A stretch of 57,090 nt of DNA from a virus, in IMG/VR virus record IMGVR_UViG_3300020193_000025, positions 1-57,090 of that record. One strand, written 5' to 3'. The position numbers were made by a program, and so were the translations under genes. This document shows, piece after piece, positions 1 to 57,090 of this stretch (the first letter of the stretch is position 1; every line of letters begins with the position of its first letter). The notes under the pieces are model-generated. The model worked only from the letters and a program-made list of their open reading frames with translations, was not told the origin of the DNA and ran no database searches.

Positions 1-1
1 C

Positions 2-187
2 ATGAACCGCACTGAACTTCTGGATGCCTACATTGATAGGATTCTTGATAACATGTCCACCAAAGATCTGATGCGTTTGGTAGGCGATCAGATCGAAGAA
101 AACCTCTCTGGTTATAGCGACGAGGAACTGATTGCAGAGGTTGAAGAATACTATCCAGAACTGCTGGATGGATGCGATGACGTGTGA
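2..187 (+). CDS. Small acidic phage protein, function unknown
   Basis: This 61-residue protein starts with MNRTELLDAYIDRILDNMS and ends in an acidic stretch (SDEELIAEVEEYYPELL). Short proteins with this ending are frequent in early regions of cyanophage genomes, from memory; I know of no function. It looks mostly alpha-helical, with no cysteine cluster or membrane segment that would suggest a role. The ATG sits at the second base of the window, so a more upstream start cannot be excluded. It is followed by a promoter-like module (201-242) rather than by an overlapping gene. Confidence 0.75.
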   Translation: MNRTELLDAYIDRILDNMSTKDLMRLVGDQIEENLSGYSDEELIAEVEEYYPELLDGCDDV

Positions 188-200
188 CAGTTGAGGCGCT

Positions 201-242
201 GTCCACTGAGGGGGCACAGACTCCCTCCTGACCCTTTATACT
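201..242 (+). promoter_or_regulatory. Sigma-70-like promoter, first copy of a repeated module
   Basis: The box GTCCACTGAGGGGG (201-214) is followed by a -10 hexamer TATACT (237-242). The hexamer 17 bases upstream of the -10 (214-219, GCACAG) is a poor -35. The same box plus -10 layout recurs at 461-502, 1029-1070 and 2820-2860. The predicted start of transcription is near 249, about 18 bases before the gene at 267. Confidence 0.5.
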
Positions 243-266
243 GATCTCAGTTCACAAGCGAATCCG

Positions 267-455
267 ATGACCATTTCGTTTCCCTCCCGCCAGCATCATA
301 CCGCTGCCCTGTATGATGCCTGTGCCCTGATTCTGGACACCTATCGGGAGACGGATCTGTTCTCAGTGTATGAGCAAGAGAACCTGGAAGATCACATCAA
401 CTTTGCTGCTACTGCCCGTGAAATCATGGGACTGATTGCTGAAGGGACGATCTGA
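267..455 (+). CDS. Small hypothetical protein
   Basis: A 62-residue, probably helical, soluble protein (MTISFPSRQHHTAALYDACALILDTYRET...). I do not recognise its family. It lies between two copies of the repeated promoter module and is probably expressed from the promoter at 201-242. Codon use is the same G+C-rich type as its neighbours. The ATG at 267 is the first in frame after the predicted transcription start, which supports this start. Confidence 0.65.
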   Translation: MTISFPSRQHHTAALYDACALILDTYRETDLFSVYEQENLEDHINFAATAREIMGLIAEGTI

Positions 456-460
456 CAACT

Positions 461-502
461 GTCACACAGGGGGTTGAAATGCCCCCCGTTCCGTGTCATA
501 CT
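461..502 (+). promoter_or_regulatory. Sigma-70-like promoter, second copy of the repeated module
   Basis: The box GTCACACAGGGGGTTG (461-476) overlaps a -35-like TTGAAA (474-479), then a 17-base spacer and the -10-like CATACT (497-502). The ATG of the next gene (509) is only 7 bases past the -10, so the transcript may be leaderless. Confidence 0.6.
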
Positions 503-508
503 AACAGC

Positions 509-676
509 ATGAACAAAACAAACAATCCCTACGTCGCTCAAATCCTCTCTCAGGGTAAGGAACCCAGCAAAGTTCCCGCTGCTAAGAAGCAGTTTCCCTG
601 CACGATTCACGGTCGCATTTATGAGACCGAACAGGACTATCAGCAGGATTTGCATGACTTTCTGAACGGGCAATGA
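509..676 (+). CDS. Small basic hypothetical protein
   Basis: A 55-residue protein (MNKTNNPYVAQILSQGKEPSKVPAAKKQFPCTIHG..., ending in DLHDFLNGQ). The reading frame stays open upstream to an ATG at 479, but that start lies inside the -35/-10 region of the promoter at 461-502, so the ATG at 509 is preferred. Family unknown. The stop codon overlaps the ATG of the next gene (673), which suggests translational coupling. Confidence 0.65.
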   Translation: MNKTNNPYVAQILSQGKEPSKVPAAKKQFPCTIHGRIYETEQDYQQDLHDFLNGQ

Positions 677-840
677 TTCACACTTTCACCCGTTCCCGTT
701 CTACACTTTATCATCGCCAAACCATGCTACGCCTCTCTGTTGCTGCTGTGCTGCTCTGGTTGCTATGGGAACCGATCCGACCTGTTCGCGGTGTGACAGC
801 AGACCTGCTGCACACTACCGCTGATCTGATCGCCCGTTGA
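673..840 (+). CDS. Small single-pass membrane protein, hypothetical
   Basis: A 55-residue reading frame whose ATG overlaps the TGA of the preceding gene. A basic N-terminus (MIHTFTRSRSTLYHRQTMLR) precedes one hydrophobic segment at residues ~19-31 (LRLSVAAVLLWLLW), then a short polar tail. This reads as a type II or signal-anchor membrane protein. Start at the internal ATG (residue 18) is possible. Small membrane proteins in phage early regions often alter the host envelope, but nothing here shows which role this one has. Confidence 0.55.
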   Translation: MIHTFTRSRSTLYHRQTMLRLSVAAVLLWLLWEPIRPVRGVTADLLHTTADLIAR

Positions 841-877
841 CCCTGTAGACTCAACTCGTTCACCAATTAAACTCATC

Positions 878-1015
878 ATGACTCGCTTCGAAGTTCGCTA
901 TCAGATTCCTTACAATGATTGTGAATGGCGTTCACAATTCTTCAGCACTTTGGAAGAAGCAAAGCGCATGGTAGACTTCTATCGCTCCTGCGGTTCGCCC
1001 GCTCATCTCGTGTGA
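878..1015 (+). CDS. Small hypothetical protein
   Basis: A 45-residue protein (MTRFEVRYQIPYNDCEWRSQFF..., ending RSCGSPAHLV). Its beginning reads like two beta strands followed by a helix (TLEEAKRMVDFY), a layout common among short phage proteins related to single-domain regulators, but I cannot assign a family. A weak -10-like TAGACT lies at 846-851, about 27 bases before the start, without a good -35. Confidence 0.55.
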   Translation: MTRFEVRYQIPYNDCEWRSQFFSTLEEAKRMVDFYRSCGSPAHLV

Positions 1016-1028
1016 CACCTGACTAAGT

Positions 1029-1070
1029 GGCACACAGGGGGTTGTGAAACTCCCGAATCGGTGCAATACT
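1029..1070 (+). promoter_or_regulatory. Sigma-70-like promoter, third copy of the repeated module
   Basis: GGCACACAGGGGGTTG (1029-1044) overlaps a -35-like TTGTGA (1042-1047), with a 17-base spacer and AATACT (1065-1070). The leader downstream (AGGGGGG near 1081, then CCCCAAACCATTCTC) is partly repeated before the gene at 2921. Confidence 0.6.
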
Positions 1071-1123
1071 AAAGGAGTCAAGGGGGGAACGACCTTCACC
1101 CCAAACCATTCTCTTCTTAAACT

Positions 1124-1282
1124 ATGACACAACAGGATCTCACCATCGTTCGCAACTTCTTCTCTGATGATGAGTGGAACGCAATCGAATCTGCAATGCA
1201 CGATTATGCGGACTATGGTGACGAAGAAAGTGATCTTTCGTCCAACATTCAGTCCAAACTGTATCAACTCTTTCAGAACTGA
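1124..1282 (+). CDS. Small acidic hypothetical protein
   Basis: A 52-residue acidic protein (MTQQDLTIVRNFFSDDEWNAIESAMHDY...). It reads as helical and soluble, and I do not recognise a family. It is the first gene behind the promoter at 1029-1070, with a leader of about 45 bases that resembles the leader of the gene at 2921. The next gene starts only two bases after its stop, so the two are probably co-translated. Confidence 0.65.
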   Translation: MTQQDLTIVRNFFSDDEWNAIESAMHDYADYGDEESDLSSNIQSKLYQLFQN

Positions 1283-1284
1283 TC

Positions 1285-1503
1285 ATGACTTTCGTTCACG
1301 CACTTCTGTCCGCAGGTTATCTTCTCGATGAGGAGAACTTTGATGAGAATTGCTACATCAAAACCGATTCACTTGGATTCGTTCACATCTACCAAATGGG
1401 TGAAGATGAAGGTGAATGGAACTACGTCAAAATGACCGAGGATTATGATGTGATCACCGAGGTCACTTTCAATCCTGATTCTAACACTGTGATTCACAAA
1501 TGA
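1285..1503 (+). CDS. Small acidic hypothetical protein
   Basis: A 72-residue protein rich in Asp, Glu and aromatic residues (MTFVHALLSAGYLLDEENFDENCYIKT, then FVHIYQMGEDEGEWNYVKM). The pattern of alternating hydrophobic and charged residues suggests a small beta sheet. No family recognised. It begins two bases after the preceding stop, and the next short frame overlaps its stop codon. Confidence 0.65.
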   Translation: MTFVHALLSAGYLLDEENFDENCYIKTDSLGFVHIYQMGEDEGEWNYVKMTEDYDVITEVTFNPDSNTVIHK

Positions 1504-1607
1504 AGTACACGATTCTCAAGTTTCAAGGTCGTTGGGTGAAAGTTTCCAGACAACTTTCCCCACCAACTGAGTGGATTCACATCATCAATCAATCCTACAT
1601 CAAGTAA
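1500..1607 (+). CDS. Possible very small protein
   Basis: A 35-codon frame (MKYTILKFQGRWVKVSRQ, ending IINQSYIK) whose ATG overlaps the TGA of the gene before. The composition (alternating beta-type residues) and the overlap make it plausible, and it bridges an otherwise empty gap, but it is too short to be certain. Confidence 0.4.
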   Translation: MKYTILKFQGRWVKVSRQLSPPTEWIHIINQSYIK

Positions 1608-1611
1608 AAAA

Positions 1612-1776
1612 ATGACTCACGATTCGATTCCTTCCCCGTTAAATTGGTTCAAGATTCCAAGTAACAAATACGAGGAAATTGAGGGAATTGCTGCTCGAAT
1701 GGAGATTCCTGTTGATTATCTTCTCGCGGAGTTTGGTGTGCAAGGAGGTATCATCATACCCAAGGAGTTTGCTTAA
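1612..1776 (+). CDS. Small hypothetical protein
   Basis: A 54-residue protein (MTHDSIPSPLNWFKIPSNKYEEIEGIAARMEIPVDYLLAEF...). The segment EEIEGIAARMEIPVDYLLAEF resembles a short helix-turn-helix (a helix, a turn at the IPV, then a second helix), so a DNA-binding role is conceivable, but it is too short for a confident call. It starts four bases after the preceding frame. Confidence 0.5.
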   Translation: MTHDSIPSPLNWFKIPSNKYEEIEGIAARMEIPVDYLLAEFGVQGGIIIPKEFA

Positions 1777-1781
1777 TTTTT

Positions 1782-1934
1782 ATGATGAAAGTTCTTGGTC
1801 GTGCTACCACTTATGTCAACTGGATTGCTACTTTAACTCCCGCGCAGATTGATCAACTTTATCGAGAAATCCTGATCGATCATTATCATCAATCTCACAC
1901 ACAAAACATTGACAAATCCACCGACAAAAGGTAG
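1782..1934 (+). CDS. Small basic hypothetical protein
   Basis: A 50-residue protein (MMKVLGRATTYVNWIATLTPAQIDQLYREIL..., ending in a Lys/Asp-rich tail). Two adjacent ATG codons (1782, 1785) could start it. The end of the gene contains the promoter at 1909-1937 that serves the next gene. No family recognised. Confidence 0.5.
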   Translation: MMKVLGRATTYVNWIATLTPAQIDQLYREILIDHYHQSHTQNIDKSTDKR

Positions 1935-1937
1935 ACT
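1909..1937 (+). promoter_or_regulatory. Strong sigma-70-type promoter
   Basis: A perfect -35 TTGACA (1909-1914), a 17-base spacer and a -10 TAGACT (1932-1937), overlapping the end of the gene at 1782. The predicted start of transcription is near 1944, about 28 bases before the ATG at 1972. Confidence 0.75.
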
Positions 1938-1971
1938 GATTAAATACTACAGTCTTCAACATTGAACGATC

Positions 1972-2145
1972 ATGCTAACTCAAAAACGAACAGTTACACG
2001 CTATCGAGTGACCCTAGATTTCACTGTTGATGATAGCAATGGTAATCCGCCAAGTAGTTGGAACTGGAGAGAACTTTTGCAACTTCGATCCTATGAAAAG
2101 GTCAAGGATGTTTATGTCGAAAACCTTGGACAATTCAACGTGTGA
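1972..2145 (+). CDS. Small hypothetical protein
   Basis: A 57-residue protein (MLTQKRTVTRYRVTLDFTVDDSN, then SSWNWRELLQLRSYEKVKDVYVENLG). The beta-strand/helix/beta-strand pattern is typical of short cyanophage early proteins. It is the first gene behind the promoter at 1909-1937. A frame in another phase overlaps its last 32 bases and continues as the next gene. Confidence 0.65.
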   Translation: MLTQKRTVTRYRVTLDFTVDDSNGNPPSSWNWRELLQLRSYEKVKDVYVENLGQFNV

Positions 2146-2260
2146 TCGTGACTCTCAGAATGCCGATTCGCTGCTCGCGCTTCTAGAAGATTCTGCAGAA
2201 GAGTATGAGTACGATGATGCTTCTATAGAGTCTGAAATTGAGGACATGTATGATCCCTAA
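2114..2260 (+). CDS. Small acidic hypothetical protein
   Basis: A 48-residue protein with a strongly acidic end (EEYEYDDASIESEIEDMYDP). The frame is open further upstream, to an ATG at 2027, but that part lies inside the preceding gene; the ATG at 2114 gives the least overlap (32 bases). Acidic tails of this kind recur in the gene at position 2. Function unknown; start uncertain. Confidence 0.5.
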   Translation: MSKTLDNSTCDRDSQNADSLLALLEDSAEEYEYDDASIESEIEDMYDP

Positions 2261-2462
2261 TGTCAAACAACTGTGGAGAGTTTGGTGTAAAGCATTGGGA
2301 GAGAAAGCAAGCACTAAGGATCACGAAGCGGATGCGATTGCTGCTCTGAGAACTGTGATTCTTTTGACTTACTTTGTGACCAATGTTTTTATTGTAAGTG
2401 GAGTGATTCGCCATTGGGATGATGTGAAAAACTCGGAATCTTGTGAGCAATTAAATGGTTAA
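2250..2462 (+). CDS. Small membrane protein conserved in cyanophages
   Basis: A 70-residue protein (MIPNVKQLWRVWCKALGEKAS, then a charged stretch and a hydrophobic helix TVILLTYFVTNVFIVSGVI). One membrane span is expected at residues ~37-58, with the WRVWCKALGEK part on one side. From memory, similar LWRVWxKALGEK proteins occur in many marine T4-like phages, without a known function. The ATG at 2250 overlaps the stop of the previous gene; an in-frame ATG at 2238 is less likely. Confidence 0.7.
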   Translation: MIPNVKQLWRVWCKALGEKASTKDHEADAIAALRTVILLTYFVTNVFIVSGVIRHWDDVKNSESCEQLNG

Positions 2463-2536
2463 AAAAATGTATTTGCGTGCTCTATCTCTTGCGTTGATTT
2501 TATGCTTTGAGGGGGATTGTGAGGTCTTCTGAGCGC

Positions 2537-2796
2537 CTCTGAGTGTGCTTCTGAAATGCTCTGAGACGTTGTTATCTTAGCGTGCATTGTATCACAAAAC
2601 TCCGAGAATGTCAAGTCCCCCCATATACTCGGAAAACCCCCACATAAGTAACGCAAATACTTCGAGAATCTCAGAGAGTTGCCATAACCTACTCAGAGCA
2701 TGTAAAATAACTCTGTCAGGGTTCATAAAGGGGGGAATGCTTAAAGAACTCAGAGACCCTTAGGACGCTTACCATGAAACTCCGAGAATCTCAGAG
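2537..2796 (+). repeat. Cluster of CTCAGAG / CTCCGAG elements in a gene-free region
   Basis: Between the genes ending at 2462 and starting at 2921 no convincing gene is seen. CTCAGAG occurs here six times on one or other strand: as CTCTGAG at 2537-2543 and 2559-2565, and as CTCAGAG at 2670-2676, 2692-2698, 2749-2755 and 2790-2796. Two copies belong to a longer unit, ACTCCGAGAATCTCAGAG (2779-2796) and its one-mismatch form at 2659-2676, and a half copy ACTCCGAGAATG is at 2599-2610. The inverse CTCGGAGT appears again at 3692-3699 next to another promoter. This looks like a set of protein-binding sites. Confidence 0.6.
2679..2708 (+). promoter_or_regulatory. Sigma-70-like promoter with a CTCAGAG element in its spacer
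   Basis: TTGCCA (2679-2684), an 18-base spacer and TAAAAT (2703-2708). The spacer contains CTCAGAG (2692-2698), and another copy (2670-2676) lies just upstream of the -35. A protein bound there would be expected to block or modulate transcription. No gene starts within 200 bases downstream, so the transcript would have a long leader or encode an undetected short product. Confidence 0.45.
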
Positions 2797-2819
2797 TGCT
2801 TGTGCCAGTTCGATGAACC

Positions 2820-2860
2820 GTCCACTGAGCATCGCCATGGGGGTGCTGGCAGCCTATATT
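2820..2860 (+). promoter_or_regulatory. Fourth copy of the repeated promoter module
   Basis: GTCCACTGAGC (2820-2830) and a -10-like TATATT (2855-2860) have the same spacing (within a base) as the module at 201-242. The following leader (AGGGGGAGGG, then ACCAAACCATTCTC at about 2897) resembles the leader of the gene at 1124. This supports a transcription start near 2867 and the ATG at 2921. Confidence 0.45.
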
Positions 2861-2920
2861 GAGTACACGAGGGGGAGGGAAAGACCCGACCCCCACCAAA
2901 CCATTCTCTACTCAAACCTC

Positions 2921-3235
2921 ATGCGTAAGATCGAACAGCAAATCATCACCGCAATTCGTGACAACAAAGATCTCAAAGTTGCTAACTCTGAGGTCATCAC
3001 TTTCACCAACCATTCTGATGTTTACCTGCACGGTAACCTGATTGCTCGAATCGGTGAAACTTGGATGGAATTGTTCGATGGTGGTTGGCAGACTGCTACT
3101 ACCAAGTCCCGTTTGAATGCTATTCTGAGTGCGTTCGGTATGCCTGGCGAGTATGTTTTCCAGAAGAACTTTCAGTGGTTCGTTCAATACGACGGAGCAC
3201 CGATTCCGTTCTTCTCAGGTATGCGTCTCGCATGA
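2921..3235 (+). CDS. Conserved cyanophage hypothetical protein
   Basis: A 104-residue protein, MRKIEQQIITAIRDNKDLK followed by beta-rich sequence (VYLHGNLIARI, WMELFDGGWQTATTKSRLNAIL). I recall proteins with the MRK(I/V)EQ start and the YLHGN...LFDGGWQT..TKSRLNA core in many T4-like cyanophages, without a known function. The fold looks like a helix packed on a small beta sheet. The frame is open upstream to an ATG at 2774, but that extension runs through the CTCAGAG element and the promoter module, so the start at 2921 is chosen. The leader is shared with the gene at 1124. Confidence 0.8.
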   Translation: MRKIEQQIITAIRDNKDLKVANSEVITFTNHSDVYLHGNLIARIGETWMELFDGGWQTATTKSRLNAILSAFGMPGEYVFQKNFQWFVQYDGAPIPFFSGMRLA

Positions 3236-3297
3236 TCTTTTGTCCTGGAGATGACACTAAACTCTCCGTCATTCACGTCTCTTTCTTTACTCTTCTC

Positions 3298-3444
3298 ATG
3301 TCTACTTCTCTGATGATTGCTGCTCTGCGTCGTGGTCAGACTGGTTCGGAGATTCTCTCGATTCTCGAAGCACTTACCTCTCCCTCTGAGCAGTCTACTG
3401 TGCAGTCGTCTGCTACTGCGACTTTCGAACCTGTAGAGTTCTGA
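3298..3444 (+). CDS. Small hypothetical protein (MSTSLMIAALRRG type)
   Basis: A 48-residue protein, MSTSLMIAALRRGQTGSEILSILEAL followed by a Ser/Thr/Gln-rich tail. Short proteins with this LMIAALRRG...G.EILSILEA core are common in picocyanobacterial phages, from memory, with no known role. The frame is open upstream past 3232, where an ATG overlaps the stop of the previous gene. I prefer 3298 because the pyrimidine-rich leader before it (TCTCTTTCTTTACTCTTCTC) resembles other leaders in this block and because the conserved part starts there. Confidence 0.65.
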   Translation: MSTSLMIAALRRGQTGSEILSILEALTSPSEQSTVQSSATATFEPVEF

Positions 3445-3480
3445 TTCACTCTCACCTCTTCAACACTTCGCTACTACATC

Positions 3481-3675
3481 ATGAACATGATCAACCCCGC
3501 AACCGCTAGCAAACTGGATCTGCTGATTGCTGATACTCAAGGACAACTCAAGTACACTGTTTTGCCTACTCGCAAAGCACGTCGCTCCGATCTCATCATG
3601 AGCAGCACAAAAGGCGTGAGGACTAACACGAACCGCCAAGGTCAGAGCAGCCCTCAGGCATCACTTGTGCGCTGA
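3481..3675 (+). CDS. Small basic hypothetical protein
   Basis: A 64-residue protein (MNMINPATASKLDLLIADTQGQLKYTVLPTRKARRSDLIMSSTKG...), basic and Ser/Gln-rich in its second half, where it may be disordered. It could start at 3481 or at the second ATG (3487). No family recognised. It is the last gene of the G+C-rich early block and is followed by a strong promoter at 3702-3730. Confidence 0.55.
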   Translation: MNMINPATASKLDLLIADTQGQLKYTVLPTRKARRSDLIMSSTKGVRTNTNRQGQSSPQASLVR

Positions 3676-3701
3676 GTATAGCACTGAGACCCTCGGAGTT
3701 C

Positions 3702-3730
3702 TTGACACTTTGGGGGTCTTATGTTAGAAT
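3702..3730 (+). promoter_or_regulatory. Strong sigma-70-type promoter
   Basis: A perfect -35 TTGACA (3702-3707), a 17-base spacer and -10 TAGAAT (3725-3730). Directly upstream, CTCGGAGT (3692-3699) is the inverse of the ACTCCGAG element of the 2537-2796 cluster, so the same regulator may act here. Confidence 0.8.
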
Positions 3731-3872
3731 GCATTTGAGCAGTCGAGGCGGCGTTCTTATGTGTAGCGCGGGGGCGCGATGTTGCGGTTATAAAAACGCT
3801 AACTACCCTAACCTACAACGAACCAAATTCGAGATCGATATATACATCGTAATTAAAAATTTTTTTAAGATT
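3731..3872 (+). other. G+C-rich untranslated leader, possible structured RNA
   Basis: About 140 bases lie between the strong promoter and the gene at 3873. The first half is strikingly G+C-rich (around GCGCGGGGGCGCG at 3768-3780, able to form a short GCGC/GCGC stem), while the second half is AT-rich and ends in a run of A and T. No tRNA cloverleaf can be drawn. The frame that runs through it from 3702 begins inside the -35 hexamer and cannot be translated in full from this promoter. Confidence 0.35.
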
Positions 3873-3992
3873 ATGGCAGAGAAAAAACCAAAAAAGAATC
3901 CTACATTTGGTAACGGTGATGCACGTAAAGCAACTGGTCAATGTAGATCTCAGGCACAAAAGAACGCAAGTAATCGTCGTAAGAAAAAATAA
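3873..3992 (+). CDS. Very small, highly basic protein
   Basis: A 39-residue protein, MAEKKPKKNPTFGNGDARK followed by a Gln/Asn/Lys/Arg-rich end (ASNRRKKK). High positive charge and lack of hydrophobic residues suggest nucleic-acid binding or an intrinsically disordered protein. A comparable basic mini-protein lies at 5419. The frame is open upstream to 3702, but the strong promoter and the leader make 3873 the sensible start. Confidence 0.55.
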   Translation: MAEKKPKKNPTFGNGDARKATGQCRSQAQKNASNRRKKK

Positions 3993-4034
3993 TTTTTCCG
4001 GCTAAAAAATTTCCTATAAGGTCGATGAAATTGT

Positions 4035-4199
4035 ATGCTTAAATTTCACGTTTATAAAGAAAATAATCAGGTTTTAGCTCATAGTCTAACACCAGAAGAG
4101 TTGGAAGATAAAATCTCAAAAAATGAGATTGATATTACGGAACATCAGATACAGCCAGTTGAATTCAATCAGTTTCCGACAGATGAGGTTTCGTATTAA
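4035..4199 (+). CDS. Small acidic hypothetical protein
   Basis: A 54-residue protein (MLKFHVYKENNQVLAHSLTPEELEDKISKNEIDITEHQIQPVE...). A short beta hairpin followed by a helix (SLTPEELEDKIS) and another strand is the likely fold, a pattern seen in many small cyanophage proteins. No function known. It is the first of three short genes in an AT-rich stretch with base composition like the structural region and unlike the early block upstream. Confidence 0.65.
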   Translation: MLKFHVYKENNQVLAHSLTPEELEDKISKNEIDITEHQIQPVEFNQFPTDEVSY

Positions 4200-4244
4200 A
4201 AATTGCAATTATATACATAAAGTTGATTATGTCTGAATTGTTCC

Positions 4245-4394
4245 ATGTCAATAGAGTTAGATGCATATGAACTTGATCTGTTAATGGAAACTCTTTCATT
4301 TAGATTGGAAAATGATGATCAGCTGATTTTGAATTTAAGACTGAAGGAAGAATTAGAAGACCTATTATTATTGATAGAAGATCAGTATGTATAA
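4245..4394 (+). CDS. Small acidic, leucine-rich hypothetical protein
   Basis: A 49-residue protein (MSIELDAYELDLLMETLSFRL..., then LRLKEELEDLLLLIEDQYV). It is almost certainly two amphipathic helices, possibly a helical hairpin or a dimerising coiled coil. The composition (about one-quarter Leu) is notable. Its last bases overlap the ATG of the next gene. No family recognised. Confidence 0.6.
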   Translation: MSIELDAYELDLLMETLSFRLENDDQLILNLRLKEELEDLLLLIEDQYV

Positions 4395-4548
4395 TGTATA
4401 CATTGGTGAACATCTCATTATTGAAAATTGCAAGAAAGAAGATTTAGATCATAAGCTTCTTTTTGTAAAAGAATATTTTGATTGGTATACAGATGATGAT
4501 CTCCGTACTCATGAGATTAAAATTGTACCAATAAATAATTCTGACTGA
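4387..4548 (+). CDS. Small hypothetical protein
   Basis: A 53-residue protein (MYNVYIGEHLIIENCKKEDLDHKLLFVKEYFDWYTDDDLRTHEIKIVPIN...). The beta-helix-beta pattern resembles the protein at 4035. It overlaps the end of the preceding gene by 8 bases, so the two are likely translated together. Directly after its stop lies the promoter of the glycosyltransferase gene. Function unknown. Confidence 0.65.
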   Translation: MYNVYIGEHLIIENCKKEDLDHKLLFVKEYFDWYTDDDLRTHEIKIVPINNSD

Positions 4549-4551
4549 CCA

Positions 4552-4580
4552 TTGCACTTTTTGAAATGCTGTGGTAAAAT
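4552..4580 (+). promoter_or_regulatory. Sigma-70-type promoter for the glycosyltransferase gene
   Basis: TTGCAC (4552-4557), a 17-base spacer and TAAAAT (4575-4580). The predicted start is near 4587, about 16 bases before the ATG at 4603, which argues against the in-frame ATG at 4552 as the start. Confidence 0.65.
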
Positions 4581-4602
4581 TAACTCGTTACTATTCAATG
4601 TT

Positions 4603-5361
4603 ATGGCTAAAGGATTTACTGTAAAAGCAAACGCACCAGCACCCAAAAAAGTCGAAGATGACTTTGATCTGGCTAAAGCAAAAGAACTCATCAAAGGCAA
4701 ATCGATCATCTTCTGTCTACCTGGACGTGGTGTTTCATATACCTTTTTAAAATCATTCGTACAAATGTGTTTCGACTTTGTACAACATGGTGCTACGATT
4801 CAGATTTCACAGGATTATTCATCGATGGTGAACTTTGCACGTTGCAAGGTCTTGGGTGCGAATGTTCTTCGTGGTCCTGATCAACTTCCATGGGATGGCA
4901 AACTGCAATATGATTATCAACTGTGGATCGACTCGGACATTGTTTTCGATGTCGAACAGTTCTACAAGCTTCTCTGGATGGATAAAGATATTGCTTGTGG
5001 TTGGTATTGCACTGAAGATGGAAAGACAACCTCCGTTGCTCACTGGTTGGAAGAGGACGACTTTGCGAAGAACGGTGGTGTCATGAATCATGAAACAGTC
5101 GAGTCCATTTCTCGGCGCCGCAAACCCTTCACGGTTGACTACACTGGTTTTGGATGGGTGTTGATTAAGAAGGGGGTCTTTGAGCACCCTGAGATGAAGT
5201 ATCCTTGGTTCGCTCCAAAGATGCAGGTGTTTGAGTCGGGTGATGTTCAAGATATGTGTGGAGAGGATGTCTCCTTCTGTCTCGATGCAATTGCAGCCGG
5301 TTATGAAATCTGGTGTGATCCACAGATTCGTGTGGGTCATGAAAAAACTCGTGTTATTTGA
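4603..5361 (+). CDS. Family-2-like glycosyltransferase
   Basis: A 252-residue protein with a GT-A type core. After a basic N-terminal tail, KGKSIIFCLPGRGVSYTFLKSF (residues ~31-52) is the first strand-helix unit, DYSSMVNFARCKVLGANV (~70-87) follows, and YDYQLWIDSDIVFD (~106-119) carries the DSD metal-binding motif of nucleotide-sugar transferases. Later GEDVSFCLDAIAAGYEIWCDP (~224-244) matches the ED/acceptor region of family 2 enzymes. From memory, close relatives occur in many cyanophages. It could glycosylate DNA, a virion protein or the host surface; the sequence does not tell which. It is expressed from its own sigma-70-type promoter. Confidence 0.75.
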   Translation: MAKGFTVKANAPAPKKVEDDFDLAKAKELIKGKSIIFCLPGRGVSYTFLKSFVQMCFDFVQHGATIQISQDYSSMVNFARCKVLGANVLRGPDQLPWDGKLQYDYQLWIDSDIVFDVEQFYKLLWMDKDIACGWYCTEDGKTTSVAHWLEEDDFAKNGGVMNHETVESISRRRKPFTVDYTGFGWVLIKKGVFEHPEMKYPWFAPKMQVFESGDVQDMCGEDVSFCLDAIAAGYEIWCDPQIRVGHEKTRVI

Positions 5362-5363
5362 TA

Positions 5364-5393
5364 TTGGCGCGTTTAAAACCAATTTTGGCGCGT
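5364..5393 (+). repeat. Two direct copies of TTGGCGCGT, 21 bases apart
   Basis: TTGGCGCGT at 5364-5372 and 5385-5393, starts 21 bases apart, that is two turns of the helix. They lie between the glycosyltransferase stop and the small gene at 5419, ahead of an ATACTC sequence (5405-5410) that could serve as a -10. Their G+C content stands out from the AT-rich surroundings. A pair of protein-binding sites is a reasonable reading. Confidence 0.4.
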
Positions 5394-5418
5394 AAGCAAA
5401 CCATACTCTAAGGTAAAC

Positions 5419-5571
5419 ATGGCAACAAAATCAAAAGGTGGTCTGAATAAAACAATTGGATATATTCCTGGTAAACCAAAATCAACAAGACAGGGAATGG
5501 GCAATGGTACAAAGTATAGTGCAACGTCTCGTAACAATGCACGTAAGCCCTATCGTGGTCAAGGTAAATAA
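5419..5571 (+). CDS. Very small basic protein
   Basis: A 50-residue protein (MATKSKGGLNKTIGYIPGK..., ending NNARKPYRGQGK), rich in Lys, Arg, Gly, Ser and Asn and without hydrophobic core residues. It must be disordered unless bound to nucleic acid or another protein. Short basic proteins ending in R(K/R)xYRGQGK are familiar from cyanophages, with no assigned function. It sits behind the TTGGCGCGT repeats. Confidence 0.6.
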   Translation: MATKSKGGLNKTIGYIPGKPKSTRQGMGNGTKYSATSRNNARKPYRGQGK

Positions 5572-5596
5572 ATAAAGAGAAAGATTTAATAGTAAA

Positions 5597-5740
5597 ATGG
5601 CTGATTCTTCTTCAAAAGCAAGTCCAAATCACGAACCAGAAAAACCCGACGGCAGTCAGGTGTTCGAATATGTTGTTGGGGCACAAAGTGGTCCCGTTGA
5701 TTCTGGTCCTAATCCTTATTCTCCTTTAGCCGCAGGATAA
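5597..5740 (+). CDS. Small Pro/Ser/Gly-rich hypothetical protein
   Basis: A 47-residue protein (MADSSSKASPNHEPEKPDGSQVFEYVVGAQSGPVDSGPNPYSPLAAG). The high content of Pro, Ser and Gly suggests an extended or disordered chain around a short strand (QVFEYVVG). A structural or scaffolding role is possible, but nothing in the sequence settles it. It lies between the basic mini-protein and the gene at 5750. Confidence 0.55.
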   Translation: MADSSSKASPNHEPEKPDGSQVFEYVVGAQSGPVDSGPNPYSPLAAG

Positions 5741-5749
5741 GATGTAACA

Positions 5750-6349
5750 ATGTATCCTACTGATGATGAGGAATGGAATTTAATTCATCCTCACGACTTA
5801 TGGGCATACAATAAACTTCAAATAAGTCGGATTTTGGGTTATCAATGTGGTCCAGCTGGGACTACAGTACCCAAGTCCGACTTTTATATTGTCCGCCCAT
5901 GTATGAATATTCAGGGGATGGGATTAAATGCAGAGATTCGATGGATAGAAGGAGCAACAAAAGACCTTCATCCAGCTGAATTTTGGTGCGAACTCTTCTC
6001 TGGTGAACATTTGAGTGTTGATTTTTATAAAAAAGAGTGCAATCTGGTTGTGAAAGGTATAAGACATCCAGAAAATCCGATATACAAGTGGGACAGATGG
6101 GAAAAAATTGATAGAAAAATCGAATTTCCTCCGATTTTATCCAATTTAGTCGGCAATTATGACTGGATTCAGTGCGAATTCATCGATGGTCACCTAATTG
6201 AAGTGCATTTTCGAAGAAATTCGAACTTTAAGTATGGAAATAGTGTAGCAATTCCGATATGGGGCGATGTATCGCAACAAAATGACATAAATTTGAAGTA
6301 TGTTGACGCTCCAAATTACCTTAGAACTGGGTTTTTGGTTGATTTTTGA
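5750..6349 (+). CDS. Conserved-looking phage protein, function unknown
   Basis: A 199-residue soluble protein (MYPTDDEEWNLIHPHDLWAYNKLQISRILGYQCGPAG...). It is rich in Trp, Tyr and acidic residues, with CGPAGTTVPKSDFYIVRPCMNIQGMG in the first third, a Trp/Lys-rich stretch (NPIYKWDRWEKID) in the middle, and a beta-rich end (WIQCEFIDGHLIEVHFRRN). From memory, proteins with this RPCMN...GMG pattern occur in other marine T4-like phages. I cannot assign an activity. It begins nine bases after the small gene at 5597, and the late promoter of the next gene follows its stop. Confidence 0.7.
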   Translation: MYPTDDEEWNLIHPHDLWAYNKLQISRILGYQCGPAGTTVPKSDFYIVRPCMNIQGMGLNAEIRWIEGATKDLHPAEFWCELFSGEHLSVDFYKKECNLVVKGIRHPENPIYKWDRWEKIDRKIEFPPILSNLVGNYDWIQCEFIDGHLIEVHFRRNSNFKYGNSVAIPIWGDVSQQNDINLKYVDAPNYLRTGFLVDF

Positions 6350-6351
6350 AT

Positions 6352-6359
6352 AATAAATA
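6352..6359 (+). promoter_or_regulatory. T4-type late promoter (AATAAATA)
   Basis: AATAAATA differs by one base from the T4 late promoter consensus TATAAATA. It lies right behind the stop of the gene at 5750 and 58 bases ahead of the gene at 6417, the start of the structural region. Confidence 0.5.
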
Positions 6360-6383
6360 CGTTTGGAGATAGAAACCTCCTTA

Positions 6384-6407
6384 AAAGTTCTGTTTTTTCA
6401 GAACTTT
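6384..6407 (+). other. Nine-base-pair hairpin in the late leader
   Basis: AAAGTTCTG (6384-6392), a loop of six T and CAGAACTTT (6399-6407) form a perfect stem. It lies between the late promoter and the ATG at 6417, with the GGAG ribosome-binding sequence (6408-6411) immediately after the stem. There is no T-run behind it, so it looks like a leader structure rather than a terminator. Confidence 0.6.
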
Positions 6408-6416
6408 GGAGAATTT

Positions 6417-6659
6417 ATGGCTACTAATCCAAATCCAGACACCGATAAACTTCATATGATGAAAGAATGGGGCACAAAATATCTTATTACTGACCCCAAA
6501 TCCGATCAACTTCTTCGTGAAGTTTGTTTTGATCATTTAAATGATATTAAAATGCAAAATCATTTGCATGAAAATATTCGTAATGACGAAGATTATGACG
6601 ATTGGGAGTATGGCACTGAACCATTCTATGGTCAAGATTGGAAATCCGATAAAATCTAA
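6417..6659 (+). CDS. Small acidic phage protein, unknown
   Basis: An 80-residue protein (MATNPNPDTDKLHMMKEWGTKYLITDPKSDQLLREVCFDHLNDI..., ending in an Asp/Glu/Trp-rich tail). It is mostly helical and hydrophilic. No family recognised. It is the first gene behind a late promoter and a leader hairpin with a GGAG ribosome-binding site 5 bases before the ATG, so it is probably made in quantity late in infection. An upstream in-frame ATG (6363) is rejected because it precedes the leader hairpin. Confidence 0.65.
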   Translation: MATNPNPDTDKLHMMKEWGTKYLITDPKSDQLLREVCFDHLNDIKMQNHLHENIRNDEDYDDWEYGTEPFYGQDWKSDKI

Positions 6660-6692
6660 TATAGATATAGTAATTAATCTTAAAGCTGGTAA

Positions 6693-7103
6693 ATGAAACT
6701 GCGAACGGCTCAAATTTCAAGGGGATTTAAAGACATAAGTCTTGCATTCCGTAAACATCCAGTTACTAATGATTTAATTATTTTGCAAAATGAAGATGCC
6801 ATTAAAGTATCTGTTATAAATTTAGTTAGAACACGAATTGGCGAAAGATTCTATAATGATTTAATAGGCACTCAAATTGAAGAATCTTTGTTTGAACAAC
6901 AGTGTCCAGAACTTGCTTACACAATACAATCTAGAATTGAAAATTTATTGGAAAACTTCGAACCAAGAATCAGACTATCAGAAGCAGCCGTCGTGTTTCC
7001 AATTGATTCAAATGAAATGAATGTCTCTATTCGTTATGCAATTGTTGGACAACAATATCCAGTTCAACAGGTAGATTTCATCTTACAACCAACTAGAATA
7101 TAA
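6693..7103 (+). CDS. gp25: Baseplate wedge subunit gp25
   Basis: A 136-residue protein, matching the length of T4 gp25 (132). Features of the family seen here are a hydrophobic helix after a conserved Asn/Leu-rich segment (IKVSVINLVRTRIGERFYNDLIG, residues ~31-53), SRIENLLENFEPRIRL (~80-95) with the EPR motif typical of gp25 and its phage-tail and type VI secretion relatives, and a beta-rich end. Known role: part of the inner baseplate, where it joins the wedges to the tail tube/sheath start. The neighbour gp6 begins at the last base of its stop codon, the order also used in other T4-like phages. Confidence 0.93.
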   Translation: MKLRTAQISRGFKDISLAFRKHPVTNDLIILQNEDAIKVSVINLVRTRIGERFYNDLIGTQIEESLFEQQCPELAYTIQSRIENLLENFEPRIRLSEAAVVFPIDSNEMNVSIRYAIVGQQYPVQQVDFILQPTRI

Positions 7104-8971
7104 TGGCATTCAATCAATTTACAAATTTAGACTTTGATAGTATTAAAACTCAGATAAAAGATTATTTGAGAACTAGTACTACGTTCACTGATTTTGATTT
7201 TGAGGGTTCTAACTTTACAACCCTCATTGATATTCTTGCTTATAATTCTTATATTACTGCCTATAATACAAATATGGCAGTAAACGAATGTTTTTTGGAC
7301 AGTGCAACATTAAGAGAGAACGTAGTATCTCTTGCTAGAAACATTGGTTATATTCCAAGATCGAAAAGATCTTCAAAGGCAGTAGTTACTTTCGTTGTAG
7401 ATTTGGATGGAAATGATACTAGAACAGTTACCCTGAAAGCTGGACCTGTTGCTCTAGGTAATGTTCAACAAGGCAATTATATTTTTTCTATACCAGAAGA
7501 TTTTGTTACAACTAAGAATGAAGATCTCAAAGCCACGTTTAGTGGTATAACCGTATATGAGGGAATATACTTAACTAAAACATTCACTGTTGACAATTCT
7601 CTTCCAAATCAAAGATATATTATTCCAAATCCAAATGTTGATTCAACTTCTATTCGCATCAAAGTAAAGACTACAACAGAAGAAATTTATGAAAATTATA
7701 CAAATGTTTTGAGTGTGGATTCAACATCCAAAGTTTTTCTATTGCAAGAAATTGAAGACGAGAAATATGAAATCATATTTGGAGATAATATTTTAGGAAA
7801 GAAACCTGCAGCTGGAAGTACAATCACAGTAAGTTATATTGTAACTAATGGTCAAAATGGCAATGGAGCGTCAAACTTTACTTTTAATGGTATTTTGAAA
7901 GATGATAAGGGGTTGACAATAACAAGTGGCATTTCTTTTCTTACTACAGTTGAAAAATCCCAAGATGGCGATGATATTGAATCTGTAGATTCAATTAAGT
8001 ATCTTGCTCCTCGTGTATATTCCGCTCAGTTTAGAGCAGTGACTGCAAATGACTATAAAGCAATTATTCCTTCAATATATCCAAACGTACAATCCGTAAC
8101 CTCATATGGTGGAGAAGAATTAGACCCACCCGAATATGGTAAAGTCTTCATATCCATTAAACCTAGAAATGGTAAATTTATTTCGCAAATTACCAAAGAT
8201 AATATCTTACGACAACTAAAACAATATTCTATTGCAGGAATTAAACCAGTACTTGTTGACTTGAGTTATCTTTTTGTTGAGATTGATTCCACTCTATATT
8301 ACAACACAAATGCCGTTGCAGATGCAGAATTGCTGAGAACAAAAACGTTCAAGACGTTGACTACCTATGCTGAATCTCCAGATGTCAATAGTTTTGGTGG
8401 TAGATTCAAATACAGTAAAGTAGTGGGTCTCATTGATGATACTAATAAGGGTATTACATCAAATATTACTAAAATCAAAATTAGAAGGGATCTAGTTCCA
8501 GCTTTTGGTAATTTTGCCACATATGAATTATGTTTTGGAAATAAGTTTCATCAAAAAAGATCTGGGTTTAGTATTAAATCAAGTGGATTCAGTATTAAGG
8601 ATGTTGACGGTACTGTTTATATTGGAGATCAACCACAAGATTCAAAAACTGGTAAATTGATATTTTTTAAATTAGTAAACAATACTCCGATTATCGTCAA
8701 AACTAATGCTGGCACCGTAGATTATATAAGTGGTGAGATTATTCTTTCCCTAGTAAATATAACTAGTACTACATTGGAAAGTGGAGTTGTTCAAGTTGAA
8801 GCAATTCCAGATTCAAACGATATTGTTGCATTACGAGATTTGTATTTACAAGTTGATATTGCAAATAGCAAAGTTGTTACTATTCAGGATATTATCACTT
8901 CTGGAGAAAATACTTCTGCAACTCAGTATATCTCAACTTCAAGCTATTTAAACGGATCATACACAAGATAA
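7103..8971 (+). CDS. gp6: Baseplate wedge subunit gp6
   Basis: A 622-residue protein, similar in length to T4 gp6 (660). The N-terminus has the family signature: FTNLDFDSIKTQIKDYL, then DFDFEGSNFTTLIDILAYNS and FLDSATLRENVVSLARNIGYIPRS (residues ~5-92). The central part (ALGNVQQGNYIF to KPAAGSTITVSYI, ~110-250) fits the beta domain, and APRVYSAQFRAVTANDYKAII with the following IYPNVQSVTSYGGEELDPPEYG matches the conserved second half. Known role: gp6 dimers form the continuous ring of the baseplate. It overlaps gp25 by one base and is followed by a giant structural gene four bases later. Confidence 0.93.
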   Translation: MAFNQFTNLDFDSIKTQIKDYLRTSTTFTDFDFEGSNFTTLIDILAYNSYITAYNTNMAVNECFLDSATLRENVVSLARNIGYIPRSKRSSKAVVTFVVDLDGNDTRTVTLKAGPVALGNVQQGNYIFSIPEDFVTTKNEDLKATFSGITVYEGIYLTKTFTVDNSLPNQRYIIPNPNVDSTSIRIKVKTTTEEIYENYTNVLSVDSTSKVFLLQEIEDEKYEIIFGDNILGKKPAAGSTITVSYIVTNGQNGNGASNFTFNGILKDDKGLTITSGISFLTTVEKSQDGDDIESVDSIKYLAPRVYSAQFRAVTANDYKAIIPSIYPNVQSVTSYGGEELDPPEYGKVFISIKPRNGKFISQITKDNILRQLKQYSIAGIKPVLVDLSYLFVEIDSTLYYNTNAVADAELLRTKTFKTLTTYAESPDVNSFGGRFKYSKVVGLIDDTNKGITSNITKIKIRRDLVPAFGNFATYELCFGNKFHQKRSGFSIKSSGFSIKDVDGTVYIGDQPQDSKTGKLIFFKLVNNTPIIVKTNAGTVDYISGEIILSLVNITSTTLESGVVQVEAIPDSNDIVALRDLYLQVDIANSKVVTIQDIITSGENTSATQYISTSSYLNGSYTR

Positions 8972-8975
8972 TAAT

Positions 8976-11900
8976 ATGTCATCAGAAATTAAAAGAGTAA
9001 AAGTTGGAAAATTAGTTGAATCTCAAATTCCTTCATATTTGAATGAAGAGTCCAATCTTTTTAGAGAATTTTTAGAGTTATATTATTATTCTCAAGAACA
9101 TCAGTCTGGAGTTCTTGATCTTGCTAATAATATTCCAAACTATATTAAAGGTACTTTCTTTAACAGAGAAACTCTAATTCCATATGCTGTTTTATTGAGG
9201 GACATTACATTTGCAGATAATAGAATTATTGTTAATTCTACGACTGGTTGGCCAGATGAGTATGGTTTGTTAAAGATTGATGATGAAATTATCACATATA
9301 CTAGAAGAACACAAACAACCTTTGAAGATTGTTTTAGGGGGTTTAGTGGAATTGATCAAATATCAAAAGATGCTGATGTTGAATTTTTAAATTTTTCAGC
9401 CACTGATGCAGAGAAACATGACCAGGGATCAATAGTTTATAATTTAAGTAATTTATTTTTACAAGAAATATTTACAAAGTTCAAGAGCCAATTTTTGCCT
9501 GGATTTGAAAATAGAAAGTTCACTGAGGGCGTAAATCTCGCAAGTATTCTTAGTAGGGCTAAGGATTTTTATACTGCAAAGGGCACGGATACATCTTATA
9601 AACTATTATTTAAAATTCTATTTAATGAAGATATTGATATTATTAAACCACAAGAATATACTTTGGTGCCTTCGGATAATGAGTATTTTGTAACTAAAAA
9701 TGTTTTGGTAGAAAAAATATTTGGAGCTGGCGACCCTATTTTTTCAAAGGGAAATTTTCTATTCCAAAATATTTCTGGAATAGGAACAGTAAGTGCATCA
9801 ATTTATAATGTTGAGTATAGGCCCATAAATGGTAAAGATTTTTATGAAATTTCCTTAGACTCATCCTCCTTTGATGGAAAGTTTAGAGCCCCAGGTAAGA
9901 CTAAAATTATTGAGAATACTCCAATAAATTCTGCCACAATTCTTGTAGACTCTACGATTGGATTTCAAAAAAGTGGCAATCTATTAATTAAACCAACACC
10001 AACATCTGAATATATTAAACTCACATATAGAGATAAAACTATAAACCAATTTCTTGGTGTTACTGGTATTAATACAACATTTCTATTTGGTGCTGATGTT
10101 TCGGAAGACAATTTGGCGTATGCATATGTCGGTTTGGGTCAAACTTCAAAAGTTGATCTAAGATTAGTTAATGTTATTGATGAGGTATCTACAACTGAAA
10201 CCTCCAATATGAGAGTTGGTGATACTTTAATGTTGTCTTCGTTTGGATTTGATTTGATTGATGATCCAAAATTCAGTACATGGGTATATAATGTTCCAAC
10301 AAAGCATAGAATACTTTCAGTAGTTCAACAAAACCAAAATACTTTTAGAATTCAGTTATACGATTCTGTTATTTTTAGTATTGGTGAGGAACTTTTTGTT
10401 CTTAATAATCGAAATCAAAAGATTCGTGGGACAATACGATCTGTAGAATTTCCTCCAGGTGATACTCTGAAATTGAAATCAGACACGATCATTGTTCAAC
10501 TTGTTGGTTCTTTGCCAAGCAATCCATATCAGATTGAAAAAATTATCGTAAAGGCGACACATAACTCAAATTATTTTCCTGGTCTTTCTGATATTGCAGT
10601 TGGAGTTCAAAATTCATATTTGGATTTTGATGAAAAGAATATGTATGTTGCTTCTAGTGGTATAGCCAATTATCCAATTTTTGCAACTGATAATAAAATA
10701 TTCATAATTACTGGATCAAATTCGGATGGGATCGTAAGTATAATTAATTCTATTGATCCGTTAAATAGAACTCCTTTCAGGCACAATCTTGTAACGGGTG
10801 ATAAACTATATTGGAATAACAGCACTAATAGTGGATTGTCAACTGGAATCTATTTTGTTACAAGTATAAATGAATTTGATTTCAGATTATCATTTAGCAA
10901 TTCCGATGTTTTTAGTAACAAATATATTTCCGTAAGATCTAATTTACCTGGACAGTATGTATTCAAGTCTGGTTGGGAAAATAAAAACGCAGTTCATCAA
11001 AAACTTCTAGCCAAATTTCCATATCAAAAAGAAGTTTTTTATTTTGATGACGAATCTAAAAGATCAACAGCTAATAGACCCATTGGACTTTCTGCAAATG
11101 GAGTCGAACTCTATCCATCGACAGTTTTTGAAGAAAAAATATTCTTTGGTAAATTAGATTCGATACTTGTTACAAATCCAGGTAGGAACTTTGATGTCAT
11201 TAATGGGCCACCATTAGTAATTCAGGATGATTTGGGATTTGGGGCCAAGGCATATGCAAACATAGTGGGATCATTCAAAGAAATCAAATTAGTAACTCCA
11301 GGTATTGGTTATCAAGAAAAACCAAAAATTACCGTATCTGGTGGTAATGGTAAAGGTGCTGTTCTTGAATCTAATCTAGTTAGAGGTAGAATTGTAGTAC
11401 CATTTAAAGCTGATGGCACATCAGTTAATGTCTCTTCAGATACTATTGATTTTCCAATCAAACATAATTTTGAACTTGGTGAAGAAATTATTTACGATTC
11501 TGGCGGGAATCCACCTATTGCTGGTATTGTTGATGATTCTAGTTATTTTGCAAGACCTGTAGATCCATTTACAATCTCATTGCATACTACACCTAAAGAT
11601 GCTAGATCTGGTATTAATACTGTTAATATCGGATCGGTAAGTACTGGATTTCATAACTTTAAAACACTGAATAGTAAAAATACTATTACTAAAATTTATG
11701 TTAAAGATCCTGGATCTGGGTATTCAAATAAAAAAATAGTTGTTCCATCTAGACCCACGAACAGAGATATTCAAAGTGGTATAAACACTTCTGATAATTA
11801 TTTCTTTGCTCAAAATCATAAGTTTGAAAGTGGAGAAATAGTCATATATGAATGTACTGGTACGGTTGCAAATGGACTGTCAACAACTACCGAATATTTT

Positions 11901-14900
11901 GTTCATAAAATAAACGAAGATAAGTTTAGATTATCTGATGCTGGTCTTGGTACAACTAGAACTTCTGAAAATTATTCTAAGAAAAAATACGTAAGAATTT
12001 CTGGTGTTGGTACTGGCAATCATACAATAAGATATCCATCTATTCGCATCAATGTAGAAACTCTTGCTGGTATTTCTTCTGCTGGAATAGTTAGACCAGA
12101 AATAGAACCCGTTGTTTTGGGATCTGTAGAAAGTGTTTATGTTGAAGACTTTGGTGTTGGTTATGGATGTACAAATATTGTGAATTTCCACAGAAGACCA
12201 AACGTTGGAATTTCTACTGTAACCATCAAAGCTCTTTTAAAGCCAATTATTATTAATGGTACAATTGTTGATATTCAAATTTTAGCTCGTGGTTCGGGGT
12301 ACAGGAAAGATTCTGAAATAGTCATTTTTGATAATACTGAAAGAGGAAACTTCGCGCAGATACTTCCGATCATCAAAAATGGAAAACTGCAATCCGTTCG
12401 TATTATTGATGGGGGATTGAATTATAGTTCCGATACTACCTATGTTGAACTTAGGAATAGAGGAACAGATGCAAAATTCTTGGCAAATGTTAATTCTTGG
12501 ACTATTAATCAAAATGTTAAGAGCCAATCAATTATTAACTCTGAAGATACTCTTCTAACTAAACCTAATGATAATGGACTTCAGTTTATTGCATTAACTC
12601 TATCCAATAAACTTAGATATCAACTTAGCGATAATATTGACTCTGCAAATATTGAATTGGTCAATAATCCTTCCCATTCTCCAATTCTTGGTTGGGCTTA
12701 TGATGGTAATCCAATATATGGTCCATATGGATTTTCTGCAGCAACAGGGGGACCAATAAGAAGAATTTTAAGTAGTTATGAATTAGATATTTCCCCGAAG
12801 ATTGGATTAAGGCCACCTGGTTTTGCTCCTGGGTATTTTACAAATGATTATTACTTTAATTCTTCTGGAGATCTTGATGCATCCAATGGCAGGTATTGCA
12901 TCACTCCAGAATTTCCAAATGGAACTTATGCTTATTTCTATACGATAGATATTGATTCTAGTGGAGTCTCAAATCCAAAATATCCATATCTTGTTGGAAA
13001 TTATTTTAAAGATAGACCACTAACAGAAAATTTTGACTCTACTTTTACACAAGACTTAAATCTTTCGGATTTCAATTTAATTAGAAATGTTGGCCCATAT
13101 TATCTAAACAATAGAAATAGTAGTTACGATGTTATTGATAAAGTTACGAAAGAGTCAAAACAAGAGTTTACAGTTACTAAAATCAAAACCTCTGGCATAA
13201 GTTCTGTAACAATATTCTCGCAAGGTAGTGGATATCGAGTCGGCGAATTATTAAATTTGGATAATGAGGGAACTGATGGAACGGGAACCAATATTGTAGT
13301 TTCACATGTAGCTGGTAAATCTATTGATATTATTAACGTTGGCGTTAGTACAGTAACTAATATTCAGATTCAAATTGTAAACAACCGAATCATTGGAATA
13401 TCAACAGATCCGCATAATTTTGTTAATGGGGAGACCATAATTGTTAGTGGAGTTTCTACATCCAAATTATCTTCTATTGAGGGATCCTACCGCGTTAGTG
13501 TAATTTCTAGATCCGTTGGATTATCACAATATTTGCCATCAGCGAGTGTAACTGGGATATCTACTTTCATTAACGTTTCTGATACTAGAGGATTTTTTGT
13601 AAATGACGTAATAGGAATTGGTACAGAAGTATTGAGAGTAACCAGTATAGATGAACAGTTCTCTAGGCTTGGAGTTAACAGACAAGTCGGAGTTTCATTG
13701 ACCCATCCTACTGGCACTAATAATGTAATTCTTCTTCCAACTAGATTTGAATATACGGTAGAAAATGCAGTCAAGTATCCAACGTATGAAAATAAAGTTG
13801 TATATTTTAATCCAAAGTTTACCATTGGTCTAGGAACCACTGGAACAAATTATAGAATTTCTGCAACTGGAATTGGTAGCACCTCTACAGAAACAATAAT
13901 TAATAGATTTGTACGGGAACAATCAATCTATATTAAAAATCATCCATACTATACTGGGCAACAATTAAAGTATAATGCTGGGATAGGTGGGTCTACTATA
14001 GTATACTCTTCTACTGGTTATGGATCTACGAGTGGAATTGGAACGCAAAGATTACTACCAAATTCTACGGTTTACGCAATCAATCTAGGTGTTGATTATC
14101 TTGGTATATCTACTGTTGGATTCCCTACAGTAGGAAACGCTGTATATTTCTTTCCAGTAGGTGCTGAAGTTGGAACTGCTCACTCATTTACTACCACATT
14201 TGATAGTGTTTCTATAGTTGCTGAAAAATATAAAGCTTCTATTAAAACAACAGCAAAACATAATTTAGTAGATGGGGATTTGGTATCACTAACGAGTCTT
14301 CCACAACAGGTAGAAACTGTTAAATTGAGATATGATCCGATTCTTTTGAAAATAACTTCGGAAACAGTATCTTTTTCCAGTACTACATTTTCAAACGATC
14401 TTACGAGTTTTAAAATTGATACTCAAAAATTTAACAATGGGGACAAAGTTGTTTATTATTCCTCTACGGGCAACATTGGTGGATTGGTTAATAATGAAGT
14501 GTATTATGTATTGAAGGAAGATCCAGATAGAATTAAATTGTGCAGAAATTTTTCTGATGTAGCCGAGTCTAAAGCAATTGTAATGTCATCGGTTTCTCTT
14601 GGTAGTTATTCTTTAGCAAAAATTAATCCGCCTGTATTGGTTAACCGAGGAAATAGACTGGAGTTTGATATTTCGGATCAAAGTCTATCTAGTATGAGAT
14701 TGGATTTTTATGAGGATATTAATTTTAGAAATAGATTAGATATAACTGGAACTTCGGAATTTGGATTCTCAATTTTTAGAGATGGTATACCTGGAACTGT
14801 AGGGGCAAAAGTTATAATTTCAACAGTAAATCAATTTCCTAAAAAATCTTTTTATAATTTAACCCCAATTACACCAACAGATGAAAGAAAAAATCAAATA

Positions 14901-17900
14901 ACAAGTGACGATAGTGTTCCAGGTAGAAATTCAATAACAGTTAAAGATAGTATACTTAGTGGTGAACATGCAATTATTGTATCTGATGGTAATAATTTTT
15001 CTTTCAATCTATTATCTAAACCGGCTTTTTATGAAAACTTTATAACAAAGGCTGGTTTAGCAACGGTATATTACGAAACCACTTCTCCTTTTGCTGTGGG
15101 TCCTGTATCAAGAACAAAAATAAATTTCAAAGGCAAAGGATACTCACGACTTCCAAAAGTACTTGGATTTGATACTATTAGTGGAAAAGACGCGGTAATT
15201 AAAATTAATAGCAATAAGATTGGTCAAGTAGAAACATTTGAACGTATTAAAGATGGATTTGATTATCCAACTGATCCAACATTACTACCATTTTTGAGTG
15301 TACCGACTGTTTGCGATATAAGTGGAATTTCTAGAATTGATAGGGTAGATATAACTGATGGTGGCATAAACTATCAACAACCACCGACTCTAATAGTTCC
15401 CAGAAATAGAAATATAAAATTAAGAGCCGTAGTTAATGGTGGATCTGTTACTAATGTATTGGTTTTACAAAACGAGAATACATTTACTGAACCTTTACAA
15501 GTACTTTCAACCAGAAATTCAAACGGATATGATATTGATACTATCACACATACTGGTAATTTAGTGACCCTAGAATTGTTATTGGATCCGCAGTTCAATA
15601 GACCAATCACTGTTGGTTATGGTTCGTCCGTTATTGATTTTCCATTCGAAATCGGTGACAGAGTTTATGTTGAGGGGTGTAGACTGACACCAAGCTCAAG
15701 GAATGCAGGAGAATTAAATTTCAATTCTGAAGACTATTCATATAGATTTTTCGATGTCGTCGGCGTAAATACTACCAATTTTACCGTCACTTATAACATG
15801 GCAGGTATTGCTACTGGTACATTGGGACAATATGACGATGATTTTACTTTAGGTTATGTTGTAAATGAAAAACATCTTGCAAAGTTTGATATGAAAATTA
15901 TTGATGATTCTAGTTACATTTCTGGAGAAAGGGTAACATCTAGAAAATTCACCGCAAGAGTTTCCGAAAATGGGTATGATAGTAATTTAAATCAATTACG
16001 CTTATTTGATAGTATTGGTGAACTCAGGGTAGGTGATATTCTAGTTGGAGAACAATCTAAACTTCGTGGTAAGGTAGAAGCGGTTAATAGATTTAATGTT
16101 AAAACCAAGTTGGGAATTACAAGAGATAAGGTTGGTCAAGTAGATAAATCTCGTGGAATACTCAATGAATACCTACAGAGAATTTCTGATAATTTCTACT
16201 ATCAGAAATTCTCTTATTCGATTAACAGTAAGATTCCATATGATAAGTGGAGAGAATCAGTAAGATCTATCATTCACCCATCTGGATTTAGAGAGTTTTC
16301 TGATTTAAAAATATTTGGAGATCCAAAACGAGATGCAATTGTAAACAACTACGTGAATGTTGGATTAGCAAAATCGATCAACATGAAAGTTAGGGCACTA
16401 ACTCAAAATGTTAAGTTAATTATAAACATTGATAACGAAATTTCCTTTACTTCTAGATCAAACTTTGCAATGGTTACAGAAGATGATCCTCTTGAGGATG
16501 GGGGCGTACAGAGAATATTTTTCCCAGAAAGTAGACCACTTAGGGGATATATCTTAAATAAGACGAATAAAGTTTTAAATCTTGATGATATTAGTAATGG
16601 ATTTAGCGGAAGATTAGACAGAGCTGGGAATTTAATTGGAAATACTAATTTTAAATTAACAACAAAATCTGGAGTTCCCGTATTCAAAGCAACATTTAAT
16701 TCTGCGTCTTCATCTATTGTTGATCTGACTAATAATATTATTAGTATTCCAAATCATAACTTCCAAAGTGGCCAAGAATTAATTTATAGTACTCAAGGTG
16801 GGTCTGTATTGGGAATAGCAACAACTTCACATACTTCAGGATCCAGAACTATCGTTATGTCGGTAACTGGTGCTGGTGGAAGCGCTCTGTTTGAAAATGG
16901 ATATAATTCTTCTGTAGTAGGTCCAATAATTGGAGTTTCTACAACTGCAAACCCAATTGTTGGTGCAAAATTATTTGGATTTGGTACTGGGATTCCTGGA
17001 ATTTCCACCTTCGGTACTGGCGCCAAATTCGAGGTTCTCATAACATACAGTCAAAGTACGGGAGTTCCACTTTCTACTAGTATATTACTTCGTCAAGGTG
17101 GATATGGTTACAAAGTTGGAGAAACTGTAAGTATTGCTGGAACCTTTATCGGCGGGACCAATCCAACTAATAATCTGTCCTTCGTTGTTACTAAAGTTGC
17201 TAGTACTAGAGTTGGAATTCAAACAGTTTATTCAAACTTGCCCGCAACTACGAATGGATCTGGCACTGGAGCAACATTTGATGTCGAACGCGATGTGAAT
17301 TATGATATTTCTAGAGTTTCTGTTGTTACGGGCGGAACAGGATATGCAAATACCGAAACAATCTCTATTGCTGGAACTTATATTGGGGGATCAACTCCGA
17401 TAGACAATTTATATCTAACTCCAACGGAATTGGGTAGAAATACTATCCCCTCCTCCGTATATGTTCAGAAAATTGATGATGTTAAGTTTAGATTAGCTGG
17501 ATTATCTACATCTCTAGCATTCAATATTACTGGATTGGGTACTGGAACTCACTTACTTACATATCCAGAACCAAACGAAAATGCTTTGATTCTGGTAGAT
17601 GGAATAATTCAAAGTCCTGTAAAAAATAAAAAATTATCAGTAACGGTTACCGCTCCAATTTCTCCTACTGATCAACAAATTTCGGTTGGAGCTGGAATCA
17701 ATTCCATATCTACAGGAGATTTGATAAAAATTGATAATGAGTATGTAAGAGTTAATTTCATTGGTAAGGGATCCTTTGTTGTAAGTAGAACAGCAGAACC
17801 ACTTAGTGAAGTAGATACCAATTTCTATTATGATACTAATCGTATGAATTCTAATGTTACTACTGTAGATACTACTATAGTAACTGCAGATGATCGCCCG

Positions 17901-17909
17901 CCTTATTAA
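8976..17909 (+). CDS. Giant virion structural protein with YHYH-like domain
   Basis: A 2977-residue protein, the largest in the window, following gp6 where T4 has gp7 (about 1030 residues). The N-terminus (VGKLVESQIPSYLNEESNLF... and later AKDFYTAKGTDTSYKLLFKILFNEDI) is of the type found in large cyanophage baseplate proteins. Repeats of the form V-x-I-x-x-x-G-x-G-Y-x-x-x-P occur, for example at residues ~768-797, 905-923, 1051-1065, 1099-1113, 2704-2730 and 2790-2810. GWAYDGNPIYGPYGF (~1240) with GRYCITPEFPNGTYAYF (~1305-1322) is the signature of a YHYH domain. YDKWRESVRSIIHPSGFREFSDL (~2425-2447) is a motif shared by large T4-like phage structural proteins. It probably serves as a baseplate periphery or fibre protein. 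Confidence 0.82.
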   Translation: MSSEIKRVKVGKLVESQIPSYLNEESNLFREFLELYYYSQEHQSGVLDLANNIPNYIKGTFFNRETLIPYAVLLRDITFADNRIIVNSTTGWPDEYGLLKIDDEIITYTRRTQTTFEDCFRGFSGIDQISKDADVEFLNFSATDAEKHDQGSIVYNLSNLFLQEIFTKFKSQFLPGFENRKFTEGVNLASILSRAKDFYTAKGTDTSYKLLFKILFNEDIDIIKPQEYTLVPSDNEYFVTKNVLVEKIFGAGDPIFSKGNFLFQNISGIGTVSASIYNVEYRPINGKDFYEISLDSSSFDGKFRAPGKTKIIENTPINSATILVDSTIGFQKSGNLLIKPTPTSEYIKLTYRDKTINQFLGVTGINTTFLFGADVSEDNLAYAYVGLGQTSKVDLRLVNVIDEVSTTETSNMRVGDTLMLSSFGFDLIDDPKFSTWVYNVPTKHRILSVVQQNQNTFRIQLYDSVIFSIGEELFVLNNRNQKIRGTIRSVEFPPGDTLKLKSDTIIVQLVGSLPSNPYQIEKIIVKATHNSNYFPGLSDIAVGVQNSYLDFDEKNMYVASSGIANYPIFATDNKIFIITGSNSDGIVSIINSIDPLNRTPFRHNLVTGDKLYWNNSTNSGLSTGIYFVTSINEFDFRLSFSNSDVFSNKYISVRSNLPGQYVFKSGWENKNAVHQKLLAKFPYQKEVFYFDDESKRSTANRPIGLSANGVELYPSTVFEEKIFFGKLDSILVTNPGRNFDVINGPPLVIQDDLGFGAKAYANIVGSFKEIKLVTPGIGYQEKPKITVSGGNGKGAVLESNLVRGRIVVPFKADGTSVNVSSDTIDFPIKHNFELGEEIIYDSGGNPPIAGIVDDSSYFARPVDPFTISLHTTPKDARSGINTVNIGSVSTGFHNFKTLNSKNTITKIYVKDPGSGYSNKKIVVPSRPTNRDIQSGINTSDNYFFAQNHKFESGEIVIYECTGTVANGLSTTTEYFVHKINEDKFRLSDAGLGTTRTSENYSKKKYVRISGVGTGNHTIRYPSIRINVETLAGISSAGIVRPEIEPVVLGSVESVYVEDFGVGYGCTNIVNFHRRPNVGISTVTIKALLKPIIINGTIVDIQILARGSGYRKDSEIVIFDNTERGNFAQILPIIKNGKLQSVRIIDGGLNYSSDTTYVELRNRGTDAKFLANVNSWTINQNVKSQSIINSEDTLLTKPNDNGLQFIALTLSNKLRYQLSDNIDSANIELVNNPSHSPILGWAYDGNPIYGPYGFSAATGGPIRRILSSYELDISPKIGLRPPGFAPGYFTNDYYFNSSGDLDASNGRYCITPEFPNGTYAYFYTIDIDSSGVSNPKYPYLVGNYFKDRPLTENFDSTFTQDLNLSDFNLIRNVGPYYLNNRNSSYDVIDKVTKESKQEFTVTKIKTSGISSVTIFSQGSGYRVGELLNLDNEGTDGTGTNIVVSHVAGKSIDIINVGVSTVTNIQIQIVNNRIIGISTDPHNFVNGETIIVSGVSTSKLSSIEGSYRVSVISRSVGLSQYLPSASVTGISTFINVSDTRGFFVNDVIGIGTEVLRVTSIDEQFSRLGVNRQVGVSLTHPTGTNNVILLPTRFEYTVENAVKYPTYENKVVYFNPKFTIGLGTTGTNYRISATGIGSTSTETIINRFVREQSIYIKNHPYYTGQQLKYNAGIGGSTIVYSSTGYGSTSGIGTQRLLPNSTVYAINLGVDYLGISTVGFPTVGNAVYFFPVGAEVGTAHSFTTTFDSVSIVAEKYKASIKTTAKHNLVDGDLVSLTSLPQQVETVKLRYDPILLKITSETVSFSSTTFSNDLTSFKIDTQKFNNGDKVVYYSSTGNIGGLVNNEVYYVLKEDPDRIKLCRNFSDVAESKAIVMSSVSLGSYSLAKINPPVLVNRGNRLEFDISDQSLSSMRLDFYEDINFRNRLDITGTSEFGFSIFRDGIPGTVGAKVIISTVNQFPKKSFYNLTPITPTDERKNQITSDDSVPGRNSITVKDSILSGEHAIIVSDGNNFSFNLLSKPAFYENFITKAGLATVYYETTSPFAVGPVSRTKINFKGKGYSRLPKVLGFDTISGKDAVIKINSNKIGQVETFERIKDGFDYPTDPTLLPFLSVPTVCDISGISRIDRVDITDGGINYQQPPTLIVPRNRNIKLRAVVNGGSVTNVLVLQNENTFTEPLQVLSTRNSNGYDIDTITHTGNLVTLELLLDPQFNRPITVGYGSSVIDFPFEIGDRVYVEGCRLTPSSRNAGELNFNSEDYSYRFFDVVGVNTTNFTVTYNMAGIATGTLGQYDDDFTLGYVVNEKHLAKFDMKIIDDSSYISGERVTSRKFTARVSENGYDSNLNQLRLFDSIGELRVGDILVGEQSKLRGKVEAVNRFNVKTKLGITRDKVGQVDKSRGILNEYLQRISDNFYYQKFSYSINSKIPYDKWRESVRSIIHPSGFREFSDLKIFGDPKRDAIVNNYVNVGLAKSINMKVRALTQNVKLIINIDNEISFTSRSNFAMVTEDDPLEDGGVQRIFFPESRPLRGYILNKTNKVLNLDDISNGFSGRLDRAGNLIGNTNFKLTTKSGVPVFKATFNSASSSIVDLTNNIISIPNHNFQSGQELIYSTQGGSVLGIATTSHTSGSRTIVMSVTGAGGSALFENGYNSSVVGPIIGVSTTANPIVGAKLFGFGTGIPGISTFGTGAKFEVLITYSQSTGVPLSTSILLRQGGYGYKVGETVSIAGTFIGGTNPTNNLSFVVTKVASTRVGIQTVYSNLPATTNGSGTGATFDVERDVNYDISRVSVVTGGTGYANTETISIAGTYIGGSTPIDNLYLTPTELGRNTIPSSVYVQKIDDVKFRLAGLSTSLAFNITGLGTGTHLLTYPEPNENALILVDGIIQSPVKNKKLSVTVTAPISPTDQQISVGAGINSISTGDLIKIDNEYVRVNFIGKGSFVVSRTAEPLSEVDTNFYYDTNRMNSNVTTVDTTIVTADDRPPY

Positions 17910-17910
17910 C

Positions 17911-17918
17911 TATAAATA
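17911..17918 (+). promoter_or_regulatory. T4-type late promoter (TATAAATA)
   Basis: An exact TATAAATA match one base after the stop of the giant gene, 22 bases ahead of the ATG at 17940. T4-like phages read such sites with the gp55 sigma factor and gp33/gp45. Confidence 0.75.
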
Positions 17919-17939
17919 ACAGAAAAGTGTACTGAAATA

Positions 17940-18956
17940 ATGGCTAAACAGGGTATAATTACTGGGACTACTCCAAATGATGGCACAGGAGATACTTTAC
18001 TTGCTGCTACTTTAAAAATAAACTCTAATTTTGGTGAATTATATAATATTTTTGGTGATGGAACCAATTTAGTAAGTTTTGTCTCGTTTGCTAGTACTGC
18101 TGGTTATTCTACTGCTTGTGGAGTTGCATCTACGTCTACTTATGCCCAAATTTCCAGATTTGTTTCTACCGAAGTAAGTATCAATAGTACTGGAGTTTCT
18201 ACTTTTTCATATTCCGATACTGGTGGAATTATAATTGAAAAATCTGGAGTACCAGCAAACACTCCATTTCAAGTTGGATTTGCTGGTACTATGCTTCGTG
18301 TTGAGAAATCTAAGGTTGGTATAGGTACGTCTGTTCCAACTTCTCAACTTGAAGTGGTCTCTTTTGATCCAGAATTACCAGTATTGCAAATAGTTCCAAA
18401 AAGCAATGGTCATGCAATAAGAGTTTCCAATAAACCCGTAGTATCTGCAAACAGTTTTGTAGTTACTAATGATGGTAAAGTAGGAGTTGCTTCTACTGCT
18501 CCTGGTTCTAAATTGACAGTTATTGGCGATATTTCCATAACTGGCATTTCAACATTTACTGGTGTAACACACTTTGACGGTTCGGTTACTGAAAAGGTGA
18601 TTGGTAATTTTTCTAGTGCGTTAACAGCCATTGGTGGAACTCTGACGATAGATGTTTCTCAAGGAGCAGTAATTCTTGGTGGATTGACTACATCTGTTAC
18701 AACATGGTCTTTTATAAACGTGAGTACTCTAAACAGCAAATCAACTACAGTAACAATAATAAATGATGCCGGCACTAGTTCCACATATGGAGATGTTTGT
18801 CGTGTTAATGGATCGTTGATATCTGGTGGAATACGATGGGTCGGAGGCAATCCCCCACCAGCAACAAATCAAGAAGATATTTTGACTTTTAGTATTATTC
18901 GAGATTCCACTGGCGAAGCAAGAGTTTACTGTAATAGTTCGCTTAATATTAGTTGA
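17940..18956 (+). CDS. Fibre-like virion protein
   Basis: A 338-residue protein. The N-terminus GIITGTTPNDGTGDTLLAATLKINSNFGELYN is a common opening of cyanophage fibre-like proteins (DGTGDTL...A..KIN.NF.ELY). The rest is beta-rich, with Ser/Thr/Gly-rich strands and repeats like VGIGTSVPTSQLEV and VGVASTAPGSKLTVIGD, a pattern of trimeric fibre shafts. The end, WVGGNPPPATNQEDILTFSIIRD, resembles the distal part of other cyanophage tail proteins. A role as a fibre or baseplate appendage is likely. It has its own late promoter, and the next gene begins 11 bases after its stop. Confidence 0.75.
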   Translation: MAKQGIITGTTPNDGTGDTLLAATLKINSNFGELYNIFGDGTNLVSFVSFASTAGYSTACGVASTSTYAQISRFVSTEVSINSTGVSTFSYSDTGGIIIEKSGVPANTPFQVGFAGTMLRVEKSKVGIGTSVPTSQLEVVSFDPELPVLQIVPKSNGHAIRVSNKPVVSANSFVVTNDGKVGVASTAPGSKLTVIGDISITGISTFTGVTHFDGSVTEKVIGNFSSALTAIGGTLTIDVSQGAVILGGLTTSVTTWSFINVSTLNSKSTTVTIINDAGTSSTYGDVCRVNGSLISGGIRWVGGNPPPATNQEDILTFSIIRDSTGEARVYCNSSLNIS

Positions 18957-18967
18957 GGATCCTCTAG

Positions 18968-21900
18968 ATGCCCACAAGATTTACTCCAGGTGCAGGTGCT
19001 GTTCTGAGACCCTTTTTTGATTCTACTTATGGTGTTGAAAGGATAGAAGTTGTTTTTGGTGGTTCTGGATATGCGAAAACCGATCCACCAAAGGTACAGA
19101 TATTTGGCACACAAACACCAATAACTGAAGGTGTTTTTTATCCAGTTATCAGTGGTGTTGGTACTATAAAATCTGTAGTTATTTTTAAGTCTGGAGAAGG
19201 GTATTATCCAGTTTTTTCGACTACTACTGGTGGCCAAGTTTATGTTGATAGGGGAGTTTTTGGTACAACTGCAGGAGTACATACTACTGGGATTCAAAGT
19301 GTTTTTAACGGAGATTTCAATATTGTTGATGATAACATTTATTTTGCTTCTGCACCATATGGTAAAAGTGGACCCGTTGGTCTAGAAACTGGATCTAACT
19401 TTACTGGAAGAATTTTTTCTAGAAAAATTGATCCATTAAAGACTCAAGATAAAAATTTAATTTTAGATGACATATCCTTAGAATTTACTGGTCTGGCCGG
19501 CACTCAATTTAAATTGACAGAAAATTTTAACAAAGTTGACGCATTATTCAATAATGTCAATTCTGGATCTGACATCAATAATAATCCATTTATTTTAATT
19601 AATAATGTAAGTCAGACTCCAGGACTTGATTTTGAAATTGTAAATTCTACTGAAAATAATATTAATTTTCTAAGTGGAGTACCTAGAGCTGGAAGAATAA
19701 CAAAAGTCGGATTGCAAACTGGTTCTGGATATTATACTCAACTAAAAGCGTCAGGAACCATCGGTGTAAGCACCACAGGGACGTTATCATCAGTAAACCT
19801 TACTGGACCAGGAGCCGGGTACAGAAGTGCCCCAGAGGTCATTGTGAGGGGATCTCATGGATCTGGTGGACTTGTAACCGCGTTCTTGGGAACACTAGAT
19901 CCCACCGTCTATAATATTTCCACTGCAGTTTACAATAGACATGTTGGAATTGTAACTTTTACTACTTCGACAGCACACAATTACAAAGTTAATCAAAGAG
20001 TCAGAGTCGTTGGAGCGGGATTTACTTTTCCTGCACTTTCCGCAGTAAGAAATGTAAACACATTTGCATACAATCCAGTCAGTGGAATTGCAAGTATAAC
20101 TGTTTATGGTGGACATTATATTGGTACAGCAACTAATCGATCCAGAAATCTATTAGTAAAATCTATAGAAGTAACTGATGGTATATCTACTTTTCTTCTT
20201 AGAGAAGATGCATATCCAATAATTTCGGTTGGATCTACAAATAATGTAGAAATTAATATTGGAATTGGAACTACCTCATTAAGTTACGTTGCCGGTGGGC
20301 TAGTTCAGGCTGGTGTCGATACTGCTATTTTGGAGGGAGCGGACGTAGTTGGATTTGATATTCTTGGTGTAACTACTAACACCTTCAAAGTTTTTGTTGG
20401 ACTATCTACATTCGATCACACATATACTTCTGGTGGAAAGGTCCAAAGAAATGAAGTTGGCATTGTTACTGGATTGCAAATTATAAATGCAGGTCAAAAT
20501 TATTATACATCCCACAACGTTGCTTATGTTGATTATGAACCAGTAACTGGAGTAACTACAATAACTGGATATGGAAAAAAACTCGGAATAACAACAACAA
20601 TTGCAAATGTTTTTTATACCCCATCTACTGGTATTGCCACTATTCAGGGGACAAATGTCCATGGGTTGTCCATAAATGATGTTGTTAAATTATCTGGAAT
20701 TGGATTTAGTACTATAAATGGAAACATTACATTTCCATACACTTCCGATGCATTTTTTGCGGTAAAATCAATTCCAAGTACATTAGATTTTTCTGTCAAT
20801 ATTGGTATTTCCACCATTGGGGTACATACTCATCAAATGAGTACCGGCACATTTACTTTATACGAGGGACATGGATTAAAAACCGATGATTTTGCGGTGG
20901 TTTCTGGAATAGCCATGACCACAAATTATTGGCCACCAATTGATATAGGAAACGTTACGTATGATCATGTTACTGGTATAGCAACTATCACCACCAATTC
21001 TAATCATTATTTGGAAGAACGAGATTTTGTTATTCTTAGTGGTATTGCTATGACTTGCGGATATGATAATGGTGTAGGCATACTTACTTTCCCGAGAACT
21101 ACGGATCCTGCATATAATGGAGTTTTTGTTACTAATGTTGGTACGTCTACAGTATTCACTGCTAATGTAGGACCATCAACAACCCCACACACATATAATT
21201 CTGGCGGAACAATCCAACATGCGATAAGATATCCATTGCCCTACATGCAAGGATTTGATTTAATTTCACGACAATTTGGAGATGGATTTTATATCTTAGA
21301 AGTATATGATCAAGCTAGATTCAGAGTGTCCTCTGGACTGATTACCTCTAGATATAATTACAATAGAGGGGGAACTATAGAAAAACCAATTTCTTTGGAA
21401 ATTGTGGATCCAGATCCCTATTATAATATGAATTTAGAGTATGTATCTGGTTCTACTGGAATTGGAACAACGGGAATCGGAACTGGGGCTAAAGCAAACT
21501 TTTCAATTAATGTTGATGGTGATATCGGAGTTTTTGATGTAATTGAGGAGGGGTTGGCATATAAAGTTGGAGATAGACTAACAGTATCTGGTATATGCAC
21601 AGATGTTACAGTTGGTATAGTAACCCAATTTGAATTATCCGTTTTGGAAATTGCAAATGATAAATTTTTTGGATTTTATCCAGGTCAATTTATATTGTTT
21701 GATGATATTTCAAAATTTTTCAATGGAATTCGCAAAAAGTTTACTCTTTCTGTTACTACTGGTGGAGTGGTTTCTATTTTAAGTTTAAAAACAGAACCTG
21801 GTTCCGACTTGGATGTTACAAATAATATGTTCATTTATATTAATGATATATTGCAAACTCCAAATATTTCATATTCTTTTAGAGGAAGTAGAATTATATT

Positions 21901-24214
21901 CACTGAAGCTCCAAAATCAGATTCCAAGTGTTCCGTCTTTTATTATAGAGGATCTGATGCTGATGTTGAGTTAATTGAACCAATTCCGACAGTGAAACCA
22001 GGAGATATTGTACAGATAAAAGAAAACCGATTAGATATTTTCGATAGAGACCAATTTCCAAGAACTACAAAAAGAATTGTTGCTTCCGATGTAATGGAGA
22101 CATTTACTTACGACAGCGTAGGTATTGATACAAATCAAGACAATGAGAGACCATTATCTTGGGAAAAACAGAAAGTAGATAAAATCTTAAATGGCGTATA
22201 TTTCTCAAAAGCAAGAGATATTAATAAATGCAAAGTATCTCCAGCAACATTCCCGATAAAAAATATTGGACCTACTGATTCAGAAATATATGTTGCAAAT
22301 GCATTTCCAGTCTTCAGTGAAGTTGACTTGTTGGTAGAGTCCGAACGGCATCTGAGGATATTTGAAAATAGAGATATATCTCCTGCACTTGTTACTTCTG
22401 TTGTTTCTGCTTCCTCAAGTATATCTTCACTAGGTATTACATCTTCTGGATCGGGTTATCTAAATTTAACAAATCCTGTTGTTTCAATATCTGCATCAAA
22501 ACTTACTAAAAAAGATCCAATCAAAAACTGGAAATTTGATGTTATTACATCTATTTCTACTTCAATAACTTTAAAAGGAATAACCAGATCTATTCCCGTT
22601 GTTGCTGTTGGAAGTAGCAGTCAATATATCAACACATTGAGCGGAACTTTCTGGGAAAGAGGTAAAATTGGATTTGGGGATACAATAACATTCAATGCAA
22701 TTGAAGTCGGATCTGATGGTAGGACTCTATTGACGGTTGGAGAATATGGAAAAGCAGCTAAAGCAGTATCTTATGGAACTACAATTTCTTCTTGGACTCC
22801 AGTTTCTCTTAAAGAAGAAAGACAGATTCCAGCAATTGGAGTAAATGTAGTTTACGATTCTAATTATGTTGGAACTTTTAATGATGTTGTATATGAACCA
22901 ATTCTTTCTACTTGGGTAGCTGTAGGTGCAGGAGGAAGTATATTTAATGGAGTGGGGATTGGTACAACCACACTATTCAGCCAGTTCTCGGGAACTATTC
23001 AAAGTTTGAATTCAATTGTTTATGCACAGGGAACGTATATCGCAGTCGGAAATGGTGGTGTAATTATTAGTTCTGTTACAAGTAGATTTTGGGAACCAAA
23101 AATAAGCAATACTCCACAAAACCTTAGAGATGTGATCTATGACGGAAATAGATTTATAGCCGTTGGTGATTCTGGAACGATTATCATATCTTCTGATAGA
23201 GATTATTGGCAACCCTTTAGTGAACAAAATTATAACATTGCACTAAATCCAGCAACATTTTCTTTTAGGAAAATTAGATTCGTAAATGGAATTTACATTG
23301 CTTTAAGTGATGTCGGCGTTCTATACTATTCGTTAGATCTTCTCAATTGGATACCTAGATCAACCATTCAAAATAATCCAGTAAATGATTTGCTTTTCTC
23401 TCCATTTGGTTTGGAGGGCAGATTTATTGCGGTTGGTGGAGCCGGTACGGTTTTCTACTCGGAACCAATTTACAATAGAGCAACAGCGACATCCTCAGTT
23501 ACAAATGGGATTGTTACCTCTATCAGTATTACTAATGGTGGATTTGGATATCAATTATATTCTTCTCCACCAGTTCTCGTTGAATCAGATAAGACGGTAG
23601 AAGAGAAAATTTATTCATATAAAACAAAGGGAGATTTCGGAACAATAGTTGGGGTAAATACTCAGATTCCAGGCCAATCTGTCAATGGACTTGCTCCTAG
23701 ATTGGAATTCCAACTTAAATCTGAATTTAATGATAATACTAATCTTGGGTATGGATATTCATCTCTGAATGTTTTTGGAATCAATCATAGTCAACTACAA
23801 ATTGGAGATTATTTTATAATCTATGACAGTCCAGTAAAAGTTGGACATGCTTTAACTGGAATCAGCACTCATGTTGGTGGATTAACAAATTATCCAACAA
23901 ATAAAGTTGGAATTGCATATTCAACAATAGATGGATTGTACAGAGTAGATGCAGTCACGACTGCAGATCAAATTAGTGGAATTGTAACAGTAACCTGTTC
24001 GTTCTTACCAGCACCAAATAGTAATAGTCAAATTCGGGTTGGAGTTGGAACTACGGCTTTAACAAAATATTATGGTAAATACTCCTGGGGTTTGATTTAT
24101 GACTATCAAAATAGAGCTTCATTTAGTCCCAAACAATTCCTAGTTAATCCAGATAATGGTTTAGTTGGTTTTGCCACAGCTCCATTGATTACCAGAACTA
24201 AACCCCTAACTTAA
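18968..24214 (+). CDS. Large repeat-rich structural protein with propeller-like repeats
   Basis: A 1748-residue protein. The N-terminal part holds SGY repeats (IEVVFGGSGYAKTDPPKVQI, GRITKVGLQTGSGYYTQL, LSSVNLTGPGAGYRSAPEVIV). Residues ~130-620 are made of FTTSTAHNYKV- and GIATITTNSNHYL-type repeats. At ~1310-1500 there are four spaced segments TYIAVGNGGVIISS, RFIAVGDSGTIIISSD, YIALSDVGVLYYSLD and RFIAVGGAGTVFYSE, the spacing and (F/Y)(I/V)AVGxxGxIxxS pattern of BNR or sortilin-type beta-propellers. Such a propeller on a phage fibre could bind a polysaccharide. Function in the virion inferred from position and composition. Confidence 0.75.
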   Translation: MPTRFTPGAGAVLRPFFDSTYGVERIEVVFGGSGYAKTDPPKVQIFGTQTPITEGVFYPVISGVGTIKSVVIFKSGEGYYPVFSTTTGGQVYVDRGVFGTTAGVHTTGIQSVFNGDFNIVDDNIYFASAPYGKSGPVGLETGSNFTGRIFSRKIDPLKTQDKNLILDDISLEFTGLAGTQFKLTENFNKVDALFNNVNSGSDINNNPFILINNVSQTPGLDFEIVNSTENNINFLSGVPRAGRITKVGLQTGSGYYTQLKASGTIGVSTTGTLSSVNLTGPGAGYRSAPEVIVRGSHGSGGLVTAFLGTLDPTVYNISTAVYNRHVGIVTFTTSTAHNYKVNQRVRVVGAGFTFPALSAVRNVNTFAYNPVSGIASITVYGGHYIGTATNRSRNLLVKSIEVTDGISTFLLREDAYPIISVGSTNNVEINIGIGTTSLSYVAGGLVQAGVDTAILEGADVVGFDILGVTTNTFKVFVGLSTFDHTYTSGGKVQRNEVGIVTGLQIINAGQNYYTSHNVAYVDYEPVTGVTTITGYGKKLGITTTIANVFYTPSTGIATIQGTNVHGLSINDVVKLSGIGFSTINGNITFPYTSDAFFAVKSIPSTLDFSVNIGISTIGVHTHQMSTGTFTLYEGHGLKTDDFAVVSGIAMTTNYWPPIDIGNVTYDHVTGIATITTNSNHYLEERDFVILSGIAMTCGYDNGVGILTFPRTTDPAYNGVFVTNVGTSTVFTANVGPSTTPHTYNSGGTIQHAIRYPLPYMQGFDLISRQFGDGFYILEVYDQARFRVSSGLITSRYNYNRGGTIEKPISLEIVDPDPYYNMNLEYVSGSTGIGTTGIGTGAKANFSINVDGDIGVFDVIEEGLAYKVGDRLTVSGICTDVTVGIVTQFELSVLEIANDKFFGFYPGQFILFDDISKFFNGIRKKFTLSVTTGGVVSILSLKTEPGSDLDVTNNMFIYINDILQTPNISYSFRGSRIIFTEAPKSDSKCSVFYYRGSDADVELIEPIPTVKPGDIVQIKENRLDIFDRDQFPRTTKRIVASDVMETFTYDSVGIDTNQDNERPLSWEKQKVDKILNGVYFSKARDINKCKVSPATFPIKNIGPTDSEIYVANAFPVFSEVDLLVESERHLRIFENRDISPALVTSVVSASSSISSLGITSSGSGYLNLTNPVVSISASKLTKKDPIKNWKFDVITSISTSITLKGITRSIPVVAVGSSSQYINTLSGTFWERGKIGFGDTITFNAIEVGSDGRTLLTVGEYGKAAKAVSYGTTISSWTPVSLKEERQIPAIGVNVVYDSNYVGTFNDVVYEPILSTWVAVGAGGSIFNGVGIGTTTLFSQFSGTIQSLNSIVYAQGTYIAVGNGGVIISSVTSRFWEPKISNTPQNLRDVIYDGNRFIAVGDSGTIIISSDRDYWQPFSEQNYNIALNPATFSFRKIRFVNGIYIALSDVGVLYYSLDLLNWIPRSTIQNNPVNDLLFSPFGLEGRFIAVGGAGTVFYSEPIYNRATATSSVTNGIVTSISITNGGFGYQLYSSPPVLVESDKTVEEKIYSYKTKGDFGTIVGVNTQIPGQSVNGLAPRLEFQLKSEFNDNTNLGYGYSSLNVFGINHSQLQIGDYFIIYDSPVKVGHALTGISTHVGGLTNYPTNKVGIAYSTIDGLYRVDAVTTADQISGIVTVTCSFLPAPNSNSQIRVGVGTTALTKYYGKYSWGLIYDYQNRASFSPKQFLVNPDNGLVGFATAPLITRTKPLT

Positions 24215-24218
24215 CCTT

Positions 24219-24226
24219 CATAAATA
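24219..24226 (+). promoter_or_regulatory. T4-type late promoter (CATAAATA)
   Basis: CATAAATA, one base off the T4 consensus, lies 21 bases before the gp8 gene (24247) and just after the stop of the preceding gene. Confidence 0.6.
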
Positions 24227-24246
24227 TAAAAAAAACTAGCTTTAAA

Positions 24247-25842
24247 ATGCCTGCTATTATATCAGATCAATTTAGAATATTAAACGCTGAAACTTTCGTA
24301 AGAAGTTTTGTTGGTATTGGGTCTACAGTAAACAAATATTATTCTTTCATTGGCTTGCCTGGATCTACAAATCCAAATGCTGGTGGAACTCCCGATTGGA
24401 ATTCCAATACACCTGCACCCCTAGACGGATTTAAAGAAGAATATGAGGTGAAGGAATCTGTTATTGCAATGAAAAAAATAACGGATAGGGACGTTAGACG
24501 ACTTGTTCGAAAAGTCCAATGGACTGCTGGACAAACATATGAAATGTACAGGCATGATTACAGTATTTACAATTTGACTCCTCTTACAAATCAAGCTAGT
24601 TTATATGAAGCATATTTTTATGTTATAAATGAAGACCTTAGAGTTTATATTTGTCTCCAAAATGGATCAGATCCAGAAAATCCAAAAGGTAGGCCATCAT
24701 ATGACCAACCCACATTTATTGACCTTGAACCAAGAGCAGCTGGTACAAGTGGCGATGGTTACATTTGGAAATATCTTTATACGATTAAACCATCGGAAGT
24801 AGTTAAGTTCGATTCCATCGAATATATACCAGTTCCAGAAAATTGGGGGTATGAGGGGGAATCTATAGCCACAAGAGGCAATGCAATAGATGGTAGAATT
24901 GAAGTAGTAGTTATTAATAATAGAGGCAGTAGTTATCAACCAATTTCTACATCTTTTGCAAATGTTCCTATTTTGGGAGATGGTACTGGAGGAAAAGCAA
25001 CTATAACCATTGACTCGTTTGGAAAAATTTCCGAAGTTTTTGTTACTGATGGCGGCATTGGATATTCTCATGGCAGTATTCAATTTTTTCCTGGAGCCCC
25101 AGGAACTGAACAAGGGGGTCCATTAGAAAACCTAACAAACACAGGCATCGGTACAACTGCTAGAGCTATATTTGATGTTATTATTCCACCCAAAGGTGGA
25201 CATGGTGCTGATATTTACAGAGAACTTGGTTCATATCGAGTATTACTCTATTCTAGATTCGAAACCTTGGACACAAATCCAGATGTCATTGAAGGTAATG
25301 ATTTTGCTAGAATCGGAGTCATAAAAAATCCCACTGTTTTTGGTAGTACATATGAATTACTTGATTCTTCTGTTGTTAGTGGATTGAAGGCATTGAAACT
25401 GGTTGGATTAGCAACAGAGACTACTTACGCTGTGGATGCAGTTATTAAACAAACTGTTGGGGTTGGATCTACCGCGATTGGTATTGTAGCTTCTTGGGAC
25501 AAAAAAACCAATGTCCTCAAATACTATCAACCCATGGGACTTGCATCAAGTGAGAGTGGTTATAAAATTATCCCATTTACATCAACACCAGAGACTGGTT
25601 ATGGATTAACAGTTAGTTGTTCTTCCATCATTGGCCCAGTATTGCAAATTAATAACAATTTCAACGGGGTCACTACGTCAATAAATAACACAACATACCA
25701 GTTGGGAATGAACTTTGTTGCTGGAATAGCTTCCGCTGAATACAACACTAAATCTGGAGAAATAATCTACATAGATAATAGGATTGCAATTCCAAGATCC
25801 TCAAGCCAAAAAGAAGATATTAAGATTGTACTGGAGTTCTAA
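24247..25842 (+). CDS. gp8: Baseplate wedge subunit gp8, enlarged
   Basis: A 531-residue protein recognisable as gp8. After MPAIISDQFRILNAETFVRSF, residues ~170-205 contain SGDGYIWKYLYTIKPSEVVKF...YIPVPENWGYEGES, which lines up with the T4 gp8 segment GDGYVWEYLFEIPP...VVPWPE...WGYED. The last residues GEIIYIDNRIAIPRSSSQKEDIKIVLEF correspond to the T4 gp8 C-terminus (GEMIYMENRPPI...EINILFTF). T4 gp8 is 334 residues, so about 200 are extra here; part of them are SGY-type repeats (IEVVVINNRGSSYQPI, ISEVFVTDGGIGYSHG at ~217-275). Known role: gp8 dimers link gp7 and the periphery of the baseplate wedge. Confidence 0.88.
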   Translation: MPAIISDQFRILNAETFVRSFVGIGSTVNKYYSFIGLPGSTNPNAGGTPDWNSNTPAPLDGFKEEYEVKESVIAMKKITDRDVRRLVRKVQWTAGQTYEMYRHDYSIYNLTPLTNQASLYEAYFYVINEDLRVYICLQNGSDPENPKGRPSYDQPTFIDLEPRAAGTSGDGYIWKYLYTIKPSEVVKFDSIEYIPVPENWGYEGESIATRGNAIDGRIEVVVINNRGSSYQPISTSFANVPILGDGTGGKATITIDSFGKISEVFVTDGGIGYSHGSIQFFPGAPGTEQGGPLENLTNTGIGTTARAIFDVIIPPKGGHGADIYRELGSYRVLLYSRFETLDTNPDVIEGNDFARIGVIKNPTVFGSTYELLDSSVVSGLKALKLVGLATETTYAVDAVIKQTVGVGSTAIGIVASWDKKTNVLKYYQPMGLASSESGYKIIPFTSTPETGYGLTVSCSSIIGPVLQINNNFNGVTTSINNTTYQLGMNFVAGIASAEYNTKSGEIIYIDNRIAIPRSSSQKEDIKIVLEF

Positions 25843-25848
25843 ACTAAA

Positions 25849-28800
25849 ATGCCGCAAAATACTAATCTAAATGCATCTCCATATTTTGATGATTTTAAGG
25901 AAGATAAAAATTATCAAAGAGTTCTTTTTAAACCAGGATTCCCAATCCAAGCAAGAGAATTAACAACTTTACAGTCTATACTTCAAAATCAAATAGAAAA
26001 ATTTGGGAAACATTTTTTCAAAGAAGGATCTGTAGTAGTTCCTGGACAACTTGCTTATGATTCTGACTATACTTGTGTTCTAATTGATGAAACCCATCTT
26101 GGGATACCAGTATCAATTTATCTCGATGCATTGATAGGAAAAACTATCAAAGGAGAAACAAGTGGTGTAACGGCAAAAGTAGAAAATTATATTACAAATT
26201 CGGAATCCGAATTAAAGAGTTATACATTGTATGTAAAATATCAAAGTTCTAGTGATACAGATTTTGCTAGACAAAAGTTTGTAGATGGGGAAAATCTAAT
26301 AACTTTAGATGAAATTGAATATTCAATATCCAACATTAGATCGGGATCTACATTTGCAACTACTCTAATTGCAAATTCAACAAGAACTGGTTCTGCTGCT
26401 AAAATTGCAGATGGAGTATATTTTATTAGAGGGTTTTTTGTAAATGTTCAAGCGCAGACTGTAATCCTCGATCAATATTCAAATAAACCAAGTTATAGAG
26501 TTGGACTTGTAGTTTCGGAAGAAATTACCACGGCTTCTTCAGAGTACAACGACTTGTTCGATAATGCAAAGGGATTTTCTAACTTTGCTGCGCCTGGAGC
26601 CGATAGATTTAAACTCTCTACGCAATTAGTAAAAAAATCTTTGAATGATTTTAATGATGAAGATTTTATTGAATTGATTAGAGTTGAGAACGGGATACTT
26701 TCAAAATTCGTAAAAACAAGTAATTATAATTTAATTAGAGATGAACTGGCTAGAAGAACATACGATGAATCTGGAGATTATTACGTAAAACCTTTCACAA
26801 TTAGTGTGAAAGAATCACTAAATGATAGACAAGGAAATCATGGAGTTTATTTTGAGAATCAGAAAACTTTAAGTGGAAATACTCCATCTGATGATTTACT
26901 AACATTATCAATAAGCCCTGGGAAAGCATATGTAAGGGGCTATGAAATTGAAACTATTAATACTTCAAATGTAGATATACCGAAAACTAGAGAACCAGAA
27001 AATCAAGAAAATGAATCAATTCAATTTAGCCTAGGAAGACAAATTGAATTAAATAACGTTTATGGATCAGCTCCTGTTGGATTTGGAACTACTTCCCATG
27101 TAAGATTATTTGATAAAAGAACAGAAACTCCTGGCACTCCATCTGGAATTCAAGTTGGAATTGCTAGATTATATGATTTAAAATTAAAAAACTCAGAATA
27201 TCTTAATGCCACAACAAAATTTGAAGCGTCACTGTATGATATTCAAACATTTACGTATCTGGAAATAAACACCCATATGCTCCTTCCCACTCCAGCTTTT
27301 GTTGAGGGTAGGAGTAGTAATGCATCTGGATTTTTATATCAAACTGTGAATGATGTTCGTCAGATGATTCTTTACCAGTCTTCTGGAACTTTTCAAGTCG
27401 GTGAAGAAATTTTAGTTAATGGTGAAGATATTTCTAGAACAATTACTAGAGTATCTGATTATAGAATCTCTGATGTCCATCAAATATGTGGTATTGATGG
27501 AGTAAACTTTACTGGTGATCCAGTTTTAAATTCTTTAAAATTATTAGCACCAGCTGGCAGTCAATTCACAATCTCTGCATCTAGTGGTGGAGTGTCTACG
27601 GTAACTTCTCCAAATACATCTTTTTCGGTTGGAATACAAACTGGAGATATTATTTCTTATAGTATACCTGGATCTTCTGTGCCTACTTTTAACAGGGTAA
27701 AAGAAGTAAATACGACCGCAAGATCATTGATTATTGAACCAACAACTTCAGTTACTGGAGTTTGTACAGGCGGACTTCCTGCAGCTGCTGGATTAACTGT
27801 AAATGACTTTGTAGTTGCCTCCACACAGGTAAACAATGTAGGGGATGCATATTTATTCAGTGATTTGACTCGTAGAAATGTATCTAATACGAATTTATCA
27901 TCATCTCAAATTGTAATTAGAAAATCATATGCTGTAACCATATCATCTGGTGCTTTTAGTCAAGTTTTAGAAACCGATCCAAACCTAACTTTGGAACCTT
28001 TTGATGAAGAAGACTATACTGTATCATTTAATTCAAACGGAGCGGTGGAATCGTTAAACAACCAGAAAGTATCTGTGAGTGGAAGAACAATTTCTTTACA
28101 GAATATAAGCCAAAATGGAGCTGCTACTCTCACAGTTACTTGGAGGAAAATTAATTTACGTCCTAAGAAAAAAGTATATCAAAGATGTAGTATTAGTGTT
28201 ATAAACAAATCGAGTAAAAATGCTTCAGGAGTTTCTACGAGTTCATTGAATGATGGACTTACTTTCTCTAATGAATATGGAACAAGAGTTCAAGATAAAA
28301 GGATTTCCCTTGGAATTTCTGATGTTGTTTCGGTTATTGGCGTTTTTGAAGCATCAGGACCAAACGATCCACAACTACCAAAATTAGTTTTAGCAAATTT
28401 AAATTCTAATATTTTAAATTCCATTCGTGGAGAAACTATTATCGGTCAAAATTCAGGGGCGGCCGCCTCTTTTGTTCTAACGAATGGTACTAATGAAATC
28501 GATTTTGTATATTTAAATGAAAATATATTTGAAATTAATGAGGTAGTTTCATTCCAGGAGTCAAAAATAACTGCAACAGTTTCATCATTCATACCTGGAG
28601 ATAGAGATATTAAGAATAATTATGAGTTTGACCCAGGACAAACTAGAGAAATTGTAGATTGTTCTGCTATCGTTAGAAAGTCAACGGCATCCGCTGCTAC
28701 TAGAAGATTGTCAATTGTTTATAATAATTATTATATTGATCCTGCGGATCCTGGTGATTTTGTAGTTGTGAACTCTTACGATAAGGATCGTTATACGTAT

Positions 28801-31800
28801 GATATGCCCAGAATCTCTGGACTTTCGGCTTCGGATATTATTGATGTAAGACCAAGAGTTTCTTCGCATACAAGTGGTTCTGGAACTTCTCCATTTGAGT
28901 TTAAATCTAGAGTTTTCAATCCATTTACATCGTCATCATCTCATATTTTTGCAAAAGATAAAGCAACTACGATTTCATATGATTATTATGTGGGAAGAAT
29001 TGATAAACTTTTCTTAACAAAAGAAGGAATATTTAATGTTTCGAGAGGGCTTCCATCTCTCAGTCCAAAAGTGCCCACTTCTATTGAAAATGCTTTAGAA
29101 ATTGCCACTATTGTTTTACCTCCTTACGTTTATAATCCAGATGAAGTTTCTATATCTCTTAATAGTCATAAGAGATATAGAATGAAAGATATCTCTGTGA
29201 TTGAAAAAAGGTTAAAGAATGTAGAATATTACACTGCACTATCTCTCTTGGAGAGTGAGACTGCTAATATGTCTTTGAGAGATTCCCAGACAAATCTGAA
29301 TAGATTTAAAGCTGGATTTTTTGTCGATAACTTCAAATCGGTTCTTGGTGGAGATATTACTAATGTACTATACAAAGCAAGTGTAGATACAGTTGAAGGT
29401 AGACTTAGACCATCTCACTATACGACTTCTGTTGATCTTCTTCTTGGTTCTGAAGTGGTAATTGGTGCTGCAGTCACATCAAATCCATCCGCAGATTATC
29501 GATTTGTCAATGATCTTGGCGATACAAATGTCAAACGTGTGGGTGATGTTGTGTGTCTGAATTATACTGATGTCGTTTTTGTTCAAAATAAATTTGCAAC
29601 AAGGAGTGAAAATGTAAATCCATTTGCTGTCGTTAACTGGATTGGTCAAATTGAATTGAATCCATCTACCGATACTTGGATTGAAACTAGAAGAAGTGCA
29701 AGAACATATGATATTGAAGGAAGTTATTCCGCATCCATTGGCATTACTGGTGCTGACTCGAATACAGGAATATCTCCAATTGATTGGGGTGGATGGGAAA
29801 CTACCTGGACAGGACAATCGATTTCAAACGGACCAACTATATTCAGCAATACAACATCGACACAAACAGGGTCTCAAGAACAACAAGGTGGATTCCAAAA
29901 TGGCCGTGGTATTCCTATCACTACAACAACTACACATCAAGATAGAACAGTTTCTTTTAGAAATCAAACTGTAAATACAACTACTAATCAAACGAGACAG
30001 GGAATTCAATTTAGAGTTGGAGAAAGATTTGACTCTACAAGTCTTGGAGATAAAGTTGTTTCTCTTGATGTTGTCTCTACTATGAGATCTAGAAATATTG
30101 AATTTATTTGCAAGAGATTGAAACCAAATACAAGACTGTATGGATTCTTCGACAACATTGACATGAACAAGTATGTTGTTCCAAAGTTGATCGAAGTTAC
30201 AATGGTAAGTGGAACTTTTGGTTCTAATGAAATTGTTTCTGGTTCATTTGGGTCAGCTGCAATCAGATTTAGACTTGCACAACAAAATCATAAGTATGGT
30301 CCATACAACGCTCCAACTGAAACATATAAGGTAAATCCATATTCCCCAGAATCTGTTCTGTCAAGTATCTATTCATCAACCTCTACGGTATTAAACGTAG
30401 ATACTGCATCTTTAGAACTGCAATCTGCGTCTGGATATTACGGTTATGTTACTACTGGTATGAGATTAGTTGGACAATCTAGCGGTGCGATTGCAACAGT
30501 AAAAGATATACGTTTAATCACTGACCAAGCAGGCGTTGTAATTGGATCTTTATTCATCCCAGATCCAACAACTCCAGCTGCACCCAGATTCGATACTGGC
30601 ACAAAAACATTTACACTAACGACAAGTTCTACCAACGAAACTATTTCTGGATTTACTGATAGTTCGGCTGAGGCAAACTTTACTTCATCTGGAACTCTTC
30701 AAAATGTCGAAGCAAGCACTCTTAGAATGAGAAATGCGGATGTTCAAAGAATTCCAAGATCAGATTCTAGAACAATTCAGTCTTCTGAGACGAGAGTTGT
30801 AGCAGACACTACTTTTGCAAATAGAACTACCCAACAAACAAGATGGGTTGATCCTCTTGCACAATCATTTGAAGTTCCAGATGTCAATGGAGTATATTTA
30901 ACTAAATGCGAAGTCTTCTTTAGAACAAAGGATACAAAGAGTCTTCCAATTACACTGCAAGTAAGAACTCTGCAAACAGGTCTACCCACTCAAACAATCT
31001 TACCTTTTGGTGAAGTTGTTTTGGATCCAGATCAAGTGGCACTTTCTGGAGATGGTACGGTTCCAACTACGTTTACGTTCCCATCTCCAGTTTACTGTGA
31101 AGGTGGTGGGGAGTTCGCTATTGTTTTACTTTCGGCATCTAATGAGTATACCGTATTCATTTCTCGAATGGGAGAAGAAGACGTTACTACTATTAATAAA
31201 CCAGACTCTGAGAAAATTATTGTTTCTCAACAACCATTGTTGGGATCACTATTTAAGTCTCAGAATGGTGCTACTTGGGATCCAAGTCAGTTAGAAGATC
31301 TTAAGTTTAATTTGTATCGAGCTAACTTTACAAGTAAAATTGGAAATGTAAGATTCTATAATCCAGACCTTGATATTGGTAATAGACAAATTGCTTCTTT
31401 GAGAGAAAATCCAGCTGACATGATTTCTAGAAGTGTAATTGTTGGTCTGGGAGTAAGTTTGAGTGCATCTCAGGTTTCCAATTTAACCGCTGGTATAACT
31501 GTCATACAACAAAATAATCCAAACTTTAAGGCAAAATTAAGTAAAATTTTAGGATCTATCGGGATTGGTAGTGTTCTAAGTTTGAGTTCTATTGGTGCTG
31601 GATTTACTGCTGGTGCTGTTACTTACACAAATGTTCCTTTAGTTTCAAAAACTGGAAGGGGATTTGGGGCAAAAGTGAATATATCTGTAAATTCTGGAGT
31701 TGCAGTCGCAGCAACAGTTTCTGTTGGTGGAACTGGATATTCTGCTGGAGATATTTTAACCGTAAATTCTGTTGATACTGGTGGATTTGGTAAAAATCTT

Positions 31801-33354
31801 ATATTAACAATTCCAAACAACATTGGTATTATTAGTGCATATAATACTTTAATTCTAGATAATTTACAAGGCACTCCGACTGTTGATGGTGGTTCTGCTA
31901 TTGTATATGTAAGTGCGGCCGGAACAACTATTCTAAGTGGTGCAACAGTTCAATCATCAAATACAATCAATGACGGACTTCATATTAGAGTAAAACATAA
32001 CAGCCATGGGATGTATTCTCCTTTTGAGAGGGTTATCCTCAGTGGATTCCAATCTGATTCCAAATCGGAAAAACTAACGGCTTCTTATGATTCATCAAGC
32101 ACCGATTCTATTTCAGTATCTTCTGTTGGAATATTCACTTCTTTTGAAAACTATGAGGTTAGTGTTTCAAACCCAGGATATGCTTTGATTGGAAATGAAA
32201 TAATCAGATATGTTGGGGTGTCAAGTTCTTTAGGAACATTAACTGGAATTACTAGAGCAATTGACAATACTAGAGCAAGTGATCATTTGAACAATGCATT
32301 AATTTCTAGATATGAATTGAATGGCATTTCATTGAGAAGAATAAATGCAGAACATAGTTTCGCTGATGTAGATTCAAGTACATATCCTGTTGATATTGAT
32401 CACTATTGGGTTAAAGTTGGTGTTTCTAGTAGAGGCGTCGATAGATCAATTGGAAATTCAAGTGGACTTCCAGAACTATTTTTCAATAAAACAATGTCTG
32501 GCGGTTCTTATGATGTTAATTATGTTATTGTTGGAGTTCCATTTGGACCTAGAGCAACGCAAAATATTCCATTCAATGCACTAACACCAAATGTATCAAT
32601 TCTTAATCCAGAAGGAACATCTGTTTCTGCACGGGTGCGAACGTTCACTGGAAATAGTGTTGATGGAGAAACCACTGCATTTGTTGATCAAGGATTCGAA
32701 CCAATTTCTCTTACTGGTATAAACTACTTCACTTCACCAAGAATTATTGCTTCAAAGATTAATGAACTTTCCAAGTTAACAGACTTCCCAGGAAGAAAGT
32801 CATTCACAATGGAATTTACTTTGTCAACTCAGGATGGAAAAGTAAGTCCAATGATTGACTTGGATAGGGTAAATATAATTACAACTATGAATAGGATTAA
32901 TAGTAAGGTTCTTAACTATGCAACCGATTTTAGAGTTAATTCTTTAGATGCAGATCCAAGTGCCGCAATATATCTTTCCAAACCAGTTAGATTGGAAAAG
33001 CCTGCAGACGGACTAAAAGTGCTTTTTGATGCATATAGACATTCTAGTAATGACATTAGAGTAATGTATAGAATACTAAGACCAGATTCACCAGCAGAAT
33101 ATCAACTGTTTGAATTATTCCCTGGTTTTGATAATATAGACGGTGATGGAGTCCCTCTTGATATTGCAAAAAATAGTGGATTGCCCGATAAAAGAGTATT
33201 GGCTTCAAACGGATTGGAGGATTATAGAGAATATGAATATAATGCTGTTAATTTGCCTCCATTCAATGGATTCCAAATTAAGATTATTATGACTGGAAAT
33301 AATTTTGCTTATGTTCCAAAAATTAGAGATTTACGAGCAATTGCATCCATTTGA
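25849..33354 (+). CDS. Large virion structural protein, DUF4815 type
   Basis: A 2501-residue protein. The N-terminus NASPYFDDFKEDKNYQRVLFKPGFPIQARELTTLQSILQNQIEKFGKHFFKEGS (residues ~6-60) matches the start of the DUF4815 family found in tail or fibre proteins of large phages. Most of the chain is beta-rich with Ser/Thr/Gly runs; RDSQTNLNRFKAGFFVDNF (~1145) is within the conserved core, and SVGGTGYSAGDILTVNS (~1962) is another SGY repeat. DPLAQSFEVPDVNGVYLTKCEVFFRTKD (~1665-1692) is a motif shared by such large phage proteins. Likely role: fibre-attachment protein of the baseplate periphery (the place of gp10-like proteins in T4). It starts six bases after gp8, in the same late operon. Confidence 0.78.
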   Translation: MPQNTNLNASPYFDDFKEDKNYQRVLFKPGFPIQARELTTLQSILQNQIEKFGKHFFKEGSVVVPGQLAYDSDYTCVLIDETHLGIPVSIYLDALIGKTIKGETSGVTAKVENYITNSESELKSYTLYVKYQSSSDTDFARQKFVDGENLITLDEIEYSISNIRSGSTFATTLIANSTRTGSAAKIADGVYFIRGFFVNVQAQTVILDQYSNKPSYRVGLVVSEEITTASSEYNDLFDNAKGFSNFAAPGADRFKLSTQLVKKSLNDFNDEDFIELIRVENGILSKFVKTSNYNLIRDELARRTYDESGDYYVKPFTISVKESLNDRQGNHGVYFENQKTLSGNTPSDDLLTLSISPGKAYVRGYEIETINTSNVDIPKTREPENQENESIQFSLGRQIELNNVYGSAPVGFGTTSHVRLFDKRTETPGTPSGIQVGIARLYDLKLKNSEYLNATTKFEASLYDIQTFTYLEINTHMLLPTPAFVEGRSSNASGFLYQTVNDVRQMILYQSSGTFQVGEEILVNGEDISRTITRVSDYRISDVHQICGIDGVNFTGDPVLNSLKLLAPAGSQFTISASSGGVSTVTSPNTSFSVGIQTGDIISYSIPGSSVPTFNRVKEVNTTARSLIIEPTTSVTGVCTGGLPAAAGLTVNDFVVASTQVNNVGDAYLFSDLTRRNVSNTNLSSSQIVIRKSYAVTISSGAFSQVLETDPNLTLEPFDEEDYTVSFNSNGAVESLNNQKVSVSGRTISLQNISQNGAATLTVTWRKINLRPKKKVYQRCSISVINKSSKNASGVSTSSLNDGLTFSNEYGTRVQDKRISLGISDVVSVIGVFEASGPNDPQLPKLVLANLNSNILNSIRGETIIGQNSGAAASFVLTNGTNEIDFVYLNENIFEINEVVSFQESKITATVSSFIPGDRDIKNNYEFDPGQTREIVDCSAIVRKSTASAATRRLSIVYNNYYIDPADPGDFVVVNSYDKDRYTYDMPRISGLSASDIIDVRPRVSSHTSGSGTSPFEFKSRVFNPFTSSSSHIFAKDKATTISYDYYVGRIDKLFLTKEGIFNVSRGLPSLSPKVPTSIENALEIATIVLPPYVYNPDEVSISLNSHKRYRMKDISVIEKRLKNVEYYTALSLLESETANMSLRDSQTNLNRFKAGFFVDNFKSVLGGDITNVLYKASVDTVEGRLRPSHYTTSVDLLLGSEVVIGAAVTSNPSADYRFVNDLGDTNVKRVGDVVCLNYTDVVFVQNKFATRSENVNPFAVVNWIGQIELNPSTDTWIETRRSARTYDIEGSYSASIGITGADSNTGISPIDWGGWETTWTGQSISNGPTIFSNTTSTQTGSQEQQGGFQNGRGIPITTTTTHQDRTVSFRNQTVNTTTNQTRQGIQFRVGERFDSTSLGDKVVSLDVVSTMRSRNIEFICKRLKPNTRLYGFFDNIDMNKYVVPKLIEVTMVSGTFGSNEIVSGSFGSAAIRFRLAQQNHKYGPYNAPTETYKVNPYSPESVLSSIYSSTSTVLNVDTASLELQSASGYYGYVTTGMRLVGQSSGAIATVKDIRLITDQAGVVIGSLFIPDPTTPAAPRFDTGTKTFTLTTSSTNETISGFTDSSAEANFTSSGTLQNVEASTLRMRNADVQRIPRSDSRTIQSSETRVVADTTFANRTTQQTRWVDPLAQSFEVPDVNGVYLTKCEVFFRTKDTKSLPITLQVRTLQTGLPTQTILPFGEVVLDPDQVALSGDGTVPTTFTFPSPVYCEGGGEFAIVLLSASNEYTVFISRMGEEDVTTINKPDSEKIIVSQQPLLGSLFKSQNGATWDPSQLEDLKFNLYRANFTSKIGNVRFYNPDLDIGNRQIASLRENPADMISRSVIVGLGVSLSASQVSNLTAGITVIQQNNPNFKAKLSKILGSIGIGSVLSLSSIGAGFTAGAVTYTNVPLVSKTGRGFGAKVNISVNSGVAVAATVSVGGTGYSAGDILTVNSVDTGGFGKNLILTIPNNIGIISAYNTLILDNLQGTPTVDGGSAIVYVSAAGTTILSGATVQSSNTINDGLHIRVKHNSHGMYSPFERVILSGFQSDSKSEKLTASYDSSSTDSISVSSVGIFTSFENYEVSVSNPGYALIGNEIIRYVGVSSSLGTLTGITRAIDNTRASDHLNNALISRYELNGISLRRINAEHSFADVDSSTYPVDIDHYWVKVGVSSRGVDRSIGNSSGLPELFFNKTMSGGSYDVNYVIVGVPFGPRATQNIPFNALTPNVSILNPEGTSVSARVRTFTGNSVDGETTAFVDQGFEPISLTGINYFTSPRIIASKINELSKLTDFPGRKSFTMEFTLSTQDGKVSPMIDLDRVNIITTMNRINSKVLNYATDFRVNSLDADPSAAIYLSKPVRLEKPADGLKVLFDAYRHSSNDIRVMYRILRPDSPAEYQLFELFPGFDNIDGDGVPLDIAKNSGLPDKRVLASNGLEDYREYEYNAVNLPPFNGFQIKIIMTGNNFAYVPKIRDLRAIASI

Positions 33355-33355
33355 T

Positions 33356-33562
33356 ATGAAGATAAAGGTAGAAAATAGCACATCTCTTTATAGAGACAGT
33401 CATAGTAATGCAATTATAAATTGTTCTGATTTGGAATATGATAATTATATAAAAATTAAAAACAAAAAACTTAACGAAATTAATGAGATGCAACAATTAA
33501 AAAATGATGTTGATGAGTTGAAAGATATGATGAAACTAATTTTAGAAAAATTAAATAAATAG
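33356..33562 (+). CDS. Small coiled-coil protein
   Basis: A 68-residue protein: a short basic start (MKIKVENSTSLYRDSHSNAIINC), then a long helix (residues ~28-68) with a heptad pattern (LNEINEMQQLKNDVDELKDMMKLILEKL) that predicts a coiled coil. I recall small proteins of this kind between virion genes of other cyanophages, perhaps a peptide that joins two structural subunits. It starts right after the stop of the 2501-residue gene; the in-frame ATG at 33305 lies within that gene and is rejected. Confidence 0.7.
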   Translation: MKIKVENSTSLYRDSHSNAIINCSDLEYDNYIKIKNKKLNEINEMQQLKNDVDELKDMMKLILEKLNK

Positions 33563-33583
33563 TTAAACACTTCCCTGTGACAA

Positions 33584-33916
33584 ATGGCAGCAAGAGTTAT
33601 AAATTTAGTTTTGGATCAGGGTGTAGATTTTCAAGCAAGTTTTACGCTTAAAAATCAAAATAACACTCCATTAAATCTTACTGGATATACAGCAGTATCA
33701 AAAATTAGAAAACATCCAGCCGCAACTAAGTCATATCCATTTACAGTGACATTCCCAGATAGACTAAATGGAGTGGTACAAGTTTCTATGGGATTTACAT
33801 CGACTGGATTAATTGAAGGAGGTAGATATGTCTATGACATAATTCTCACATCGCCGAATGCATATAAAACTAAACCAATACAGGGAAATATTCTAGTTAT
33901 TCCTGGAGTTTCATAA
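33584..33916 (+). CDS. Small beta-sandwich virion protein
   Basis: A 110-residue protein (MAARVINLVLDQGVDFQASFTLKNQNNTPLNLTGYTAVSKIRK..., ending YDIILTSPNAYKTKPIQGNILVIPGVS). The pattern of about eight alternating strands with DQG.DF...F.L....PLNLTGYTA indicates an immunoglobulin-like sandwich, the kind seen in phage tail and baseplate attachment proteins. Likely a minor virion protein. Its stop overlaps the next gene by one base. Confidence 0.7.
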   Translation: MAARVINLVLDQGVDFQASFTLKNQNNTPLNLTGYTAVSKIRKHPAATKSYPFTVTFPDRLNGVVQVSMGFTSTGLIEGGRYVYDIILTSPNAYKTKPIQGNILVIPGVS

Positions 33917-34596
33917 TGACAAATTCCTACTTTGTAACAGTAAATCAACCCGATCCATATAATATTGGGGTAAACTATGAAATTCCAACAAAGTCTGTAC
34001 AATATGGAAATGTAATTCTGGATAGTATAAATTCTCTTTTTAATGGAACTTCTTTGAATTTTCCACTGGCTGCTACGGGAACATCATATCTTCCAGTAAA
34101 CGATCAACAATTAATAGTATCGAAAAATAATTTAATACTAGAACCAGTTGAAGATTTTACTATTTCTGGTTCCAATATAATCTTTACAACTCCTCCAACT
34201 TTGGGAGATGATGTTTTTATCATAGCTCTTGCTACTACTGCAGATTTGACCAGGACTATTAATTACGTCATTGATAGTGGCAGTTCACCAATGTTGCCAG
34301 GAAAAAAAGGAAAAGTTACATTAGATGTAAGTGGTATTATTGATTCTGTAAAAATATTTTCAGATCAAACTGGAGGAGTTGTTTTTGAGATTTCAAAATC
34401 AAATTATACCAACTATCCTACTTTTACAAGTATCACTGCAGGACAACGAGTCCAATTGATAAACAATAATAAGTATTTTGATGATATTCTAAATAATTGG
34501 GATAAAACAATTGTTGCGGGTGATATTTTAGATTTCGAAGTCATTAGCGTTTCCAATATCCGAAGATTTCTAATCTCTTTAAAATTAAAATTATAA
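33916..34596 (+). CDS. Virion structural protein
   Basis: A 226-residue, beta-rich protein (MTNSYFVTVNQPDPYNIGVNYEIPTKSVQYGNVILDSI...). The segment YLPVNDQQLIVSKNNLILEPVEDFTISGSNIIFTTPPTLGDDVFIIA (residues ~56-104) follows a pattern known from fibre and neck proteins of cyanophages, in which an extended loop describes the feature 'interface defined by one or two expressions'. A second domain (KKGKVTLDVSGIIDSVKIFSDQTG) follows. No enzymatic motif is seen. It overlaps its upstream neighbour by one base and lies in the same late transcript. Confidence 0.65.
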   Translation: MTNSYFVTVNQPDPYNIGVNYEIPTKSVQYGNVILDSINSLFNGTSLNFPLAATGTSYLPVNDQQLIVSKNNLILEPVEDFTISGSNIIFTTPPTLGDDVFIIALATTADLTRTINYVIDSGSSPMLPGKKGKVTLDVSGIIDSVKIFSDQTGGVVFEISKSNYTNYPTFTSITAGQRVQLINNNKYFDDILNNWDKTIVAGDILDFEVISVSNIRRFLISLKLKL

Positions 34597-34599
34597 ATA
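34592..34599 (+). promoter_or_regulatory. T4-type late promoter (TATAAATA)
   Basis: An exact TATAAATA overlapping the stop codon of the gene at 33916, 43 bases ahead of the gene at 34643. The leader carries a good AGAGGAG ribosome-binding sequence at 34629-34635. Confidence 0.75.
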
Positions 34600-34642
34600 A
34601 TCATAGTTCTTAAAAGTCTAACCCCTAAGAGGAGTTGTTTCG

Positions 34643-35650
34643 ATGGCATTACTAGTTCCTAATATTGGTGAAATTGAGACTCTACGTTATCTGATTGCTC
34701 AAAATAACTTTGTTGCTGATCTTGAGGACACTTCACCAAGAAATCTTGTCCTAAAGTTGTATACAAGTAACACCACTCCGGCTGAGGGTGATGTTCCCAC
34801 GGCTTCTGCGTATTTTGAACCATATATTGACGGTAACGTCAACGGTTACGGAACTATCCCAGTTACTGGGTATCCACCTTTGGTAAATAATAGAACTGAT
34901 CAAGTCTATACTTCCCAGTATGGTATTCTCTTAAATGGTTCTCGTTGGGTTATTAAGAACGTTGGTAGCGGCACAACCGCTACATATCCAGAACAGACAT
35001 TTACCTTCAGTGGTCCTGCGGGTAATATCTATGGTTATTATGTAACTAGAGCAAACAATATGCCAATCGCGGTACAAGGTGTTGTACATGCTGCCAGTGT
35101 TGGTATTGGAACAACTATTACTAAGGGTACTGGTTCAGATCCATGTATTGGTATTGTTGGTAACTTCTACTTTATTGTTGATCCCGATGTAAGCATCGAT
35201 GATCTAACTCTTGGTCAGTATATTGCAGGAAACGCTGGTATTCAAACTGGAACTAGGATTATCGGAATTGATAGGGCATTAAAAGTTGTTTATGTTGATA
35301 AACCACTTGTTGATAACATTCAAACTGCAACCGATCCATCTATTACTTTCAGTTTCGGTAAGATCTCGATTGTCAATCACCAACTCAAGAAGGGAGATGT
35401 TATTTACATCGCCGCGGGTACAGGAAATACTACTTTAGAATCAAACGTATATACTGTATTTGATGTTCCTAATGCAAATGAGTTCATTACGACTCCTTCA
35501 CTAACTGCAACATCAAATGGTGTTCTTGGTCTAAACACTGCAACTCTTTACAGTTCAATCATGTATGCTGAAAGATTTACAAATGGACCATACAATATCC
35601 AAAACAATGGCGACCAAATTAAGATCACTCTAAACGTCGCTCTCGACTGA
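34643..35650 (+). CDS. Fibre-like or adaptor virion protein
   Basis: A 335-residue protein (MALLVPNIGEIETLRYLIAQNNFVADLEDTSPRNLVLKLYTSNTTPAEGD...). The opening LVPNIGE...L...I.......L.LKLY.N..TP is common among tail-associated cyanophage proteins. After ~150 residues the chain is beta-rich with YYVTRANNMPIAVQ and IGIVGNFYFIVDPDVSID. The sequence is richer in G+C than its neighbours at synonymous positions, which fits a highly expressed gene. Own late promoter, strong ribosome-binding site and a strong terminator behind it make it a single-gene unit, and I infer a protein made in high copy. Confidence 0.75.
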   Translation: MALLVPNIGEIETLRYLIAQNNFVADLEDTSPRNLVLKLYTSNTTPAEGDVPTASAYFEPYIDGNVNGYGTIPVTGYPPLVNNRTDQVYTSQYGILLNGSRWVIKNVGSGTTATYPEQTFTFSGPAGNIYGYYVTRANNMPIAVQGVVHAASVGIGTTITKGTGSDPCIGIVGNFYFIVDPDVSIDDLTLGQYIAGNAGIQTGTRIIGIDRALKVVYVDKPLVDNIQTATDPSITFSFGKISIVNHQLKKGDVIYIAAGTGNTTLESNVYTVFDVPNANEFITTPSLTATSNGVLGLNTATLYSSIMYAERFTNGPYNIQNNGDQIKITLNVALD

Positions 35651-35682
35651 TATATATTTAAAATAAAATTATTGTCATGGTT

Positions 35683-35717
35683 GGGGGTTGCTTTATTACT
35701 AAGCAATCCCCATTTTT
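35683..35717 (+). terminator. Strong intrinsic terminator
   Basis: GGGGGTTGCTT (35683-35693), a seven-base loop (TATTACT) and AAGCAATCCCC (35701-35711) form an 11-base-pair stem with one G-T pair, followed by ATTTTT. It closes the unit of the gene at 34643. Confidence 0.85.
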
Positions 35718-35740
35718 CTTCAAATGAGAATTATTAAACT

Positions 35741-38700
35741 ATGCCAAATGTCTACGTCTACGATGAAACAAGAGTAGATTACTTTGTTACTGACGATTTG
35801 GGGAATGTTCCTCAACCAGTAACAGAGTTCATTGACTATGGCAATGTTTCTGCACAAGCAGATCCACCAGAAATTGATTCATTGCAGTTTAATATAAATG
35901 ATTACGGATTTGTATCGAGAATTGGTGATGTTTATCCATACGGCAAGATAAACATAACTGGAAATATTTCGACAGAAAGAGCATATGTACCTGTAACCAC
36001 TGGACTTGGAATTGTTAGTGGTGCAGCTAAACAAAGATTTATTAAATCGACCTGGATCGGGTCTGGCACCCTCTTTGAAATTGGTGGAGGACTGGAAAGA
36101 CTTGTCATACCCGATTTGGGTGCCGCAGGACCATCTCCACGCATCACTGGTGGTTCTAGAGAAAGAACTACTAATCGTTATAATGGAACAACCGCAACAT
36201 TTAAAGTCGTTGCTACTTCTGCGGTAACAAAGGAATTTAATGTATATCCAGTAGTCTCTACAATTACCATATCGGTAACTGGAGGTACATCACAAGAATA
36301 TCCATATGAGTATATCCAAACTATTGTTCAAGAACAGTTAGTTGGTAAAGCTCGAGAAAAAATTGCGTATCAGTATGCACTTACTGAGATTCTTCCTTTT
36401 GAAGAGGATGATTGGGGAGAGTTATCTGATGTAAATGGAAGTGCGTTTGATGAAACAACAACAACATTTGATAGTACACTCACACAAAACGTTGCATTTA
36501 GTGATCAAGTTATTGTAGAAAAGGAATATTGGGGAGTAATAACACAAAATCCAAGTCAGACAGAAGATTATGGAAATATTGAGTCTGCCTTCCTGAATAA
36601 ATTTGGCAAAATACGAACGGTCAAATATACTAAGGCGAAGTATTGTAAATCATTTGATTACTCTGGTTCTGGTTCAATTTCAGTTTCTACTGGAGTACCA
36701 CCTACAGATACAGATAGAGCTCGCAAATTTGCAGGATCTGGAAACATTGTTATTAATGGTCAACTGGGTCTTTCTCAAGCTCCTCAACATAGAGTATTTG
36801 GTCTTGGTGATAAAATTGTTCTTTCTGGCGGATCTAATCAAAGATTTATACCAAAACCAATTAGGGGATCTGGACTCGTTAAGATCTTGGGTTCAGCTAG
36901 ACACAGAAAGACATCCAATCCACCAGAAAGGAAAGCGGAAATCCTTATCTATGGTTATGTTGATAACGTTAAGACTATATTCCAGCCACAAAGAAAGACA
37001 GTCAGAATCAATGTTTCTGGCCAGGCTACAAGGGTAAAACTATTCAAGGCGTTTAAGGGATCCGATACGATTAGGGTTCTTGGTGCTCTTTCTACTCTGG
37101 ATATCAGATTTGGTCCACATTGGAGGAGTCCCCTTGAGAGAGATGGTTATATCGAACCAATTGATTATGGATTTATTACTCAATCAACGACAGAACCTAA
37201 TGAGGATTGGGGATTAGTAAGTGAAATTCCATTAGTCATTAATGGTGGCGGATCTCTTGACTTTGGTTATATTATTCCAATATTTACTCGAATCAATATC
37301 GTTGGAATTGCTGCTCAAGCATTTGCTAGAGATGCATATAAGGGATTGGGTCTGATTAATCTATCTGGAATAAAGGCAGAAAAATCGGCTTATATCTTCA
37401 AATCTAATGGACTTTCTGGTATTGCAACTCATCCAGCCGGATTCTTCTTCTCTGGTGCAAATTGGTTCAGTCAGGCTCCTCAACATAGAGTATTTGGTAT
37501 TGGTGATTACGTCAAGGTTCTTGGAACTGGTAATGAATCCATAACTCCTACAACGGAAATTGGATCTGGAAATATATCAATTTCTGGTGGACTTTCTAAT
37601 CTTAAGTTTGTAAGTTCTGCAGGAGAACAAACAATTCTTACCACTATTAGTGGTTCCTCAAAAGAAAGATTCATTCCCAACTTTAATGGATCTGGAAAAC
37701 TTACTCTCAGTCAGGGAAGAGAGGCTGGACAAACCTATCTCAGAATTATTACTGTGGATCCAAAAAGATCTGCAGTTCTATTCTCAGTATATAACAGTCT
37801 ATCAATATTTGAGAAAAATACAGAATCTTACAATAATTCATCAATCAGCAAGAGCGGTGGTGGATCTGCAGATTATGGAAGTATTCTTAATATTCCTTCT
37901 TATGGATTTGACCTATCACAACAAGGAAGTGGAAATGGCGCATTAACACAAACCTTTGATAATGAAACTAATACTTATGATCAGGATATTGTTACAGGTC
38001 GTCGTTATAGTGATGATTTAATTAGCTCTGGATTGCTGCCAACATTTGATAAGACTTCTTCATATGAAGTCAATTTTGGTTCAAGAAATGTCAGCGAAGA
38101 TTATGGATATGTCTATCCAAATACTGTTGGTGGACCGGCATACGATCAATACTTATATCCATATAATACTGGATTCTCTGATCAGGATGGAATTGATAAG
38201 GGATACGAAGATCTAGGGTTCTTGAATGAGAATCCGAATGAACAGGCAAAGGCTCCATTTGGAACAATCCGTCTCCAACAACCATCGTTTGCAAATATTT
38301 CCCGAGTTATTCCAAAATATCCAGGAAAAGTTACACTATTTGTTTCTGGATTTGCTTCGCAGAAATTTGTACCGAATTGGAATGGATCTGGTACATTAAG
38401 TGTTCTTACTGGAGCTGCAGAAGCTTACAGTGCTCAGACCCCAGAAAATACACCACTAGTTGTAATTTCTGGATCCAGAATTAGTGAAAGGGCAACCTTT
38501 GCTATCGAAGGATCTGGTAATATTACAGTTTCTGGACAAATTGTAGAAAGAGCAACATTTAGTGAAGTCGGTTCTGGATCTATTAATATTTCTGGAGATT
38601 CTCTCAATAGTGTCAGAGCCGATCCAATTGAAAATACGGTCCTATTTACATTATATGGTGAATACGAGAAACTTAAGTTTGCCGTTAATCCACCAGTAAT

Positions 38701-40321
38701 AAAAGCCACACTGCGACTTGCTGGGGAACTTAAACATCCATTTATTGACTATACCCCACATTACGGTATTGACAGGAACGTTGGAATTGAGACTGGTATA
38801 TTCATTCTACCTGGCGGGGCTGGTGGTGAATATGGAAATCCAGGTATTGTTACTACAAGATATATTCCACAATATCCTGGTGGTTATTCCAATGGTGGAA
38901 CTGCAGGACCAATTATACTCAGAGATAGAGCAATTTCGCGTACAAATGCTCCTATCTTTACTGAAGGTACAATTTACATTCTTGGTATTGGTACTGCAGC
39001 AAATGGCGATCTCAATGGGGTCCAAGTTGGCGCTAAATGGAGATTTATTCCGCAACTTGTTCGTGGTGGTCCTGGACTTATTTCAATCAAAGGTATTGCA
39101 GTCACAGCACCACGTCGAGTTTATGGTTACTACGGAGATCAGAAAAACCCAGGCACTTCTGGAACCATTGTTCTATCTACAGAAAAGAGAAAAACAGAAG
39201 AAAGGAAGATTATCAAAATCACTTCTTCAGCTGGAATTATTTCTGTTTCTGGAACTGCAACCGAGAGAAAAACAAATGCGTATCAGGGTACTGGAACCCT
39301 ATTCAAACTATCAGATGCACTGGATTCCAGAACAAAATCTTATGTTGCAAGTGGCACTGTACGAGTACAAAGTCAGTCCATATCTTCAGAATCCTTTGTC
39401 GCACAAACTCCAGAAAATACAGTCCTCTACACTATCAGCGGACAAGCGAAAAAATCCGTTCTACTCACTACAGATTTCACTGGAGTTGTGCAAGTTTCGG
39501 GAACCAGTGGGGATCCCATTATTCGCAAATCTTTTGGAGGATCTGGAAAACTATCAACCCGTTCTGGAGCTGCTTGGAACTTTACTCGAAAGTCAATATC
39601 AAACGTTGTTCTCGTCAGTATTTCTGGAATCTCAAGAACCAAGATTGTCCAAGTATTTGGATATTATGGAGATCAAAAGAATCCAGGAACTTCTGGGACT
39701 ATTACGATTTCTGGACAACTCAGCCATCCACAAATCGATTATACTCCGGCGTACAAAACTTCTGGATTGTTCAGAGTTGGTGGAACCGCAAAAACAAATC
39801 CAAGTCTTCTTGTCATTGGTATCGGCCGAATTTCAATTTCTGGGGCATCAAAACAGAAATTCTCCTATCAGGGTTCGGAAAGAACAATTCTCACCACTAT
39901 TTCTGGATCTGCAAATACCAGAGAACTCAATGTATATCAAGACTTTATTACATCTGGTCTTTACAGGATATCTGGTATTTCGGCTACAAGGGAAATACAA
40001 CTTTATGGATATTATGGGGATCAAAAGAATCCAGGAACTTCTGGTGTTATCAGAATATCTGGGACACCTCTGGTACATCCAAATGTCAGATATATTCCAT
40101 CTCCAGATGGCAGCGGCACAATCTTTATCAGTGGTGTTGGAAGAAGAAGAAGGATATTCCCACTATACACTGGCGCAGGAATTCTATTTGCATTTTCATC
40201 TGGAAAAGAATCTTATTCCAGATCAACATATGTTGGTATTGGAAATGTTATCCTATCTTCCTCTGGCATTACAGAAATATTGCAATTCGAAGAAGGCAGA
40301 ACTTACGTTGTTATCATATAA
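35741..40321 (+). CDS. Large repetitive fibre or adhesin-like protein
   Basis: A 1526-residue protein (MPNVYVYDETRVDYFVTDDLGNVPQPVTEFIDYG...). Most of it is built from short units of the type GSGxIxISG (for example GSGNITVSGQIVERATF, GSGSINISGDS). Longer repeats include GYYGDQKNPGTSG three times (residues ~1128, ~1307, ~1423) and SQAPQHRVFG(L/I)GD twice (~345 and ~577). DYG and DWG-rich segments (EEDDWGEL, EDYGNIESAF, EDYGYVY, EDLGFLN) recur between them. There is no enzymatic motif. It is likely a long beta-rich fibre or spike that contacts the host. It follows a strong terminator, so it must have its own promoter, though no TATAAATA is seen in the 23 bases before the ATG. Confidence 0.75.
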   Translation: MPNVYVYDETRVDYFVTDDLGNVPQPVTEFIDYGNVSAQADPPEIDSLQFNINDYGFVSRIGDVYPYGKINITGNISTERAYVPVTTGLGIVSGAAKQRFIKSTWIGSGTLFEIGGGLERLVIPDLGAAGPSPRITGGSRERTTNRYNGTTATFKVVATSAVTKEFNVYPVVSTITISVTGGTSQEYPYEYIQTIVQEQLVGKAREKIAYQYALTEILPFEEDDWGELSDVNGSAFDETTTTFDSTLTQNVAFSDQVIVEKEYWGVITQNPSQTEDYGNIESAFLNKFGKIRTVKYTKAKYCKSFDYSGSGSISVSTGVPPTDTDRARKFAGSGNIVINGQLGLSQAPQHRVFGLGDKIVLSGGSNQRFIPKPIRGSGLVKILGSARHRKTSNPPERKAEILIYGYVDNVKTIFQPQRKTVRINVSGQATRVKLFKAFKGSDTIRVLGALSTLDIRFGPHWRSPLERDGYIEPIDYGFITQSTTEPNEDWGLVSEIPLVINGGGSLDFGYIIPIFTRINIVGIAAQAFARDAYKGLGLINLSGIKAEKSAYIFKSNGLSGIATHPAGFFFSGANWFSQAPQHRVFGIGDYVKVLGTGNESITPTTEIGSGNISISGGLSNLKFVSSAGEQTILTTISGSSKERFIPNFNGSGKLTLSQGREAGQTYLRIITVDPKRSAVLFSVYNSLSIFEKNTESYNNSSISKSGGGSADYGSILNIPSYGFDLSQQGSGNGALTQTFDNETNTYDQDIVTGRRYSDDLISSGLLPTFDKTSSYEVNFGSRNVSEDYGYVYPNTVGGPAYDQYLYPYNTGFSDQDGIDKGYEDLGFLNENPNEQAKAPFGTIRLQQPSFANISRVIPKYPGKVTLFVSGFASQKFVPNWNGSGTLSVLTGAAEAYSAQTPENTPLVVISGSRISERATFAIEGSGNITVSGQIVERATFSEVGSGSINISGDSLNSVRADPIENTVLFTLYGEYEKLKFAVNPPVIKATLRLAGELKHPFIDYTPHYGIDRNVGIETGIFILPGGAGGEYGNPGIVTTRYIPQYPGGYSNGGTAGPIILRDRAISRTNAPIFTEGTIYILGIGTAANGDLNGVQVGAKWRFIPQLVRGGPGLISIKGIAVTAPRRVYGYYGDQKNPGTSGTIVLSTEKRKTEERKIIKITSSAGIISVSGTATERKTNAYQGTGTLFKLSDALDSRTKSYVASGTVRVQSQSISSESFVAQTPENTVLYTISGQAKKSVLLTTDFTGVVQVSGTSGDPIIRKSFGGSGKLSTRSGAAWNFTRKSISNVVLVSISGISRTKIVQVFGYYGDQKNPGTSGTITISGQLSHPQIDYTPAYKTSGLFRVGGTAKTNPSLLVIGIGRISISGASKQKFSYQGSERTILTTISGSANTRELNVYQDFITSGLYRISGISATREIQLYGYYGDQKNPGTSGVIRISGTPLVHPNVRYIPSPDGSGTIFISGVGRRRRIFPLYTGAGILFAFSSGKESYSRSTYVGIGNVILSSSGITEILQFEEGRTYVVII

Positions 40322-40325
40322 AAAG

Positions 40326-40333
40326 TATAAATA
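40326..40333 (+). promoter_or_regulatory. T4-type late promoter (TATAAATA)
   Basis: An exact TATAAATA five bases after the stop of the 1526-residue gene and 35 bases ahead of the gene at 40369. Confidence 0.75.
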
Positions 40334-40368
40334 AATCAGAAGCAAAATCGGTTCATGATTTTTGACTC

Positions 40369-40827
40369 ATGACAAAACAAGTACAGTTTAGAAAGGGCAC
40401 AACTGCGGAGCATTTTAACTTCACAGGCGCCCTTGCTGAAATTACAGTTGATACTGATAAAAAGACAGCCATTGTACACGATGGAGTAACTCCTGGTGGT
40501 TTTGAACTTACGAAATCTAGATGGACATTAGCAACTGGAAATGCATATTTGGGGACAAATCAAAAGTATACTGTTGATTCCCAAAACAGTCCTGGTGGAT
40601 TTACTTTAACAATGCCAGAACCAAGATCTGTTGGAGACTGGGTTTGGATTGAAGATTTCGCAAATTTTTGGAGTCAAAATCCAGTAAATATTGTGTCCGC
40701 CTATGATTTTGAAAACGGACATTTGGTTAGAGAATCATCTCCACTTATTCTTGATGTATCTGGTGCTTCAATTTCTTTAATTTGGAATGGAACCTTATGG
40801 AAAATCTTCAACAATAGAGGAAGTTAA
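40369..40827 (+). CDS. Small virion protein with tropism-determinant-like N-terminus
   Basis: A 152-residue protein. The start MTKQVQFRKGTTAEHFNFTGALAEITVDTDKKTAIVHDGVTPGG (residues ~1-44) matches the N-terminal attachment domain of the major tropism determinant type (QxRxGTT..H..FTGA.GE.TVDTDKKT..VHDG), which joins receptor-binding proteins to the tail. The remainder is beta-rich (GGFTLTMPEPRSVGDWVWIEDF...LIWNGTLWKIFN), of the type that ends many cyanophage fibres. It is probably a small fibre or collar-like component. The gene at 40830 starts two bases after its stop. Confidence 0.75.
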   Translation: MTKQVQFRKGTTAEHFNFTGALAEITVDTDKKTAIVHDGVTPGGFELTKSRWTLATGNAYLGTNQKYTVDSQNSPGGFTLTMPEPRSVGDWVWIEDFANFWSQNPVNIVSAYDFENGHLVRESSPLILDVSGASISLIWNGTLWKIFNNRGS

Positions 40828-40829
40828 CT

Positions 40830-41234
40830 ATGGCATTAACATTAAGTAATAGTATCTCTGGTGAGTTTATTCCATCAGAATCTTCTGGATTTTATGTTTA
40901 TGCTTTAAGAAGAGATGCAGAATCAATGCTGTATCTATCAAAAGTTAGCGCTGCCTCTACTGAAACTGGAGAATTTTATAGGGCAAATGGTACTGCAATT
41001 CCTGAATTTGGTGATGGTATTGATTATGGTTGTTATGATGTAGGTGTAGGAAAAACTTCAGAAATTAGAAATGATATTGCAAGTAATAAAAAATTTCTAG
41101 ATGATCCAAATGATAAATATCAACAGATCCGTTTCGATAGAAGAAACTTATACTACTACATAGATAATGATGGTTTCTTCGTCATCCGATTCAATGGACC
41201 AGATTATGATTACCTCTCTATCGGACCCAAATAA
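40830..41234 (+). CDS. Small virion-associated protein
   Basis: A 134-residue protein (MALTLSNSISGEFIPSESSGFYVYALRRDAESMLYLSKVSAAS...). It is acidic with many Asp and Tyr (DGIDYGCYDVGVGKTSEI, RRNLYYYIDNDGFFVIRFNGPDYDYLSI). The family is not known to me. Position between two fibre-like genes suggests a virion component or a chaperone of the fibre that follows. It is co-transcribed with the gene at 40369. Confidence 0.6.
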   Translation: MALTLSNSISGEFIPSESSGFYVYALRRDAESMLYLSKVSAASTETGEFYRANGTAIPEFGDGIDYGCYDVGVGKTSEIRNDIASNKKFLDDPNDKYQQIRFDRRNLYYYIDNDGFFVIRFNGPDYDYLSIGPK

Positions 41235-41252
41235 TAATTAACAGGAGAAAAA

Positions 41253-44200
41253 ATGGCTGAGTTTAGACTTGGAAGAGTAAAATTCAACTGGACTGGCAAT
41301 TGGCAGCCATCCAAATCCTACTTGATTGATGACATCATCAAGTTCGGTGGGAATAGTTACGTGGCGGTCGTTAATCACACTTCCGTAGCCAGTACAGCAG
41401 ATTTTTATGTAACTGATTTTGCTAAATGGAATGTCCATTTAGAGGGTATTTCTAATACTGGAGAGTGGGCACCCAATTATTTGTATAAGGAAAACGAGGT
41501 TTTCAAATTTGGTAACGTTCAATATAGAGTTGTTGTCTCTCACCTTTCACATGGATCTTTTCCAGATCTAAGTAAAGTAGTTGAATACGTAGCTGGATTT
41601 AAAGCTGAAGGTGAGTGGAACAATAATACTCAATATCAAACTGGAGATGTTGTCAACTATCAAGGATCTTCTTACGTTGCTTTAACAACATCCCTCGCTG
41701 GATTTTTGCCGCCAATTAACGTTGCAATTGGAACCGATGTCGCCGGCAAATCTTGGCAAATTCTTGCCGATGGTCTTGCAGGTGCCGCAATCACCTTTAC
41801 TCCTGGTACTTACTATAGAGGTCAATTAGTACAGTATGGTGGACATATTTTTAGACATAAACTAGGTGTTACTACAAGCGTTTATCCTTTAGGGTCTGGT
41901 GATCCCGTAACTGGAACTGGTATTGGGAATTCTGCTTGGGAGCTCTTAGTACAAGGATTCAAATTTGTAGGTAATTTCTCGACAACATTTAATTACAATG
42001 TTGGGCATGTTGCAAGATTTGGTTCAAATTCATATGTTGCAGTAGGTAATTCATTCATAAATATTGACCCTTTAGCTGGTCTTGGTACATATTGGGAGAC
42101 TCTTGCTGCTGGAGACAGTTCTGCAGCTCTTACTACCAAGGGTGATATTTTAACTTACAATGGCGGTCCATTTAGAATCGGGATTGGTTCTACTGGATAT
42201 GCACTTGCAGTAAATCCTGATGGGCTTCCTGGTTATCAAATTGTGGGTGCTCAAACTCGTGTTTACTACGTAGACTCTGAGTCTGGTGATGATGGCTCCA
42301 ATGGTCTTGCACCTAACCTAGCGTTCAAAACAATTAAGCAAGCTTGTCAGGCTGCACGTCCTGATAGAAGTATCACTAATTTTGAATATACTGCATCAAC
42401 TGGACTTTCAACAATTACCGCTCCTGGTCACGGATTGGCAAACGTTGGAACATTCGTTCAGTTAGCTGAAATTGAATTTGAGTGTACCTCTGGTGGTAAC
42501 ACTTATGGAGTTCTTGGATTCAATTACACTCCAACAACTGGTATTGCTACAGTAACTGCTATTAATATTGGTCTTGCTCCAGAAACTGGTATTGGAAATC
42601 TATTAAGAGTGAGAGATGTTCAAGTTTCATATAACACGGGTGCAGGAAGTACTACGGCATTATTTGCAAATGCATTTGGTGGATCAAACTTCCCAATCAC
42701 TGCAATTCCAAGCAACAACTCGGTAGCATTGAACGTTGGTATTAGAACATTCTCACTCAACTATATTGGTGGAGGTACTATCTTTGCTGGTATCACTACA
42801 ACCATCTTCCCAGATGTTGCTTCCAAGTCTTATTTTGAAGTTCTTCAAGTTCTTGATACGAATAGAATTGTTGTTAACGTAGGTCCTTCTACTATTGCAC
42901 ACACCTACGTAGGCGGAGGACATATAACTGACCTAACTCCTGCTGTTCTAAGACTTTCTGCCTCTCAGTTCTATGAGCAACTACCAATCATTGTTCCTCC
43001 ATTCACTTCTATTGTTGGACATACACTTAGAGGTACTACTGTCTTACCTAAGACTGGATTCTCCGATGACAATTCAACTCCAAATAATAGAGCTACAATG
43101 TTCCAGTTGAGTGATGCAACTACAATTCAAGCGTTGGCATTCAAAGGATTAGAAGGATTCCATTACGACTCTGCAGCTCCTTTTGAAATTAATAATACAA
43201 ACGTTAGAACTGGTGTTGGTACAACCGCTTGTGGTAAGTTCTTTGCACTTAATCCAAATTCTCCAGTTAACAATAAGTCGCCTTATGTTAAGGATTGCAC
43301 ATGTTTCTCCGATCCTGCCAGTGCAGATGGCAGATTTGGCGGCGGTGGAGTAGGGGTATTCCTTGATGGTGGAGTCCATGAAGAGGGTGCGAGATCAATG
43401 GTATTTGACTCGTTTACCATGGTCAACTCTGATGGTGCTGGATATATTCTTGATAAAAACGCAATTGCAGAAATCGTTTCCTGCTTTACTTATTATTGCA
43501 AGTGGGGATATTATTCTGGTGGTGGATCCAGAATTCGTGCAGTTGGTGGTAATAACTCTTATGGTGATTATGGCGTCATTGCTTCTGGATTCTCTACCTC
43601 TGAACCAGTAAGATCCGCAAGACTCTTTGGTGATCTGATGAAGATGCAACCAGCAACAATTTTGGGTACAGTCGCTGTCGGGCAGACAATGGTTGGTGAA
43701 ACATCTGGTGCTCACGGTTGGCTCATAAACGATCAAAGAGCTGCAGATAAATTCCACTTCAAGTATTATCCTGGTTACGGTGCAACTGCAACTACAGCAA
43801 ACGGTAACATTGCGATTGGTACTTCACCATTTATTGATGGAGAACTCGTCAATACATATAGCCCCACTAGTGGTGCAGGTGTAGCTGGTTCTTTCTATGT
43901 TGGTGCTGCTTCCAGTTCTATAAGTGGACAGAAGGGAACTATCGTCGAAGTTGATGCTGTTAGTGGTACGCTTCTTGTTGGAGACTCGGTTGGTTTCAAA
44001 ACTACTTTTGGTCAAGAATCACTATTCTACATCATTAACACAATTACTAATGTTTCTGCTGCTCAGACTTTCATCGATGGTATGACTGGTATTGCATATA
44101 CTTACTACAATAGAGCAACTTTGACAATTTCTCCTGATAAGTCAAGAGCCACTCCAGATACTAGAAATATCCACCCACTTGGTAACTTCTCTACTTCCGT

Positions 44201-45071
44201 ATCGGCTGGTTCTTCAATTGATGTAAGAACCAAGTTCTCACAAGTTCGTCTAACTGGTCACGACTTCCTCTATGTCGGTACTGGTAATAAGACCGAAACC
44301 AACTATCCATTTGTTGATGAAACAGCCCTTCAACAGGGCAATGAAACAAGAACATTTGGTCCTGGTAAGGTATTCTTCGTATCTACTGACCAAGGAGGCA
44401 ACTTCCGTGTTGGTCAATTCTTCTCGGTTAATCAGTTAACTGGTCGTGCAACTTTGGATGCATCCGCATTCAACCTATCTGGTCTAACAGAACTTAGACT
44501 TGGTGCGATTGGTGGTCAGGTTGGAGAATCGATTAATGAATTCTCTTCTGATGAACAAATGGGGGGCAACTCAAATAGTGCTTGCCCAACCGAATTTGCA
44601 GTTCGTGGTTTCTTACTTAGAGACAAAATGGGTACAGGCGCAATGGTTCCACCTAGAGGAACAACTGCACAGAGACCTTCAGGCCTAGATGCAAGTTTTG
44701 TTGCAGGTGCTCTTAGATTCAATCTAACCAACTCATCACTAGAATTTTATGATGGATCAAAATGGGTTCAGCCTGGTAAACTGACTTATAACACAATTAA
44801 CTCCGCAACCACCCTGGTGGCGCAGAATGTGTACTTTGTAAATACTGTATCGGGTGCTATCACAGTCACTCTCCCCGCTAACCCAGTTATCGGGGATACG
44901 GTTAGAATCTATGACCTTGCTAAAACCTTTGATAATAATGCATTAACCGTCAACAGAAACGGCAAATTGATTCAAGGTGATGCACAAGATTTGACAGTTA
45001 ACATCGAGGGTTCTGCTTTTGATCTAACCTTCTCTAATGATACTTGGGGATGGAGAATCTTCTCAATCTAA
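41253..45071 (+). CDS. Tail fibre with substrate-binding-like repeats and beta-helix
   Basis: A 1272-residue protein with a strong ribosome-binding site (AGGAG, 41242-41246). The first ~290 residues hold several repeats with a Trp and a Tyr- or Asn-rich turn (GNWQPSKSYLIDDIIKFGGNSYVAV, GEWAPNYLYKENEVFKFGNVQYRVV, GEWNNNTQYQTGDVVNYQGSSYVAL), the pattern of carbohydrate-binding modules of the chitin-binding type. YYVDSESGDDGSNGLAPNLAFKTIKQACQAA (~336-366) is the usual entry into a right-handed beta-helix. The C-terminal domain starts with MVPPRGTTAQRPSGLDASFVAGALRFN (~1131-1157). The whole layout fits a receptor-binding tail fibre. A terminator follows. Confidence 0.82.
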   Translation: MAEFRLGRVKFNWTGNWQPSKSYLIDDIIKFGGNSYVAVVNHTSVASTADFYVTDFAKWNVHLEGISNTGEWAPNYLYKENEVFKFGNVQYRVVVSHLSHGSFPDLSKVVEYVAGFKAEGEWNNNTQYQTGDVVNYQGSSYVALTTSLAGFLPPINVAIGTDVAGKSWQILADGLAGAAITFTPGTYYRGQLVQYGGHIFRHKLGVTTSVYPLGSGDPVTGTGIGNSAWELLVQGFKFVGNFSTTFNYNVGHVARFGSNSYVAVGNSFINIDPLAGLGTYWETLAAGDSSAALTTKGDILTYNGGPFRIGIGSTGYALAVNPDGLPGYQIVGAQTRVYYVDSESGDDGSNGLAPNLAFKTIKQACQAARPDRSITNFEYTASTGLSTITAPGHGLANVGTFVQLAEIEFECTSGGNTYGVLGFNYTPTTGIATVTAINIGLAPETGIGNLLRVRDVQVSYNTGAGSTTALFANAFGGSNFPITAIPSNNSVALNVGIRTFSLNYIGGGTIFAGITTTIFPDVASKSYFEVLQVLDTNRIVVNVGPSTIAHTYVGGGHITDLTPAVLRLSASQFYEQLPIIVPPFTSIVGHTLRGTTVLPKTGFSDDNSTPNNRATMFQLSDATTIQALAFKGLEGFHYDSAAPFEINNTNVRTGVGTTACGKFFALNPNSPVNNKSPYVKDCTCFSDPASADGRFGGGGVGVFLDGGVHEEGARSMVFDSFTMVNSDGAGYILDKNAIAEIVSCFTYYCKWGYYSGGGSRIRAVGGNNSYGDYGVIASGFSTSEPVRSARLFGDLMKMQPATILGTVAVGQTMVGETSGAHGWLINDQRAADKFHFKYYPGYGATATTANGNIAIGTSPFIDGELVNTYSPTSGAGVAGSFYVGAASSSISGQKGTIVEVDAVSGTLLVGDSVGFKTTFGQESLFYIINTITNVSAAQTFIDGMTGIAYTYYNRATLTISPDKSRATPDTRNIHPLGNFSTSVSAGSSIDVRTKFSQVRLTGHDFLYVGTGNKTETNYPFVDETALQQGNETRTFGPGKVFFVSTDQGGNFRVGQFFSVNQLTGRATLDASAFNLSGLTELRLGAIGGQVGESINEFSSDEQMGGNSNSACPTEFAVRGFLLRDKMGTGAMVPPRGTTAQRPSGLDASFVAGALRFNLTNSSLEFYDGSKWVQPGKLTYNTINSATTLVAQNVYFVNTVSGAITVTLPANPVIGDTVRIYDLAKTFDNNALTVNRNGKLIQGDAQDLTVNIEGSAFDLTFSNDTWGWRIFSI

Positions 45072-45080
45072 TAATATGGT

Positions 45081-45101
45081 GGGGAGGCAACTCCCCGTTT
45101 T
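45081..45101 (+). terminator. Intrinsic terminator with a GCAA tetraloop
   Basis: GGGGAG (45081-45086), the tetraloop GCAA and CTCCCC (45091-45096), then GTTTT. The GNRA-type loop makes the six-base-pair stem very stable. It separates the fibre gene from the three Cys-rich genes. Confidence 0.85.
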
Positions 45102-45143
45102 ATTACTTAATTTTGCAACCAAAAAACAATGGGATTGTAATCA

Positions 45144-45926
45144 ATGGCAACATATGGAAGTTATAAAAGAATCACTACTGATCGAGTAACACCTGCAAGT
45201 CTACCAGATAATGCATTTGCTACTGGTGTCGGATTCAAGTATGGCATTGCATGGATTAGAGGTCCTATAGGTGGCACTACTTCTGGGTGTTGCTGCCTTT
45301 GGACAGTACCGGCGGGTGTTCATAAATTAACTTTTGAACTTTGGGGAGCCGGTGGTAATAGTCACGGATTTTGTTCCTGGAACCGCTGCCATCACTATTT
45401 TGGTGCTGGGTCTGGCACTTACGCAACAAAAACAATTGCAACCGCGCCAGGGTGCCAGTACACTGTTTGTGCAGGCGGAACATTTCCTTGTTGTTCTTTT
45501 GAATGTGTTGGCTGTTGTGGTTGTGTTACGTATGTTAATGGATATAACTTGAGCAACTTCTGTTCTGTCGGAGGCAATCCAGGATGTGCTAATACAGACT
45601 GGAACACAATGTGTTATTCAGATTGGGACTGTTGTGTAGGCAGAACCATGAATAGTTCAGATTTTGCTATGGGAAATATGAGACCTGCAGGTACTGGACC
45701 GTTTAACTGCCATTGTTATAGACATACTTGGTGTGCTGCTAATGCTCCATTCCTCGCTGGATCAACCACCGGCGGTGAACTTGCTGAATGCTGGGTGCGA
45801 CATGCGTGTTGGACTTCGGTCTATGCCCAGGGTGGCGGCGGCGGAATGACCACTTATTGTGGAAACTGGGATAATGGTTATGGGGGAATCGGCGGCAGCG
45901 GCGTAGTTAAAATTACATACGTGTAA
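45144..45926 (+). CDS. Cys/Gly/Trp-rich protein, first of three tandem paralogues
   Basis: A 260-residue protein that opens with MATYGSYKRITTD and then contains GCCCLWTVPAGVHKLTFELWGAGG (residues ~48-71), CSWNRCHHYFGAG, GCQYTVCAGGTFPCCSFECVGCCGC (~102-126), YVNGYNLSNFC and a Gly/Trp-rich end (CGNWDNGYGG). By my count it has 24 cysteines, more than 9% of residues. The VPAGV..L.FELWGAGG segment is the signature of glycine-rich proteins of phage tail fibre tips; the extra Cys pairs are unusual. Cysteines may form disulphides outside the cell or bind metal. There is a terminator upstream and paralogues follow. Confidence 0.75.
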   Translation: MATYGSYKRITTDRVTPASLPDNAFATGVGFKYGIAWIRGPIGGTTSGCCCLWTVPAGVHKLTFELWGAGGNSHGFCSWNRCHHYFGAGSGTYATKTIATAPGCQYTVCAGGTFPCCSFECVGCCGCVTYVNGYNLSNFCSVGGNPGCANTDWNTMCYSDWDCCVGRTMNSSDFAMGNMRPAGTGPFNCHCYRHTWCAANAPFLAGSTTGGELAECWVRHACWTSVYAQGGGGGMTTYCGNWDNGYGGIGGSGVVKITYV

Positions 45927-45952
45927 ATATTAAGAGAGGAACCAAGTAAAAA

Positions 45953-46750
45953 ATGGCAAACTATTCATCTTACAAAAAAGTCTCTAGCGATATGGTTCCA
46001 GATGCATTCGTAACGGATGCTATGCTTGCTCCTGGAACTAGAAAAAACTACGGTGTTCAGTGGTTCCGTGGATCACCAAACTCTGTGAGCAGTGGTTGTT
46101 GCTGTTTATGGACAGTGCCAGCTGGCGTTTCTAAAATGCATATTGAGGCTTGGGGTAGTGGTGGTAATGGTCATGGATCTTGTTCCTGGGACCGCTGCCA
46201 TCACTTTAAAAGTGCCGGCGGCGGGCAATACAATTCAAAATATATATTAACTGTACCTGGGTGTCAGTATACTATTTGCGCTGGTGGTGTATTTCCTTGT
46301 TGTTCTTTTGACTGCACTGGATGTGAGGGATGTTCATCTTATGTGAATGGATATAATTTAAGTAACTTCTGTGCAGTTGGTGGAACCAGAGGATGTGCAA
46401 ATACTTCTTGGGCAGAAACTTGTTACTCCGCGTTTGAGTGTTGTTTAGCACCTGGTAATAATGGTGGAGATTTTGGTTTTATTTCTCACGGTGGCCGTTT
46501 TGGTTCGGTAGAGTGGTGGTTTGGTGTTGGATTCTGTCACTGTCACAAACAAACTACAAGATCATCAACGGCTCCTCTAATTGGAGCTAACGTAGAAATA
46601 TCAATTAATTACTGTTGGATTCGTCATGGTTGTTGGACTGTTCCATATGGCACTGGCGGCCAAGGATCACAGACGAGTTATTGTGGAGACTGGAATAATG
46701 GTTATGGAAATACTGGTGGTCCAGGATTAGTTAAAATTACGTATTTCTAA
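45953..46750 (+). CDS. Cys/Gly/Trp-rich protein, second paralogue
   Basis: A 265-residue protein, paralogue of the one at 45144 with the same order of blocks: MANYSSYKKVSSD, CCCLWTVPAGV, CSWDRCHHFK, GCQYTICAGG, CCSFDCTGCEGC, YVNGYNLSNFC, CWIRHGCWTVPYG, CGDWNNGYG. I count 22 cysteines. Unlike the others it has an extra segment (GGRFGSVEWWFGVGF, about residue 180-194). At DNA level several blocks are nearly identical to the third paralogue, for example the segment around 46166-46200. It is preceded by an AGAGGA ribosome-binding site. Function presumed as for the first. Confidence 0.75.
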   Translation: MANYSSYKKVSSDMVPDAFVTDAMLAPGTRKNYGVQWFRGSPNSVSSGCCCLWTVPAGVSKMHIEAWGSGGNGHGSCSWDRCHHFKSAGGGQYNSKYILTVPGCQYTICAGGVFPCCSFDCTGCEGCSSYVNGYNLSNFCAVGGTRGCANTSWAETCYSAFECCLAPGNNGGDFGFISHGGRFGSVEWWFGVGFCHCHKQTTRSSTAPLIGANVEISINYCWIRHGCWTVPYGTGGQGSQTSYCGDWNNGYGNTGGPGLVKITYF

Positions 46751-46756
46751 TAAATA
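46749..46756 (+). promoter_or_regulatory. Possible T4-type late promoter (AATAAATA)
   Basis: AATAAATA overlaps the stop codon of the second paralogue and lies 20 bases ahead of the third. One mismatch to the late consensus and an AT-rich context make it uncertain. Confidence 0.35.
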
Positions 46757-46776
46757 ATATAAACAGGATCTAAAAA

Positions 46777-47559
46777 ATGGCAAGTTACAGTTCCTACAAG
46801 CAATTAGCACCAACACAGTATGATGATGGTATCTTTACAGATGCAAAAATATCAAATGCAGCTTTTGCATCCTGGTGTGTTCAGTGGGTTTATGGGCAAC
46901 CAGAGGTTCTTGCTAGTGGGTGTTGCTGCCTTTGGACAGTTCCTGCTGGTGTATCAAGAGTAACTTTTGAACTTTGGGGATCTGGTGGTAATGGTCATGG
47001 ATCTTGTTCCTGGGACCGCTGCCATCACTTTAGAGGTGCTGGTGGTGGATATTACAACACAAAAACAATCACCACTGCAGCTGGGTGTCAGTACACTGTT
47101 TGTGCTGCTGGTGTATATCCTTGTTGTTCTTTTGAATGTGTTGGCTGTAACGGATGTTCATCTTATGTGAATGGATATAACTTGAGCAACTTCTGTGCAA
47201 TTGGTGGATACCGTGGCGAAGCTAATACTGCCTGGAACACAGCGTGCAATAGTGTTTATGAGTGTTGTTTAGGTCCTGGTGATAATGGTGGAGACTTTGG
47301 TATGGGTAACCACTCTGGAAACTTTGGTTGGCACGCGAGTAACTGCCATTGTCATTGTGTTGGAACAGCCCCTTCAGCAGCTCCTTTCATTGGGGGGGAT
47401 AGTCAACAACAACTTCATGAATGCTGGATTCGTCATGGTTGTTGGACTGTTCCAGCTGGATATGGTGGTATGGGAGCGATGACCACTTATTGTGGAAACT
47501 GGGATAATGGTTATGGAAATACTGGTGGTAGTGGTCTAGTTAAAATTACTTACGTTTAA
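46777..47559 (+). CDS. Cys/Gly/Trp-rich protein, third paralogue
   Basis: A 260-residue protein with the same block order as its two neighbours (CCCLWTVPAGVSRVTFELWG, CSWDRCHHFRGAG, GCQYTVCAAGVYPCCSFECVGCNGC, NCHCHC, CWIRHGCWTVPAG). It has about 22 cysteines; one cysteine conserved in the other two (RGCAN or PGCAN) is replaced (RGEAN). The first blocks resemble the first paralogue (FELWG), the middle resembles the second, which suggests exchange between copies. An intrinsic terminator follows at 47585. Confidence 0.75.
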   Translation: MASYSSYKQLAPTQYDDGIFTDAKISNAAFASWCVQWVYGQPEVLASGCCCLWTVPAGVSRVTFELWGSGGNGHGSCSWDRCHHFRGAGGGYYNTKTITTAAGCQYTVCAAGVYPCCSFECVGCNGCSSYVNGYNLSNFCAIGGYRGEANTAWNTACNSVYECCLGPGDNGGDFGMGNHSGNFGWHASNCHCHCVGTAPSAAPFIGGDSQQQLHECWIRHGCWTVPAGYGGMGAMTTYCGNWDNGYGNTGGSGLVKITYV

Positions 47560-47584
47560 TTTTAATATAAACAAAAAACTAGGT

Positions 47585-47614
47585 GAGTTGGAGTACAATC
47601 CGACTCATTTTTTT
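47585..47614 (+). terminator. Intrinsic terminator
   Basis: GAGTTGG (47585-47591), an eight-base loop and CCGACTC (47600-47606) form a seven-base-pair stem with one G-T pair, followed by A and seven T. It ends the paralogue cluster. Confidence 0.8.
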
Positions 47615-47624
47615 GTGTGATTAT

Positions 47625-47632
47625 TATAAATA
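47625..47632 (+). promoter_or_regulatory. T4-type late promoter (TATAAATA)
   Basis: An exact TATAAATA eleven bases behind the T-run of the terminator and 34 bases before the gene at 47666. The pair terminator plus promoter is a clean transcription boundary. Confidence 0.8.
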
Positions 47633-47665
47633 ATATCGAAGGATAGTTAACCTGGACAAATAACG

Positions 47666-48544
47666 ATGGCAACAAAAATTATTAAAGTAGAGTTTGATCT
47701 ACCTCTTCCAAATGAGTACCTTGTAGATCATGGATATGATAAAGGAAATTCAAGAAAATACACATATCATGGGCCAGATAAAATATATTTACAAATTGGC
47801 CAGGATGGCAGCGAAAAATATGGCCCACTCACCGAAGATGACATTGCAGATGGTCGTCCTCAACCCCTTGATGTCGTAGAGTGGTTTGAAGTTGATTGCA
47901 CCAAATACCCTCTTGTTTGCCAACTAAGAGGTCCCATCGTAAATGAGTCGCAGGAAATTTCTGGACCTATTGGTCCAGACGGGAAAACACCGAATCCACA
48001 AAAAGGTGCAGCTGCCGGGTCTGTTAAGGCACATCCACAATCACCAGATCTGGATGGATATGAGCGGTATGTATATAGTTTGCCCATCCTTCCAAAATTT
48101 ATTCATGATCCTCTTTCCGTAAAAGTAGTTGATGGTGTTCCCGTTGTAAGACCATTTACGGTAAACGAGTGTGTATTAGGAGTTGATAGAGAATTTACTA
48201 TCACTGATTTGAGAATTCATAGAAACCAAATGTTAAATGCTTCAGATTCTAGCATTTCATCGGATATGCCAGAATTTGCAGTAAATGCATTTAAGACATT
48301 TAGACAGGGTTTACGAGATTGGCCAGATTTGGTGGAAACCAAAAAGATTCCAGTACATATTGCCTTAAAAATGGCTCCTATCCATCCAGATACAAATACT
48401 CCTAATGTTGGAGTAGGCGCATATGCTGCAGCTGCTGCTGGTGATGCACGAGCTGCAGAGATTAAATCAAGACAGGAGGAACTTAGAGAATTGGCTGAGG
48501 AAGAAGGCCGTAAACAGATGGAAAGAGCGAAGTATAAGGGATAA
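47666..48544 (+). CDS. Tail-associated protein with chaperone-like segment
   Basis: A 292-residue protein (MATKIIKVEFDLPLPNEYLVDHGYDKGN...). The N-terminal half is beta-rich with many Pro and Gly (GPDKIYLQIGQDGSEKYGPL, SGPIGPDGKTPNPQKGAAAG). The segment FKTFRQGLRDWPDLVETKKIP (residues ~210-230) resembles the YRQ.LRD.P motif of tail-assembly-chaperone proteins that help fibre folding. The C-terminus is a long charged helix with Ala/Glu repeats (AAEIKSRQEELRELAEEEGRKQMERAKY), probably a coiled coil. A fibre assembly or attachment role is likely. It lies alone between a promoter and a terminator. Confidence 0.6.
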   Translation: MATKIIKVEFDLPLPNEYLVDHGYDKGNSRKYTYHGPDKIYLQIGQDGSEKYGPLTEDDIADGRPQPLDVVEWFEVDCTKYPLVCQLRGPIVNESQEISGPIGPDGKTPNPQKGAAAGSVKAHPQSPDLDGYERYVYSLPILPKFIHDPLSVKVVDGVPVVRPFTVNECVLGVDREFTITDLRIHRNQMLNASDSSISSDMPEFAVNAFKTFRQGLRDWPDLVETKKIPVHIALKMAPIHPDTNTPNVGVGAYAAAAAGDARAAEIKSRQEELRELAEEEGRKQMERAKYKG

Positions 48545-48562
48545 TAATTACATAGTTAAAAG

Positions 48563-48581
48563 GGGGGGTCAATGACCCCCC
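48563..48581 (+). terminator. Intrinsic terminator-like hairpin
   Basis: GGGGGGTC (48563-48570), a three-base loop AAT and GACCCCCC (48574-48581) form a perfect stem of eight base pairs. It is followed by TAAATAGTTTT, a weak T-tract. It separates the structural genes from the glycosyltransferase and the modification cluster. Confidence 0.7.
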
Positions 48582-48619
48582 TAAATAGTTTTAAGTTGAA
48601 TTTGATATTTTAAATTCTC

Positions 48620-49765
48620 ATGAGATCTAAAGCATTTTTTATTAACGGCGGCGCCGGTAGAGTAATTTGTTCTATTCCTGCATTTGAAAAGTATGCAGAA
48701 ACACATGAAGATTTTATTATCGTGTGTGAAGGGGGAACCGATTTTTTCAAAGGACATCCAATATTACACAATAAAGTTTACGACAATTGGCACAAGGGAC
48801 TATTCGAAGATCAACTGATTCATAGAGATCTTATTAGTCCAGAACCATATAGAAATTGGCATTATTACAATCAAAAGTGCAGTCTTTCTCAAGCTTTTGA
48901 CATCATTATTAACGATCTGGATGATCCTAGGGAACTTCCAGATCCAACATTAAACCTCACTAAAATGGAGGTTTGTACAGCTCAAAATATACTAAAAGAA
49001 ATTAAATCTGGTACAGGAAAAGATAAAGTTGTAATCATACAACCTTTTGGTAGATCAGTACAATCTCTAGAAGATTTTATTGTTGACCCCACTTCAAGAA
49101 GTATGAATTTGGTCAATACTATTGATATTATTAATGACCTTAAAAAAGATTATTCGATAATTATTATGAGTGAAATTCATTTTCCTCTTGAAGAAAACGA
49201 AGATAAATCAAAATATAAGGTTGCTAGACCCCAAATTGAAGATGTTCGACTTTGGGCCGCATTAATTGAAGGTGCAGATCATTTCATTGGATGCGATAGT
49301 GTAGGACAACATATTGCAAAAGCCGTTGGTACGACAGCAACGATTATTATTGGATCAACTTTCCCAATCAATATTTCTTATCCAAATTTTTCTGGATTCG
49401 ATATTATTGATATTGGAGATGGTAAGAGGAAGTATGATCCAATCAGGGTTTCTATCGATGATGAAAGAACAAGATTTAACGATCAATCATGCGAAATGTC
49501 CAAAGAACAGGTTAAAATGGTAATTGAGTCCGCAAGAAAGAGATTGGGAAAATCAGTTGAATATAAACGACCCCAAATAGAACCAAAAAAACCCGATAGT
49601 TCTACTAATAATAATTCTGGATATCCAATTGTTCCAAGTCAACTACCAAGTTTAAAACCACAAAAATTGGAAATTCCCAACTCAATCCTCAGTTCCGCAA
49701 GTAAAACAAAAGTATCTAAGGGTTTTAAAGAAGAAGTAGAAAATTTGCTTAAGTCAACAAAATAA
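48620..49765 (+). CDS. Glycosyltransferase family 9-like (heptosyltransferase type)
   Basis: A 381-residue protein. The N-terminus FINGGAGRVICSIPAFEKYA (residues ~7-26) has the Gly-rich loop of GT-B enzymes, and GADHFIGCDSVGQHIAKAVGTTATIIIGSTFPINISYP (~214-251) is the C-terminal donor-binding signature of family 9 transferases (GxDSG.xH.A.A.G......G...P....P). Family 9 includes the ADP-heptose:LPS heptosyltransferases. A Pro/Lys/Ser-rich linker and a short helix (FKEEVENLLKS) at ~320-381 are extra. The HldE-like pair at 55880-57047 makes an activated heptose a plausible donor. The gene begins 38 bases after a hairpin, and the carbamoyltransferase follows 14 bases after its stop. Confidence 0.75.
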   Translation: MRSKAFFINGGAGRVICSIPAFEKYAETHEDFIIVCEGGTDFFKGHPILHNKVYDNWHKGLFEDQLIHRDLISPEPYRNWHYYNQKCSLSQAFDIIINDLDDPRELPDPTLNLTKMEVCTAQNILKEIKSGTGKDKVVIIQPFGRSVQSLEDFIVDPTSRSMNLVNTIDIINDLKKDYSIIIMSEIHFPLEENEDKSKYKVARPQIEDVRLWAALIEGADHFIGCDSVGQHIAKAVGTTATIIIGSTFPINISYPNFSGFDIIDIGDGKRKYDPIRVSIDDERTRFNDQSCEMSKEQVKMVIESARKRLGKSVEYKRPQIEPKKPDSSTNNNSGYPIVPSQLPSLKPQKLEIPNSILSSASKTKVSKGFKEEVENLLKSTK

Positions 49766-49779
49766 CAAGGAGATTTATT

Positions 49780-51582
49780 ATGGATCAATGGATTGCTGGT
49801 ATAACCAGAGGTCACAATTCTGGTGTATGTTTGATTAAGAACGGCGAATTGGTATTTGCCATTGAAGAAGAAAGACTATCAAGAGCAAAGTATGATGGTG
49901 GACCTTTTGCAGCAATGATAAAGATCCTAGAATATACCAACAGATTGGATTACCTCGTTGTAGCACATACGCAATCGTTAGTTCAAACTGCAGGCCGAGT
50001 TGATTTTAGTGGGGATGATGTCTATACTGGTTTGGCAAGAAAACTTGGATTAATAGACAGGAAATCCAAACTACAGGATCATCCACAAGTCATTGATTTA
50101 AGTAGAACTCACCACAAACTTCATGCTGCTTGTGCATTCTATAGATCTGGATTTAAAGATGCTGTCGCATTAATTGTTGATGGTGCAGGAACATTCATCC
50201 AAATGAATATTGGTAATCAAGTAGAAACTACTTGGGAACTAGAAACCATTTTTGATTGTAAATATCCTGCAGATTTTAAAACACTCTATAAACATCAGGG
50301 TGGTAGAGGACCTTGGGGATCAGCAAGAATTGAAAAATTCCCAAGTGATGGGGAAGGTGAGGAAGGAACTCACGAATTCGTTCTTGATGACAGTGCAGGT
50401 ATCACAAAAGCATACGAAGCAGTAACGCAATACTGCGGTTGGGCTCCAATTGAGGCTGGTAAAACTATGGGACTATTCCCATACGGACAACCAAATGAAA
50501 AAATTCCAAAAATTTACTCTGATATTGGTGGAAATTCAAATTGGAAGACGGCAAACCGAGATGTAATTATTCCAACATATCCAAATGGTGCTCTAGTTAA
50601 TGAAGGTAGATTTCCAGAATTGTACACACCAGAAAACTTTGATGGGGATCTAACCCAATTAAAAAATAGAAGAGATATGGCTTATGCAATCCAAACCCAA
50701 TCTCAATCAATGGTTTTGGATTTAATTAGAAAGGCCGTAAAAATTAGTGGCAAAAATAACGTTGTTATCTCAGGTGGTTATGCACTAAATTGTGTTGCAA
50801 ATTACTGGTATCTAGAACAACTGAAAGACGAAGGAATCAATCTATATGTAGAACCAGTTAGTAATGATGCGGGGACTGCAATTGGAGCTGCATATTTGCA
50901 ATATTACAGAACAACAAATGATAATAAAATTAGAGAACCACTTAAAACTTTATATTCTGGACCAATATACACGTACACAATCGAAGATATCGTAGATATT
51001 GCCGATAAGTATGGTGCTGATAGAGTATTTGAAGCAAGCAATGAAGATGTCGTTGAATTGATTTCTGATAAAAATATTGTTGCTCTCTTCCAAGGAAGAT
51101 CGGAAGCTGGTCCTCGTGCTCTTGGTAATCGTTCCATTCTTTATGATCCTCGTGATCCTGATGGAAAAGACCATGTGAATTCAATTAAACATAGGGAATA
51201 TTTCCGACCATTCGCTGGATCTATTCTAAACGAACATGTTCATGAATGGTTTGATCTTCGTGGAATGGAAGATACTCCTTTCATGATGTATGCTGTCAAT
51301 TGTAAAGAAGGCATTGAGGAAAAAATTCCAGCGATCATTCATGTTGATGGGACATGTAGAATTCAGACAGTAACAAAAGAAGAAAATAAGAACTATCATG
51401 ATCTAATTGAGACATTTTACAAAAAAACTGGCTGTCCAATTATTTTCAATACGTCTTTCAACTTAGGTGGAGAACCACTAGTAGAAGATCTTGATGATGC
51501 TTGTCGCACTTTAGAAAACAGTCTAATCGAGTACTTATATCTTCCAGAATATGGATTAATGATTGAGGTGAAAAATAAGTAA
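49780..51582 (+). CDS. Carbamoyltransferase (NodU/CmcH family)
   Basis: A 600-residue protein of typical length for the family. The N-terminal ASKHA-type half starts with WIAGITRGHNSGVCLIKNGELVFAIEEERLSRAKYDG, followed by RTHHKLHAACAFYRSGF (residues ~108-124; His residues bind metal), ALIVDGAGTF, GKTMGLFPYG and VVISGGYALNCVANYWY (~328-344). The C-terminal half has LFQGRSEAGPRALGNRSIL (~439-457), YFRPFAGSI and GCPIIFNTSFNLGGEPLV (~549-566). Family members move the carbamoyl group of carbamoyl phosphate, as carbamoyl-AMP, to a hydroxyl of a sugar or antibiotic. Good ribosome-binding site AAGGAG (49767-49772). The next gene overlaps its stop by one base. Confidence 0.88.
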   Translation: MDQWIAGITRGHNSGVCLIKNGELVFAIEEERLSRAKYDGGPFAAMIKILEYTNRLDYLVVAHTQSLVQTAGRVDFSGDDVYTGLARKLGLIDRKSKLQDHPQVIDLSRTHHKLHAACAFYRSGFKDAVALIVDGAGTFIQMNIGNQVETTWELETIFDCKYPADFKTLYKHQGGRGPWGSARIEKFPSDGEGEEGTHEFVLDDSAGITKAYEAVTQYCGWAPIEAGKTMGLFPYGQPNEKIPKIYSDIGGNSNWKTANRDVIIPTYPNGALVNEGRFPELYTPENFDGDLTQLKNRRDMAYAIQTQSQSMVLDLIRKAVKISGKNNVVISGGYALNCVANYWYLEQLKDEGINLYVEPVSNDAGTAIGAAYLQYYRTTNDNKIREPLKTLYSGPIYTYTIEDIVDIADKYGADRVFEASNEDVVELISDKNIVALFQGRSEAGPRALGNRSILYDPRDPDGKDHVNSIKHREYFRPFAGSILNEHVHEWFDLRGMEDTPFMMYAVNCKEGIEEKIPAIIHVDGTCRIQTVTKEENKNYHDLIETFYKKTGCPIIFNTSFNLGGEPLVEDLDDACRTLENSLIEYLYLPEYGLMIEVKNK

Positions 51583-53102
51583 TGCAAAGAAAAGCCAAAT
51601 CAATAACCATTGTTGGTGGTGGTAGTTCTGCGTGGTTAACTGCAGCACTTTTAAATAATAGTATTAAAAAATATAGAGAAATCTACGTTATTGATAAAGA
51701 AGTAGGCACTCCAGTTGGAGTGGGAGAAGCTACAATCCTAAGTTTCAAAAAATTTATGGATGATTGTGGATTCTCTATCCTAGATTGGTTCAGTGAAATA
51801 TCAGCAACTTTCAAAGGTGGTATTTTATTTGAGAATTGGCTTGGAAAAGAAAATCATGTTTGGCATCCATTTGCATTTCCAGATTTCCAATATAATCAAA
51901 CAACAATGTTGGAACATTGGTCAAATTGTCAAGAATTAGATTTTAAAACACATTCTCTTGTCCACTATAATGTTTGCACAAAAGACCAAAAAATAGATCC
52001 AGATAACATAGGAATCTATGCATTTCATATTGATGCTGCACTACTAGTCAAATACATCAAATCAAGAATTGTTGGAAATGGAGTGACATTCATACAATCT
52101 GAAGTAAAAGGTATTGTCAGGGACGATAATGGTTATGTTACAGAATTGGTTTTAAACAATGGGGAAGTTCATAAGTCAGATTTGTTTGTTGATTGTACTG
52201 GATTCAATGGACTATTAAAAGAAAAGAATGATAGAGTTGATTTAAGTGACAGACTATTCTGTGATACTGCAGTTTGCACTCAAGTTCCATATTTGAATAG
52301 AGAGATTGAACTCAAACCATACACTGGATGTGATGCAGTAGATCATGGATGGATTTGGAAAATTCCAGTAAAGAATAGAATTGGTTCTGGTTTAGTTTTT
52401 AATAGATCAGTTACTGATATTGAAGAGGCAAAAGAGTACTTTGTTAAATATTGGGACAATAGGATTACCAAAGAAGAACTAAAAGTTCTGGATTGGACAC
52501 CTTTCTACAATAAAAACTTCTGGGAAAAAAATATTGTTTCCGTTGGACTTGCTGCTGGATTCATTGAACCTTTGGAAAGTACTGGTATTGGACTTGCTTG
52601 TGCAGGAGCATGGGGATTATTGAATCGAATTAAAACAACAGAATTTGATTCACATGATATCGATTTTTATAATGCAGAACTAAAATGTTTCTTTGAAAAC
52701 TGCATAGATTTTGTCAATATGCATTATTCAAAATCTAAGAAAGAAGGTAAATTCTGGGAGTGGGTACATCAAACTTATAAACCAACCGAAAAATTCTCAT
52801 ATCACATTGATGAGATGAAATCGAACACGATTGATATTGTTGACGAAGGGAAAGAAATGTTTTCTTTTAACAACTGGATGTGTTGGATGATTCAATTGGG
52901 TCATGAAATTTCGCCAAAAATTAGATCAAACTCAGTTCAAAATTCTGAAGATCTGGTTAAAGATTTCTATTCTAATGAAAAAAATAAGTATGATTACTTA
53001 CCTACAGCTTCGGTATACAATGACTACTTTAACGCACTAACTACACTCACAAAAGAAGTGATAAATCCGTATAAGAACAATGAAAAGACCAAACTTTATT
53101 AA
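51582..53102 (+). CDS. Flavin-dependent tryptophan-halogenase-like protein
   Basis: A 506-residue protein with the FAD fold of PrnA/RebH-type halogenases. IVGGGSSAWLTAALL (residues ~10-24) is the FAD-binding loop, and GVGEAT (46-51) is conserved. TFKGGILFENW (76-86) carries K78, equivalent to the catalytic Lys79 of PrnA. HGWIWKIP (255-262) is the W-x-W-x-I-P motif, and GFIEPLESTGI (326-336) carries E332 and S333, equivalent to Glu346 and Ser347 of PrnA. The key residues are therefore intact. Known reaction: chlorination or bromination of the indole ring with reduced FAD; the real substrate is unknown. No flavin reductase is seen in the window. It overlaps its neighbours on both sides (1 and 23 bases). 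Confidence 0.85.
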   Translation: MQRKAKSITIVGGGSSAWLTAALLNNSIKKYREIYVIDKEVGTPVGVGEATILSFKKFMDDCGFSILDWFSEISATFKGGILFENWLGKENHVWHPFAFPDFQYNQTTMLEHWSNCQELDFKTHSLVHYNVCTKDQKIDPDNIGIYAFHIDAALLVKYIKSRIVGNGVTFIQSEVKGIVRDDNGYVTELVLNNGEVHKSDLFVDCTGFNGLLKEKNDRVDLSDRLFCDTAVCTQVPYLNREIELKPYTGCDAVDHGWIWKIPVKNRIGSGLVFNRSVTDIEEAKEYFVKYWDNRITKEELKVLDWTPFYNKNFWEKNIVSVGLAAGFIEPLESTGIGLACAGAWGLLNRIKTTEFDSHDIDFYNAELKCFFENCIDFVNMHYSKSKKEGKFWEWVHQTYKPTEKFSYHIDEMKSNTIDIVDEGKEMFSFNNWMCWMIQLGHEISPKIRSNSVQNSEDLVKDFYSNEKNKYDYLPTASVYNDYFNALTTLTKEVINPYKNNEKTKLY

Positions 53103-53805
53103 TGAATCCGAAGTATTTGCAATAAACCCAGGACTTGAAGCTTCTGTACATGTAATTGGACCAGAAGAAGTAAAAGTAGTCGTTATTGAAAATTTTTATT
53201 TAAATCCAGATTTGGTAAGAGAATTGGCGTTAACAATTCCGCCAACAGAAAATTCAAAAATTTTAGCAGGATCTCCTGGAACTAGGGTTTTTGGACATTA
53301 TAATTTTGTTAGTATGTTCCCCATCTTTCAACATATTTTTAGAAACGTATATCCTGAGGTGACAAAAGAAGTAACAGACGAAGAAATGAAGTCCAGTATC
53401 TGCAATACTCCATTCTGTGTAAATATCAGTCAGTCTGACAAGATGCCTCCTGTTGTTCCCCATATTGATGATGAAGATAGAATGTTATTTGCTGGAGCTT
53501 TATACCTCAATAAACCCGATGAGTGTTCTGGTGGAACATCTTTTTACATGTTAGATGGAAAACAACAAGTAACAAATACATATGTTGGTGATTGGTTGAA
53601 AAAAAATAATCATACAAATTTTTATACTCATTACTTAACTGACAGTGAAGATGATTGGGATCTTTTATCTGTTGCAGAAATGAAGTATAATAGATTAATA
53701 ATTTATCCTGGAAACGTTCTGCATACTGCATACGTAAAACCAGAAATGTTTACAGATGACAAATATAGACTAGTCCAGATGTTTTTTATAGCACTTAAAT
53801 CATAA
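53080..53805 (+). CDS. 2-oxoglutarate/Fe(II) dioxygenase-like protein 1
   Basis: A 241-residue protein. The double-stranded beta-helix core runs from VVPHIDDEDRMLFAGALYLNKPDECSGGTSFY (residues ~125-156) to NRLIIYPGNVLHTAYVKPEMFTDDKYRLVQMFF (~204-236). H128 and D130 (HxD), H215 (LHTA) and R230 (YRLVQ) form the expected iron triad and the 2-oxoglutarate-binding arginine. The N-terminal part FINESEVFAINPGLEASVHVIG and the family layout resemble DUF6445 proteins, which I associate, from memory, with halogenase-containing loci. It is a clear paralogue of the protein at 54518. It overlaps the halogenase gene by 23 bases. Confidence 0.8.
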   Translation: MKRPNFINESEVFAINPGLEASVHVIGPEEVKVVVIENFYLNPDLVRELALTIPPTENSKILAGSPGTRVFGHYNFVSMFPIFQHIFRNVYPEVTKEVTDEEMKSSICNTPFCVNISQSDKMPPVVPHIDDEDRMLFAGALYLNKPDECSGGTSFYMLDGKQQVTNTYVGDWLKKNNHTNFYTHYLTDSEDDWDLLSVAEMKYNRLIIYPGNVLHTAYVKPEMFTDDKYRLVQMFFIALKS

Positions 53806-54521
53806 TGAGTTTTACTTCTAGATTTCCATCAATTTGTATTGATGGATTTTATTCCGAACCAGATGAAATCGTCAAATGGGCTTCATCTTTAGAATATAAT
53901 AAAGACCCCAAGTCTGGATGGCCTGGTTGGAGAACTCCGCCACTATCCACTATTGATTATCAATTTGATGATCAATTTAGTAAAAAATTAATGGGAGTAT
54001 TTTTTGATCTAGATCGAGATTGGGTTAGTTGGGAGATACAAACTCATTTCCAAATTATAAAACCATTTTCTGGTGATAAAAATGATCCAAGGAATTGGGG
54101 TTGGGTTCATCAGGATTCTGATGGTGTTTATGATTTGGTAAAAGGATTTGAACCAATGAAATGCGAGTACGCAGGAATTTTATATTTAACTCCAGAGGCA
54201 GATTTGGACACTGGTACATCTATTTTTAGATCAAAAGTAAAAGATCCAGACACAAAACAGCCTTTCAAAAAAGAACTATTTTCTGGAGAAGAAATTGAGT
54301 TTGAAAAATATAAAGAAGGTATGATTAATGCTAGATCTCAATTTGAAGAGACAATACGTTACTGCAATGTATACAATAGATTAATTGCATTTGAAGCGTC
54401 AAATTACCATGCAGCAATGAACTTCAAAATGGATTCCGATAAGATTAGATTGACTCAAGTATTTTTTATAAAAAATATTAAAACACAGGTCAATCCAATT
54501 CTAAGAGGATTTTTAAGATGA
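53805..54521 (+). CDS. 2-oxoglutarate/Fe(II) dioxygenase-like protein 2
   Basis: A 238-residue protein. The core shows GWVHQDSDGVYDL (residues ~99-111), AGILYLTPEADLDTGTSIFR (~123-142), YNRLIAFEASNYHAAMNF (~190-207) and DKIRLTQVFF (~212-221). H102 and D104, H202 and R215 form the expected triad and arginine. It is only distantly similar to proteins 1 and 3; the opening (FPSICIDGFYSEPDEIVKWASSLEY) is that of the family in which the N-terminal helix describes the fold. It is inserted between the two paralogues 53080 and 54518, overlapping them by one and four bases. Confidence 0.78.
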   Translation: MSFTSRFPSICIDGFYSEPDEIVKWASSLEYNKDPKSGWPGWRTPPLSTIDYQFDDQFSKKLMGVFFDLDRDWVSWEIQTHFQIIKPFSGDKNDPRNWGWVHQDSDGVYDLVKGFEPMKCEYAGILYLTPEADLDTGTSIFRSKVKDPDTKQPFKKELFSGEEIEFEKYKEGMINARSQFEETIRYCNVYNRLIAFEASNYHAAMNFKMDSDKIRLTQVFFIKNIKTQVNPILRGFLR

Positions 54522-55309
54522 AAAAAAATTTTATTAATGAGGATGAAGTTTTTGCCTTGAATGAAGGATTGGAAGCAAAAGTTTATACTATAGGTCCAGA
54601 AAAAGCCAAAATAACCTATGTTGATAATTTTTATAAAAATCCAGATTTGGTTAGGGACCTTGCGTTAACAATTCCACCAACAAGGAATCCAATTATTATG
54701 GCTGGAGCTCCTGGATCTAGAGTCGATGCGTATTATAATTTTTCCCCCATGTCTCCATTTTTTCATTATATTTTTAGAAATGTTTACGGAGATATAGTTA
54801 AAGATATATCTGATGAAAAAATTTATGATTCCATGAAAGGAGTCACTTTTTGCGTAAATGTAACTCAATCAGACATTCTCAATCCAATTGTCCCACATGT
54901 AGATGATACTGGAGACCTACTTTTTGCAGCAACCGTATATCTCAATAAACCAGAAGAATGTGCGGGAGGAACTTCCTTTTATACTTTAGAAGGAGAACAG
55001 CGAAGTAGTGCAGATAAAATTGATGCATGGTTAAAAAAAGTAGGCAAGTATCCATACTATGATAATTATATTACTGACAGTGAATCTGACTGGGAAATGA
55101 TTCATTTGGCTGAAATGCAGTATAATAGGTTTGTAATCTATCCAGCAAATATTTTACACACAGGATATATAAAACCAGAAATGTTTACTGGAGACACTCA
55201 TCGTTTAGTCCAGATGTTCTTTGTTTTTCTTGGCGGACCAGGATCATTCTTACCAGTGAATCATAATGAATATAAAAAATACTTAGAGAATAAAGATGCA
55301 TCTAGTTAA
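54518..55309 (+). CDS. 2-oxoglutarate/Fe(II) dioxygenase-like protein 3
   Basis: A 263-residue protein, paralogue of the one at 53080 over nearly its whole length: NFINEDEVFALNEGLEAKVYTIG, NPDLVRDLALTIPPTRNP, PHVDDTGDLLFAATVYLNKPEECAGGTSFY, NRFVIYPANILHTGYIKPEMFTGDTHRLVQMFF. H127, D129, H214 and R229 correspond to the triad and the 2-oxoglutarate-binding arginine. A 25-residue tail (GGPGSFLPVNHNEYKKYLENKDASS) is extra. Duplication followed by change of the tail suggests two different substrates or sites. It overlaps the next gene by 14 bases. Confidence 0.8.
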   Translation: MKKNFINEDEVFALNEGLEAKVYTIGPEKAKITYVDNFYKNPDLVRDLALTIPPTRNPIIMAGAPGSRVDAYYNFSPMSPFFHYIFRNVYGDIVKDISDEKIYDSMKGVTFCVNVTQSDILNPIVPHVDDTGDLLFAATVYLNKPEECAGGTSFYTLEGEQRSSADKIDAWLKKVGKYPYYDNYITDSESDWEMIHLAEMQYNRFVIYPANILHTGYIKPEMFTGDTHRLVQMFFVFLGGPGSFLPVNHNEYKKYLENKDASS

Positions 55310-55883
55310 GGCTTTTGAAAATTTTATTTCTATAGAAGAAAAAAATATTTTAAACAAATGGACTCTTGCGAATTATAATCAAGATTATTTTATTGACCCA
55401 AGAATGGATTCTCGGGGATTAAAAAGAACGAAGTTAACAACTAGGTTTGCTACTCCATTAGTTACACCATCATTATTTGTAAGTTCAAACTCAAATTTTG
55501 AGTATCCGAGTTTAGTATACAACATACAAAGAAGAATAATATATACCTTTGGATTTAATGAATATGGTTTGTCTCCAGTTGGCAAGAATGGTATAATTAC
55601 AGAAATAGGTTTTAAGGGAGGAACTGTACATCCACATATTGATCCAGTTTGGATTGAAAATACGGATACTATTCATTGCAATATAATAACACAAAAACCA
55701 AAATCTGGTGGAATTACATATATTGAAAATGAACCGTGGGAGGTTAATGAAACTGATCTTCTGATGTATGTTGTATCTTCGGCAGAACATAAGGTAGATG
55801 AAATCATTGGGGACAAAAATAGAATATTATGGATTTTTAGTTTTATCTTATCAAAAAATGATGCGGAGAAAATTTTATCATGA
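55296..55883 (+). CDS. 2-oxoglutarate/Fe(II) dioxygenase-like protein 4
   Basis: A 195-residue protein, the smallest of the four. GGTVHPHIDPVWI (residues ~108-120) carries H114 and D116, SSAEHKVDEI (~161-170) carries H165 and KNRILWIF carries R176, the expected set for a 2-oxoglutarate-dependent oxygenase; ITQKPKSGGITYIENEP lies between. Similar proteins (without the family name known to me) are frequent in cyanophages. It ends four bases into the nucleotidyltransferase gene (ATGA overlap). Confidence 0.72.
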   Translation: MHLVKAFENFISIEEKNILNKWTLANYNQDYFIDPRMDSRGLKRTKLTTRFATPLVTPSLFVSSNSNFEYPSLVYNIQRRIIYTFGFNEYGLSPVGKNGIITEIGFKGGTVHPHIDPVWIENTDTIHCNIITQKPKSGGITYIENEPWEVNETDLLMYVVSSAEHKVDEIIGDKNRILWIFSFILSKNDAEKILS

Positions 55884-56281
55884 AAACAGTTTTTGTTAAT
55901 GGTACTTTCGATATCCTGCACCCAGGACATATAGAACTTTTCAAAGTTGCTAAATCTTTGGGAGATAGGGTCATTGTCGCAACGGATAGTGACGAAAAAA
56001 TTCGTAGGGATAAAGGACCAAATAAACCCATTAATGATCTATGTCACAGAGTTTCTATGCTCCAATCAATTAGATACATAGATATGGTTCTATATTTTAA
56101 TACTAAAGAAGAGTTGGAATCAATTATAAAATTATACCAACCAGACATTCTTCTCTTGGGAAATGATTGGGAGAATGGAATAGTAATTGGAAAAGAATTT
56201 GCAAAATCCGTAAGATTTTTTCCTAGGGTTGGAAATTATTCTACTAGTAATATTGTTAATAAGATCAAAAATCATGAGTAA
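55880..56281 (+). CDS. Nucleotidyltransferase resembling the C-terminal half of HldE
   Basis: A 133-residue protein of the cytidylyltransferase-like superfamily. VNGTFDILHPGHIELFKVAKSLGDRVIVATDSDEKIRRDKGPNKPIN (residues ~5-51) matches the HldE nucleotidyltransferase (NG.FDILHAGHVSYL..A..LGDRLIVAVNSD.S..RLKG..RP.N), including the HxGH ATP-binding motif (H14, G16, H17). PDILLLGNDW (~89-98) and GNYSTSNIVNKI (~117-128) match the distal motifs KGGDY and GCSTTNII of the same enzyme. Known reaction: heptose 1-phosphate + ATP to ADP-heptose + PPi. It ends 8 bases into the kinase gene. Confidence 0.82.
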   Translation: MKTVFVNGTFDILHPGHIELFKVAKSLGDRVIVATDSDEKIRRDKGPNKPINDLCHRVSMLQSIRYIDMVLYFNTKEELESIIKLYQPDILLLGNDWENGIVIGKEFAKSVRFFPRVGNYSTSNIVNKIKNHE

Positions 56282-57047
56282 TTTTTCGGTATTAGTTGTT
56301 GGCGATTCATGCGAAGATGAGTATGTTTATGGATCGGTCACTAGGATCAGTCCAGAAGCTCCTGTACCCGTATTAAAGTATGAATACTTAGAAAAGTCTT
56401 TAGGAATGGCTGCAAATGTCAATGAGAACTTAAAATCTTTTGGAATGCAAACAAATCTTGTCACACAAAAAGAAAAAATAGTAAAAAGAAGATTTATTGA
56501 TAGACAAACAGGACAACAGTTGATGCGAATGGATGAAGAAAACGTATCTACATTTTGCAGTGCAGCTCAGATCCGAATTGCTTTCATTCATGGAAATTAT
56601 GATGTCTTAGTGATTTCGGATTATGATAAGGGATTTTTGGGTTACAGTGAATTAGAAGATCTATGTCAAAGTTTTGATGGTCCTGTTTTTGTAGATACAA
56701 AGAAAAAAAGACTTATTAAAAAAGAAAATGTATTTTTCAAAATAAATTTAAAAGAGTATGAGAAATTAGACAAGGATTGTTTGCCGGATCCAACAAATTT
56801 AATTGTAACTCTTGGGGCAAATGGTGTAAAATGGAATGGTATAGACTTTGCATCCGAGAAAGTACCAGTATATGATGTAGTTGGAGCGGGAGATACTTTT
56901 CTTGCGGCTTTAGTTTATCATTATATGATTACGTCAACTATGAAAGAGTCTATTGAATTTGCAAATAAAGCTGCTGCACTTGCAGTTCAGCATCCTGGGA
57001 CTTATAAACTTACTGAAAATGACATTAATTTACTGTGTGGATATTGA
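56274..57047 (+). CDS. PfkB-family sugar kinase resembling the N-terminal half of HldE
   Basis: A 257-residue protein. VVGDSCEDEYVYGSVTRISPEAPVPVLK (residues ~8-35) corresponds to the HldE kinase start (VVGDVMLDRYWYGP..RISPEAPVPVV). KRRFIDRQTGQQLMRMDEE (~70-88), YDVLVISDYDKG, VYDVVGAGDTFLAALVYHY (~209-228; GAGDT has the catalytic Asp) and LAVQHPGT follow. About 25 residues present in E. coli HldE between the ANV segment and the RxxxRxxQQLxR segment are missing, and the GGAAN motif reads GMAAN. Known reaction: phosphorylation of heptose 7-phosphate at C1. ATG at 56274 chosen because the conserved part begins there; the upstream ATG (56229) lies in the preceding gene. Confidence 0.8.
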   Translation: MSNFSVLVVGDSCEDEYVYGSVTRISPEAPVPVLKYEYLEKSLGMAANVNENLKSFGMQTNLVTQKEKIVKRRFIDRQTGQQLMRMDEENVSTFCSAAQIRIAFIHGNYDVLVISDYDKGFLGYSELEDLCQSFDGPVFVDTKKKRLIKKENVFFKINLKEYEKLDKDCLPDPTNLIVTLGANGVKWNGIDFASEKVPVYDVVGAGDTFLAALVYHYMITSTMKESIEFANKAAALAVQHPGTYKLTENDINLLCGY

Positions 57048-57090
57048 TGGTACAATTTGTAATAATTCCAAAGATGGAAATTATATATCA
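57019..57090 (+). CDS. HAD-type phosphatase, N-terminal part only
   Basis: 24 codons up to the window end: MTLIYCVDIDGTICNNSKDG followed by NYIS. DIDGT is the DxDGT motif I of haloacid-dehalogenase-type phosphatases, with the nucleophile Asp at residue 8 and the acid/base Asp at residue 10. The ATG at 57019 overlaps the kinase gene by 29 bases. In the HldE pathway a phosphatase (GmhB) acts between the kinase and the nucleotidyltransferase; the small HAD gene at this place would fit that step, but the rest of the protein is outside the window. Confidence 0.7.
   Translation, partial: MTLIYCVDIDGTICNNSKDGNYIS

Follow-up and report, generated by a model that had tools for sequence, protein, structure and literature searches.

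The window analysed here comprises positions 1–57,090 of the viral record IMGVR_UViG_3300020193_000025 (57,090 nucleotides), and the region studied, 48620–57090, holds ten plus-strand genes, the last of which is visible as 24 codons at the contig end (Table 1). The ten consecutive same-direction genes reported by the first-pass annotation are present, and from 49780 on they overlap exactly as listed there, by 1, 23, 1, 4, 14, 4, 8 and 29 bases. Adhesin genes had been placed directly before them; adhesin-like genes are indeed nearby, but the immediate neighbour is fibre-assembly-chaperone-like (phrog_9740 of unknown function, E 5e-26; tail-fibre-assembly phrog_4912, E 0.001), and the adhesin-like genes lie one further upstream. 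As for the family calls, the carbamoyltransferase, halogenase, HldC-like, HldA-like kinase and HAD assignments were matched, while the GT9 call has weak sequence support but is backed by the predicted fold. The cassette runs on past the window end, and a longer contig, 99.95% identical, adds a cupin and an HldD-like epimerase absent from the window, in agreement with the expectation of further sugar genes beyond it. The GmhA expected there was not found on extension, and the cupin probably fills that step.

Table 1. Features of the cassette and its upstream neighbours (coordinates in the window)
Feature	Coordinates	Strand	Supporting matches and remarks
Cys/Gly-rich fibre-tip-like protein 1	45144..45926	+	24 Cys in 260 aa; phrog_4205, unknown function
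Cys/Gly-rich fibre-tip-like protein 2	45953..46750	+	22 Cys in 265 aa
Cys/Gly-rich fibre-tip-like protein 3	46777..47559	+	23 Cys in 260 aa; PF21722 26.6 bits, cut-off 24.3
Fibre-assembly-chaperone-like protein	47666..48544	+	weak: PF16778 E 0.002, below cut-off
Terminator-like hairpin, 9 pairs, ahead of cassette	48562..48582	+	
CTAAATA, late-promoter-like element	48581..48587	+	39 nt 5' of GT9 start
GT9 / heptosyltransferase-like glycosyltransferase; disordered tail and short C-terminal helix	48620..49765	+	phrog_8954, AF2 model, Foldseek, VIA-align
NodU/TobZ-type O-carbamoyltransferase	49780..51582	+	PF16861 205 bits, PF02543 100 bits
Flavin-dependent halogenase, slot-1 tailoring gene	51582..53102	+	PF04820 E 5e-97
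DUF6445, 2OG-Fe(II) oxygenase-like 1	53080..53805	+	PF20043; HxD...H...R
DUF6445, 2OG-Fe(II) oxygenase-like 2	53805..54521	+	PF20043; HxD...H...R
DUF6445, 2OG-Fe(II) oxygenase-like 3	54518..55309	+	PF20043; HxD...H...R
Fourth oxygenase-like protein, without Pfam family	55296..55883	+	HxD...H...R in sequence; phrog_13746 E 0.001
HldC-like heptose-1-phosphate nucleotidyltransferase	55880..56281	+	PF01467; TIGR02199 108 bits
Compact HldA-like heptose-7-phosphate kinase	56274..57047	+	TIGR02198 E 1e-42; PDB 4e84 E 6e-26 (profile)
Capless HAD phosphatase, start only, cut at contig end	57019..57090	+	complete copy in contig L086

The ten genes represent a rich form of a cassette found in cyanophages, in which the scaffold is constant and the tailoring genes vary, in the order adhesins, GT9, carbamoyltransferase, a variable slot, HldC, HldA kinase, HAD, cupin and, reversed, HldD epimerase. 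Scaffold gene order is conserved in cyanophages, a check the first-pass annotation had proposed; of 69 complete clusters, 68 have the epimerase reversed at the same position. HAD and cupin are missing just past the kinase in contigs L114 and L149 and, judged by layout, likewise in L117, L121, L122, L136 and L155. The heptose module also occurs without a nearby GT9, which lies within 6 kb in 12 of 47 cupin-scan contigs, a distance shorter than the span of the fullest cassettes. The slot that holds the halogenase and dioxygenases in the window is empty in 31/93 clusters, a tree of 68 cassettes requires at least 31 changes in its labelled content, and relatives of the fourth oxygenase-like protein occupy slot 1 in 4/93 clusters. 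On the same tree the association of halogenase and adhesin is confined to one clade. Furthermore, of the 60 halogenase-bearing phage records listed from 66 found, 53 are absent from the set of 55 records with GT9, and in the entries for P-SSM2 and P-SSM5 about 60 kb separate the halogenase from GT9. The halogenase therefore occurs independently of GT9, an outcome named beforehand as counting against a joint pathway, whereas GT9, carbamoyltransferase, HldC, kinase, HAD, cupin and epimerase form the conserved scaffold. Since the halogenase and dioxygenases are exchangeable, the earlier view of a complete pathway for one fixed product is unsupported, although the scaffold itself is conserved.

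Part of this cassette was published earlier under the name of LPS genes, and the available text of PMC3037559 reports the co-occurrence of GC 304, 305, 307 and 308 in three phages. For this cluster (T4-GC 302-308; P-SSM2, S-SM2, S-SSM7), the two phages compared here, S-SSM7 and P-SSM2, have the same core genes and order as our cassette, but the functions are obscured by the public names, under which the HAD is called 'phosphoheptose isomerase', the cupin 'cysteine dioxygenase' and DUF6445 'minor coat protein'. Slot 1 is empty in P-SSM2, whereas in the window it holds the halogenase and four oxygenase-like genes.

The slot-1 halogenase carries PF04820 with the catalytic Lys and Glu and the WxWxIP motif, and belongs to the flavin-dependent tryptophan-halogenase family; halogenation is its predicted activity. 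It matches PrnA (E 1e-64), VirX1 (6qgm, E 4e-50) and RebH, and its K78 and E332 align with PrnA K79 and E346. Both residues are retained in 101/105 relatives, the remaining four being three with Ser replacing Glu and one truncated. It differs from PrnA and VirX1 in its low identity (28.7% to the halogenase of cyanophage Syn10, the source of VirX1) and in sitting within a heptose cassette. In the DUF6445 proteins the HxD...H triad and following Arg are present, and H128, D130, H215 and R230 are invariant across 40 aligned rows. The earlier statement of intact active-site motifs is supported. A sequence search of DUF6445 against the PDB gave no match; an S-SSM7 relative has, besides DUF6445, a PF13640 match below cut-off. 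In the carbamoyltransferase both domains, PF02543 and PF16861, score above cut-off, with PDB matches to 7xb6, GdmN and TobZ. Such chemistry resembles that of natural-product clusters (GdmN and TobZ, PrnA and RebH), and a role in antibiotic protection has been suggested for prnA in the available part of PMC2984593. It is nevertheless very unlikely that infection yields a diffusible small molecule bearing halogen or carbamoyl groups: no core-scaffold synthase (PKS, NRPS) appeared among the cassette proteins scanned, and the halogenase and oxygenases vary in presence against a constant set of GT9 and heptose genes.

Taken together, the scaffold genes look like a nearly complete route to ADP-heptose with a GT9 heptosyltransferase added. 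The HldC-like protein matches TIGR02199 (108 bits, E 3e-31, below the cut-off of 181.5), with HxGH in 181/182 HldC sequences; the HldA-like kinase matches TIGR02198 (146 bits, E 1e-42, below the cut-off of 345), with GAGDTF in 163/185; and the HldD-like epimerase matches TIGR02197 (225 bits, E 1e-66, against a cut-off of 274.6) and PDB 1eq2 (profile, E 1e-58), with Y[AG]xxK in 125/128. The HAD resembles the capsule biosynthesis phosphatase 9iqw (E 2e-15) and matches TIGR01689 below cut-off (E 3e-7). ADP-heptose is the predicted product, and because HldC, kinase and epimerase score below their equivalog cut-offs another C7 sugar is possible instead. The phage has homologues of the kinase, nucleotidyltransferase and epimerase of the HldE/GmhA/GmhB pathway, but with HldE split, an EcbF/BcbF-type HAD in place of GmhB and a cupin in place of GmhA.

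GmhA profiles TIGR00441 and PF13580 (SIS_2) had no match in any of six phage records (one being a fragment of 116.6 kb), and a GmhA profile built from 7 sequences had none in 7,339 ORFs of viral contigs. The cupin is present within 6 kb in 33 of the 34 HldC-scan contigs having kinase and room, and all 161 cupins keep the metal motif HxH....E with a later His; against NCBIfam the phage cupin itself has no match. In 23 bacterial genomes encoding a strong HldA kinase, GmhA and a linked cupin exclude each other: six lack GmhA and have the cupin next to the kinase or fused with it, and 17 have GmhA but no cupin linked to the kinase. In the first draw, 5/10 genomes with GmhA also carry an unlinked, weaker cupin match. 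The family is wider than the pathway, with a match in 56/286 genomes, mostly without a strong kinase. Kinase-cupin fusions occur in both orders, and in two of them the cupin portion gives a match to the C-terminal region of GMP_PMI. In L314 (Ca. Levyibacteriota) and L315 (Ca. Parcubacteria) the cupin fused to the HldA kinase belongs to the phage family, and HldA, HldC and HldD are its partners; these loci differ from the phage cassette in being bacterial and fused, in the GmhB-type phosphatase of L314 and in having no gene labelled as a carbamoyltransferase. These distributions suggest that the cupin likely replaces GmhA as sedoheptulose-7-phosphate isomerase. Carriage as functionless stuffer or selfish DNA was raised in PMC3037559, whose available text ties LPS clusters to larger genomes; the retention of motifs in halogenases, cupins and HldC, and the constant reversed epimerase, make it extremely unlikely.

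The GT9 gene has no Pfam family at 0.01, its profile found no PDB sequence match, and its sequence matches are TIGR02201 (E 1e-4, over 36 residues only) and phrog_8954 (unknown function, E 5e-150). Its AF2 model (pLDDT 86) aligns with the GT9 structure 3tov (VIA-align Z 23.3, 280 aligned, rmsd 3.6), WaaF (21.1) and TibC (19.7), the first row outside the GT9 family and photosynthetic NDH relatives scoring Z 11.8, which supports a GT9-fold (GT-B) assignment of the modelled protein. TibC, the top Foldseek match by E-value, acts on an adhesin, and in the TibC/Aah systems a heptosyltransferase is paired with an adhesin. Here, too, the gene of a GT9-fold, heptosyltransferase-like enzyme lies beside surface adhesins; unlike there, identity is ~14%, other GT9 enzymes resemble the phage fold no less closely, and the adhesin, a putative acceptor, is fibre-tip-like and not an autotransporter. 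None of the GT9 gene's sequence matches bears the name of the autotransporter heptosyltransferase family; the likeness is a fold match. The predicted fold of fibre-tip-like protein 3 resembles the cyanophage Pam3 fibre 7ypx (Z 15.8), the Bxb1 tail tip (Z 11.5) and, at a lower score, the glycine-rich domain of ALK (Z 9.9).

Decoration of the virion or host surface, as proposed in the first-pass annotation, is the best class of explanation, the genes standing beside fibre genes in conserved order. An adhesin, fibre or chaperone label lies upstream in 87/90 clusters, though this synteny could reflect plain T4-like genome order. Modification of the host, with the enzymes building a heptose glycan on the LPS or exopolysaccharide of the infected cell and so blocking superinfection or grazing, has been proposed for the 'LPS' clusters of P-SSM2 (PMC2984593) and pelagimyophage glycosyltransferases (PMC7029224), as far as the available text of each goes. 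LPS heptosyltransferase folds match at least equally well, and the heptose module also occurs amid other sugar genes without the adhesins. We consider it rather unlikely, however: GT9 lies downstream of the adhesin in 68/68 decidable loci (best 80 adhesin loci), a late-promoter-like motif stands within 100 bp upstream of GT9 in 77/130 clusters versus 0.022 per 100 bp inside the cassette, and the LPS of Synechococcus WH8102 and CC9311 is described in the accessible part of PMC4515613 as having neither heptose nor KDO. WH8102 is the listed host of Sf-FS3. Hypermodification of phage DNA bases can also involve kinases, oxygenases and carbamoyltransferases; HldD-like and GT9-fold enzymes, fibre linkage and a late-type promoter motif fit that reading poorly, and it is the least probable of those considered.

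We regard it as moderately probable that this late phage operon makes ADP-heptose, attaches the heptose to the Cys/Gly-rich fibre-tip proteins of the same phage and then tailors it. The cupin would convert sedoheptulose-7-phosphate to D-glycero-D-manno-heptose-7-phosphate in place of GmhA, the HldA-like kinase would form the 1,7-bisphosphate, the HAD the 1-phosphate and the HldC-like enzyme ADP-heptose, followed by C6 epimerisation by the HldD-like enzyme. GT9 would move the heptose to the adhesin, the presumed acceptor; carbamoylation may follow transfer, and the exchangeable slot enzymes may hydroxylate (DUF6445, other 2OG oxygenases) and halogenate an aromatic group, giving a variable fibre surface. 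The promoter-like motif points to late expression. More tentatively, and short of calling it probable, we propose a self-contained, late-expressed heptosylation of the phage's own fibre tips, using an unrecognised cupin-type sedoheptulose-7-phosphate isomerase common to GmhA-less bacteria of the Patescibacteria kind and ending in rapidly exchanged halogenases, hydroxylases and carbamoyltransferases that diversify the receptor-binding surface chemically and not by sequence. Heptosylation of the fibre tips would assign a specific, testable function to genes that in 2010 were described as 'LPS genes' or potential stuffer DNA, offer a reason for heptose genes in a phage whose host LPS is without heptose, and provide a context for some puzzling viral halogenases. 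It also predicts that genomes possessing HldA but not GmhA have a new enzyme, a phosphoheptose isomerase of the cupin type.

Every coordinate and overlap given for the operon genes in the first-pass annotation proved correct. Beyond the end of the window, a virus record of 57,090 bases, the operon continues in a longer twin contig (L086; IMGVR_UViG_3300020198_000002, 116,601 bases), 99.95-99.96% identical to the window in two comparisons, of 11.2 and 15.5 kb, in which the genes following the epimerase correspond to gp13 to gp18 by position and S-SSM7 order. Of the two further sugar genes sought beyond the window, the epimerase is found in the twin and the isomerase GmhA is absent from the stretch read. 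PF00534 (GT4-type) has zero matches in the window. The operon is genuine and in part already known; its cassette is a new version of an established cyanophage cluster. The available parts of earlier papers report P-SSM2-type 'LPS' clusters and the co-occurrence of four cassette genes, with 'functional or stuffer DNA' left undecided (PMC3037559), as well as heptose genes in SynMITS9220M01 (PMC7378029), halogenases in 20 of 153 cyanophages (PMC10452541), and host-surface and antibiotic-protection ideas (PMC2984593). Titles and abstract openings, with subscription journals mostly outside coverage, yielded no prior statement of a cupin as GmhA replacement or of phage fibre heptosylation; the cupin assignment and the adhesin-heptosyltransferase link are the fresh, testable parts.

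Coordinates of cassette features and related loci
Feature	Sequence	Coordinates	Remark
Complete HAD	L086	11140-11466	cut short in the window
Cupin	L086	11450-11809	after HAD
Epimerase	L086	11781-12590	opposite strand
Cupin-HldA kinase fusion	L314 (Ca. Levyibacteriota)	9035-10330	beside HldC and HldD
Cupin-HldA kinase fusion	L315 (Ca. Parcubacteria)	9029-10336	beside HldC and HldD
Three tandem paralogous Gly-rich proteins	window	45144-47559	22-24 Cys each
GT9 C-terminus	window	49616-49765	low-confidence linker (residues 333-368), then short predicted helix
DUF6445	S-SSM7 (L001)	13658-14317	public name 'minor coat protein' looks misleading
2OG-FeII_Oxy_3 match	S-SSM7 (L001)	18960-19514	public name 'DNA endonuclease V' looks misleading
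HAD	S-SSM7 (L001)	23055-23390	public name 'phosphoheptose isomerase' looks misleading
Cupin	S-SSM7 (L001)	23368-23769	public name 'cysteine dioxygenase' looks misleading

The core gene order, whose conservation the first pass had proposed to check, is the same in the annotated phages S-SSM7, Sf-FS3, S-CAM1, P-SSM2 and S-CAM3. These five regions, together with contigs retrieved in searches for GT9, HldC, halogenase, cupin and adhesin (best 80 at most per scan), gave 302 loci, merged into 254 stretches, and all frequencies are conditional on these queries. Some records appear among the stretches a second time as a reversed copy, as L032 does in L273; GT9-carbamoyltransferase (CT) cluster counts, and the co-variation and tree figures built on those clusters, are dereplicated, and the GT9-CT spacing, active-site motif, HldC-scan, cupin-scan and adhesin-locus counts are with duplicates. 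GT9 occurs in 171 of the 254 stretches, followed within two genes by CT in 164 and likewise in L273; five others stop right after GT9, and L223+L224 has CT three genes on. Clustering of GT9-CT at 95% gave 133 clusters, of which 69 are complete to cupin and epimerase; 68 of these have the epimerase reversed. Among the 90 clusters with more than 4.5 kb of upstream sequence, 87 show an adhesin, fibre or chaperone label in it, and downstream of the epimerase (58 clusters) come gp13/gp14 (29), a fibre-labelled gene (6) or other genes (23). The HAD-cupin(-oxygenase) segment is inverted within the cassette in L032 and L015+L150. L303 and L327, which carry the cassette but were assigned to bacterial or archaeal MAGs, are probably phage contamination, and four marine contigs (L305, L307, L308, L312) carry kinase, HldC, HAD and cupin together without GT9.

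The proposal that the operon encodes one pathway for one product is not supported by this comparison. Slot 1, the variable position between CT and the HldC/kinase genes, is readable in 93 clusters, where it is empty in 31 and holds a halogenase in 43, DUF6445 in 7 and fourth-oxygenase relatives in 4, the slot labels taking in unassigned frames; the fullest, with five genes, is that of the window's twin. A GT9+CT tree drawn from 68 cassettes needs at least 31 switches of the labelled slot content. GT9 has no match in 53 of the 60 listed phage halogenase records (60 of 66), and the P-SSM2 and P-SSM5 entries have halogenase and GT9 ~60 kb from each other. Slot turnover and halogenases apart from GT9 thus divide the operon into a constant sugar scaffold and tailoring genes that can be swapped. 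Among the same listed matches, the S-SSM7 and S-SSM6a halogenases are 39% identical to that of the window and the rest 25-32%; the VirX1 halogenase was compared here through PDB entry 6qgm. Two or three consecutive halogenase-labelled frames, which may be split genes, occupy slot 1 in L140, L154, L029+L126 and others. The Sf-FS3 cassette is without a halogenase. A slot-1 halogenase is found in 27/38 cassettes with a strongly matching adhesin versus 0/30 without, a co-variation that we dropped as evidence since it reflects essentially one clade on the GT9+CT tree, with zero informative independent pairs.

Judged from sequence, the scaffold comprises an HldD-like epimerase, a compact HldA-like kinase (median open frame 258 aa), an HldC-like nucleotidyltransferase and a capless HAD of the capsule-phosphatase type. 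The HldD-, HldA- and HldC-type scores all fall under the equivalog cut-offs, so that the product could be a related C7 sugar instead of ADP-heptose. The idea that hosts lack the heptose pathway was set aside: an S. elongatus control matches the kinase family at 1e-50, and marine picocyanobacterial genomes were outside the search.

GmhA, the usual sedoheptulose-7-phosphate isomerase, is found neither among 7,339 viral-contig ORFs nor in six phage records, and its place appears to be taken by the cupin. A cupin lies within 6 kb in 33 of the 34 HldC-scan virus contigs with a kinase and room for it, and kinase and HldC lie within 6 kb in 44 of 47 cupin-scan contigs; L114 and L149 have neither HAD nor cupin after the kinase. 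The phage cupin has zero NCBIfam matches, and its sole PDB sequence match at 0.001 is D-lyxose ketol-isomerase (E 5e-4). In two bacterial loci, L314 and L315, whose genomes lack GmhA, a cupin is fused to an HldA kinase; family scans of the neighbours in L314 identified GmhB phosphatase and heptosyltransferase genes, and L315 has look-alike proteins. The cupin part of these fusions matches the C-terminal part of GMP_PMI, its mannose-6-phosphate isomerase part, with ketose-to-manno-aldose chemistry like that of GmhA. In a first draw of 286 genomes, 15 had a kinase match better than 1e-50. The cupin is fused to the kinase in four of these, N-terminally in G169 and G191 and C-terminally in G221 and G001, and adjacent to it in G013; fusion in both domain orders together with one adjacency speaks against a single event. 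A GmhA-like match is missing from all five: the GmhA profile matches nothing in G221, its matches in G169, G191 and G001 are weak and fall in 588-644 aa frames, by our own reading of glmS size, and the one in G013 covers 62 residues of a 187-aa frame (E 8.7e-4). GmhA is present in the remaining ten (E 2e-54 to 6e-64), adjacent to the kinase in eight, on a separate contig in G113 and kinase-fused in G127, which has this fusion where others have kinase-cupin. Five of the ten (G220, G035, G071, G161, G183) have an unlinked cupin match elsewhere that scores below those linked to a kinase (2e-20 at best), and GmhA is also present in G098 and G053, slightly below the kinase threshold. Seven further kinase genomes came from a second draw of 310; every one has GmhA and lacks a linked cupin (G295 has one unlinked weak match). 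The second draw also gave G002, with a kinase-cupin fusion and no GmhA. Strong-kinase genomes of both draws thus number 6 with linked cupin and no GmhA versus 17 with GmhA and no linked cupin (Fisher p = 1/100,947 by our own arithmetic, or 1/5,985 leaving out G001 and G002, both found through the cupin; kinship ignored in both). The cupin family is broader than the pathway, with profile matches in 56/286 genomes.

A late-type [ACT]TAAATA motif is found in the 100 bp before GT9 in 77/130 clusters, versus 0.022 per 100 bp in the background of coding DNA inside the cassette; of the 61 clusters in which a DUF6445 gene precedes GT9, 0 have the motif in the 100 bp before that gene. In the window, a terminator-like hairpin is followed by CTAAATA 39 nt before GT9. 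The window as a whole is not enriched (ATAAATA 14 versus 26 expected; CTAAATA 2 versus 14), so only placement is informative there: 10 of 22 plus-strand [ACT]TAAATA matches sit 10-50 nt before a gene start. Two matches fall within the halogenase gene. A sigma-70 scan was uninformative (64 sites versus 49.5 +/- 7.7 in shuffles).

The GT9, DUF6445 and adhesin profiles had zero matches among PDB sequences. The predicted GT9 structure (pLDDT 86) has the GT9 heptosyltransferase fold, matching 3tov (Z 23.3), WaaF (21.1), TibC (19.7) and plant NDH-complex relatives (19), with the next fold at 11.8. TibC, which heptosylates an adhesin, is first in Foldseek by E-value, whereas 3tov is higher by TM-score; the fold comparison does not separate protein from LPS acceptors. 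The predicted Cys/Gly-rich protein (pLDDT 80) resembles the cyanophage Pam3 fibre (Z 15.8) and the Bxb1 tail tip (11.5), then the ALK glycine-rich domain (9.9). GT9 lies downstream in 68/68 decidable adhesin loci among the best 80 of 359 matches to the adhesin query, the other 12 ending too early to decide. According to the available part of PMC4515613, the LPS of Synechococcus WH8102 and CC9311 contains neither heptose nor KDO; Sf-FS3, whose recorded host is WH8102, carries the cassette. Together, the fold matches, the adhesin-GT9 linkage, the late-type motif and the heptose-free LPS favour, without proving, an acceptor on the virion rather than host LPS. In Cys content, strong adhesin matches barely differ from weak ones (10.1% versus 9.2%); an alignment of 37 adhesins has 16 invariant Cys and 3 nearly so, a density unusual for a fibre tip. 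The predicted C-terminal helix of GT9 may be a docking peptide; a KGF...LLK-like motif recurs there in many relatives.
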